Source: a virus. From it: 38,476 nucleotides of DNA. The DNA is taken from the IMG/VR virus record IMGVR_UViG_3300030098_005018, positions 1 through 38,476 of that record; one strand, given 5' to 3'. Every line of letters begins with the position of its first letter. Positions within the stretch are counted from its first letter, which is position 1. A model generated the notes under the pieces. That model had not been told where the DNA came from. It saw only the letters and a list, made by a program, of their open reading frames with translations, and did no database searches. Of this stretch, positions 1 to 38,476 are shown piece after piece. Position numbers and translations under genes: made by a program.

Positions 1-1600
1 ATACACACTCCATTATCCGTATTTGCCAGCGGATCATAGTTCCACATTGTTGGATCCATACACCCATATATATAAGGTATACAACCGCCGTCATCCGCGT
101 TAGCACTAGGCATAAAATTCCACATAGTAGAATCAGTACAACCATATACAACGCCAATGCATGAACCATCATCCGTGTTTGCTAAACTATCATAATTTAT
201 AGCTATAGTACTCATACAACCGTATATAACCGGTATACAAGTGTCATTAGTATTAGCATTTGGATTATAATTAAAAGCTAGTGGATTCATACACCCTAAT
301 ATAATAGCAATACACCCACCGTTATCTACATTAGCTAGTGGGTCGTAGTTAAATGCTAAAGAATCTGTACATCCAAATACCGCTAAAGTTAAACAGCTAC
401 CATCATCTATATCTGCTGTATAACCTTGCGTGTAATATTCTAAATAACCTGGATTAGTACAACCAGGATCATAATAACAGGTGTCATTAGTATTTGCTAA
501 ACTATTATAATTATAAGCTAAAGCATCCATACAGCCCATAACAACATCTATACATTCATTACCACAATATGGATTTGCTTCATAAATATCTAAAGCGCTT
601 CTATAATTTCTTAATTTATTTTCATTAGGACCAGGCCAAGGATTATTACCTTCATATATTATAGTCCCATAATTATTTTCTACTTTAAATGAATTTTGAA
701 TTGTTTGTATATCTAATTGCTGCGCATTCTGTTGAGGCGTGGGTATTTCAAAGTAGTAAAAGTAAACCTCATCATTAGAATTAAGAGTTAATTCAAACGT
801 ATCAGAGTAAACACCATTATTCATTATTTTAAATTGCCATAAAGAATCTCCCTGTTCAACACCTAACCAACAAGCTCCCCATGAATCACCACCATCATCA
901 TATAATATTAAATCATAAGTACAAGGTGAAGTTCTTAACATACGATCTGCATTAGGATCATAGTTAAACGCAGCAGGATCGGTACAACCATAAGTAGCTA
1001 ATGTCATGCAACTACCATCATCAACTGTAGCTAAAGAATCATACTCCAAATAAGCTGGAGTTGTACATCCATATATTATAACGTCATTATTACAACTATC
1101 AGATATATAAGGATTAGATGATGCTGTATATCCAAAGTTTGGTGGGTTTAAGTAAAATACTGTATCTTCACAATCTAAATTTGTTACTAAACAACTACCA
1201 ACAACAGAACCTCCACCAATACCATCTCCATAAGTATCGTTAATAGTAAAAACTATTGTATCTCCAACAGGTACACATACCTGCGTGTGTATTGTTTGTC
1301 CTGTTTGCGTATAATCATAAGTTCCAGAAGGAACAGAATATGTTACAACTCCATTAACAGCTATTTCCCAAGATGTTTCACTCGGCCAATTATCTAATTT
1401 AATAGCTACATCTAATAGCGATTGATTAGGATTACATACAACTTCTTGAACACAACTTCCATCATCTACATTTGCCCAAGGATTATAGTTTGTAGCAGAT
1501 TGATCTGTACATCCGAAATAATAAATACAACTTCCGTCATTGTGTGTAGCTGCTGGATTATAGTTAGACGAAACACTATCGTTACATCCAAAAACAACGT
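1..1600 (-). repeat. GCTD/DDGSC Cys-rich repeat array in the secreted protein
   Basis: About ten imperfect copies of a 66-78 base unit encode GC(T/M)D, NYDP or NYNS, and DDGSC or NDTC. They lie at roughly 1-545, 946-1068 and 1452-1590, separated by two non-repeat inserts. On the plus strand they are seen as recurring ACAACTACCATCATC-like and GGATCATAGTT-like words. Because the copies are similar, recombination could change copy number. Confidence 0.85.
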
Positions 1601-2138
1601 TAAATGGATCACTAACCATTATGTCATCTATAGCTATATCACTAGTAAAACTAGAACCAGTGATTGCAACGAAAGCAATTTTAAAAGAATCTACAGCGGG
1701 TATAGGATAGTAAGCAAATTTCCATAAATTACCTTGATTACCAGATATAACATCTAATATTGTATACCCATTATTATCTATATAACCTATTTCCAAATCA
1801 CCCATAGCGGTACCATACATGTGATACCAAAACGATAAAACTTTACCAGGTGTTTGTGATACGTCAAAAGTAGGCGTGTATGTTACAAATACTTTATTAG
1901 GAAAATTAGGTGAAGATGATTCTACATAATAATAAATACCATTACCATACGTATGATCACCTTGTGGTCCAGTGTTAAAAGAACTTGTTGGTCCTTGCAT
2001 CAACCACCAATCACCATCATCATTTGGCTCTTGCTCTAAACCTACAATATTTTCAAAATCATGAATCCATGGAAAAGTATTAACTTGTCCTAGACTTAAA
2101 AATGGTAATAATAATAGTATTAATAATATTTTTTTCAT
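1..2138 (-). CDS. Secreted MAM-domain protein with Cys-rich GCTD repeats (3' end missing)
   Basis: The reading frame is open from an ATG at 2138 to the left edge, so the C-terminus lies outside the window; about 712 codons are visible. Residues 1-17 are a signal peptide (Lys-Lys, then a Leu/Ile-rich core, SLG before Gln18). Residues about 22-175 match a MAM domain: DFE near 27-29, TGPQGDHT near 56-63, FWYHMYG near 103, GNQG..W, and IAIDDIM near 166-172. About ten copies of a 22-26 residue repeat follow (GCTD or GCMD, NYDP/NYNS, DDGSC), interrupted by two inserts: one with DTYGDGIGGG and one with YDDGGDSWGACW. MAM domains are extracellular adhesion or recognition modules, and the paired cysteines imply disulfides outside the cytoplasm. 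The start overlaps no gene; the stop of the preceding nuclease gene abuts it. The missing end could hold a type IX secretion signal. The role is inferred: a surface or secreted host-interaction protein, less likely a virion fibre because it has a signal peptide. Confidence 0.8.
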   Translation of the reverse strand, partial: MKKILLILLLLPFLSLGQVNTFPWIHDFENIVGLEQEPNDDGDWWLMQGPTSSFNTGPQGDHTYGNGIYYYVESSSPNFPNKVFVTYTPTFDVSQTPGKVLSFWYHMYGTAMGDLEIGYIDNNGYTILDVISGNQGNLWKFAYYPIPAVDSFKIAFVAITGSSFTSDIAIDDIMVSDPFNVVFGCNDSVSSNYNPAATHNDGSCIYYFGCTDQSATNYNPWANVDDGSCVQEVVCNPNQSLLDVAIKLDNWPSETSWEIAVNGVVTYSVPSGTYDYTQTGQTIHTQVCVPVGDTIVFTINDTYGDGIGGGSVVGSCLVTNLDCEDTVFYLNPPNFGYTASSNPYISDSCNNDVIIYGCTTPAYLEYDSLATVDDGSCMTLATYGCTDPAAFNYDPNADRMLRTSPCTYDLILYDDGGDSWGACWLGVEQGDSLWQFKIMNNGVYSDTFELTLNSNDEVYFYYFEIPTPQQNAQQLDIQTIQNSFKVENNYGTIIYEGNNPWPGPNENKLRNYRSALDIYEANPYCGNECIDVVMGCMDALAYNYNSLANTNDTCYYDPGCTNPGYLEYYTQGYTADIDDGSCLTLAVFGCTDSLAFNYDPLANVDNGGCIAIILGCMNPLAFNYNPNANTNDTCIPVIYGCMSTIAINYDSLANTDDGSCIGVVYGCTDSTMWNFMPSANADDGGCIPYIYGCMDPTMWNYDPLANTDNGVC

Positions 2139-2507
2139 TTATCTTTTTCCGCCATGATATTCTACAGCATGACCTTCTTTAATTAATAATTCGTTTACAC
2201 TTTCTAGTGTTAGTTTTTCTTGCCCATCTACCTTGTCTATAAACAACTCACCCAAACATCTTCCATATTTTCCAATACCATGAGATTTTACAGTAATATT
2301 TTCACAACCTTCTAACAATTGTTTAACTCTATCCTTAGCAGCTAAACCTCTAGCTTTTTCTTCTAAATCTCTTGTTCTAGACTCTGGAGTATTTATCCCC
2401 ATAAATCTTATTCTCTTTTTAATAGACACATCAAATCCTAAATCGATGTAGGCATCGATAGTATCGCCATCAACTACTCTATCTAATTTAATTTTATAAG
2501 TATACAT
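2139..2507 (-). CDS. Staphylococcal-nuclease-like protein
   Basis: This 122-aa protein covers a compact SNase (thermonuclease) fold. Visible motifs are VVDGDT (SNase Asp21 and Thr22), RIRFMGINTPES (Arg35 and Glu43 equivalents), GKYGRCLGELF (Arg87 equivalent) and LLIKEGHAVEY near the C-terminus. Family members hydrolyse DNA or RNA phosphodiester bonds with Ca2+. The Ca2+ ligand Asp40 of the reference enzyme is Asn here (INTPE), a change that also occurs in homologues and may lower or alter activity. There is no signal peptide, so it probably acts in the cytoplasm (host DNA degradation or genome processing) unless released by lysis. Its ATG at 2505-2507 shares one base with the stop of the thioredoxin-like gene (TAATG), which implies translational coupling. 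Family assignment is firm; substrate is unknown. Confidence 0.87.
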   Translation of the reverse strand: MYTYKIKLDRVVDGDTIDAYIDLGFDVSIKKRIRFMGINTPESRTRDLEEKARGLAAKDRVKQLLEGCENITVKSHGIGKYGRCLGELFIDKVDGQEKLTLESVNELLIKEGHAVEYHGGKR

Positions 2508-2860
2508 TAGAAATCACTCATCATTTGATTACTTATCTCTTCTTGTACTTCTTCTCTAGTCGCTTGCATTTTAAAACTTAAATCAGCTTGAAATCTAGCA
2601 ACTTCTTCTCCATCTTTAAATATAATAATAGTTGGTACAACTGCTATTTTATATTTTGTTTGGTCTTCAGCGTTTGCGGCTATATCTGAATAACTTATAG
2701 TTTTACAATCTTCTAAATCCATAACCCACGGAACATCATTAGCGCTATTCCAACCAGCGTTAAACTGTTTTACCTCTATTTGGCTAAAAGCTTGGGACGC
2801 CATAAAAACCAATATCATTATCAAAGTATATAAAACTTTTGACATATCTATTTTTTTCAT
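2507..2860 (-). CDS. Exported thioredoxin-fold protein lacking the CxxC motif
   Basis: This 117-aa protein begins with a signal peptide (residues 1-26, hydrophobic LIMILVF core, AFS before Gln27). The remainder has thioredoxin-fold landmarks: FNAGW at 33-37 where the active site usually sits, VVPTIIIFKDGEEVARF at 74-90 with the probable cis-proline Pro76, and a final amphipathic helix. The redox site WCxxC is replaced by WNSAN (37-41), and only one cysteine (Cys52) remains, so a dithiol oxidoreductase role is excluded. It would sit in the periplasm or be membrane-tethered before cleavage. T7 recruits host thioredoxin as a polymerase clamp, but an exported form cannot do that. A binding or chaperone role in the envelope is inferred. 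It lies in a tight cluster with a TM protein and the nuclease. Confidence 0.72.
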   Translation of the reverse strand: MKKIDMSKVLYTLIMILVFMASQAFSQIEVKQFNAGWNSANDVPWVMDLEDCKTISYSDIAANAEDQTKYKIAVVPTIIIFKDGEEVARFQADLSFKMQATREEVQEEISNQMMSDF

Positions 2861-2870
2861 TTAATTTAAT

Positions 2871-3152
2871 TTATCTATTATATAGTTTGTCCTCTATTTT
2901 TTCTAAAGTACCTTTTATTTCTTCAACATCTTTTTGCGTGTCCATAATAGTATTACGAATCATTTGATCTTTCATGTTAAATTCCATACGCGTTACCTCG
3001 TCTGGTGGGATAACAGGTAATTCTTTTGCTTCAGCAATATCTGCTTGAAGCATAAACCACATGCTTATTAAGGTCGCCATTGCAAAGCCTATACCTATTA
3101 ACGTTTTTACACTTAACTTAAACGCTGTGTCTTCATTTAATTCTTTTGCCAT
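2871..3152 (-). CDS. Small one-TM protein with C-terminal coiled coil
   Basis: This 93-aa protein has a charged N-terminus, a single hydrophobic segment at about residues 14-35 (TLIGIGFAMATLISMWFMLQ), then a Pro-rich hinge (ELPVIPPDE) and a charged heptad-like helix (about 60-92, ending EEIKGTLEKIEDKLYNR). It has no signal-peptide cleavage site, so it should be a bitopic inner-membrane protein. Phage holins with a single TM and i-spanins share this architecture, and its place after the virion genes fits a lysis function, but I do not recognise the family. No endolysin or o-spanin partner is evident alongside. It is 2 bases from the barrel gene upstream and 10 bases from the thioredoxin-like gene downstream. 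Confidence 0.65.
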   Translation of the reverse strand: MAKELNEDTAFKLSVKTLIGIGFAMATLISMWFMLQADIAEAKELPVIPPDEVTRMEFNMKDQMIRNTIMDTQKDVEEIKGTLEKIEDKLYNR

Positions 3153-3154
3153 TT

Positions 3155-4255
3155 TTAAAAAATTGTATAGTTTAATCCTATTTTAAAATCGTACCATTCT
3201 CTATTCCAGTACTTATTATATTTTCCTTCTACAAAGTATCCTAAATTTTTATTTTGTTTTATACCATAAATTAATCCAAAAGAATAATCATGCCATTGCT
3301 CATCCTCTATATAATTATGATAAGAAAATTCACTACCATCATCATAATGCCAAGGCATAATATTTCCCCAAGCGTGTAACCAATTTTTTTTAGTATATTT
3401 GTAATAATCAAAACCAATAACTATTGAATGCTGAATAACTTTTTGTAATTCATTTCTTTTTTTAGCAACATAATTTGATAACACCTCTGGAATTACAACC
3501 GCCTCCCATACTTCAGGACTAGTTGCAACCAAAACTCCGTTAGGATCAAAGTATTCACTGTTCTGGACGTCGATAGTGTATCCTTCTTGTATTGCTAGGT
3601 AGGTATAATGTAAATTACCATTAGAAAGCATCCATTCTGATAAAGGATCATATCCATATGGTTCTGCTAATCTATGTACTGCTCCAATATTAAACGATAA
3701 ATCTCTTGTTTTTTTATATCTAAATCTTTCTGAAGCTTCAAAATATTTTATATCTGCAAAACCATCTTCGAGATATTCTAATTTTAAAGCAAAAAAGTTT
3801 ACACATAATGGATCTTCACAATCATCATCAGAACTAAATCTAATAAAATGATGTTGATCCATATAGTCTATACCTTCTTGTCTTTTATAATCAACTTCAA
3901 ATAAATACTCAACTCCTCTAACTTTACCTACAGTAGCCGCGTCACTGTAATTAGATTCCGTTCCATCATAAAATGTTTGGGCTTTATTTTCATATCCAAA
4001 CCTTGCTATCTTACGCAAACCTATGGTAAAATTATAATCATAAGGAGTTGAAATAGTTTGTGTAGACAAACCATTATCAACAGAAAAAACATTAACATCA
4101 GATAAAGACGTTCCGCCATTAACCGCGGCATAAAACGTTGAAAACTTTAGAAGTTTTTTAACATCTTCTATATCATATGTTTGGGAACAGCATTTTTTTG
4201 GGGCTGAGCAAGCTATTACAATTGTTGTTAGTAATATTATTAGTTTTTTTACCAT
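3155..4255 (-). CDS. Phage-encoded outer-membrane beta-barrel candidate
   Basis: This 366-aa protein has an N-terminal export signal (KKLIILLTTIVIAC). Cys16 in VIAC fits a lipobox, but cleavage after CCS before Gln25 is equally possible. The mature part is rich in alternating hydrophobic and aromatic strands (YDYNFTIGLRKIARFGYE, GVEYLFEVDYKR, HSIVIGFDYYKY, HDYSFGLIYGI, LGYFVEGKYN) and ends DFKIGLNYTIF. The terminal Phe preceded by alternating residues is the usual recognition signature for BAM-assembled barrels. It is probably inserted in the host outer membrane. Known phage barrels such as lambda Lom suggest a role in changing the host surface, but I see no sequence match to them. The gene directly follows the giant polyvalent gene. 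Confidence 0.68.
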   Translation of the reverse strand: MVKKLIILLTTIVIACSAPKKCCSQTYDIEDVKKLLKFSTFYAAVNGGTSLSDVNVFSVDNGLSTQTISTPYDYNFTIGLRKIARFGYENKAQTFYDGTESNYSDAATVGKVRGVEYLFEVDYKRQEGIDYMDQHHFIRFSSDDDCEDPLCVNFFALKLEYLEDGFADIKYFEASERFRYKKTRDLSFNIGAVHRLAEPYGYDPLSEWMLSNGNLHYTYLAIQEGYTIDVQNSEYFDPNGVLVATSPEVWEAVVIPEVLSNYVAKKRNELQKVIQHSIVIGFDYYKYTKKNWLHAWGNIMPWHYDDGSEFSYHNYIEDEQWHDYSFGLIYGIKQNKNLGYFVEGKYNKYWNREWYDFKIGLNYTIF

Positions 4256-4295
4256 TTTTTTATAATCACTTATTTTATTAAATCTTTACCAAGCA

Positions 4296-7200
4296 CTATC
4301 GTAATATTTTTCTACCACCATGCTTTTTCTTTTTCTTTTTGCTTTTTGTCTTTTCTTTAATTTCTTTTATCTTTTCACTGTCTCCAATACCAAGATTCCA
4401 TTTGCTCCAACCACTAAACATTAAAGCTCTTTCAAACGCGGTGTGCTGATTATTTAAAGACTCTCTCACATTCTGTGTTTTGTTATACAGTCTATTTAAA
4501 GGAACATTTGTTGTTGCCTCTACATAATTTGTCACCGCTGACCATTGAGGATTGTCAATATCAAACGTTTCCATTTCGTCTATAACTTTTCTATTATAGT
4601 TAAGAGTTTTTTCAGCATTAACTAGTTTTCTAGCTTTAATACCAAGCGGTGGCGATACGTTTAACATTTCCATTAACACAGCACTTTCATCCGCGTTATA
4701 TCCTTTTTCTCTTTGTTCATGCCATTTAATAGCCATATTTTTTAACGTTGCTGCAGCTGCTCCCCAAACACCAGTACCTCTTAATACAGAATCAATACTA
4801 CCCATAATCATTCTTTCTCTTTTCTTTAACCATCTTTCATCATCATCATCATCATCAAACATTACCATGAATAACGCTGATTGTAAAGAATAGAATATTA
4901 AGTTTTGTATTGCAAAATAATAAGCAATTCTTGAAATATTACCTAGATCACTTTGAAATTGTGGATTACTTGCGTTTCTATATTCAGGGCTTATTCTTCT
5001 ATTTTTAAGGTCTAAAAATGCTTTTTTACCTAATCTATTAAACTGTGATGTTACATTTTGGAAAGCCAATATAACTTTACCGAGCGGAGAGGCTTGTTGC
5101 ATTGAAACCATCCAAGGTTTAGCTGATTGCTGAGTTTCTTCTGCTAATTTTTGAAAATCAGTCCAAGCTTTTGACTCAGCTTCTTTTTGATTTAATCCTT
5201 GTTTTAAATATGTATTAATTCTATTTCTATAATAAGTTGCTCCACCTAAAGCGATCGCGTTGTTATCCCCGATTTGTGTTGGCAAAAATCCTAATTCTAA
5301 TAACTTTTTAATTACCGCTTGCGTTGGGTTTGCAGCGTTTTTAACTGATGCTGCTAACTCAGCGCCGTTAACATCTGTCATTATACCACCACGTCTTTGC
5401 TTCATAAAATCAGAGTTAAATATTGTAGCATAATCAGCCCAATATTGTGGTTGATTTGCAAAAGCTTTAGCTGCTGCAAATATATTATTATCAGCAAAAT
5501 TTATAAAATTAACCATAGACATTTGCTGTAAAACCGCAGATCTAATATTAAAGAACATTGTTGACGCTACAGAGCCATTTAAATAATTTAAGAACTTGTT
5601 TACAAGAGCGTTTTGACCACTAGGTCTATTTCTACCAGTTTTAGTTCTATATAATATATCTTTTAAAGCGGTAACCATGTCAGCTCCATAGGCAGCTTCT
5701 ATTTTATTTAAATTTTCTTGCGAGAATATTACGTCAGCATTTTCAAAAAACTCAGCGAAAAATTGTTCTCTACCAACTCTACCGGTAGCATCATCTAAAT
5801 CTATTCTTATATCTCCAGCTTCCCAACTTTCAGTAGGATTTACATAAGCCTCTTGTTTAGATATTACGTTTAAAGTTTCAGCGTAAGTTTGTAGTTCAAC
5901 ATCATTCATAACTAAATCAACTAAACCTTGTTGATCGGTCTTACTTAATCCCGGTATGTTATAATCATGTTTGTCCCATAAATACACTCTAATCGCATCT
6001 TGATATGTGAAATCACCGTCTGGAGTTTTTTTATTTAATTTTTTCTTAACATTCTCAAACTCTTTGTTTAATGATTTATAATCGTTAGCTATAGCTTGTT
6101 TAGCTGTGTTTAACTCTCTATCAGCCCTGTTTAACGGTCTAACTAAAGCTTCTTCAAAGAAATCTCTATGCTTGTTACCTTCTTTGCCTTTACCTATAAA
6201 GTTGTATAATAATCCTACAAAATCTTCATGTGATGGTGGTATAAAAAATCTAAATTTACCTTTACTTTCTCCACGTTTTCTAGCTTTAATAGCTGAAAAT
6301 CTTTTCTTAGATTCGATACCAGTTACATCCTCTAATATATTATTAAACTCAGTATTCATTCCTTTACTAAACTTAACTTTAGCTTGCTGAACCTTAGACT
6401 TAACATCGAACTGATCTAACATGTTTTGTACGGCTTGTACGTTTTGCAAGGCATCATCAGCAAAATAAAAGTCGTTATAACCCTCACCAACTTTATCAGC
6501 CATCCACAATGCTTTTGCTTCCGCTGTAGAATTACCTAAACCAGTTATATTTTTTAAAGGTATATTTAAACCGTTAGCTTTTAAAAACTCAAATATATGT
6601 GGAGCTGATTCGGGTGGCCTAGCGGTTAACACAAACATATCTTCGTTACCAAATTTCTTTTGCAGTTTTAAAGCTTTATTAAATAAAGGCGCTGTTTGTC
6701 CTTCCGTAACTACATTAAATTCTGAAAAATCAAATTCAGCTCCTTGAGCTAATAAATCAGCTCCTTCGCTAGCAAACTCTTCAGCGTCTAATCTTCTTTT
6801 TTCATAACCACTTACAAAGTCATCCATCTTACTTACCAAATCTGACGGCATAGGATCTTTCATTGTTAAGTTATCAGTGTTAACTTGCATAAATCTGTTT
6901 CCAAACATTTCTTTAAATCCATCTTTATTACCTTGTACTGCTTCGTGGTTTTTTCTAACTATAACATCAAGTAGAGATCTTTCTTTTCTAGCTTTATTTC
7001 TTTGTAAAGCAACATCTAAAGATGTTTCCACAAATAACATGCTAACATCATAACCCTTTTCTTTAAACTCATTTACAAGTTTTGTCATAACATTTATAGA
7101 TCCACCTGTTCCATCAACAACCACACCATTACCATTGCCTTTAAATTTCATCATTTTACGCTTAGCTATACGTCTAGCTTCAGCTTGTAATTTACCTAAA

Positions 7201-10200
7201 GTACTTTTTTGTTCTTTAGTAAGATCTCTCATATCTGCTGGTAAACCAGAGTTTTTCTTTAACCATTCTAAAGATATATCTTGATTAACAATTTTAAATC
7301 CTTGATCTTCTAAACCTAATTGTTTAACAACATTTGATTTGCCACTACCAGCGCCTCCAGCTAAAAATATAACTTTTCTATTAGGTTTTGGTGTTCCATC
7401 TGGATTTGGCATAGTTGCTCTAACACCTGATTTAGTTGTGGCTAACGTGTCATCAAAATCTAAAACAGTAATACCTCTAGGTTTTGAAGAAAATTTAATT
7501 TTTCTAGCTTCTACAATAGCGTTATTTAAGGTGTTAAATTTATTAATATTTCTACTAAATTTAATATTGGCAATTCCCTCCCCATAAACTTTACCCTTGT
7601 CCTTAGGGTCAATGCTTTCTATAGCATATAAATCTGGATGACCATATGTAGACATGTTATAATATCTTACTCTAGCGCTTTGTCCTACTTCAAAACCAAT
7701 AGGCATAACATATTGGTAACCCATTTCTTCAAGTACATCATCCATAGTGGTAGGTATAACAGCAACTGTATATTCTTCAAACAAAGCGTCTAGATCAATC
7801 TCTCCGTCGTTCATATAAGCGTCTGTTATCTTCATAACCATATAATTAGTAGGAATCATATGCTCATATCTAAGCTCACCTTTATATTTTTTACCTTTTT
7901 TATCTTTGTATATATACTTTAAATTAGCGGCTCTTTTTAATGGTGATTGCATATTACTAGCCATGCTCATCATTAGCATTGCAAAATCAGTTTTATCTAA
8001 AGCACCTTTTTTAATTTGATCTTTATAATGCTGAGCCATATCTCTAACAAAAAGCTCTGAAAGTTTAGCTTGAGCCTTTCTAGCTTTAAAGTCTCTATCT
8101 TCCATTGCTTCTTTAGATTTTTCAGCTAGAAGAGACGTGTCTATTTCTACTTTTTCACCTTTTACTGTTACTTCTTGAATCTTTTTTAAATTACCAGCTT
8201 CTGTTAGTTTAATATTTGGAAATATTTTTTTAAGTACATTCTTATTAAAATCTTTTTTACCATCAAAAACTTGATATCTTTGATCTCCAAATTTTTCTTT
8301 ACCAATATCTTTCGGCGTTACTTCGTACACAATACCTTTTTCGTTTACTTTAAATTTACCTCTACCAATTTTTGTACTAGTAGCATACATTCCACTAGCA
8401 TGAACCATCATCATTAAAGCTATTTGTTCACCGTACTTTTTTATAAGTTTTCTACCTAGGGTAACTATTTCGGCTCTTTGATTATTAATCCTACCTATTT
8501 CATCAAAAGCGTTAGAAATTTTTATGAATTTTCCTTTGTCGTTTTTTAAATCTAAAAACTCAGCTAAATTCATTTCTAGCGCAGCTGCTGTTATATTATC
8601 GTGTAAATATTCGTTAAGTTTTTGTTCTGGTTGAGTTTTTAAATTAGTGTGATTTTTATCTATAGTAGCATATCTTTTTACTAATTTAAATAAATCATTA
8701 GATAACGCTTTTAATTTAGTTTGATTATAATCTTCTCCCCAAACGCTATATACTGCTTGGTATACAGCTGCTTCGTCTCCAACATTTGTAACATTTAAAA
8801 TATCACCAAAAACATCTAATTTACCATAAAAAACTTTTAATTCAAAAGGATTAAAACCCCTAACAGTTTTACTAAATTTAACATCTTGATCCCTGTTTAT
8901 TCTTTCTTTTACAATACCAAGAACATTACTAACATGTGGTAAACCTTTCTCTCTTTGTTGTCTAATAAACTCATCTAAAACCCTAACTTGCTTTCCACCT
9001 ACTTTAACTGTTTGGTTTAATAAAACATCAAACACGGCATCCATAGCCATTATATTAATATTGTTTTTTACAAAAGCATCTTTTCTACCTCTAACTTTCA
9101 TAAAATCAATAAACTCTTGCTCTTTAGTGTCTACTTTTTCATAGATATTAGGACCTTGCGTCATACTTTTAACCTCAAAAGGTTGTATTAACCCTTCTAA
9201 TAAAGCTATCTTAATTTTTTCAGGACTAGCATTTACCGCTTTTAATTTAGTAAATATTTTATTCTTTTCATTTTTTTCCATCTGAACCAAATCAGAGGTG
9301 TGGGCATGTTTTACAAATGGCTTTCTAGTTTTCTTTAAAAAAGCCTCATAATCTTTCATCTCATCTTTAATGATTTTAAATAGTTTTTTCTGAGCAGCTT
9401 TAGAAAAACGCTGTGTCCAAGCAAAGTCACTTATTAAACCTAAATCTCCCGACAATAAAACGTCTCTAATCTCGTTTTTAATTTCAGTAGCAAATTTATC
9501 ATCAATACCTATTAATTTTCTATATCTATCCTCTTCTAAATTTTCTTTTCTTTTTCTTTTTCTTTCTTCAGCAGCTAAAACAGTATCAACATCTAAATCA
9601 CCAGCAATGTCCATACCGCCATCATCTCTAGACATGTCTATAGCCGACGTGAACTTATCAAACTGAGGAAACTTACGATCTATAATACCACCTTTAGCCA
9701 TTAATCTAGTTTCAATCTCCCCAAATATATGCGAAGTTAAACTTCTACCACCCTCTTCAGCTGGTTTCCAAGATCTAACTAAAAACGGTATACCATTATC
9801 ACCTTTTTCAATACCAGTTGTTACAACATCTAATATTTGATCTTTGTATAAATCATAATTAGCTGCTTTATCTCTTTTTTGTAAATAATTTACTTCTATA
9901 AATCTTCTCCATTTTTCACCTATAACGGTTCCAATCCAAAACCTACTATCACCAAGTGCTTCCCATTCTTTAGCTAATTGTTTTCTTACATTTATATCTT
10001 CGCTTAGTAATCGCTCTGGATTTTTCATGCCATACATTTCTAAAGCTTCTATTAACGCGTTGTTAGTTTCTTTAAATAAATCCTCTTTAACGGTTGTTTG
10101 CGAACCCACCGCTTTAGATAATTTAAAATCAATTCCTTTCTTTTTAGGTAATTGAACATCTACCTTACCTTTAACACCAGGTAAAACTAAACCAGGTGAT

Positions 10201-13200
10201 TTACCGTTAAAGTCATTGTACTTTTTAATAAATTCTAAAGCGTTTTGCGCATCAAATTTAGTAAAATCAAAACCTTTCTTTGTAACACCTTGAAATAAAC
10301 CACCGAATATTCTACCAACACCTTCTAATGCCACGCCATTTTCTAAACTTATATCAGAATTTTTAACACCCCTCATAGCGTCAGATAAAACAGCAAACCA
10401 TTCTTCGTTATACTCTCTAGTTCTTTTATCTTTAGTGTATAAATCCATCTTATCTTTGTGGAGCTTTAAAGCCGCTTGTATTTTAGGATCAGTAGAGGCC
10501 TCTAACTCAGAAATCACTTGATTTCTAACAGTTTGTAATTCAGAAACGGGTATTGCGTCTAGTATAAAATGAAATGCCTCGTGGTGAACAACGTTAGAAG
10601 AAGACCAATCACCGTAATTTGCGTCGATGTTTTTTCTTACGTTATCATTTACTATTACAGCAACATTACCTAAGTTAGCGCCATTAACATCACCATTGTA
10701 TAGTGATTGTAAATTAAGAAAAACCTCCAAAGGATTTCTACCGGCTTCTTGTTCTAAGTTATTTCCTTCAATAAAATTTCTTGCATCTTCAACGTTGTCA
10801 AATGTCATTACTGCTTTATCAGCAAAAAATCCTTCTGTCTGATTATTTATCCATTCAGCAAACTCTAAATTTGTTGTAAGATCATTTTTCCAAATCTCTT
10901 TTAGATTATTAAGTTGTAATTCCTTTATTTTGTTTTTTATTATTTCACCTTTTATATCGTTTTGTATAGTGTTAGGATTTAATCCACCGGTGTCTTTTTG
11001 TTGTTTTTTAGTTTTTTTGTTTTCGTTTTCAAGCTTAGTTAAATCTTTTTTTAAATTAGCTATTTCAACTAAATTGTCAATTACTTTAATTTTTTCGTTA
11101 TTACTTAGGTTTTTATACTTTGTGTTGTTAATAAAATCTTCTTGTGCTTCTAACTCTGTATATACCTCGTCTAATTGATCAATAGTAATTACACCGTCTT
11201 TTTGATACTGCTCGTATTCTTTTTTTATCTGATTTATAGATTGTCTAGTTAATTTTAAATCTTCACCACCAAACCAACCAGTTTTAGCTCTAAGTTCTTT
11301 TGTTGTTGTAGTTGCAACCTTACCAGCACCAACTAAAGGTCCAGTTGACAATAAGGCTTGACCACCAGCTTCAGCTAATCTTTTTATATTAGCATCTTTA
11401 TTACCGTAATATCCAGTTGACACACCAACACCAGTTATACTTGTTCCCTCTTGAGATGTTTCGGTAATAAACTCCATAAAACTAGCTTTTCCTAAATCTT
11501 TACCTACAGTTTCATAACCTTCGCTTAAAAATTTACCAAGTCTACCTCTTATCAAATGTCTTCCTAAACTTTTAGGTGCAAATTTAGTTGCTTTACCTAT
11601 AACAAAAAAGTTAGACACAAGGTCTAAACCAGCATTTGTAGCCCCAACCATTACAGCGGGATTTAAATTAGCTTCTCCCTTATCTAATATATCAGCCATA
11701 GCAGCGGCTCTTTCTTCTTTAGGAAGTTTTCTAAAAGCTTCTAACGCTTTTTCTATATCTTCACTACTTTGCTTTTGCCATTCTTTAGATCCAACTTCAA
11801 CTATTTGAATACCCTCTCTTGTGGGTGGAAACATTTTTTTAGCAGCTTCTATTTCTATAATATCTAAAGCAGCGCCACCACCCTCTTGTATATATGTAGA
11901 GCCACCCATGGTAAGAACTGCTGAAATCATTTGAACTGTTTGATCACCTAGCATACCCTGCCACTCATCTATAGTTAAATCTGGATCAGATATATCTTTT
12001 CCAAATATAGTTGGAACTCTAACGTCTTCTAACTTTTTTTGATATTCTTGTGATTCAGCTAGTTTAAATCCTATATCTTTATTTAAATTAGCTTTATAAC
12101 TTTCGAGATACTTTATTCTATCAGCGTTTGTTTTAAATCCAGTTGGTTCATCGGAAATATAATTAGCAGTTGGATCTAATTTTTTCAACTCTTCTATTTC
12201 TTCATTGGTATTTTTCAAATCAATACCTTTGTGAAGTATATTAACTTCTTTTAAAGCTTTAGGAAATTTTATTGCAGCTGTAATATACCCTTGTCTAATG
12301 TAATCTGAATCAAAATTAGTTATCCAAGACGGTAAGTGCATATCTTCAGCTTCTTTTCTTAATTTATCATCTAAAGTGCTACTAAACCTACTTTCTACCG
12401 CTTTTAAAACACCTTCTTGTATATTTTTTAATTCTTGATTTTGCTCAAATAACTCATTTTGCTTTTTGGTGATTAATTGTTTTAACTCTTTGTTAGCTAA
12501 TTCTACTTGTTTTTGATCAGTAAGATCGTATTTGTTTTTTAAATCGTCTATAGTTGTTTTAGTAAAATCTTCTAAAGTGACATTTATTTCTTCAAATATT
12601 TCTTTAATACCGGGTAAGTTTTCAGAATGTAAAGCTGCGTTATAAGCAGATTTCATGTGTTCGCCAAGTTCGTCTGAAGATAAATCTTTTATTTTTTTGG
12701 ATTTACCGTCTTTTCCTTCTACTTTATATGTATCAACTGTATTCCAAGCGGAGGCATACACTTGTGGGTTAACTGGAGATCCTTGTGAGTGTTTTTTAAC
12801 AAAATCATTTACATCTTGCGCTGTTTGTTTTGAACTGGCACCCCAAAGTTTATCAGAATATGTACTAAAACCAAATAAATCTAAGTCCGTTTGAATCTCT
12901 AATTTTTCTCTATCTTCTTTTGGTTGACCCTCAAATTTTGGTGGTGCATAGATTATAACTTTGTCTGTACCAAAACCAGCTTGATCAAACTCAAAACCTA
13001 AACCTCCAAATTTTTTCTTAAATCTATTTATAGCTTGTCTTTCCGGAACATCTACATCTTTCATTGTCACCTGTGGTAATTCCAAAGAACCATCGTCCGA
13101 CCCTGATTCCATAACGTTTGACTCCGTCGTTTGGGTCTCTATCGAGGAGTCTGTTTGGTTTCCCAAAGCAAGAAATTCTTCCTTTGAAATAATGTTTTCT

Positions 13201-13271
13201 TCTTTTTTATTTTTCTCTTCAACATTTGGTGTTAAAGATAAAAACTCTTCCATTGATATATTTTCTGGCAT
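4296..13271 (-). CDS. Giant polyvalent virion protein: zincin, HAD phosphatase with inserted kinase, LPD38-like C-terminus
   Basis: The protein is 2991 aa from the ATG at 13271, which lies just past the stop of the 720-aa gene. An ATG at 13349 would overlap that gene by 77 bases and is less likely. The N-terminus repeats (S)MEEFLSL and SKEEFLAL. A zincin site HEAFH (897-901) is followed by EEWFA (956-960), a plausible third ligand. DFDDT (1938-1942), LTAR (2215-2218) and FADDA (Asp2272/2273) are HAD motifs I, II and IV. Between I and II lies a Walker A, GGAGSGKS (1972-1979), with a zeta-toxin or polynucleotide-kinase-like domain. The region about 2610-2900 (FFNIRSAVLQQ, WTDFQKLAEETQQSAKP) resembles the LPD38 domain of large polyvalent proteins. 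An Asp6 tract is at 2806-2811, and the C-terminus is Lys-rich. Position matches T7 gp16, so it is probably ejected with the genome and may act on peptidoglycan proteins, nucleic acid ends or host defences. Stop is TAG. Confidence 0.85.
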   Translation of the reverse strand: MPENISMEEFLSLTPNVEEKNKKEENIISKEEFLALGNQTDSSIETQTTESNVMESGSDDGSLELPQVTMKDVDVPERQAINRFKKKFGGLGFEFDQAGFGTDKVIIYAPPKFEGQPKEDREKLEIQTDLDLFGFSTYSDKLWGASSKQTAQDVNDFVKKHSQGSPVNPQVYASAWNTVDTYKVEGKDGKSKKIKDLSSDELGEHMKSAYNAALHSENLPGIKEIFEEINVTLEDFTKTTIDDLKNKYDLTDQKQVELANKELKQLITKKQNELFEQNQELKNIQEGVLKAVESRFSSTLDDKLRKEAEDMHLPSWITNFDSDYIRQGYITAAIKFPKALKEVNILHKGIDLKNTNEEIEELKKLDPTANYISDEPTGFKTNADRIKYLESYKANLNKDIGFKLAESQEYQKKLEDVRVPTIFGKDISDPDLTIDEWQGMLGDQTVQMISAVLTMGGSTYIQEGGGAALDIIEIEAAKKMFPPTREGIQIVEVGSKEWQKQSSEDIEKALEAFRKLPKEERAAAMADILDKGEANLNPAVMVGATNAGLDLVSNFFVIGKATKFAPKSLGRHLIRGRLGKFLSEGYETVGKDLGKASFMEFITETSQEGTSITGVGVSTGYYGNKDANIKRLAEAGGQALLSTGPLVGAGKVATTTTKELRAKTGWFGGEDLKLTRQSINQIKKEYEQYQKDGVITIDQLDEVYTELEAQEDFINNTKYKNLSNNEKIKVIDNLVEIANLKKDLTKLENENKKTKKQQKDTGGLNPNTIQNDIKGEIIKNKIKELQLNNLKEIWKNDLTTNLEFAEWINNQTEGFFADKAVMTFDNVEDARNFIEGNNLEQEAGRNPLEVFLNLQSLYNGDVNGANLGNVAVIVNDNVRKNIDANYGDWSSSNVVHHEAFHFILDAIPVSELQTVRNQVISELEASTDPKIQAALKLHKDKMDLYTKDKRTREYNEEWFAVLSDAMRGVKNSDISLENGVALEGVGRIFGGLFQGVTKKGFDFTKFDAQNALEFIKKYNDFNGKSPGLVLPGVKGKVDVQLPKKKGIDFKLSKAVGSQTTVKEDLFKETNNALIEALEMYGMKNPERLLSEDINVRKQLAKEWEALGDSRFWIGTVIGEKWRRFIEVNYLQKRDKAANYDLYKDQILDVVTTGIEKGDNGIPFLVRSWKPAEEGGRSLTSHIFGEIETRLMAKGGIIDRKFPQFDKFTSAIDMSRDDGGMDIAGDLDVDTVLAAEERKRKRKENLEEDRYRKLIGIDDKFATEIKNEIRDVLLSGDLGLISDFAWTQRFSKAAQKKLFKIIKDEMKDYEAFLKKTRKPFVKHAHTSDLVQMEKNEKNKIFTKLKAVNASPEKIKIALLEGLIQPFEVKSMTQGPNIYEKVDTKEQEFIDFMKVRGRKDAFVKNNINIMAMDAVFDVLLNQTVKVGGKQVRVLDEFIRQQREKGLPHVSNVLGIVKERINRDQDVKFSKTVRGFNPFELKVFYGKLDVFGDILNVTNVGDEAAVYQAVYSVWGEDYNQTKLKALSNDLFKLVKRYATIDKNHTNLKTQPEQKLNEYLHDNITAAALEMNLAEFLDLKNDKGKFIKISNAFDEIGRINNQRAEIVTLGRKLIKKYGEQIALMMMVHASGMYATSTKIGRGKFKVNEKGIVYEVTPKDIGKEKFGDQRYQVFDGKKDFNKNVLKKIFPNIKLTEAGNLKKIQEVTVKGEKVEIDTSLLAEKSKEAMEDRDFKARKAQAKLSELFVRDMAQHYKDQIKKGALDKTDFAMLMMSMASNMQSPLKRAANLKYIYKDKKGKKYKGELRYEHMIPTNYMVMKITDAYMNDGEIDLDALFEEYTVAVIPTTMDDVLEEMGYQYVMPIGFEVGQSARVRYYNMSTYGHPDLYAIESIDPKDKGKVYGEGIANIKFSRNINKFNTLNNAIVEARKIKFSSKPRGITVLDFDDTLATTKSGVRATMPNPDGTPKPNRKVIFLAGGAGSGKSNVVKQLGLEDQGFKIVNQDISLEWLKKNSGLPADMRDLTKEQKSTLGKLQAEARRIAKRKMMKFKGNGNGVVVDGTGGSINVMTKLVNEFKEKGYDVSMLFVETSLDVALQRNKARKERSLLDVIVRKNHEAVQGNKDGFKEMFGNRFMQVNTDNLTMKDPMPSDLVSKMDDFVSGYEKRRLDAEEFASEGADLLAQGAEFDFSEFNVVTEGQTAPLFNKALKLQKKFGNEDMFVLTARPPESAPHIFEFLKANGLNIPLKNITGLGNSTAEAKALWMADKVGEGYNDFYFADDALQNVQAVQNMLDQFDVKSKVQQAKVKFSKGMNTEFNNILEDVTGIESKKRFSAIKARKRGESKGKFRFFIPPSHEDFVGLLYNFIGKGKEGNKHRDFFEEALVRPLNRADRELNTAKQAIANDYKSLNKEFENVKKKLNKKTPDGDFTYQDAIRVYLWDKHDYNIPGLSKTDQQGLVDLVMNDVELQTYAETLNVISKQEAYVNPTESWEAGDIRIDLDDATGRVGREQFFAEFFENADVIFSQENLNKIEAAYGADMVTALKDILYRTKTGRNRPSGQNALVNKFLNYLNGSVASTMFFNIRSAVLQQMSMVNFINFADNNIFAAAKAFANQPQYWADYATIFNSDFMKQRRGGIMTDVNGAELAASVKNAANPTQAVIKKLLELGFLPTQIGDNNAIALGGATYYRNRINTYLKQGLNQKEAESKAWTDFQKLAEETQQSAKPWMVSMQQASPLGKVILAFQNVTSQFNRLGKKAFLDLKNRRISPEYRNASNPQFQSDLGNISRIAYYFAIQNLIFYSLQSALFMVMFDDDDDDERWLKKRERMIMGSIDSVLRGTGVWGAAAATLKNMAIKWHEQREKGYNADESAVLMEMLNVSPPLGIKARKLVNAEKTLNYNRKVIDEMETFDIDNPQWSAVTNYVEATTNVPLNRLYNKTQNVRESLNNQHTAFERALMFSGWSKWNLGIGDSEKIKEIKEKTKSKKKKKKHGGRKILR
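4838..4855 (+). repeat. CAT trinucleotide tract (Asp6 in the giant protein)
   Basis: Six consecutive CAT units on the plus strand encode six Asp (2806-2811) in the giant protein, within MFDDDDDDERW. Slippage here would add or remove Asp residues without changing frame. Confidence 0.9.
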
Positions 13272-13272
13272 A

Positions 13273-15435
13273 TTATTTTTCTTTAAATGTTCCGTCTTTT
13301 TGATATATAAATGTTTTATCTCCCCTAGAATATTCATTACCAACAACAAATTCTGGAGATAATAATTTTTGTCCTTCTTCGCTCATTAGGTATTTAACTA
13401 AATTCTGCATATCCATTTCGTTATTAACATCGTAATCCCTACCCTGAACGTTTATTCTTTCGTTTAAGTTAAACGGGGTAGATATTTGAAGATTAGGAAA
13501 AGCTTTTGACAATAAGAAATCTACGTCATCGTCATCAATATTTCCTTTAAATAAATCACGCAGAGTATATTCACCAATAGGTGTATCAAAGTTAATTTCT
13601 TGACCTTGCGTTATAGGTTTGACAACTTGTTCTTTTATAGGTTTGTATGTTTTTGTTTTTGTTTCTGGTGGCGTTGTTGTTGTTGTTGTTGTTGATTTTC
13701 CAGATATATAACCAACTTTATCATCAAAACTTAAATTGAATGCCAAATCATCTTTTGTAAGATTTTCCCACTCAGCATTTTCGTTAAACATCATATACTG
13801 TCCATTTTCTTTCTTCCACTTCACTCCATTCCAAGCCGTTCTACGAGGTATATCGTTAGGATCATCGTTTAATAGTTTAACATCTGGATCGATAGATGTT
13901 TTAGGTATTGACTGTTTACCTATAAAGTAATTTCTACCAGTTCCTGTTGTAGTACCACCTGGTTCTTTTCTTCGTCTCATACCTTCGTTAAACATGTTTT
14001 CGCCGTCTCTTTTATATCTTTCTAACGCAGCTTCTCTAGTTACGTTAACGTTGTAATTTTTATCAGATCTATTTAAAATAGCGCTAACAACTTTTAAATA
14101 ATTATCAGCACCAACACCTTCTCCAATAAAATCAGCCTCTGTAATACCCTTAGAAGTTCCAGGTACATCGACTATATCACTCGCAATACCACTACCGGAA
14201 GATGTTAAAGTACTTAAGTATTTAAATATTTCAGCCGAATCGACACTTTCGTTAGTTAAATCCGCAGCAAAACTAGTAGCGTTCATACCTAACGGTTTTC
14301 TAATCGCAGCGTGTAAAACATTTTCGTCTTCCAAAGCAGGTCTTAAATCATTTACAAATTTATCGCCTAAATAACTTGTACCGTTAATAGCACCTCTAGT
14401 ATCTTGAGCAAGAAATAATTTGTCTATAGAACTTTTAACTTTAGGATTAATTTTTGGAGTTAATAAAGTGTTTGTTTCACTACCGTCTATAACAAAAGGA
14501 TCAGCATTTGGATCTGTTTCTACTTGACCTAAATGATTAATACCAGTTACTATTTTACCTGAAGAATCTTGTAAAGCAAAAGCAAGTTCATCATTAGCGT
14601 TTCTAGTTAAAACAGCTTTAAAACCTTTAAACTCTCCATCTTGTATAACACCCGTTTTAGTTTTATAAGCTGTTAATGCGTGTTGCATTAATAGATTTAA
14701 TTTACCAGTGGATTCAAAATCAACATTACCACTGGTTAAAAGATCACTATTAAAATTATCAGCATTTTCTAAAAACTGGATATCAGCTATCAACTGATCT
14801 CTTTCTCCTTTAAGCTCATGTCTTTTTTTTCTACTCCCAGCATCTGTTTTACCCCAAAGTTTTCTTAAATCTTTTCTAATATTTCTTAATTCATTACCAA
14901 TAGTAACGGGTTGAATTTTTGACTGCTGTTTCATCCACTCGTCTTTTGATAAAACAGGTTTAGTCTCTACTTTGTTTGATTTTTCTATTTCTAATTTATA
15001 ATTCTCGTATTGACTTTTAGCATCACCACCTTGCCTTTTAACTGGGTCTTGTAAAACCCAATCTTTAAACTCTAAAATCTCTTTTGGCTTTACATCTGTT
15101 TTTTGACCTTCTACATATTTATCATAACGATCATCAATTTGAGTTTCAGTTATAATTTGATTTTCTTCATCTCTATATACCATGTAGTTATCACCCTTGA
15201 TATTTAGATTTTCATTTTTAATAGCTTTCTTTGCCGCTTGTAATCCTAATTCGCCCACCGATTGACCAACTTCTGACCAAGTGGCAGCTACTTGCTTCAT
15301 TGTTCTATCATAGCTTTCAGCCATTTTTTCAAACGTTCTACTAAGATCTTTTGGCACATTTGCCATACCCATTCTGTAAGCTGCTGCTACTAAACTTTGA
15401 TCTGCTCTTATATCCATATTCATTTTTTTTGCCAT
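13273..15435 (-). CDS. Large internal virion protein candidate (T7 gp15 position)
   Basis: This 720-aa protein has no motif I recognise. Residues 1-75 are helical and charged (DLSRTFEKMAESYDR, TMKQVAATWSEVGQSVGEL), and a basic stretch follows near 190-215 (LRNIRKDLRKLWGKTDAGSRKKRHELK). A low-complexity linker with seven consecutive Thr precedes PPETKTKTYKP near residues 580-600. The C-terminal 100 residues look folded (FDTPIGEYTLRDLFKG, DVDFLLSKAFPNL). It lies between a gp14-like 246-aa gene and the giant gp16-like gene, which is the T7 position of internal core protein gp15; a virion-internal or ejected role is inferred from that alone. Its stop lies 1 base from the giant gene's start, so the two are probably translationally coupled. 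Confidence 0.75.
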   Translation of the reverse strand: MAKKMNMDIRADQSLVAAAYRMGMANVPKDLSRTFEKMAESYDRTMKQVAATWSEVGQSVGELGLQAAKKAIKNENLNIKGDNYMVYRDEENQIITETQIDDRYDKYVEGQKTDVKPKEILEFKDWVLQDPVKRQGGDAKSQYENYKLEIEKSNKVETKPVLSKDEWMKQQSKIQPVTIGNELRNIRKDLRKLWGKTDAGSRKKRHELKGERDQLIADIQFLENADNFNSDLLTSGNVDFESTGKLNLLMQHALTAYKTKTGVIQDGEFKGFKAVLTRNANDELAFALQDSSGKIVTGINHLGQVETDPNADPFVIDGSETNTLLTPKINPKVKSSIDKLFLAQDTRGAINGTSYLGDKFVNDLRPALEDENVLHAAIRKPLGMNATSFAADLTNESVDSAEIFKYLSTLTSSGSGIASDIVDVPGTSKGITEADFIGEGVGADNYLKVVSAILNRSDKNYNVNVTREAALERYKRDGENMFNEGMRRRKEPGGTTTGTGRNYFIGKQSIPKTSIDPDVKLLNDDPNDIPRRTAWNGVKWKKENGQYMMFNENAEWENLTKDDLAFNLSFDDKVGYISGKSTTTTTTTPPETKTKTYKPIKEQVVKPITQGQEINFDTPIGEYTLRDLFKGNIDDDDVDFLLSKAFPNLQISTPFNLNERINVQGRDYDVNNEMDMQNLVKYLMSEEGQKLLSPEFVVGNEYSRGDKTFIYQKDGTFKEK
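13673..13693 (+). repeat. GTT trinucleotide tract (Thr7 linker in the 720-aa protein)
   Basis: Seven consecutive GTT units on the plus strand read as a run of Thr codons on the minus strand, forming a low-complexity linker (STTTTTTTPP) before the C-terminal domain of the 720-aa protein. Copy-number changes would be in-frame. Confidence 0.9.
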
Positions 15436-15456
15436 ATTTATTTTATTATCCTCCCG

Positions 15457-16197
15457 TTAAACTGGTAGTGGTATTGACATTTTTGGCACAAACGCACTTG
15501 CTATTTGAGCACCCGCAGCAACTTGTGAATTTAACATACTTGCCTGTGCGCCAAAACCTGCCATTTGATTTGCGTAAGCTGATTGTACACCAGCATTAGC
15601 GCCAGCCATACCACCCATTTCAACACCCAATAAAGTCGCTTGCCTTTGCATTTCTGCTTGTTGTATCATAGCGTCACCACCTCTTTCTGTCATATCCATA
15701 GTTCCCTCTGCTTGTGCTATCATTAGTTCTCTTTGTGATTCCATTGCTTGAACCTGAGCCGCACCCCTCATAGCCATCATTTGATTTTGTCTTTCTTGCT
15801 GTCCTATACCAGCAGATATTTGTTGTGCTTGTAAAGTACCAGCGTTAGCCATAGATTGAGCTAAAGCGCTAATACCAGAACCACCAGCAGCACCACTTAA
15901 AGTGCTTAATATATCAGCTCTTTGTTGACGGGCCATTTGTTGTTGAAACTCTGCTGCTCTCATATCAACTGTAACATCTTCATAAACATTTTCAAACTCT
16001 GTTTGTAAAGTGGCTAAAGGATTTTGCATATCCTGATATGGATTTACAAATTCAAACTCTTTGTATTCTTTCTTTTGTCTTTCTAAAAGTTTACGTTGTG
16101 CTGCTTGCTCGTTGTTAAATTTCTCTAACTGCGCGTTAGTAGCATCCATCATATCCTGAGATAGCTGATTTTGTTTATTTTTAGCTCTTCTTCCCAT
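15457..16197 (-). CDS. Ala/Gln/Met-rich internal virion protein candidate (T7 gp14 position)
   Basis: This 246-aa protein begins with a basic, Gln/Asn-rich helix (GRRAKNKQNQLSQDMMDATNAQLEKFNNEQAAQRKLLERQKKEY in short segments) and continues as Ala/Gly/Met/Gln-rich helical sequence (STLSGAAGGSGISALAQSM, QVQAMESQRELMIAQAEG, GGMAGANAGVQSAYANQMAG). Such compositions are typical of ejected pilot proteins of podoviruses (T7 gp14, P22 gp7/gp20), which line a membrane-spanning conduit. Its position directly after a gp13-like GNAT gene and before a 720-aa gene supports that. The first 17 bases overlap the end of the GNAT-like gene, which implies coupled translation. No enzymatic motif is visible. Confidence 0.77.
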   Translation of the reverse strand: MGRRAKNKQNQLSQDMMDATNAQLEKFNNEQAAQRKLLERQKKEYKEFEFVNPYQDMQNPLATLQTEFENVYEDVTVDMRAAEFQQQMARQQRADILSTLSGAAGGSGISALAQSMANAGTLQAQQISAGIGQQERQNQMMAMRGAAQVQAMESQRELMIAQAEGTMDMTERGGDAMIQQAEMQRQATLLGVEMGGMAGANAGVQSAYANQMAGFGAQASMLNSQVAAGAQIASAFVPKMSIPLPV

Positions 16198-16645
16198 AGT
16201 TTTTATCTATTTTTTTTAAATTATTTGTTAAGTATGTAAAAGCTTCGTGTTTTACTGGTGACATATCCCATCCTAAATCTCTATGTATATCAGACATGTG
16301 TGTAGTTCCGCAAACTGTAAAAAGCTGTAACACACCGTATTTTTCAGCTTGTTCTTCAACACCTTTTATCAACATTCCTATCAAATGTCTTCTATCTTTT
16401 TCTTTATATTTTGGATTTGAAACTAAATATGTTGTCCAAGCTACACAAGGTATATCATAAGCTAGAATTAAAAACGTACACGCCACTGGTATTCCATTTT
16501 TTTCTATAACATAACATCTTTCATCTTTTGGTAAAAACGCTCTTCTAATTGGTTCTGCTCCAAATTTTCCCCACCACCATTTCCACCACTCACAACACGT
16601 TTCGTAATCTCCCTCTTTGAAAGATCTAAAAACTATATTACTCAT
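16181..16645 (-). CDS. GNAT-like acetyltransferase-fold protein (T7 gp13 position)
   Basis: This 154-aa protein has GNAT-family layout: an N-terminal strand and helix (VFRSFKEGDYETCCEWWKWW), a beta-hairpin (RCYVIEKNGIPVACTFLI), a strand with VAWTTYLVSNPKYKEK where acetyl-CoA-binding GNATs have V-x-P, a helix (RHLIGMLIKGVEEQAEKYG), and a C-terminal strand with HRDLGWD. The acetyl-CoA loop Q/RxxGxG/A is not clearly preserved (KDRRHLIG), so catalysis is uncertain. T7 gp13, a small internal virion protein, is also GNAT-like and stands in the same place, before gp14-like and gp15-like genes. A virion assembly role is therefore as likely as an enzymatic one. The five-Trp cluster in residues 20-26 is unusual. 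Confidence 0.72.
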   Translation of the reverse strand: MSNIVFRSFKEGDYETCCEWWKWWWGKFGAEPIRRAFLPKDERCYVIEKNGIPVACTFLILAYDIPCVAWTTYLVSNPKYKEKDRRHLIGMLIKGVEEQAEKYGVLQLFTVCGTTHMSDIHRDLGWDMSPVKHEAFTYLTNNLKKIDKNYGKKS

Positions 16646-16677
16646 TGTATTAAATTTTATTTATACTTAATATAGTC

Positions 16678-16697
16678 ACAGTTTTCACTGTTTTTTT
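16678..16697 (+). other. Short hairpin with plus-strand T-run in an intergenic gap
   Basis: In the 54-base gap between the 611-aa gene and the GNAT-like gene there is a perfect 5-bp inverted repeat (ACAGT, TTTC loop, ACTGT at 16678-16691). On the plus strand it runs directly into a seven-T tract, the layout of a weak intrinsic terminator for antisense transcripts. On the minus transcript it forms a stem with a GAAA tetraloop and no U-tract. The stem is short, so the call is weak. Confidence 0.28.
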
Positions 16698-16699
16698 AA

Positions 16700-18535
16700 T
16701 TATGAGGCAGTTAATAGCTTTTCTAAATCAAATTTTAATGTAAAATTGGCAGCGTTCATGTTTGTGATAGCTATATCACCTGTTATAGTTGCAACTCTAC
16801 TTGTGTTTTCAACGGTTAGCGTTATACCGCTTTCTAAAGTTTGAGCAGCACTAGCTGTCCAGTTACCAGAACCATCAGTTCCTCCACCGGCTGTTATAAA
16901 AGGGTCAACAACCGTAGGATCTATACCAATACCACTAATTTTAGAAATATTATTAATAACACCCTCTCTATCAGCGACAGAAATTGTTGTTGAATTACTA
17001 ATAGCACCAGTTGTTGTTGTGGTTGGTTTTGTTAATTCAATTTTTAAATTACTTAATTCTATTTTAGGACCAACCATACTTTCTATAGCGTCAGGACCAT
17101 AGGCATAAAAAGTTACAGTATCACCACCAAGCACAAGAGCTTGTTGATTATTAAATGTTATATCTCCTAATTGCGCGCTAACAACACCGTTCGTTATAGT
17201 GGGTTTTTTACTAACAGTATCCGTAGCGGGAGAAAAAGCATTAGTTATTATCTTCGTAACGTCTTCTAAACCTCCAAACTCATCTTCAACAACAGTTGTA
17301 TATGTGCTTAAATCTTCATGCACGCTTATAAAAGAATCAGTTGTTATATTTGTTCCTATAGGTTTTACACCAGCTGTTAATCCTAAAATACCAGCGCCAG
17401 TTAAACTCCATCTATAATTTTTTCTAGGACTAAAAACTAACGGTTGGTTATCACGAAACTGAATAGCTTGTGACATTGTGAAATCAGTATCAGTACCGCT
17501 AGTTTCAACGACTGTGACTGTTGTTAAACTTCTATTAACCTTAGAGCTAAACGTTAATGTTGTACCATCATCTATAGCAGCTGATGCTGAAAGCGAAAAG
17601 ACATTTGTAGAGTCAATAGAATCTACAAGAAACTCTCCAGCGTCAAGAGCGGTTGTACCAGTGACTCTATCTCCAACAGCCATTTTTGTAGCAACAGCGG
17701 TATCCATAGTTATAGCAGTGGCTCCACCACTAAAATCACCATTTACAGTATCGGTTGTTACGGGAGATGTTATTTTATCACCAACTTCAATAGCGGCGGA
17801 TAAGTCAGTATTATCCATTCTAACTACAGAACCGCTGGTAATAGCCCCATTAACATCATCTCCAGTAAACGCAGCTCTTTCTTCTGGATATATATTTTCT
17901 CCTTTTATATCAACAGGATCTGCCCCAAACACTCTTGATACAGAGGCTGTAATATCATTTTCTGTTGGTTGTGTGTTTATATAAAAAGCTTTTGTAGCTG
18001 CGGCCGTTACTACAACTGAAAAAGATTTTGAATTTAATCTTGTATTTCTAGGCACCACAACAGTATCATCAGTTACAGACATACTAGTAAATCCGGATAA
18101 CGCGTTCGGAGATACTGCTGATAACGTTACCGTTGTATCAGTGTATTGATAAATAACCTTTTTCATTAAACTAGAGTTAGAACCTGTTGACGAGTTTATA
18201 TCCAAAGAACCGTCATCAAATCTAACCTCATTATAAGGCGCGTGGTGAGTATCATACCCGTTTTCAGCAAATAAATATATATCGTACTGATCGTTATCTG
18301 TTATTTTTGGAAAACTTATAGAGTTTCTATAAATACCACTTTTAAGTCTTTTTCTTTTTAAAGTATATTTAGCAGCGGCAAATGCTTTTGTTGCAAAATT
18401 ATAATAATAATTATCTTCATTTTTAACTTCTAATGAAATTATAGCATTTTCATCTCCCTCAATATAAAATTCTCGGGTTTGAGCTGCTGCTGACATGTCT
18501 TCAAGATTTATTGTAAAATTTCTAATTATTTTCAT
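16700..18535 (-). CDS. Beta-rich virion/tail structural protein
   Basis: This 611-aa protein has no recognised catalytic motif. It is Thr/Ser/Asp/Val-rich with strands throughout, in a pattern typical of phage tail decoration or fibre-like proteins. The N-terminus (about 1-115) looks like one folded domain (REFYIEGDENAIISLEVK, GIYRNSISFPKITDNDQYD, APYNEVRFDDGSLDIN). The middle contains repeated short units with VGD (IEVGDKITSPVT near 245, MAVGDRVTGTT near 275), suggesting repeated small beta modules. The end, about 560-611, resembles a terminal beta-sandwich (SGITLTVENTSRVATITGDI). It is 1 base from the 125-aa gene upstream, and the two are probably co-translated. Virion membership is inferred from position and composition. 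Confidence 0.72.
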   Translation of the reverse strand: MKIIRNFTINLEDMSAAAQTREFYIEGDENAIISLEVKNEDNYYYNFATKAFAAAKYTLKRKRLKSGIYRNSISFPKITDNDQYDIYLFAENGYDTHHAPYNEVRFDDGSLDINSSTGSNSSLMKKVIYQYTDTTVTLSAVSPNALSGFTSMSVTDDTVVVPRNTRLNSKSFSVVVTAAATKAFYINTQPTENDITASVSRVFGADPVDIKGENIYPEERAAFTGDDVNGAITSGSVVRMDNTDLSAAIEVGDKITSPVTTDTVNGDFSGGATAITMDTAVATKMAVGDRVTGTTALDAGEFLVDSIDSTNVFSLSASAAIDDGTTLTFSSKVNRSLTTVTVVETSGTDTDFTMSQAIQFRDNQPLVFSPRKNYRWSLTGAGILGLTAGVKPIGTNITTDSFISVHEDLSTYTTVVEDEFGGLEDVTKIITNAFSPATDTVSKKPTITNGVVSAQLGDITFNNQQALVLGGDTVTFYAYGPDAIESMVGPKIELSNLKIELTKPTTTTTGAISNSTTISVADREGVINNISKISGIGIDPTVVDPFITAGGGTDGSGNWTASAAQTLESGITLTVENTSRVATITGDIAITNMNAANFTLKFDLEKLLTAS

Positions 18536-18536
18536 A

Positions 18537-18914
18537 TTATCTACTACTTTCTTCTAATTCAGATCCAATTGAAAATAACTCAGCTTTTTCGTGTGAATTA
18601 TTTACAAATTTAATTTCCGCATAATACCCTAATAAACTTGAAGAATTAGCGGCGTTACTTTTACCAAACATTATATAGTCGCCTTGCTGTGGCGCGGTTA
18701 TATCTGGAGAACCATCATTATCATTATCACTGTCATCCCATAAAACGGTAATTTTACCATTTTGTCTATTTATATCCACAACAGTTCCAAAAGCTGTTAA
18801 ATCACTTATCACTTTAAAACCACCTTGCATGTTAGAGTTAGAAGCATAATAAGCAATATCTCCTGTTTGTAAAGACTCGCTTATACCTAAAAAATCTAGT
18901 GTTAGTAATTGCAT
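18537..18914 (-). CDS. Small virion-associated protein of unknown function
   Basis: This 125-aa protein is acidic and beta-rich, with no cysteines and no signal peptide. Visible segments are the N-terminal LTLDFLGISESLQTGDIAYY, a strand pair around the Asp-rich turn WDDSDNDNDGSPD, and LLGYYAEIKFVNNSHEKAEL near the end. The C-terminal AELFSIGSELEESSR pattern resembles the end of small conserved proteins encoded beside tail genes in marine phages, but this is from memory and unverified. It sits between the adhesin-bearing tail protein and the 611-aa structural protein, so a tail or baseplate part is the best guess. Its leader is A/T-only (TAATAATATG). Confidence 0.68.
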   Translation of the reverse strand: MQLLTLDFLGISESLQTGDIAYYASNSNMQGGFKVISDLTAFGTVVDINRQNGKITVLWDDSDNDNDGSPDITAPQQGDYIMFGKSNAANSSSLLGYYAEIKFVNNSHEKAELFSIGSELEESSR

Positions 18915-18943
18915 ATTATTAGTTTTATTTATAAATTATTTAA

Positions 18944-21900
18944 TTATTCCGATGGTGCCTGGCCATTAGTGTTAAACGTACCGTCACCGTTAGGTTGGTT
19001 ATTTGGAACACTTGGTCCAAACGTGTACGACATTATACTAGACGGGAAGGTTGGTGGACCAGCCGCGTAGTAAGTACCGTTTTGTTCTGGGTAATGAGCA
19101 TTAGAACTAACATCAGCACCTGCAGGAACTGTTAATCTATTTCCAGGTGTGTTTGCAGCAGCATACTCAGGGTGTCCTGTTGGAAGTTTTGTTCTGTCAA
19201 TTATAGGGAATAAAGCTAATTCAACTTTAGTACCGGCTTTGATAGACCCTTGTTGATTATTTGTTCTTGCTTCAAATGGTATTGTTTTCATATAACCACT
19301 ACCACCACCTTGGCCCCAATGTGTAAACATAAACATGATAGAAGCGTAACTAACGTTTTCAGGAAGACCACTATTAAAGGACCAATGGCTCGGAGCATTT
19401 AGTCTTAAGTTTGGCCACCATGTTTGATAATCTGCATTGTGGTTTATAGTTTTTTGTCCAGGTATTTGAGCGTTATAAGGTTTCCAAGCTGGTGAGTTGC
19501 TTGTTGTAGCTTGACCATTATGCTCTAGTCTCCACCAACCATCACTTGTAGTTACAGAAAGATGTGTGTAAGGAGTACCAGCATCATCTGTAACCCTAAC
19601 CCAAGCTACAAATTGTACGTGTGTATTGCCAGGATTCATTAAACTCAAATCTATATTATTTTGTACATTAAGATTGAGAGTACAACCACTGCACGTTCCT
19701 GGCCAGGAAGGCATTCCAAAATAAATAAACTTACCATTAGAGCCAGTTGTTTTTTCCCAGTGAGCATAATAGTTAGTACTTGCGGATGGTACAAACTCGT
19801 TAAAAGCTTGTACTAAATTACACGTACCGTCGTCAACAACCGCTACTGGATCGTAGTTCCAAGCTTCAGGGTTAGTACATCCCATAGGAGCTTGCACGCA
19901 GCTAGATGTATTACCGTTCACATCGTCACTAATAGTACAGTTTGGGCAATAATTATATGCGTTTGGATCCATACATCCTATTTCAAAAGGAATTTGATAA
20001 CTTGGCGCGCATTGTCCTTGAATATTATCCTCATAATTTCCACTAGCTTGATACATTATATAGTTAGAATCCCAATTTGCATTCGGATTAGATCTGTTTA
20101 ATAAAACTATAGTACCAGAAGATTGTCCATTTATCGTATTATCAGCAGCAACAAGACTCGTTAAGTCAAATGTTCTTGGATACCAATTAGCGTGGTTACC
20201 TTGTGTAATTGGGGTACTATTACTACCTTGCCAGCTCTTCACTACATCTGATGCGCTTGTAGCTCCCAAAGTTTGAAGTTGTGCTGATGGAAACATTTCA
20301 ACTTTATCATTTGGTACTTTGCTAAAATTCATAGAGAATGAAAGCTGACCACCAGGAGAATCAAATCCATTATTATTTACCTGTGTTGTAACGGTTGCGT
20401 TCCACGAAGGACAAATGTGGTTACAAACCGGTGTGGAGATAGTCATCGCATTTGGCGTAGTGTTAGCCGGTATAATACCATCTCCATTATAGTAATAACC
20501 AGTACCCAATCCACTCGCATGATTCTGCCCAAGATCTGGATAACCATCATCAGCTGGACTTGTACTATTACCTGAACCAAAAGGTCCCGTACGACGTACA
20601 GCTATAGGCATAGTTCCATCCCAAGAAGGATTATCATTCATACAACCAAATACAGTCGCTATACAACTACCGTCATCAATATTAGCATTAGGATCATAAT
20701 TAAATGCTGTTGGATCTGTACAACCATTAACTATAAGAGTTTGACAAGCGTTAGTATTATCATGGCAAGTTACATTTGCATCATATTCTAAATAAAGAGG
20801 ATCGTTACACCCAGCAGGCATTATACAAGATCCATCATCTGTATTGGCAAGAGGATCGTAATTACAAGCTGATACGCTAGTACAACCATATACTGGTGTT
20901 GGTGGTGTTGAGTGTATAACCGCGTAAGGCGAGCCGTTGTAATCTGCAGGCGCTGGTGGATTGGTTCCTCCAACGCAAGTTGGATATATCTTAAATCTAT
21001 ACTCAGTATCTACCGTTAACCCGTTTACTATAAACCTAAGAGAACCAGGTGAGTTCAACGAACCAGAACTTAAATTACCATTAGTAACAATATAAGTTGT
21101 TAATAATGTATCGTTGTTGTCATAAACTTCTACATTAAATTCTAATATTTGCGCAATATTTATTTCGCCAGGCGTTGCGGGTCCAGTGTCATTGTTATGA
21201 CCAAACCAACCATTTGGATTGTTAGTGGTACCTTCCACCCACTCTAATTCTATAGTTGTTTGGCTATCTGCATAAACACCAGGATTATCAGCCATAATAT
21301 TTTGACACCAGTTACAAGTTAAACCAAAGATGAAAGAAGTATTACCCGACGTACAGCCACCAGCTAGAGGTGATGTACCAGCAGGAGCGTCAAAATTATC
21401 AGCTGAAGGAATATGACATTGATAACAACTACCATCTTCAGTGTTTGCTGCTGGATCATAATTACATAAATTAGGATTCGTACAACCGTAGACAGGATAA
21501 ATACAACTACCATCATCTGTATTACAGTTGTTAGAACATGGGTTCATTGCGTTAGAATCTGTACATCCAAATATTATAGGAATACAACTACCATCATCAA
21601 CATTGGCGCTAGGATTATAGTTGAATTGTGTATTATCCATACATCCATATACAATTGCTATACATGAACCATCATTAACATTGGCGTTAGAGTCATAATT
21701 AAGTGCAGTTGGATCTGTACAGCCAAGATACTCACAACTACCATCGTCAGTATTTGCATTAGGATCATAATTATCAGCGTTACCATCAGTACATCCATAC
21801 GTTACAACTACACAACTACCATCATCAATAACCGCGCCCGCATCATAGTTGAACGCTGTAGGGTCTGTACAACCTTCAGGGCTTCTGGCTACTGGTGTAG

Positions 21901-23293
21901 ATTGTAAAACACCTAAACCTTGAAAAGTAGAGTTATTATTATTAAAACTAGAAATGTCAACTATACCATTCTCATTAAAAGTAGTACCTTCTTTACCTCT
22001 AATATAATTAAACCATTTACCTTCTTTTTCTATAAACTCTTTAATACTACCCTCTTGTTTGTCGGTTAAAATGTATTCAACGTACCAACCATCTTTATCT
22101 TCTAAATTGTGATAATTAGGATTGTCATAAGTTCCAGTAACAGTTGTAGTTCCAGGTAAATAAGTATCATATGTTAATAAAGAATCAATACGAGATTGTG
22201 TTCCTTCATAATTAACAGTGTGAAATGTTTTGACAATTTCTGGATTATTATTTATTATAGTTGTTATACTCGATGGCGTGTGTGTTCCGTAAAAAGAATT
22301 ATAAAAACTTTCATCAACGCCGTAACCTGCACCTTCTACATGGTGTATCCAAGGCTCACCTCTTCTAAATGTATAATAATTATTATTACAACTAATAGCG
22401 TTTTCGGGAGCAAAAGATTTGAAACTAACCCATCCTTTAACGTTTTCTTTAAAAGAAACAGTTGTGTTTACTTCTACTCTATTATTCCAAAATCCTTTTA
22501 ATGTAACGTTATACTCGTCTTTCTGATCATCGTAACTACCAATAACATGTTGAGATAATTTTAAATTATCTCTAAACCAGTTTTTCATTCCGTGATCAGA
22601 GATTGCTGTTAATCCATCTTTTGACAATCTCATTATAGCTCCTCTAGCTTTATCAGAAAAATAAGCTCTATAAGATTGTGAAACAAAAGATTCCGGATTT
22701 TTAGATATACCAAACTCTCCTATAAAAGGCACAGCTTGACCCAAAACATTTTGATTAGCGGTTAATTGTGGGTTTCCGTCAGCATTAAATACAGCATCTT
22801 TATTAGCTAATATTTTAATTATTTTATCCTCACATAATGTTATTAAATCAGTATCTCTAGTATGAAGTTTTTGTATACTACCGTATACTGGATTTATATT
22901 TTTAGTAATTTTTTCAGCTTGTATAAACTGATTTAAATTATTTGTATTTGAAAGTTCGTTATACAATCCAGAATATATTAAACCATTTTTTACTCTTTCT
23001 TCCTTATAATCTTCAAAAATAGTAGATACTGTTACACCTGGTTTTAAAAATTGATTGTTAAAACTGTCTCTTATTCTGTTAGATTCCACACCGTTTCCAA
23101 ACGAATAACAATTATACCAGTTAACTAAAAAAGTATTATTATGATAATTAGTTAAATCTAATTTAATTTCGTTAGTTACGCCTTGCGAAAGAGTACCAAC
23201 CTCAAGTATCTTTACAAAAACAATACTACCATCAGGTCTTGTTAACTTGATGTAATCATTTACGTTTAAATTATGATCTGGATTGTACGTCAT
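18944..23293 (-). CDS. Tail protein with propeller-type N-terminus and Cys-rich adhesin repeats
   Basis: This 1449-aa protein is composite. Residues 1-about 455 continue the tail/stabilisation fold of the two preceding genes (NPVYGSIQKLHTRDTDLIT, KIIKILANKDAVFNADG, FGISKNPESFVSQSYRAYF). From about 473 to 625 come six copies of a GCTD...NYDP...DDGSC repeat. A fibronectin-III-like beta domain follows (about 640-795: TTIELEWVEG, FRFKIYPTC-like strand), then more repeats (about 801-885), a further beta domain, two repeats (about 1103-1155) and a final C-terminal beta-rich domain (about 1155-1449) with WWRLEHNG and SYASIMFMFTHWGQGGGSG. It has no signal peptide, unlike the other repeat protein in this window. 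It is probably a tail spike/fibre that binds the host surface. Disulfides implied by the cysteines would have to form after cell lysis or not at all. Confidence 0.82.
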   Translation of the reverse strand: MTYNPDHNLNVNDYIKLTRPDGSIVFVKILEVGTLSQGVTNEIKLDLTNYHNNTFLVNWYNCYSFGNGVESNRIRDSFNNQFLKPGVTVSTIFEDYKEERVKNGLIYSGLYNELSNTNNLNQFIQAEKITKNINPVYGSIQKLHTRDTDLITLCEDKIIKILANKDAVFNADGNPQLTANQNVLGQAVPFIGEFGISKNPESFVSQSYRAYFSDKARGAIMRLSKDGLTAISDHGMKNWFRDNLKLSQHVIGSYDDQKDEYNVTLKGFWNNRVEVNTTVSFKENVKGWVSFKSFAPENAISCNNNYYTFRRGEPWIHHVEGAGYGVDESFYNSFYGTHTPSSITTIINNNPEIVKTFHTVNYEGTQSRIDSLLTYDTYLPGTTTVTGTYDNPNYHNLEDKDGWYVEYILTDKQEGSIKEFIEKEGKWFNYIRGKEGTTFNENGIVDISSFNNNNSTFQGLGVLQSTPVARSPEGCTDPTAFNYDAGAVIDDGSCVVVTYGCTDGNADNYDPNANTDDGSCEYLGCTDPTALNYDSNANVNDGSCIAIVYGCMDNTQFNYNPSANVDDGSCIPIIFGCTDSNAMNPCSNNCNTDDGSCIYPVYGCTNPNLCNYDPAANTEDGSCYQCHIPSADNFDAPAGTSPLAGGCTSGNTSFIFGLTCNWCQNIMADNPGVYADSQTTIELEWVEGTTNNPNGWFGHNNDTGPATPGEINIAQILEFNVEVYDNNDTLLTTYIVTNGNLSSGSLNSPGSLRFIVNGLTVDTEYRFKIYPTCVGGTNPPAPADYNGSPYAVIHSTPPTPVYGCTSVSACNYDPLANTDDGSCIMPAGCNDPLYLEYDANVTCHDNTNACQTLIVNGCTDPTAFNYDPNANIDDGSCIATVFGCMNDNPSWDGTMPIAVRRTGPFGSGNSTSPADDGYPDLGQNHASGLGTGYYYNGDGIIPANTTPNAMTISTPVCNHICPSWNATVTTQVNNNGFDSPGGQLSFSMNFSKVPNDKVEMFPSAQLQTLGATSASDVVKSWQGSNSTPITQGNHANWYPRTFDLTSLVAADNTINGQSSGTIVLLNRSNPNANWDSNYIMYQASGNYEDNIQGQCAPSYQIPFEIGCMDPNAYNYCPNCTISDDVNGNTSSCVQAPMGCTNPEAWNYDPVAVVDDGTCNLVQAFNEFVPSASTNYYAHWEKTTGSNGKFIYFGMPSWPGTCSGCTLNLNVQNNIDLSLMNPGNTHVQFVAWVRVTDDAGTPYTHLSVTTSDGWWRLEHNGQATTSNSPAWKPYNAQIPGQKTINHNADYQTWWPNLRLNAPSHWSFNSGLPENVSYASIMFMFTHWGQGGGSGYMKTIPFEARTNNQQGSIKAGTKVELALFPIIDRTKLPTGHPEYAAANTPGNRLTVPAGADVSSNAHYPEQNGTYYAAGPPTFPSSIMSYTFGPSVPNNQPNGDGTFNTNGQAPSE
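19815..21876 (-). repeat. GCTD/DDGSC Cys-rich repeat arrays in the tail protein
   Basis: Three groups of the same repeat type occur within the 1449-aa gene, at roughly 21418-21876 (six units), 20640-20892 (three units) and 19815-19985 (two units). Each unit has GC(T/M)D at its start, NYDP in the middle and DDGSC at its end. Units vary at the residue after GC and in the spacer (IAIVY, IPIIF, EYL). Two beta-sandwich domains separate the groups. Confidence 0.85.
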
Positions 23294-23304
23294 TTTATAT
23301 TTAT

Positions 23305-26300
23305 TTAATTAGGTATTTGTAATCCACCCCAGTTGGTAGGATTTGTTGGATCTACGTTGTCTGGATCTATAGTTATATCTCTACTTAACTCAACCCAATG
23401 TGTGGATGGGTTGATATTTGTGATCGTTGTACCAGGTGGAATCGCATTACTATTTTCATGTTGCACCACTGAACCTATAGGAGCAAAATCTGTTGGATCA
23501 GCTATCTTTATAGGATAAAAATCACTAATAGCATGATAAATATCTAAATCAGTTTCTAATTTTTTAGGTTCTGTTTCCCAAACCGCAGGATTTTCAGGTA
23601 GCACATTTTCGTCCGGGCGGATAGTTATTTCTTCAACAAATTCTATAGTATAACCCAAAGCATCTGTACCAACCTCATCGTGACCAGCGTTAGCGTTATG
23701 CCCCATTGTATTTCTAAAATAATTTAAATTTTTAGCTGAATTTGGACTTAAACCATTTACTGGAAATTGATAAAATTTCATTTTATCTCCAGCGCCTGAT
23801 GTTCCTTTTTTTAACCCACCAGCCACGCTTAAGCCGGTAAGTTTTTTACCACCATTATAATTTTTAAAATAAACGCGGAAACTACCGTTATTGTCCTCTA
23901 TCTTAGAAACCATAGGATACATTACGTCTCCTTGTCCATTGTTTTCTTGCGCTGTTATCTCATCACCGTTTGGCGCGTGTGTTATAACCATACCTAATTC
24001 TATACGTCTTGTATCAGAGAAAATATTACCACTCTGTTGGTTAGCAAATTTTGATGGACCAATTGTAGTGCTACCCGAAACCTCATTTATACTTACTAAA
24101 TCCACCCAATTATTACCATGTTGCTGGGCCACCATTTCACATTCTATCACCTGGCCATTAGTTAAAGCACCAGTAGTGTTTTCCCAAGGATTCCATGTTA
24201 ATTTTTTATCTACTGTAATTCTAAAGTTTTTTGTAAAATTACTAGCTCTCAAAAAAGTACTTGTGTGGTATGGGCCTGGAAATTGTTGGCCAGGTATAGG
24301 ATATGTTGATGCGTTTATTGTATAACTACTACCATCTTTAAAAACAGCTTGTTCCGCGTTTACACGCTTACCATTTTTAGTTAAAACTTGTAAAGGATAA
24401 CAACTTCTTCTCAAAACCCTTTGATTGGAATTAGCATCAGCATTGTCGACAAAATCTTTATTACCACCTGTTAGTAAGCCTGTGTAAATATCTTCATATC
24501 TAAGTTTAAATCCAATATCTACATTTACTATTGTATATATTTCACCTAAAGGATCTTCTTTAAACCTAAACTGACTACCAACAGCTATATTTTTAATAAA
24601 AGCAGCTTGAGTTGCTGTGTAATTTAAATTAGTTTCTTCTAAATTGTAAAAAGAAGCATCGGATTGATGTAGATAAGAATCAACAATAGCAGATAGCGAG
24701 CTACCCCAAGTATTCGCCCCTAAATCGTATCCGCCACCCTGCCGTTCTGTGGTTGTAGCCCACTCGTTAGGTTGTATACCTCCAAAACCTATATCAAGAA
24801 TAGCGCCTTGATCACCACTATGATCATTTTTTATTCCAGATGAGTACCCATTACCAGGATTTGGTAAACTGTCCCAACCAGAAGATGGAGAATTATTACT
24901 ATTTTCAAACTGACCAGCACTCCAACCTTTATCAAAAAACCAAACATCTTCAAAAGATTGATTATTAGAGTCAATACCATGTATATCCATTTTTTCTTTT
25001 CTACTACTTATACCATCTGGATCTACATTAAACCCTCTAAAATAAGCGTCGTATAACTGCCATCTAGACCCAATAGCATCACCAGTATCAGTACCACTAA
25101 CACCAAAAGAACCAAGTTCGTTTAAAGTCCCCATGTGTTCACCTATCTCGTTAGTTGATTGTAGATAAGATCTCCAACTTCTAGTATTAGTAATCGCTGC
25201 TCCCATCACCCCTGGGCTTAAATCAGTTGCGCCTTGGGTAATATCACTTATTTTATCGTGAAAAACTCTAGGCGTCTTACTTACAGGATCAACATGTTTT
25301 AATATTCTATCAGTATCTGCTTCGGTTTCTAATCCATAAATTTTTCTAGAACCATCAGCCACGGATTTATACGTTGTGTCTCTAACAAGATTAACTGGTT
25401 CTACAATGTTTCTAACAAAAACTTCATCATTATATATTTTTACAAAAAATCTACCGTCAAATTTTAAATTATCATCAATAGTTGATTTATATATATTTAA
25501 AAAAGTATTATCAACTATAACGCTTGGATTTATACCGGTGGGATCATTTGTAAACTCATTTATTTCACTACCAAGTGGTACTTTTAAAGTAAAATTCCAT
25601 TTAGTAGGTGAATCTGGATCATCAACATTTAACGCTATTAATTCATATCTTTCTGTTACTTTACCTATAGATGAATTAGATATTGTAATAAAATATTTAT
25701 CTTTAGGTCTACTATTAAAGTCATTATGTAAATTTGAAATACTAGAACTAGATACTCTATCATATTCTATTTGAAAAGTGTCGTCACCTTCAAAAGGCAA
25801 ATCGTTATCTGAAAAAAGTTTAGTACTAGAGGTAAGATTATCATGACCTTTAGTACTAATCATAAATTCAACTCTTTTTATATTTTCTGGAGCTTCATTT
25901 TTTATATCAATAATTTTATACCTAGCAGTTTCTTTTATTAGTTTGTTAGAACCAACACCTTTTTTTAATATTAAAAAATCATCTATGTCAACTTTATTCC
26001 TATCAGACGAAGGAAACGCTATCCAAATATTATCATCTTCCGCGTTGTAATATCTATCCATTGCTAGATTATAATACTCATTAGTATTATCTTTGATATA
26101 AAATTTAAAATATTCCATGTTGACTGGAATACCTGTATTGTTTATAGTTATCCTTAATTCGTTTGCGTTTTCTGCTTTATTTTTACCAACTGATACCGTA
26201 GCATTTTCATTAGTTAAAACCGGTGTCTGTCTACCATATTTATCCGCATAAACTATACCCAGTTGGTATTCTCTTAAAGATTTTATAGAGGCTATACCAT

Positions 26301-27465
26301 GAGCGCCTGGCGTTAAGGTTTTAGATAATATTTCTGGAAATAAATCTACTTTATAATCAATACCATTATCTTTTTTTAAGTCATAATTTTGTAAGTAATT
26401 ACCATAAACCAATCTATTACCTACTATTTCTTGAGCTGTAGCTGCCTTAGGTACATTATCCCAGTGTCTTAATAGTTGATTTGATTGAGTTATACCATTT
26501 TTTAAAGTTTCAGAAGTTATTTTATATTCTGCAATATCAAGATCTTTTATAGTATCAACTATATAAACATTGTTAGACCCATCTTCTTTATAAAGAATAT
26601 CAACACTAACAACGTCCGCAGGCATACCTGAGTTTAAACCAGTTAAAGATATATATTTTAACTTGTTTGTCATTGCTAAATTATAACCCTTTTGCGGGTG
26701 ATAATCAAATCCACCCGGAGCAAAAACTGGCTGTGTCCATGGAGAAAAAGCAGAGTACTCTCCGTCTAAATATTTATATCTATAAGCAAATCTAGGAAAT
26801 TTAAATTCAAATAATTTTTCTTCTTGATCAAAAAGGTCTATTGTATATTTTCTATAAGCTTCTCCAGGGGAAACTGAAGGTGGAATTCCTAAAACAGAGT
26901 TTACACGCACTTCACATTGAGCCTGGTCAGCTACAGTAATAACTCTTTCAACTTGAACGTTATCAAGAGCAAATCTAGCCATTTCATTATTACCATCCGC
27001 TTCTGCTTTAAACACTATACTATTAGCATATGTTGATTGACCGTAAGGTGTAGAATCTATTGTGTTAGGTGTAAATATAACATCTTTAATTTCAAAAGTT
27101 CCAAAAGGTCCACCGGACGAATCACTAGTAGCGTTTTGTGTCCATTGAAAAAAGTGAACCCTATCGTAATTACCATCTTGAGTAAAATCATTATCCGCAA
27201 TATACATTTGGATTTTTCCTCTTGCTGGTAACCACTGGTTAGCATTATCTTTAATTTGATTTATTGTAAATGTAATATTATATTTTTGAGCACCGCTTAA
27301 ATTATCGCTTGGATCTATATACCAAGAAATATCTTCTGTTAATTTAGTTCTAGCGTCAACAGCGGCTAAACTCCAATTACTTTGATTTGGATAAATATCA
27401 GCTAGATCTACGATGCGTAAATCGAAACCACTCCACTTCCATCTATATCTTATAGGAAAACTCAT
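23305..27465 (-). CDS. Tail/stabilisation protein, second part, with N-terminal jelly-roll
   Basis: This 1386-aa protein starts with a beta-sandwich of carbohydrate-binding-module type (about 1-177: KYNITFTINQIKDNANQW, ARGKIQMYIADNDF, then ARFALDNVQVERV). It continues as the body of a phage tail protein: EKLFEFKFPRFAYRYKYLDG near 214-235, GFDYHPQKGYNLAMTNKL near 250, and ENPAVWETEP...LDIYHAISDFYPI at 1291-1319. These motifs resemble very large tail proteins of marine tailed phages and, more distantly, T7 gp12-type tail tube B or crAss-like stabilisation proteins, as remembered and not searched. The 67 residues after 1319 contain a degenerate copy of ITIRPDE..PENPAVW (ITIDPDNVDPTNPTNW). The gene starts 22 bases after a TAG-TAA pair that ends the 515-aa gene, and the fold seems to continue across that break. 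Confidence 0.8.
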   Translation of the reverse strand: MSFPIRYRWKWSGFDLRIVDLADIYPNQSNWSLAAVDARTKLTEDISWYIDPSDNLSGAQKYNITFTINQIKDNANQWLPARGKIQMYIADNDFTQDGNYDRVHFFQWTQNATSDSSGGPFGTFEIKDVIFTPNTIDSTPYGQSTYANSIVFKAEADGNNEMARFALDNVQVERVITVADQAQCEVRVNSVLGIPPSVSPGEAYRKYTIDLFDQEEKLFEFKFPRFAYRYKYLDGEYSAFSPWTQPVFAPGGFDYHPQKGYNLAMTNKLKYISLTGLNSGMPADVVSVDILYKEDGSNNVYIVDTIKDLDIAEYKITSETLKNGITQSNQLLRHWDNVPKAATAQEIVGNRLVYGNYLQNYDLKKDNGIDYKVDLFPEILSKTLTPGAHGIASIKSLREYQLGIVYADKYGRQTPVLTNENATVSVGKNKAENANELRITINNTGIPVNMEYFKFYIKDNTNEYYNLAMDRYYNAEDDNIWIAFPSSDRNKVDIDDFLILKKGVGSNKLIKETARYKIIDIKNEAPENIKRVEFMISTKGHDNLTSSTKLFSDNDLPFEGDDTFQIEYDRVSSSSISNLHNDFNSRPKDKYFITISNSSIGKVTERYELIALNVDDPDSPTKWNFTLKVPLGSEINEFTNDPTGINPSVIVDNTFLNIYKSTIDDNLKFDGRFFVKIYNDEVFVRNIVEPVNLVRDTTYKSVADGSRKIYGLETEADTDRILKHVDPVSKTPRVFHDKISDITQGATDLSPGVMGAAITNTRSWRSYLQSTNEIGEHMGTLNELGSFGVSGTDTGDAIGSRWQLYDAYFRGFNVDPDGISSRKEKMDIHGIDSNNQSFEDVWFFDKGWSAGQFENSNNSPSSGWDSLPNPGNGYSSGIKNDHSGDQGAILDIGFGGIQPNEWATTTERQGGGYDLGANTWGSSLSAIVDSYLHQSDASFYNLEETNLNYTATQAAFIKNIAVGSQFRFKEDPLGEIYTIVNVDIGFKLRYEDIYTGLLTGGNKDFVDNADANSNQRVLRRSCYPLQVLTKNGKRVNAEQAVFKDGSSYTINASTYPIPGQQFPGPYHTSTFLRASNFTKNFRITVDKKLTWNPWENTTGALTNGQVIECEMVAQQHGNNWVDLVSINEVSGSTTIGPSKFANQQSGNIFSDTRRIELGMVITHAPNGDEITAQENNGQGDVMYPMVSKIEDNNGSFRVYFKNYNGGKKLTGLSVAGGLKKGTSGAGDKMKFYQFPVNGLSPNSAKNLNYFRNTMGHNANAGHDEVGTDALGYTIEFVEEITIRPDENVLPENPAVWETEPKKLETDLDIYHAISDFYPIKIADPTDFAPIGSVVQHENSNAIPPGTTITNINPSTHWVELSRDITIDPDNVDPTNPTNWGGLQIPN

Positions 27466-27487
27466 ATATTATTATTATTATTTATTA

Positions 27488-29035
27488 CTACCAATTCCCA
27501 ATTGTCCAATGAAGCGGCTGCCCAGTATTATAAGGATGACCAGTTGTACCTTGTAAAAGATCTCCATTTTTATTTATTAAAGGATTTACTGTAGTAAAAT
27601 TATTTTCAGCCCAATTACTTATAGTTCCTTTTATTCTATATTCAGTTAAAGGCACACCGTCAGGATTACCTGCTACATTATATTCTTTTAAAACAACCTC
27701 ATCTCCATTTTTCCATTCTAATTCAACAGGTAGTTGCGTACCTCCTGGATTAGTTAACTTCGCTCTAAAAGTATCACCAGCTTTTATTGAAGTAAAATTA
27801 GGTATATTTCCTTTAGAAGAATTAATTATATCATTAGGATTTTGATTAGTATCGCTAATTTGAATATAAGCATGATACTGTTTAAATTTATCTCTAAAAG
27901 TAACACCCTGTACGTCTATCATTGAAACCGGCGATCGTCTTATAACGGTAACATGTTCTTCGGTTACTAGATCTTGCATATGCGCATCAGGTTGCGCTGG
28001 GTTTACGACTTTAGTAGGAATAAGGCCATTTTGAACTGTTCCTTCTATAGATCTAGGTATATTTATTTTTTTAGGTTCAGAATAACCGTCTGTCCAAAAT
28101 AACATGTCATCTATTATATTTATACCTGTAATTCTATTATTATCTACGAATTTCAAAACCTCACCATTTATATCAACAAATACAAAGGTTGCGTCGTGCA
28201 TGGGAGATACTGTATTAGGATAACCATACAAACTTACATCTCTATCTCTTTCAGTATCATACTGTATTATATAATTATTGGGAAATTCGATTACAGATGG
28301 ATGACTTATTCTAACTGATTTCGCGTAGCTATCACCTCTAGTCATTTGAAGATATGCACGCATTTTTGTGCTACCATTGTTTTGAGTTACATCCATCGTA
28401 AACGTTGCGTGGTAATATGTAACACCAGGTTTATCCTCACAATATATATGCCCATGAGGTCTGTAACTATTATTACCTCCATTATCGTGATCTCCTTGAA
28501 CATAAAACTGCATTAAATGAGATTTGTTTAGACTATCACCACCCATATCTACATCACTTATACCGATTGATACGGTATATTTTTTACCACCCATACAATC
28601 TATTCGGTGAAAAAATCCCGCAAATGGCTGCGCACTTCCGTCGCCAGCGGTTGATATTAAAGCTGTGTAAGCGTTAGGACCACTATTACCAGCTGCATTA
28701 AACGAAACACCGCCTCCCAAGTACCAGTTGGTTTGACTTAAAAAGTTTCGATTTGTTATTAACTCTTCTCCTCTATCATTAACAAAATAATAAAGTTTAT
28801 TATTTTTTTCATCCGCAATACTACCGATGCATATACTATTATCATCAAGAACAGAACTAACGTTTGTTGCTATTAATCTATTACCTAATATATTTTGAGC
28901 AGTACCAATGTTAGAGTCATCTGACGTTGATATTTGTATATTCATAGCATCTCTATACTCACCATCAGCTACAAGTCTTTCATCGTGGTCTTTGTTCATT
29001 TTACCACGTAAAAAATTACGTTTAATATCTGGCAT
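27488..29035 (-). CDS. Tail/stabilisation protein, first part, with inserted jelly-roll
   Basis: This 515-aa protein begins with the signature FLRGKMNKDHDERLVADG, GEYRDAMNIQ and GTAQNILGNRL (residues about 8-53), the start of a phage tail/stabilisation protein. The expected core GSIADEKNNKLYYFV (71-85) and NNYIIQYDTERDRDV (253-267) are separated by an insert at about 89-250 that looks like a carbohydrate-binding jelly-roll (ITNRNFLSQTNWYLGGGVSF, KKYTVSIGIS, RAYLQMTRGD, SVRISHPSVIEF). The last 35 residues (NPLINKNGDLLQ, LHWTIGNW) look like the first strands of another jelly-roll whose remainder lies in the next gene. It ends in tandem stops TAG-TAA. It probably sits at the tail tip or hub; the fold assignment is by pattern, not by search. 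Confidence 0.78.
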   Translation of the reverse strand: MPDIKRNFLRGKMNKDHDERLVADGEYRDAMNIQISTSDDSNIGTAQNILGNRLIATNVSSVLDDNSICIGSIADEKNNKLYYFVNDRGEELITNRNFLSQTNWYLGGGVSFNAAGNSGPNAYTALISTAGDGSAQPFAGFFHRIDCMGGKKYTVSIGISDVDMGGDSLNKSHLMQFYVQGDHDNGGNNSYRPHGHIYCEDKPGVTYYHATFTMDVTQNNGSTKMRAYLQMTRGDSYAKSVRISHPSVIEFPNNYIIQYDTERDRDVSLYGYPNTVSPMHDATFVFVDINGEVLKFVDNNRITGINIIDDMLFWTDGYSEPKKINIPRSIEGTVQNGLIPTKVVNPAQPDAHMQDLVTEEHVTVIRRSPVSMIDVQGVTFRDKFKQYHAYIQISDTNQNPNDIINSSKGNIPNFTSIKAGDTFRAKLTNPGGTQLPVELEWKNGDEVVLKEYNVAGNPDGVPLTEYRIKGTISNWAENNFTTVNPLINKNGDLLQGTTGHPYNTGQPLHWTIGNW

Positions 29036-29038
29036 ATA

Positions 29039-30403
29039 CTAGTGTTTTATTTGTTTTGATTTACCTCTTAGTATTCTTGATAATTCTTCTAATTTAATAT
29101 TAGAAAGTCTAAGTTTAGCTTGTCTTATTGCCGCAAATCTTTCTTTTTTATATCTTCTAACAATATGTTCTGGGGTGTTGGCTCTAGTTGATAAAATAGC
29201 ATACATTATCCACTTGTATATAGCTTCTTCAGCAAACTTATGAACTATAGGGGTATTAATACCACTGCCAAGATGTACTCCGGTTGCTGACCAAGAAAAT
29301 TCAGTTTCGGAGGCACCTTCTGGATAATCTAATCCATCATTTATATAATCTATAATTATTGTTTTTCCTGATAAATTAGAACTAAGATGTAGATTTCCTT
29401 TTCGATAATCTATATAAAAAGAACCATTTACTTGAGCATGTTGAGGATCTAAACCATATCTTTCACCATGTATCGGCCAAAATACGTCATCTTCATAATC
29501 ATCATTATTATTTTCAGAAGGTGTATTATTCTTATAATTATCCCATGTTTTTGATTCGCTCTCATCACCAACTTTAACTACAGAAATATTATCTAATATA
29601 ACGTCACCATTTTGTGTGGGGTGTTCGTTGTAAATAAACAATTGACTTGCTACATATCCACTTGAACCATCACCTGCTGTAACTGTAGCTGTAAAAGTTC
29701 CATTCCCTGTAATATTACCAGCATCCGTAGAAATACCTTGTTCGTCTACTAATATTACCGCAAACCTACCACTTGTATAACCGCTTGCGTCGATTGAAAT
29801 TTTATAATCTTGGCCATTTATAATTGGAATCCCAGTTTGTTTTATTCCCACGTTTTGTGGAATTTGATAACCTCTAACAGCATTGCCATCAAATCCAATA
29901 AACCATCCAGTTAAAGGAAGACCACCGTCTAACGTTTCTTGATAAGAGGTTATTGTACCGGGTGTTTGTTCTTCCATATTTATTCCCCAACCGTGCTCTC
30001 TATCTTGAAAATCACCATTAACTATTAATTCTCCTGAGGGTATATATTCCTCATTATCACCTAATAGATAATCACCATTGCTGTCAGTTTGATATCTAGT
30101 TGGGTTTGACGTTTTACTAGTTGGATATATAGGATGTTTTATACCAGCTGAGTCCACCCAGCTAATTTTTGTATAATTAATATAGTCTGGTGGTAGTGGT
30201 ACTTTTAAAGAAGCTGGTACTTCACATTCTTTTGATGATATAGATTTAAGTGTATCATAACTTAATTCTTGTAAAGCTCGCTGCGCGTGAAACGTAGCAT
30301 CTATTCTATTTACTTTTGATATTGTTTTTCCCTCACCAACATAAACTATCATAAATTGATTAATAATATCTTCAAGCGTTACATATTCGTTGGTTGCTGC
30401 CAT
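29039..30403 (-). CDS. Connector/tail protein with inserted carbohydrate-binding-like jelly-roll
   Basis: This 454-aa protein has a helical N-terminus (about 1-55: TLEDIINQFMIVYVGEG, RIDATFHAQRALQELSYDT) followed by VPLPPDYINYTKISWVD (68-84), a pattern of podovirus head-tail connectors and tail tube A-like proteins. Between about 124 and 280 there is an insert starting GELIVNGDFQDREHGW and ending GDVILDNISVVKVGDE, the classic start and end of CBM-type jelly-rolls (NGDF..W at the beginning, DNI near the end). After it the core resumes (VFWPIHGERYGLDP, GSFYIDYRKGNLHLS) and ends in helices (RRYKKERFAAIRQAKLRLSN). The insert may bind capsule or host glycans. It abuts both neighbours at 3-4 base spacing. 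Confidence 0.77.
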   Translation of the reverse strand: MAATNEYVTLEDIINQFMIVYVGEGKTISKVNRIDATFHAQRALQELSYDTLKSISSKECEVPASLKVPLPPDYINYTKISWVDSAGIKHPIYPTSKTSNPTRYQTDSNGDYLLGDNEEYIPSGELIVNGDFQDREHGWGINMEEQTPGTITSYQETLDGGLPLTGWFIGFDGNAVRGYQIPQNVGIKQTGIPIINGQDYKISIDASGYTSGRFAVILVDEQGISTDAGNITGNGTFTATVTAGDGSSGYVASQLFIYNEHPTQNGDVILDNISVVKVGDESESKTWDNYKNNTPSENNNDDYEDDVFWPIHGERYGLDPQHAQVNGSFYIDYRKGNLHLSSNLSGKTIIIDYINDGLDYPEGASETEFSWSATGVHLGSGINTPIVHKFAEEAIYKWIMYAILSTRANTPEHIVRRYKKERFAAIRQAKLRLSNIKLEELSRILRGKSKQIKH

Positions 30404-30407
30404 TTAT

Positions 30408-31088
30408 TTATATTTTTTCTTGTTGATTTTTTGCTTGTAATAAAGCGTTTGCTGTTGAAGCGATATCAGGTCTCTTAATACTTATTCCTGATAAAGCCAA
30501 TATTCTATATACTAATTCAGTTTCTTCCAACGCGTGTAATTCAAAGTCTGTAGTATCACCAGGATTATACATAGCTACCTCGTTAACAATAACATATCCC
30601 CAATTAACATTTGTTGGTTTTTTTATATACTCATATGTAGCACCCTGCGTCCATCCCCATATTTGAACTTCATTTCCACTTATAGTATAAACAGGATTTC
30701 CTCTAGTAGGTTTTGTTAGTCTTGATTTGCTCATAGTCATTACTTCAGCTCTTGTTACTTGATCCGCTGCCATACCGTTTAATATAACATTTCCCATTCT
30801 AAAGAAATCACTAGGTAAATCAAATTTTGCATCTACAATATTACTCAACGTCTCTGTAACTTTTAATACGTTTAGTTTATCGTTTATCAAATCAACCATA
30901 TCTGAAAAATTAGTATTATTACCATGCATTCTTCCAAATTGATTTATGTCATAAAAATATTGTTCTAATATTTCTAATTGAGCTTGGTTGGCAAATAAAT
31001 TAAAATCTTGAGGTGTTATATAACCTCTTTGTTCTTTGTTAGCTAAAGCTAACACTCTTTGATATACTGTATTTATACTTATTGCCAT
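30408..31088 (-). CDS. Head-tail adaptor (ring) protein candidate
   Basis: This 226-aa protein is mostly helical at its N-terminus (VYQRVLALANKEQRGYITP, DFNLFANQAQLEILEQYFYD) with a beta-rich middle (FDLPSDFFRMGNVILNG, NPVYTISGNEVQIWGW, ATYEYIKKPTNVNWGYV) and a final helical tail (ETELVYRILALSGISIKRPD). This helix-sheet-helix layout, length, and place after the capsid genes and before the connector fit a podovirus adaptor or T7 gp11-type ring protein. Similar NKEQRGYITP openings are known to me from Bacteroidota phages and marine podoviruses, but this is unverified. The gene begins 10 bases after the 54-aa gene. Confidence 0.7.
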   Translation of the reverse strand: MAISINTVYQRVLALANKEQRGYITPQDFNLFANQAQLEILEQYFYDINQFGRMHGNNTNFSDMVDLINDKLNVLKVTETLSNIVDAKFDLPSDFFRMGNVILNGMAADQVTRAEVMTMSKSRLTKPTRGNPVYTISGNEVQIWGWTQGATYEYIKKPTNVNWGYVIVNEVAMYNPGDTTDFELHALEETELVYRILALSGISIKRPDIASTANALLQAKNQQEKI

Positions 31089-31098
31089 GTTTTTTTAT

Positions 31099-31263
31099 TT
31101 AATAATTATAAGGAAATAATCTATTTAACGCTTCTTTTCTTTCTTCACATCCACAATCTCTCCCCGTTACTTTGTTAACTTTTTCTACAACTTTTTTTAT
31201 ACCTGTTGCTTTTGTAATTTTTTCTATTGTATCTCCTAAACCTTTAGATTTTTTCTTTTCCAT
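31099..31263 (-). CDS. 54-aa basic protein with a Cys-Gly-Cys motif
   Basis: A short frame runs from the ATG at 31261-31263 to a TAA at 31099-31101. The protein starts MEKKKSKGLGDTIEKIT and ends CGCEERKEALNRLFPYNY. It has an amphipathic Lys-rich helix, a GRDCGC turn and a C-terminal helix ending in FPY. The leader AAATTATATTATATG matches the A/T-only leaders of the scaffold and 255-aa genes. It sits between a hairpin and the adaptor gene, so it has a gene-like position and codon content. Two cysteines are too few for a zinc finger unless it dimerises. Similar small CGC...LN..FPY proteins occur in Bacteroidota phages as I recall, with no known function. Confidence 0.7.
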   Translation of the reverse strand: MEKKKSKGLGDTIEKITKATGIKKVVEKVNKVTGRDCGCEERKEALNRLFPYNY

Positions 31264-31274
31264 ATAATATAATT

Positions 31275-31311
31275 TGTAGTTGCAATCGCCCCGAAGAGCG
31301 ACTGCTCTACA
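31275..31311 (-). terminator. UUCG-capped hairpin after the 255-aa gene (no U-tract)
   Basis: Read on the minus strand, this sequence forms a 10-bp stem (GCAGTCGCTC with GGGCGATTGC, two G-U pairs) closed by a TTCG tetraloop, with a further 5-bp outer stem (TGTAG with CTACA) separated by an A and AA. The G-U pairs work only in the minus transcript, so it was selected on that strand. It begins 7 bases after the stop of the 255-aa gene and stops before the 54-aa gene's ATG. No U-tract follows, so termination is not certain; mRNA 3'-end protection or partial termination is an alternative. Confidence 0.6.
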
Positions 31312-31317
31312 GTTTGA

Positions 31318-32085
31318 TTATTTGTTTAATCGTTTTTCTATATTTGAATAGATTTCCATACCTTCGTCGGTTTTAAACCAAGCAGCTAGCGCTGAGTATG
31401 GATGCTCATCAAACGGAACATTCATTAGTTTTCTATCGTTAGAACCCCAAGTAAAAGTTCTTTGATCAGAACTTAATTTAATAATACCAAGTTCAGTTGC
31501 TCTAATACCGAAGTTTCTAAGAACTACATTGTCATCATTAATTAATTCTAAGAATAGTTTTGGATTTCTCTTAGCATATAGTAGTAAATCTCTTTTAAGT
31601 TCTTTAGAACTTAACTCTGACACTTTAGAACCAATCTCTACACGCATAACAGCTTCAGCCATATCTATATCTATAACTTGTGCTGCGTTTAACGCTTCTA
31701 TTTCAGTTTCTAAATCCGCAACTTCATCTTGAGCTATTTTAACATTATCTTGCTCAAAAAATTGTGATCCATTACCCGGGTGATATAAAGATAATAATTT
31801 TTGAAGTACTGTTTTATTTTTAGGTACTATTAAAAAACCATTCATAAAAGTTATATGTTCTAATCTTTGATCTCCTTGCATTTCGTCAACAAAACAAGTT
31901 CTTTGATTTTGACAATATTTAAGTTCTCTTTCGTAACCTTTTTCTTCGTCAAAATAATAAATATTTGTTGACGGTATAGTTGCTGTTAATGGTTTTCTGT
32001 TTCTTGATAAATAATATGTTCTATCTTTTATTTCCCACTTTTGTTCTTTTATAGGAGTTTGTATCTCCATTTTTTCATTTTCCAT
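31318..32085 (-). CDS. Conserved-looking 255-aa protein of unknown function
   Basis: I do not recognise a catalytic motif. The N-terminal third is beta-rich (KWEIKDRTYYLSRNRKPL, TNIYYFDEEKGYERELKY), and includes GFLIVPKNKTVLQKLLSLYHPGNG near residues 83-106, then an acidic helix (AQDEVADLETEIEALNAAQV), and a C-terminal TFTWGSNDRKLMNVPFDEHP near 210-230 followed by a helix (EGMEIYSNIEKRL). Three-fold Lys/Glu helices suggest a protein-binding or scaffolding role. It lies downstream of the capsid terminator and upstream of a hairpin, so it seems to be expressed separately from the capsid gene. Its leader, ATTATATATTATATTATGG, matches that of the scaffold gene. It could be a minor head or packaging accessory protein. 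Confidence 0.7.
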   Translation of the reverse strand: MENEKMEIQTPIKEQKWEIKDRTYYLSRNRKPLTATIPSTNIYYFDEEKGYERELKYCQNQRTCFVDEMQGDQRLEHITFMNGFLIVPKNKTVLQKLLSLYHPGNGSQFFEQDNVKIAQDEVADLETEIEALNAAQVIDIDMAEAVMRVEIGSKVSELSSKELKRDLLLYAKRNPKLFLELINDDNVVLRNFGIRATELGIIKLSSDQRTFTWGSNDRKLMNVPFDEHPYSALAAWFKTDEGMEIYSNIEKRLNK

Positions 32086-32114
32086 AATATAATATATAAT
32101 AAAATTAATAAAAT

Positions 32115-32144
32115 AAAAGGCCGAGGCCGAAGCCCCGGTCTTTT
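32115..32144 (-). terminator. Intrinsic terminator downstream of the capsid gene
   Basis: On the minus strand a 13-position stem (AAAAGACCGGGGC with GCCTCGGCCTTTT, one A-C mismatch and one G-U pair) closes on a TTCG tetraloop, and its T-rich end continues as TTTTATTTTATT. The GC-rich core in this AT-rich genome and the T-run are the textbook features of a Rho-independent terminator. It starts 10 bases after the major capsid stop codon, which would limit read-through to the tail genes and enrich capsid mRNA. Confidence 0.88.
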
Positions 32145-32153
32145 AAAAATTGA

Positions 32154-33617
32154 TTACTTGTTTAATAACATAAAGTTATTTCCACCTTGAACTACTAAAC
32201 ATCTTTCAGATAAGTAGTTAACCGTCATTGCGTCTAAATCAGAAGTAGCAGCACCAACCGAATCAGTGATCCAAGTTTTTAGTTTTCTACTTTCCATGTT
32301 AGAAGCTCTATAACGCATGTGTAAGAATGGTCTCTTCATGTTTTTACCCATCATTTCATCATAAACACTTGATGTACCAGCCGGGATTACAACACCACGA
32401 ATATCGTTGTATCCTAAACCAGCTCTTAAAGCACCATCATTTAAGTATTTCCAGTCAGACTTATAGAAGTCATAAGAACCTCTTCTGAAACCAGAGAAAC
32501 CTAAGTTAAGCGCCATGTCTTCTGAATTATTAAATAATCCATAAGAAGTACCACCAGCTCCATAAGAGTTCATTGAAGCTAACATATCGTCCATTGCTAA
32601 AGATACATCTCTATTAACGAACATCATGTTTTCTTCAATAGCACCTTGAGAATCAAACTTAGCTAATATAGCGTCAAACTCTGCTAAATCAGTAGCAGCG
32701 TTAACACCAGTAATACCAGTTGAAGTATGACCATATGTAGTTATCCATTGGAATAAACCAATAGTACCTGCAGCACCAGCCGCAGACGTGTCAGCTGTTT
32801 GTCCAACGTTAGCTGGATCTTCAACAGTCGAACCAGTAACAGTTTCTTTAGATTCTAATAAAGTCATCTCGCAGTAATCAGCGAAACGAGCCATAGTATC
32901 ACCATTAGCTTTTAAATACCAGTAGTAACCGTTTTGTCCATCTTCACCAGATACCTCAACCCAACCGATAGCAGCAGCATCAGATCCAGATACTCTATAA
33001 GTATCTTTCATGATGATCATTTTGTTAGTAAAAGATTGGAATGAAGGTTCAACAGCAGCAAACGTATTAGTTTTACCATCGATACCTAAACCATTAGTTC
33101 CTTTACCAAATTCAGATCCATAAACGAATACGCTAGCACTATTAGTACCATCGTCATCAGTTTGGAATCCAGATACAGCACCAACTGTAGCTGCTTCGTA
33201 AGGAAGAATTTTCATTGTAGTTAAATTAGCAGCAACCTCAGACACGTATCCTGGGATAACCACACCTTTGTTGTCACTTAATACAACAGTAGCACCTACT
33301 CTTACAGCGTGAGTACCAGACGAAGCTACTGTAAAAGTACCAGCGTTGTCGATATCACCATCATAAGATAAGTGTAATCTACCTTGTTCAGACCACACAA
33401 CGCGATCAGCGTGTGAAGCCTCTTCTGCACCAACTTGTGCTAAGAAACCAGAGATTGTTCTTTTACCATATCTCTCAACTTCTTTTTCCATCAAGTCAGG
33501 CAGGTATTGTTGCTCCCATCCTGTGGAACCATCAATAAAATTTATAAAGTTTGAAGTTAGCGTTGCTTTAGCCGGAGCTGCAACTGCGTTCAAACTACCT
33601 CCTGCAGTAATTGCCAT
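32154..33617 (-). CDS. Major capsid protein candidate (HK97-type)
   Basis: This 487-aa protein is placed between the scaffold and the adaptor genes, and is followed by a strong terminator, all expected of a major capsid gene. Its sequence has an extended N-terminal arm (AITAGGSLNAVAAPAKATL), a helix with DLMEKEVERYGKRTISGFL (about 40-60), and many Gly/Ala/Thr-rich strands (GTFTVASSGTHAVRVGATV, PYEAATVGAVSG). A spine-helix-like segment is TDLAEFDAILAKFDSQGA, and the P-domain end contains WITDSVGAATSDLDAMTV. Its codons show more frequent NNC endings than neighbouring genes, consistent with high expression, though I did not compute it. Fold assignment is by position and composition; the HK97 fold is near-universal for such proteins. 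Confidence 0.83.
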   Translation of the reverse strand: MAITAGGSLNAVAAPAKATLTSNFINFIDGSTGWEQQYLPDLMEKEVERYGKRTISGFLAQVGAEEASHADRVVWSEQGRLHLSYDGDIDNAGTFTVASSGTHAVRVGATVVLSDNKGVVIPGYVSEVAANLTTMKILPYEAATVGAVSGFQTDDDGTNSASVFVYGSEFGKGTNGLGIDGKTNTFAAVEPSFQSFTNKMIIMKDTYRVSGSDAAAIGWVEVSGEDGQNGYYWYLKANGDTMARFADYCEMTLLESKETVTGSTVEDPANVGQTADTSAAGAAGTIGLFQWITTYGHTSTGITGVNAATDLAEFDAILAKFDSQGAIEENMMFVNRDVSLAMDDMLASMNSYGAGGTSYGLFNNSEDMALNLGFSGFRRGSYDFYKSDWKYLNDGALRAGLGYNDIRGVVIPAGTSSVYDEMMGKNMKRPFLHMRYRASNMESRKLKTWITDSVGAATSDLDAMTVNYLSERCLVVQGGNNFMLLNK

Positions 33618-33640
33618 TTTTTAAAGTTTTAAATTGTTAA

Positions 33641-34831
33641 TTATTTTTTATTTTTAATTCTTAACTTAAAATCATTAGCATCATCACCTAAAACTTTGAA
33701 CTTTAAACCTCCCGCTTCGATTTGTCCATGACTTTGTCTTGGATTCATATCTACATTTTTAGATTTAGCAATACTATTTTTCATAGCATCAGCCTTACCT
33801 TGTTCATAAAAATGATTAGCGATAGCGTCAGCATTCATAGCTGTAAATAAAGACTTGTGATACCCTTTGGCATCTGTTAAAGCGCGGTTTTTATCAACAA
33901 ACTTTGTCATAAAATTATTAGAATCGCTTTGTATTTTTTTAACACTATCAACATCTTTCACATTAAACCTAAACTTTTTATCTCCAATATTATATTCAAA
34001 ACCTTTGAATTTGTCGTTAAAAAGATTATTTGTTTTTTGTTCAAATATTTTACTGTTAGTGTCAACAGTCTTTTTTGTTGCTTCTGATTCCTTGTTATAT
34101 CTATTAAAGAAATCAATTGCTTTCTGTTGCTCGTTAGTGAGTTTAGAACCCATTTTAATTTCTTCATAGTATTTGGACTTTTGCCCGTCCAGATGGGCTC
34201 TAGCGTCGGCAACTTGCTCTTTTAACGCTAATTTTTTTCTTCGTATATCTCTTTCTTCATCAACTTCTTCATCATAAGAGAACGAATCTTCCATAAGGAA
34301 GTTTATCTCTTCATTAGTTAAATGAGGTTTTGTTTGTTTATAATATTCATATAAAACATCGTTGTCATCTAACTTACTATAATCTTGATTAAGTTTTACA
34401 TAATCATTTATATCACCACCAGTTTCTTCCATAAAGTCAACTAACTTTTGAATATTTTCTGGCAATGGTTTGCCGGTTGCTTCAGCTTCAGCTACAGCCT
34501 CTTCAACTTGCTCTTCTACTTCAGCAATGTCTTCTTCAGTAGAATCTTCAGTAATCTCTTCTAATACTGGAGTTTCTTGTGCTTCTGCTTCCGGTTGTAT
34601 TTCTTCTTGTTTTTGTGGGGAGTCGGCATTTTCAGACTCTGCAACCACTCCGCTGTCGTCAGCGTTATCTTCTTTAATTTCATTTTTTTCTTCTTTTGGT
34701 ATTGGTGGTTTACTTAAATCTACTTTTATAACACTGTCGTCTCCAGCAGATTCAAATTTACTTTCATCAACCGTCTCTACGGCTTGTTCTTGTGTAGTTT
34801 CTTCAACTACATTTTCATTTTTTTCTTCCAT
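33641..34831 (-). CDS. Capsid scaffolding protein
   Basis: This 396-aa protein has a very acidic N-terminal third (EEVEEQVEEAVAEAEATG-like stretches, residues 1-115), a helical middle with alternating charge (YDEEVDEERDIRRKKLALKE, NEEINFLMED), and a basic C-terminal end (KVLGDDANDFKLRIKNKK). Acidic rods with a basic C-terminus that docks to capsid protein are the standard form of podovirus scaffolds. It lies between the portal and capsid genes, as in P22 and T7. Residues 26-34, FESAGDDSV, match FESAGNDTI near the portal C-terminus. The leader ATTATATTATATTATGG is A/T-only. No protease triad is visible, so self-cleavage is not indicated. Confidence 0.83.
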   Translation of the reverse strand: MEEKNENVVEETTQEQAVETVDESKFESAGDDSVIKVDLSKPPIPKEEKNEIKEDNADDSGVVAESENADSPQKQEEIQPEAEAQETPVLEEITEDSTEEDIAEVEEQVEEAVAEAEATGKPLPENIQKLVDFMEETGGDINDYVKLNQDYSKLDDNDVLYEYYKQTKPHLTNEEINFLMEDSFSYDEEVDEERDIRRKKLALKEQVADARAHLDGQKSKYYEEIKMGSKLTNEQQKAIDFFNRYNKESEATKKTVDTNSKIFEQKTNNLFNDKFKGFEYNIGDKKFRFNVKDVDSVKKIQSDSNNFMTKFVDKNRALTDAKGYHKSLFTAMNADAIANHFYEQGKADAMKNSIAKSKNVDMNPRQSHGQIEAGGLKFKVLGDDANDFKLRIKNKK

Positions 34832-34858
34832 AATATAATATAATAATAATTAATAATT

Positions 34859-37279
34859 TTAACTAGGTTCAAAACTACCTAAATCAAATCCGCTTCCAAT
34901 AGTATCATTACCTGCGGACTCAAAGTTTTTAGGTGGTTTTCCACTATTTCTTTGTTCAATTAACTCAGATTGTTGAGTTGCTTGAATTTTTGTTCTTTCA
35001 TCTTTTCTATCTTCTTTTTGTTTTTCTCTTTCTTTCATACCATCAACCTCAATACCTTTAAGTTGCATGTTGTATTGAAACTCTAAAGCCATTAACTCTT
35101 TTTTAAGTTGTGCTTCTTGTGCCATTTTTTGAGCATCTAATTGTGATTTAACTTGTTGTATTTCGATCTCGCTTCTAGTAATAACTTGATTTTTTTCAAC
35201 TTCTATTCTAGCGGCTTGTTGAGCAGCTTGTGCATTTGCTTGAGATTGCATTTGAATATTTTGTTGTTGAATCTGTTGATCTTTTTGCTGTTTTTTTCTT
35301 CTACGTATTTTTAATAATTGATTAGCTAGTTTTACATTACGTATTTCTCTTAAGTCAATAGCATCTTCTAATTCTATGTTTTGTTGCTGTAATGCCATTT
35401 GTATATTATTTTCAAGCATTGCTTTTTCTTCTTCATCAGGTTGTAATTCTATAAATATACCAAAATCATATAAATGAAGGTTTTTCATTTCATCTAAAGT
35501 TGCAACGTTGTGAGCTCCTATAGCTTGAACAAAAGCATCGGCTGTTGGTGAGTATTCTAATATATCAGATATCCTTAAAGATAAACATTCAGCTGTTTCC
35601 GCTGTTAAATATAATCCAGCTTGTAATATATGTCTTGTTGCTGTATTACTATTAGCTGCAGCTAACTTTTGCACTCCTACTAAAGCATTTTTATCTGGCA
35701 TACTACCATCTCTAGCTTCATTTAATCCAGTGACATCTCTTATCATTTGTAAATAATAATTATATGTTTGAATTAAAGCTTGCATTTTATTCCCACCACT
35801 AGCGCTAGTAATTTCTTGAATAGGTACTTTACCTGGATTCATATCACCATCTTGTGTAAATGATCTACCGATAACACTACCTGTTTGGAAGAACATATTT
35901 AAAGCTTCTTGTGGATTGTAATTCGTTCCATTACCTAAATCTATTTCAGCTAAACCATCTGCATCAAGATAAACACCATCCGGAACCATTCTTGATAATA
36001 CTTGTTGAAGTTTTAAATGTGTAAGTTGTATCATATCAGCAAAACCTGTAATACGTTTTACCAATGAATCAATTTTACCATCATACATTCTAGGAGCAAC
36101 TATAGCGTAGTTCATTTTTACTTTAGTATAATCACTTTTTGGACGCATCATATTTTTTGACATTTCCCATCTAAGTAACTTATCAGTACCTAAAATCATT
36201 GCGCCATCGTATAAACACTCTATAGATCTTAATAATTTAGAATATCCACCTTCCATATCTTTTGGTGGATTAAATTTATCATTTTTAGGTATTATTTTAT
36301 CAGCACCAGTACCTGTTTCTTTTATTTTATATACCTCGTTCATGTAAGTTTTATAATTAAAGTATAAAACCTGTATAGTGTTATTATCTTCTTTATGTAT
36401 AGACCATCTAGTAGTACGTTTATTTTTATTAAACGCTTTGTTTTTCATTATTTCTTCAAGATCATCTTCTGTTAATTGTGGGAATTGTTTAGCTAGTTCA
36501 TTTACTGGTATTGTCTTTACTTCTCCAACGTAATATATATCTTCAAAATAAGGTGAATCAGTGTAAGAATAAACTAAATTTGCTGGATCGACATAATCTA
36601 CAGTAACACCTTCTGAGGTGTTAAAACAAGTTTTAACAGCACCAATACCTAAAACAGTAAGATCTTGATAAAATCTTTTTTTTGTTAGTTCGTAGTTATT
36701 TCCCTCAAGCAAAACATTTAACGCTTGTTCTTCTGCTAGTTCCACAGCTTGTTTATAATTAAGCTGCATGTGTATTCCTAACTCTTCTTCAGAATCTGGT
36801 AATTCACGCTCGTTACTTTCTGTTAAATCTAATCCTATTGCTTGTTGAATATCTTGATCAAAGTTCTTACTTCTCATATCACCAATTATACGCTCCATAT
36901 ATTCAGTTCTTTTACTTACTCCATTTTGAGATTGAGAAAAAGCTTTTATATCGTATGTTCTTTCAGCTATACCATTAACAACTATATCAACAAACTTAGA
37001 TATTATAGGAACTGGTTTCCAGTCTAAATTTAAATAGGACAAATCACCGTTTATAGATAACTCATCCTTATATTTCTGTATAGATTGCTCTCCTCGAGCA
37101 TATAATCTTAAATTATGAAAATTATTAAAATTAGTTCTATATTTATTTAAATTTCTATCATTATTAAACCATTCAGTCTCTATAGCTTTACCTACTTTTA
37201 AACCATATTCATGACTCATTTTTTCGATATCACTAACCGTTTGACTTGGAAAATAACTTTTAATGCCAGACTCTGCCAT
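34859..37279 (-). CDS. Portal protein
   Basis: This 806-aa protein follows the terminase gene by 2 bases and precedes the scaffold gene. The N-terminal half has portal wing/stem features: LDWKPVPIISKFVDIVVNG near 85-105, then YDIKAFSQSQ, a DLTVLGIGAVKTCFN segment near 205, and MYDGKIDSLVKRITGFADM before the crown (about 390-410). The region from about 645 to 780 is a long Gln/Lys/Glu coiled coil (KKQQKDQQIQQQNIQMQS, EVEKNQVITRSEIEIQQV), like the C-terminal barrel of P22-type portals. The C-terminal tail holds FESAGNDTI (786-794), shared with the scaffold. Size and layout fit crAss-like and other large podovirus portals. It forms the dodecameric DNA channel through which the terminase packs the head. 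Confidence 0.85.
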   Translation of the reverse strand: MAESGIKSYFPSQTVSDIEKMSHEYGLKVGKAIETEWFNNDRNLNKYRTNFNNFHNLRLYARGEQSIQKYKDELSINGDLSYLNLDWKPVPIISKFVDIVVNGIAERTYDIKAFSQSQNGVSKRTEYMERIIGDMRSKNFDQDIQQAIGLDLTESNERELPDSEEELGIHMQLNYKQAVELAEEQALNVLLEGNNYELTKKRFYQDLTVLGIGAVKTCFNTSEGVTVDYVDPANLVYSYTDSPYFEDIYYVGEVKTIPVNELAKQFPQLTEDDLEEIMKNKAFNKNKRTTRWSIHKEDNNTIQVLYFNYKTYMNEVYKIKETGTGADKIIPKNDKFNPPKDMEGGYSKLLRSIECLYDGAMILGTDKLLRWEMSKNMMRPKSDYTKVKMNYAIVAPRMYDGKIDSLVKRITGFADMIQLTHLKLQQVLSRMVPDGVYLDADGLAEIDLGNGTNYNPQEALNMFFQTGSVIGRSFTQDGDMNPGKVPIQEITSASGGNKMQALIQTYNYYLQMIRDVTGLNEARDGSMPDKNALVGVQKLAAANSNTATRHILQAGLYLTAETAECLSLRISDILEYSPTADAFVQAIGAHNVATLDEMKNLHLYDFGIFIELQPDEEEKAMLENNIQMALQQQNIELEDAIDLREIRNVKLANQLLKIRRRKKQQKDQQIQQQNIQMQSQANAQAAQQAARIEVEKNQVITRSEIEIQQVKSQLDAQKMAQEAQLKKELMALEFQYNMQLKGIEVDGMKEREKQKEDRKDERTKIQATQQSELIEQRNSGKPPKNFESAGNDTIGSGFDLGSFEPS

Positions 37280-37281
37280 AT

Positions 37282-38476
37282 TTATTTTTTAATTATTTGT
37301 GACATATTTCCTTTGTTTTCATACTTAGAAATATGTATGTTTAATTTTGGTTTTTCAATTTTTGCGTTTGGAGCATATAAGTGTCTATTGTTTGCCATTA
37401 TAGCTAAACCACTACTTATTGTTGCATCAAACTTTGTTCTTTTGGTTATATCAAATCTACTCCAATCATTTAAAAGTTCGTTAAAATATAAATCACCAAA
37501 AGTACCATCTTGTTTTACTCCAACATGATCTTGTATATACATTTCAATAGCTGCCGCGTGAGCTTGTTTTATATCTTCACTGGAATTTGGTATACCACCA
37601 ACTTCTTTTTCAGCTACAGATAATTTATTCCAAACTTTATCTGGCCTATTCATGCTAAAACCTCTATATCCTCTTCTTCTTAAATAGTATAATAATCTAG
37701 GTTTGTTATTCTCCGCTAATATTGGCATTCCATAAAATACTAAAGCCATTAAAACATCTTCAAAGAATATTTCAGCCGTAGGTGGTCTTGATAAGTATTC
37801 TAAAAAGAAGCTATTAGCAGGAGCGTCCTCCATACTGAACCTAGTAAGTCCATGAAGTGCTCCTTTAGAGCCTACACCATCTACGGTCCCGGAAATATCA
37901 TACGAGTCACATCCAAAAGCGCCCATGTGTTCATTACCGGGATACTTTATACCATTTTTAAGCACCACTCTATTTTGTAACTGTTGGGGTGGAACCCAAC
38001 TAAGTTTAAATCTACCTTTTTGATCTGGGTAGAATATAACTTGAGAATCTTTTACGCCATTAACCCACTGAAAATTACCCGTTGTAATTCCTAAACTTCT
38101 AGACATTTCTTCGTTATAATCTATTTGTTCGTATATTTTTATTAAGTTAAATATACTATTTTTAGTTTCATCTCTAAAAGCGTGCTCTTCAGTTCTTGGG
38201 AATTGTCGATAAAACTCGTTTAAAGCATCTTGATCATCTTTTAAACCATCAGCTTCATTTTGCCAGTTATCTATTACACCTACATCTATTAATTCACCGT
38301 CTGGGGCGAACACATCCCGGTCAGGTGTATTAAATACTGGAATTCCGAACTCATCAATAAATCCTTCGTAGTTCCATTCCATTGGGATAAACAAAGAATA
38401 GAGACCAGACTTCGTTTGACCATTTCTATTTCTTTTAGTGACATCGGATGCGTTGTATAATTTTTTAAAATTGTCT
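37282..38476 (-). CDS. Terminase large subunit, C-terminal part (5' end missing)
   Basis: The frame is open to the right edge with no stop, so the gene starts outside the window; 397 residues remain. An apparent TTG start at 38394 is only an internal codon, because the residues before it (KLYNASDVTKRN, then SGLYSLFIPMEWNYEGF) continue the family pattern. The ATPase domain is mostly missing. Visible are the RNase H-like nuclease acidic positions: GCDSYDIS (about 37893-37913), FFEDVLMALVFYG, and the C-terminal KFDATISSGLAIM. RTEEHAFRDE and YLRRRGYRGFSMNRPD lie between and around them. The enzyme cuts concatemeric DNA and pumps it through the portal, whose gene lies 2 bases downstream. The packaging mechanism cannot be read from this part. 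Confidence 0.87.
   Translation of the reverse strand, partial: DNFKKLYNASDVTKRNRNGQTKSGLYSLFIPMEWNYEGFIDEFGIPVFNTPDRDVFAPDGELIDVGVIDNWQNEADGLKDDQDALNEFYRQFPRTEEHAFRDETKNSIFNLIKIYEQIDYNEEMSRSLGITTGNFQWVNGVKDSQVIFYPDQKGRFKLSWVPPQQLQNRVVLKNGIKYPGNEHMGAFGCDSYDISGTVDGVGSKGALHGLTRFSMEDAPANSFFLEYLSRPPTAEIFFEDVLMALVFYGMPILAENNKPRLLYYLRRRGYRGFSMNRPDKVWNKLSVAEKEVGGIPNSSEDIKQAHAAAIEMYIQDHVGVKQDGTFGDLYFNELLNDWSRFDITKRTKFDATISSGLAIMANNRHLYAPNAKIEKPKLNIHISKYENKGNMSQIIKK

Follow-up and report, generated by a model that had tools for sequence, protein, structure and literature searches.

The pairing of a P-loop kinase with a HAD phosphatase on one chain is already known from T4 polynucleotide kinase-phosphatase (PseT, Pnkp) and from bacterial Pnkp1 of the Pnkp/Rnl/Hen1 complex. 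In the T4 enzyme the domains are arranged in tandem, the kinase (residues 1-153) preceding the HAD (154-298). The polynucleotide kinase of C. thermocellum has a phosphatase partner of the calcineurin type, not a HAD. Among jumbo phages, PNK-HAD proteins have an N-terminal kinase and the HADs termed Swiss-army-knife stand alone (PMC7824862). The paper on phage polyvalent proteins reports modules of the metallopeptidase, ART and zeta-like kinase types (Iyer et al. 2017, PMC5512222); a search of its text by term returned neither a HAD phosphatase nor a nested kinase. The unit described here likewise joins a P-loop kinase to a HAD phosphatase; nesting is what differs, with HAD motif I before the kinase and motif II after it. 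This architecture is genuine and conserved and, to the extent checked, has no earlier description: a literature search of partial coverage returned no paper in which a HAD cap harbours a kinase.

The window is the whole stretch of DNA analysed, a virus record of 38.5 kb. Its giant ORF shares strand and module with the genes for terminase, portal and virion structural proteins. Residues are numbered from TTG 13349. The likelier start is ATG 13271 (Met27), just past the stop of the upstream gene, and the residue numbers of the preliminary description differ by 26 because it counted from there. Coordinates are collected in Table 1.

Table 1. Features of the giant gene and of the kinase-in-HAD unit in the window.
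Feature	Nucleotides	Strand	Residues	Remarks
Giant late-operon ORF	4296..13349	(-)	3017 aa	counted from TTG 13349
HEAFH, HEXXH-type zincin motif	10569..10583	(-)	923-927	motif only; same giant protein; as in polyvalent proteins
HAD part 1	7392..7478	(-)		first strand, motif I, first cap-hairpin strand
Motif I, DFDDT	7446-7460	(-)	1964	
Inserted P-loop kinase	about 6807..7391	(-)	about 1987-2181	Pfam AAA_33 and Zeta_toxin above cut-off; polynucleotide-kinase-like fold
Walker A, GGAGSGKS	7335-7358		1998	
NxD			2022-2024	
DGTG			2079-2082	
Kinase lid			R2117/R2121/R2124	
HAD part 2	6372..6806	(-)		second hairpin strand, cap helix, motifs II-IV
Motif II, TAR	6618-6626	(-)		within LTARP (2241), 6615-6629
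Motif III	6513-6515	(-)	K2279	
Motif IV, DD	6453-6458	(-)		within FADDA (2296), 6450-6464

HAD motif I, the P-loop kinase and HAD motifs II-IV form one nested unit, and all four motifs listed in the preliminary description are present. The insert is positioned between the motif I strand and the remaining HAD core, as in HADs with a C1-type cap insert. Pfam matched only the kinase of the window protein (AAA_33, 1993-2125; Zeta_toxin, 1989-2126). The HADs of relatives gave sub-threshold matches to DUF2608 and HAD models, a PDB sequence search with the HAD returned no significant match, and the same search with the kinase returned weak matches only. The sub-threshold HAD signals would suit an artefact in which HAD-like motifs flank a kinase by chance without forming a single HAD fold, a reading rendered exceedingly improbable by collinear kinase-free relatives that fold alone as complete HADs, by a confident nested model and by six invariant HAD catalytic residues. 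A chance origin of the motifs was rejected on the Pfam kinase matches between the HAD motifs, on 51 kinase-bearing and 169 kinase-free relatives among the matches listed, and on the pLDDT of 95.

Relatives were taken from IMG/VR scans, and counts refer to distinct sequences among the matches listed, not to frequencies. Relatives of the giant protein occurred in two main states, with either a short turn or the kinase in the HAD. On this basis 228 distinct related HADs were sorted into 169 without an insert, 51 with the kinase at the site and 8 with another insert, so that among relatives the HAD was mostly found without the kinase. In collinear alignment, the kinase replaces the short turn (PDGT..LNAEEFA) of the kinase-free HADs. 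Motif I and the DFSEF strand are 49 residues apart in almost every kinase-free locus and 248 apart in almost every locus with the kinase.

An AlphaFold2 model of the nested segment, built from an alignment of 126 sequences, had a pLDDT of 95.2 and a pTM of 0.88. HAD strands 25-30 and 231-236 of the model bracket the kinase, which sits in the turn of the cap beta-hairpin. A kinase-free relative modelled alone folded into an entire HAD in which a short hairpin occupies the insert site (pLDDT 91.9). The preliminary description had placed the kinase at the cap insertion point of a HAD and had set structure prediction as one check; the prediction returned one HAD fold around the insert and, with the collinear relatives that have or lack the kinase, bears the placement out. 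Its further statement that the topology is unlike that of T4 Pnkp also holds.

Across 56 nested copies, D1964, D1966, T2242, K2279, D2298 and D2299 of the HAD and K2004, D2024, D2079, R2117, R2121 and R2124 of the kinase were invariant; D1967 varied once. K2004, D2024, R2117 and R2121 align with residues of T4 PseT. The HAD had a median dN/dS of 0.195 and the kinase one of 0.211. The last residue of Walker A is Ser or Gly, GKG being present in 23 of the 51 distinct nested kinases (for example L025, L027 and L031). GKG occurs in adenylate kinases too. Both sites are predicted, with high confidence, to be those of active enzymes.

Fold comparison placed both halves closest to polynucleotide end-processing enzymes. 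With the model of the kinase-free relative, the best match of the HAD was the T4 Pnkp 3'-phosphatase (Z 13.2), followed by bacterial Pnkp1 (12.5) and other HADs (at most 11.7); by Foldseek alone Pnkp was not top-ranked. The best match of the kinase was the C. thermocellum polynucleotide kinase domain (4gp7, 4jt2; Z 17.1, identity about 18%), with PSTK (15.8) and then T4 Pnk and zeta (14.1) next. Profiles are also held in common with T4 Pnkp. The T4 PseT HAD matched phrog_415 at 3e-24, as did HAD-only relatives L178 (2.7e-8) and L108 (7.1e-4), and the window kinase matched phrog_505, the family of T4 Pnk itself, at 1.2e-5. The RNxxR lid and NxD motif of T4 Pnkp are kept in the window kinase, and HAD motifs I-IV are present. 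Against this likeness, Arg38 of T4 Pnk corresponds to a Leu in the window, the phage family conserving instead a Glu four positions beyond the catalytic Asp, and the unit is enclosed in a giant late-operon protein. The equivalog model of bacterial Pnkp, TIGR04075, scored 13.1 bits in the window against a curated cut-off of 750, and family profiles returned generic kinases for the window kinase, with no specific match.

By fold, the phosphatase half most resembles the 3'-phosphatase of Pnkp and the inserted half polynucleotide kinases, which makes Pnkp-like end-healing the best functional guess. The locus may tentatively be read as a rearranged Pnkp-like kinase-phosphatase, its kinase nested in the HAD cap hairpin, that serves as an exchangeable module of a giant phage protein of the polyvalent type. 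That nucleic-acid ends are the substrate is given somewhat less than an even chance. The kinase and the HAD need not share one substrate, because the HAD is mostly kinase-free and the slot hosts other modules.

The preliminary description spoke of an end-healing or zeta-toxin-like enzyme. The end-healing part gains from the fold and profile links to Pnkp; sequence cannot separate the two parts, and the Leu at the Arg38 position weakens the first. The kinase might instead be zeta-toxin-like, or act on another small molecule such as a nucleotide sugar, as an injected effector directed at host metabolism or wall synthesis, the HAD being an unrelated phosphatase scaffold. Zeta_toxin (PF06414) scored 44.8 bits against a gathering score of 22.3, the zeta fold is similar, T4 Arg38 is missing, zeta-like kinases fused to phage MuF and polyvalent proteins are reported (PMC5512222), and ART-like modules occupy the same slot. 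Polynucleotide kinase folds nevertheless rank higher than zeta, the enclosing HAD (into which zeta toxin and PezT are not nested) also points to Pnkp, and the PezT model reached only 13 bits of a cut-off of 470. Among neighbours scanned for known families, no antitoxin-like gene and no toxin-antitoxin context was seen. This alternative is judged unlikely. One public relative, BFVD entry A0A218MLT5, is named UDP-N-acetylglucosamine kinase, a name that perhaps derives from zeta-toxin similarity alone.

Alternatively, the kinase and phosphatase might oppose each other on another common substrate (a nucleotide signal, tRNA or protein) and so set its phosphorylation state. The PSTK-like fold, the conserved and selected active sites and the differences from T4 Pnk in substrate residues agree with such an arrangement; it is rather improbable, given that both nearest folds are halves of Pnkp and that no family match was more specific than generic kinases.

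Were the Pnkp-like reading correct, the giant protein would enter the cell together with the phage DNA, where the HAD would strip 3'-phosphates and the kinase would add phosphate to 5'-hydroxyls. Broken ends of the incoming DNA (or of host RNA) would become ligatable, and a ligase would seal the healed ends. A phage ATP-dependent DNA ligase is present in most kinase-bearing relatives with long contigs. In contigs of at least 50 kb, PF01068 was found in 10 of 11 kinase-bearing against 7 of 28 HAD-only contigs (Fisher p 2.6e-4, kinship ignored); examples of the kinase-bearing contigs are those of L005, L042, L062 and L068. A DnaB match, found in 29 of 43, was taken to indicate coverage of the replication region, and with only such contigs counted the ligase was found in 8 of 9 kinase-bearing against 6 of 17 HAD-only. 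DNA polymerase A, found in 1 of 43, was useless as a completeness control. Relatedness may explain the association between ligase and kinase, because the independent contrasts number only 2 to 5; independent pairs gave no confirmation. No NAD-dependent ligase was found, and no T4-type RNA ligase was seen in 13 records, where the control was silent as well.

In some relatives the hairpin holds modules other than the kinase. Inserts of roughly 130-140 aa that look ART-PolyVal-like take the kinase site in L079/L265 (E 0.0018), in L385/L394/L396/L401 (0.018) and in L395 (0.13), all below the Pfam cut-off. A longer insert at the site (L354:2380-3078) contains YYHGTS, and shorter ones (L268:3028-3438, L172:4031-4378 and L392:3019-3294) gave no family match. 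Since sister phages leave the loop empty or fill it with other modules, the HAD cap loop resembles a swap-in site for tools that serve the onset of infection. A wider reading, in which the cap hairpin is a general plug-in site where recombination equips one injected phosphatase with differing cassettes, be it the kinase (as a nested Pnkp healing incoming DNA for the ligase), an ART-like domain, another module or nothing, is possible though doubtful.

The giant protein may be akin to the polyvalent proteins (PMC5512222): it is a giant multidomain late-operon protein with a clear HAD, a kinase that has zeta-like features and a HEXXH motif, and its counterparts in sister phages have inserts with sub-threshold ART-PolyVal matches. 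A Pfam scan gave no family match at its HEAFH site. From the late structural operon, the HEXXH motif and the ART-PolyVal-like inserts that take the kinase's place elsewhere, it was judged probable that the protein is delivered into the host with the virion or phage DNA. The term ejected virion protein in the preliminary description is consistent with these features, and ejection itself is an unproven inference. Slightly downstream of the giant gene, the window encodes a small homologue of staphylococcal nuclease (PF00565, E 1.8e-11; 2139-2507, minus strand).

The window portal is 42-53% identical to portals of an uncultured spring phage, Maribacter phage Panino and Flavobacterium phages. On this ground, a marine bacterium of the Bacteroidota is the probable host. 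In Panino, the late operon ends with a gene of 1829 aa (L408:35399-40888) in the position corresponding to that of the giant gene. Homology between the two was not detectable, and its annotation as a tRNA methyltransferase finds no support in Pfam. A tblastn search of 50,697 cultured-phage records with the parts of the giant protein flanking the HAD-kinase segment on both sides gave 0 matches, and with the HAD alone as query the sole match was an uncultured jumbo phage (28% identity). Bacterial genomes gave a single match, a kinase-free copy of the giant protein (L184) on the Maricaulis MAG contig NZMJ01000083.1, which is perhaps a phage contig within the bin.

The inserted kinase also has homologues outside HADs. 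Stand-alone phage kinases of phrog_2071 (HTVC008M, Melnitz) are 31-40% identical to the insert; they differ in being separate small proteins, and the nested kinases form a clade of their own. The jumbo Agrobacterium phage Atu_ph07 encodes a multidomain protein of 778 aa (L182:1721-4054), of which a homologous kinase forms part.

Exchange of the module was assessed on trees. Kinase presence requires 2 changes on a HAD tree made with the insert left out, against 11 (downstream) and 21 (upstream) on flank trees, which are quick trees with long branches. The difference suggests that the HAD, with or without its kinase, has been swapped independently of the sequence around it. The HADs of the window, L004, L005 and L025 look mosaic, their ends being kinase-free-like and the cap, from the hairpin to GQTAP, resembling that of kinase-bearing HADs. 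In a permutation scan the observed contrast was reached in 15, 1, 1 and 6 of 2000 shuffles, respectively. In a tree of the kinases, those of L004 and L025 join the ones from the main kinase-bearing clade. The pattern fits a kinase-free HAD having received a cassette of cap plus kinase, and some of it could stem from cap residues that adapted to their insert.

These uncultured marine phages offer one defined protein loop with interchangeable modules, some of them ADP-ribosyltransferase-like. The many natural pairs with and without the kinase in the marine virome would allow a direct test of what the kinase contributes to the phosphatase. Should DNA or RNA ends be healed on entry, the phage would carry in its virion a means of countering nuclease defences.

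Follow-up and report, generated by a model that had tools for sequence, protein, structure and literature searches.

In phi-crAss001, the tail ends in the muzzle, a gate built as a hexamer with outer domains that probably touch the cell, and its protein, gp44, varies in length through insertions in the IG2 and crass-domain regions, as described by Bayfield 2023 (PMC10172136). In the 936 lactococcal siphophages, carbohydrate-binding modules (CBMs) are found in the neck passage structure, the major tail protein and the evolved Dit, with host binding shown (Hayes et al. 2019, PMC6669499), and the receptor-binding proteins of phages are reported to shuffle their domains commonly (PMC10684548).

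The locus analyzed here resembles both systems in part. Its muzzle belongs by Pfam to the same family as gp44 and likewise follows a ring gene, but whereas gp44 is one 1371-aa chain, the muzzle here occupies three ORFs, and the modules are found in the ring-type protein, the propeller region and the IG1 position. As in the 936 phages, CBM-like modules occur in several structural proteins (here the ring-type protein and two muzzle sites); however, the phage type, host and proteins are different, and binding, which was shown in the 936 phages, is a plausible reading here. The modules share with CBM22, CBM27, CBM29 and CBM4 a predicted beta-sandwich fold over most of each module, with little sequence similarity. 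A literature search, outside whose range preprints and most subscription papers fell, turned up no published account of a split muzzle or of CBMs in a ring protein; as far as that search tells, the setting and the muzzle fission are new, while CBM decoration of phage proteins is already known.

The lower tail region

The window, that is, the whole stretch of DNA analyzed, is the virus record IMGVR_UViG_3300030098_005018 (38,476 bases). Because the cultured relatives of this phage infect Flavobacterium, Cellulophaga, Maribacter and Tenacibaculum, we infer that it is probably a marine, flavobacterial-phage-like relative of the gut crAss phages. Its minus-strand genes run in the order terminase, portal, 396-aa protein, virion protein (phrog_13704), and proteins of 255, 226, 454, 515, 1386 and 1449 aa. 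The region encodes the lower tail, with a ring-type barrel protein followed by the muzzle (the tail-tip gate). Cellulophaga phage phi38:1 (Pervagoviridae, Callevirus) and Maribacter phage Panino have the same gene order, with homologues of ring and muzzle, and their ring proteins are insert-free. Elsewhere in the window, a 3017-aa ORF with a TTG start (4296-13349, minus strand) contains a polynucleotide-kinase-like stretch at residues 1992-2143 (phrog_505, E 1.2e-5). The features of the lower tail region are as follows; relatives are cited by L numbers.

29039..30403, minus strand: tail-barrel (ring-type) protein, 454 aa (phrog_13977; by position and partial fold only)
29561..30040, minus strand: module JR1, predicted beta-sandwich insert, ring residues about 122-281 (absent in phi38:1, Panino and L030; structure match)
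27488..29035, minus strand: MUZ-A, 515 aa, N-terminal muzzle part (PF25731 crAss_MUZ)
28283..28777, minus strand: module JR2, propeller-region loop, MUZ-A residues about 87-251 (spacing versus relatives, profiles; L059 model at the homologous site)
27491..27604, minus strand: JR3 first-strand part, MUZ-A C-terminus (profile match at residues 460-493; ungapped match to L139)
27466..27487, minus strand: junction 1, MUZ-A/MUZ-B, 22 bases, all A or T, cutting JR3 (each of the three frames has stops at or around it)
26938..27465, minus strand: JR3 remainder, MUZ-B N-terminus, residues 1-176 (profile; intact in one ORF in L139)
23305..27465, minus strand: MUZ-B, 1386 aa, middle of the muzzle (phrog_14478; 58% identity to L139 after JR3)
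23294..23304, minus strand: junction 2, MUZ-B/MUZ-C, 11 bases, the D-to-E break common to relatives (stops in all frames)
18944..23293, minus strand: MUZ-C, 1449 aa, last propeller part and PF25729 crAss_MUZ_C, then Cys-rich repeats (Pfam, phrog_14478)

A muzzle protein spread over three ORFs

On the evidence of profile matches, the 515-, 1386- and 1449-aa ORFs together encode one crAss-type muzzle protein, each supplying a successive part. All three match phrog_14478, in order, and the Pfam muzzle models score above their curated cut-off of 27 at either end, with 31.9 bits for PF25731 (crAss_MUZ) in the 515-aa ORF and 42.1 bits for PF25729 (crAss_MUZ_C) in the 1449-aa ORF. When ten muzzle relatives were compared with phi-crAss001 gp44 by hhalign, the C-terminal part alone aligned (88%, E 2.8e-6), and phmmer searches of PDB sequences with four window proteins, together with profiles of the ring and muzzle relatives, returned nothing useful.

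C-terminal to its crAss_MUZ_C domain, MUZ-C carries at least seven Cys-rich repeats of the form GCTDPxAxNYDPxANxDDGSC. Among the fetched sequences, duplicates included, 83 ORFs have at least three D[DN]GSC motifs.

The 454-aa protein is judged to be ring-type from its position and partial fold, since its gene comes before those of the muzzle, as gp43 precedes gp44 in phi-crAss001, and helices are predicted around beta strands. Compared by hhalign with single sequences of phi-crAss001 gp43 and gp40, it gave no match.

Modules inserted in the ring and muzzle

The earlier note, made from the letters and ORF translations, had proposed that jelly-roll domains are inserted in the 454-, 515- and 1386-aa proteins. 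The ORFs and the motifs it quoted lie where it placed them, and its limits for the first two inserts (124-280 and about 89-250) differ by a few residues from ours. Insertion is borne out for JR1, JR2 and JR3 by sequence comparison: insert-free relatives exist (phi38:1, Panino, L030, L015 and others), and among the relatives fetched none was found with these segments as part of the core.

In the ring, residues 60-100 and 326-390 of the 454-aa protein served as anchors. Their spacing is 225 aa in the window and reaches 521 aa among 129 ORFs, 12 of which, including phi38:1, Panino and L030, have the anchors less than 90 aa apart (57-69 aa); the insert-free ring proteins of phi38:1 and Panino are 283 and 290 aa long. 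The JR2 site in the propeller region measures 196 aa in the window; its length is at most 60 aa in 51 of 119 ORFs and above 130 aa in 60.

The third module had been described as the beginning of the 1386-aa protein. The greater part of JR3 is indeed found there, but the motif of its first strand closes the 515-aa ORF, and the gene break therefore cuts the module. A profile built from nine relatives with an intact module at the JR3 site gives 15.4 bits at MUZ-A residues 460-493 and 46 bits at MUZ-B residues 51-201. In relatives without this insert the alignment runs on across the position, in phi38:1 from residue 367 of the 515-aa protein to residue 213 of the 1386-aa protein, and in L015 from residue 472 to residue 175; the muzzle of phi38:1 is a single 1324-aa ORF lacking both inserts 2 and 3. 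In L005, L015, L019 and L055 the intermediate domain at the IG1 position is present and module 3 absent. JR3 sits in the domain that separates the first propeller part from the next, which probably corresponds to IG1. The spacing between these parts is at most 60 aa in 11 of 113 ORFs, 61-230 aa in 88 and above 230 aa in 14, and is not measurable in the window because the gene break intervenes.

MUZ-B residues 6-17 show a weak likeness to L139 that is suggestive only (24 of 1000 shuffles scored as high), and a search for close relatives with the N-terminal module of MUZ-B alone found none. One alignment seemed by eye to show the module start duplicated on either side of the break, but this reading was dropped because 246 of 500 shuffles scored as well. 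In the muzzles of L017 and L041, the IG1-position domain has a further module-like insert nearer its start, which opens with CDFSQGS.

Fold and family of the modules

Comparison by hhalign relates the three module types to one another: JR1 and JR3 at 99.6% (E 5e-25), JR1 and JR2 at 87% (E 4e-6), and JR2 and JR3 at 71% over part of their length. Only the larger profiles join them; five JR1 relatives set against individual sequences of JR2 or JR3 produced no match that could be used.

The ring fold was modelled on the window's own protein and the muzzle-site folds on relative L059, with low to middling confidence (mean pLDDT 57 and 66, respectively). Between residues 122 and 281, the limits of the insert, the ring model matches CBM22 (Z 10.2, rmsd 2.8, 128 aligned), CBM27 (Z 9.7) and CBM4-2 (Z 9.3), and over about the same residues hyaluronan-, porphyran- and alginate-binding modules. 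The L059 model matches CBM29 at the JR3 site (residues 478-668, Z 10.0) and CBM4-2 at the JR2 site (residues 87-266, Z 9.3). These Z values are not far above the range of 7-8 that the tool calls common, and the match lists also include domains that do not bind glycans, from meprin, ephrin receptors and toxins. By Foldseek, the ring model matches a neck passage structure protein of phage LP1005 (E 3.5e-4), while a plain search with the L059 muzzle model gave no match at E 0.001 or better.

The predicted CBM-like beta-sandwich thus extends over most of each domain, for JR2 and JR3 by way of the L059 model, both models being of low confidence, in line with the fold that had been predicted from the letters. 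Against the 25.9-bit cut-off of Pfam CBM_4_9, JR1 scores 14.9 bits, and JR2 and the MUZ-B part of JR3 do not match; one of 25 module family members reaches E 0.01 or better. The module profile retrieved nothing useful from PDB sequences (best E 0.015). Because the predicted folds match CBMs and the Pfam score is below the cut-off, we class the modules as CBM-like by fold, and not as members of CBM_4_9.

Distribution and replacement of the modules

Many IMG/VR contigs carry related modules at these ring and muzzle sites. The three JR profiles identify 90 domains in 73 of 224 sequences, contigs fetched twice still being counted, and none in 1774 shuffled ORFs. The JR1 and JR2 profiles contain the window's own domains, and window scores from them are not independent; the JR3 profile, built without the window domain, gives 27.7 bits on the N-terminus of the 1386-aa protein. 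In the first 137 sequences the module profiles found 56 domains: 20 in the ring, 11 at the IG1 position (plus that of the window), 10 at the propeller site and the others elsewhere, with 8 of the 56 placed after the last propeller part, ahead of the C-terminal domain.

On a tree built from 45 modules, from which identical pairs and modules at odd sites were left out, four sites need 7 changes, as compared with a shuffled mean of 24.6 and a possible minimum of 3. The ring, propeller and IG1-site labels each change three to five times, with at least two changes each forced by well-supported branches. Exchanges between sites can be seen in L079 and L080, where JR2-type modules, otherwise found at the propeller site, are in the ring, and in L017, L063, L064 and L065, where JR1-type modules are at the propeller site. 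Most modules therefore seem to keep their site and diverge there, apart from a few changes of site or separate gains, and hopping is occasional.

Comparison with L139, the closest relative found, indicates that modules have been gained, lost or replaced while the cores were conserved. Core identities are 59% and 74% in the ring, 58% in MUZ-B after the module and 66% in MUZ-C. In the modules, the ring insert is at the level of chance (140 of 300 shuffles as high), JR2 has 27% identity (11 of 300) and JR3 30% (0 of 300). The ring protein of L139 (6064-7428) is also 454 aa long, and its insert at the same site is unrelated to that of the window.

Breaks in the muzzle gene

In 224 sequences, the two main muzzle anchors are in one ORF in 155 cases and in more than one ORF in 20; 38 muzzles are incomplete and 11 sequences have no anchor. 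For the counts of fission we treated L139 and L147 as one contig and set aside three of the 20, L020, L057 (Panino) and L166, whose overlapping frames are likely indels. The deposited Panino muzzle goes out of frame near its end (L057, about 11560-11790), where two open frames (946 and 378 aa) overlap, which points to a single indel.

The muzzle fission is real and recurrent, and apparently stable in one lineage, judging from the contigs compared. The D-to-E break, at which MUZ-B and MUZ-C part, is found in 11 distinct sequences and can be placed on the tree with 2 changes, where shuffles need 10.8; in an earlier tree of 89 rows, the D-to-E-split rows then known (the window, L059 and L066) were joined at 99/88. 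The E-to-F break occurs in five sequences with five changes on the tree; these breaks (L008, L030, L130, L194 and L220) fall where the last propeller part is followed by the C-terminal domain. Some other relatives have more than 1000 inserted residues between those same parts.

The break inside JR3 is seen in the window alone, one contig, while a module at this site is kept in one ORF in ten relatives (L059-L066, L077 and L134) and in L139. The 20 bases before the start of MUZ-B have an A+T fraction of 1.0, and those before MUZ-C 0.9; a fraction of at least 0.9 precedes 14 of 18 listed genes, versus 1.2% of 173 internal in-frame ATGs. A frameshift as the cause of the JR3 break was rejected, since there are stops in all frames and the third frame has no match to the module profile.

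Interpretation and alternatives

The explanation we prefer, and hold with reasonable confidence, is that CBM-like modules are carried in loops of the ring and muzzle proteins and that the muzzle is encoded in three ORFs. Each gene break would have gained a stop and a usable start, and the pieces of the muzzle would assemble without covalent bonds, which is suggested because JR3 and the surrounding IG1-position domain have parts on both chains; the first strand of JR3, from MUZ-A, would pair with the rest, from MUZ-B. Whether the JR3 break belongs to a living phage at all can be questioned, as it is seen in a single contig whose closest relative, L139, is intact there, and an assembly or sequencing artefact, or a decaying phage, could produce such a picture. 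We consider this improbable: no single indel mends the break, the start region of the new ORF consists of A and T only and resembles those of other genes, and the second break is common to independent contigs. Translation could also join MUZ-A and MUZ-B by ribosome bypass or frameshifting over the 22-base junction, given that MUZ-A and MUZ-B each hold a portion of a single module that has an intact homologue. Such a mechanism is very unlikely, with several stops in two frames and a well-placed ATG; moreover, no relative needs it, and the junction resembles the other start regions of this phage.

As for function, modules on the muzzle flank and on the ring above it may add attachment points for surface or matrix polysaccharide; should the phi-crAss001 stoichiometry apply, each virion would carry about 12 of them on the ring and 2 x 6 on the muzzle. 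By analogy we lean towards their binding host-surface or matrix glycans as auxiliary attachment sites. The modules may instead be structural, thickening or bracing the tail or contacting tail hubs or fibres with no glycan bound. Their clustering by site on the domain tree is what would be expected of parts fitted to their place, and ring-hub contacts are described by Bayfield 2023 (PMC10172136). We find a structural role the less credible and rather unlikely, since fast divergence and replacement next to conserved cores are expected of surface recognition, the best fold matches are largely CBMs, and the comparable CBMs of the 936 phages bind their hosts (PMC6669499). A more speculative extension, which we regard as quite doubtful, is that JR3 is a two-chain domain acting as a non-covalent clasp, such that the hexameric gate would be a complex of up to 18 chains, joined in part by the CBM-like modules, and binding of these modules to the cell surface could loosen the clasp and help to open the gate.

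The earlier note had read the inserts as repeated acquisitions of surface modules giving the virion many weak glycan contacts, for example with algal or capsular polysaccharide. This interpretation is partly supported, the contacts and their targets being conjectural: the insertions and the CBM-like fold agree with it, and so do the forced site changes, though modules for the most part stay at their sites; that the 515-, 1386- and 1449-aa ORFs make up one muzzle, and that a gene break cuts the third module, had been overlooked.

Significance

The locus is a well-supported case of CBM-like modules in crAss-type tail proteins. It extends such decoration, described in siphophages that infect Gram-positive hosts, to crAss-type podophages of Bacteroidota, in which barrel and muzzle carry it and fibres play no part. 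It also shows that the crAss-type gatekeeper can be divided among separate genes, and the excised modules and separate chains may provide handles on host finding and on the assembly and opening of the muzzle.
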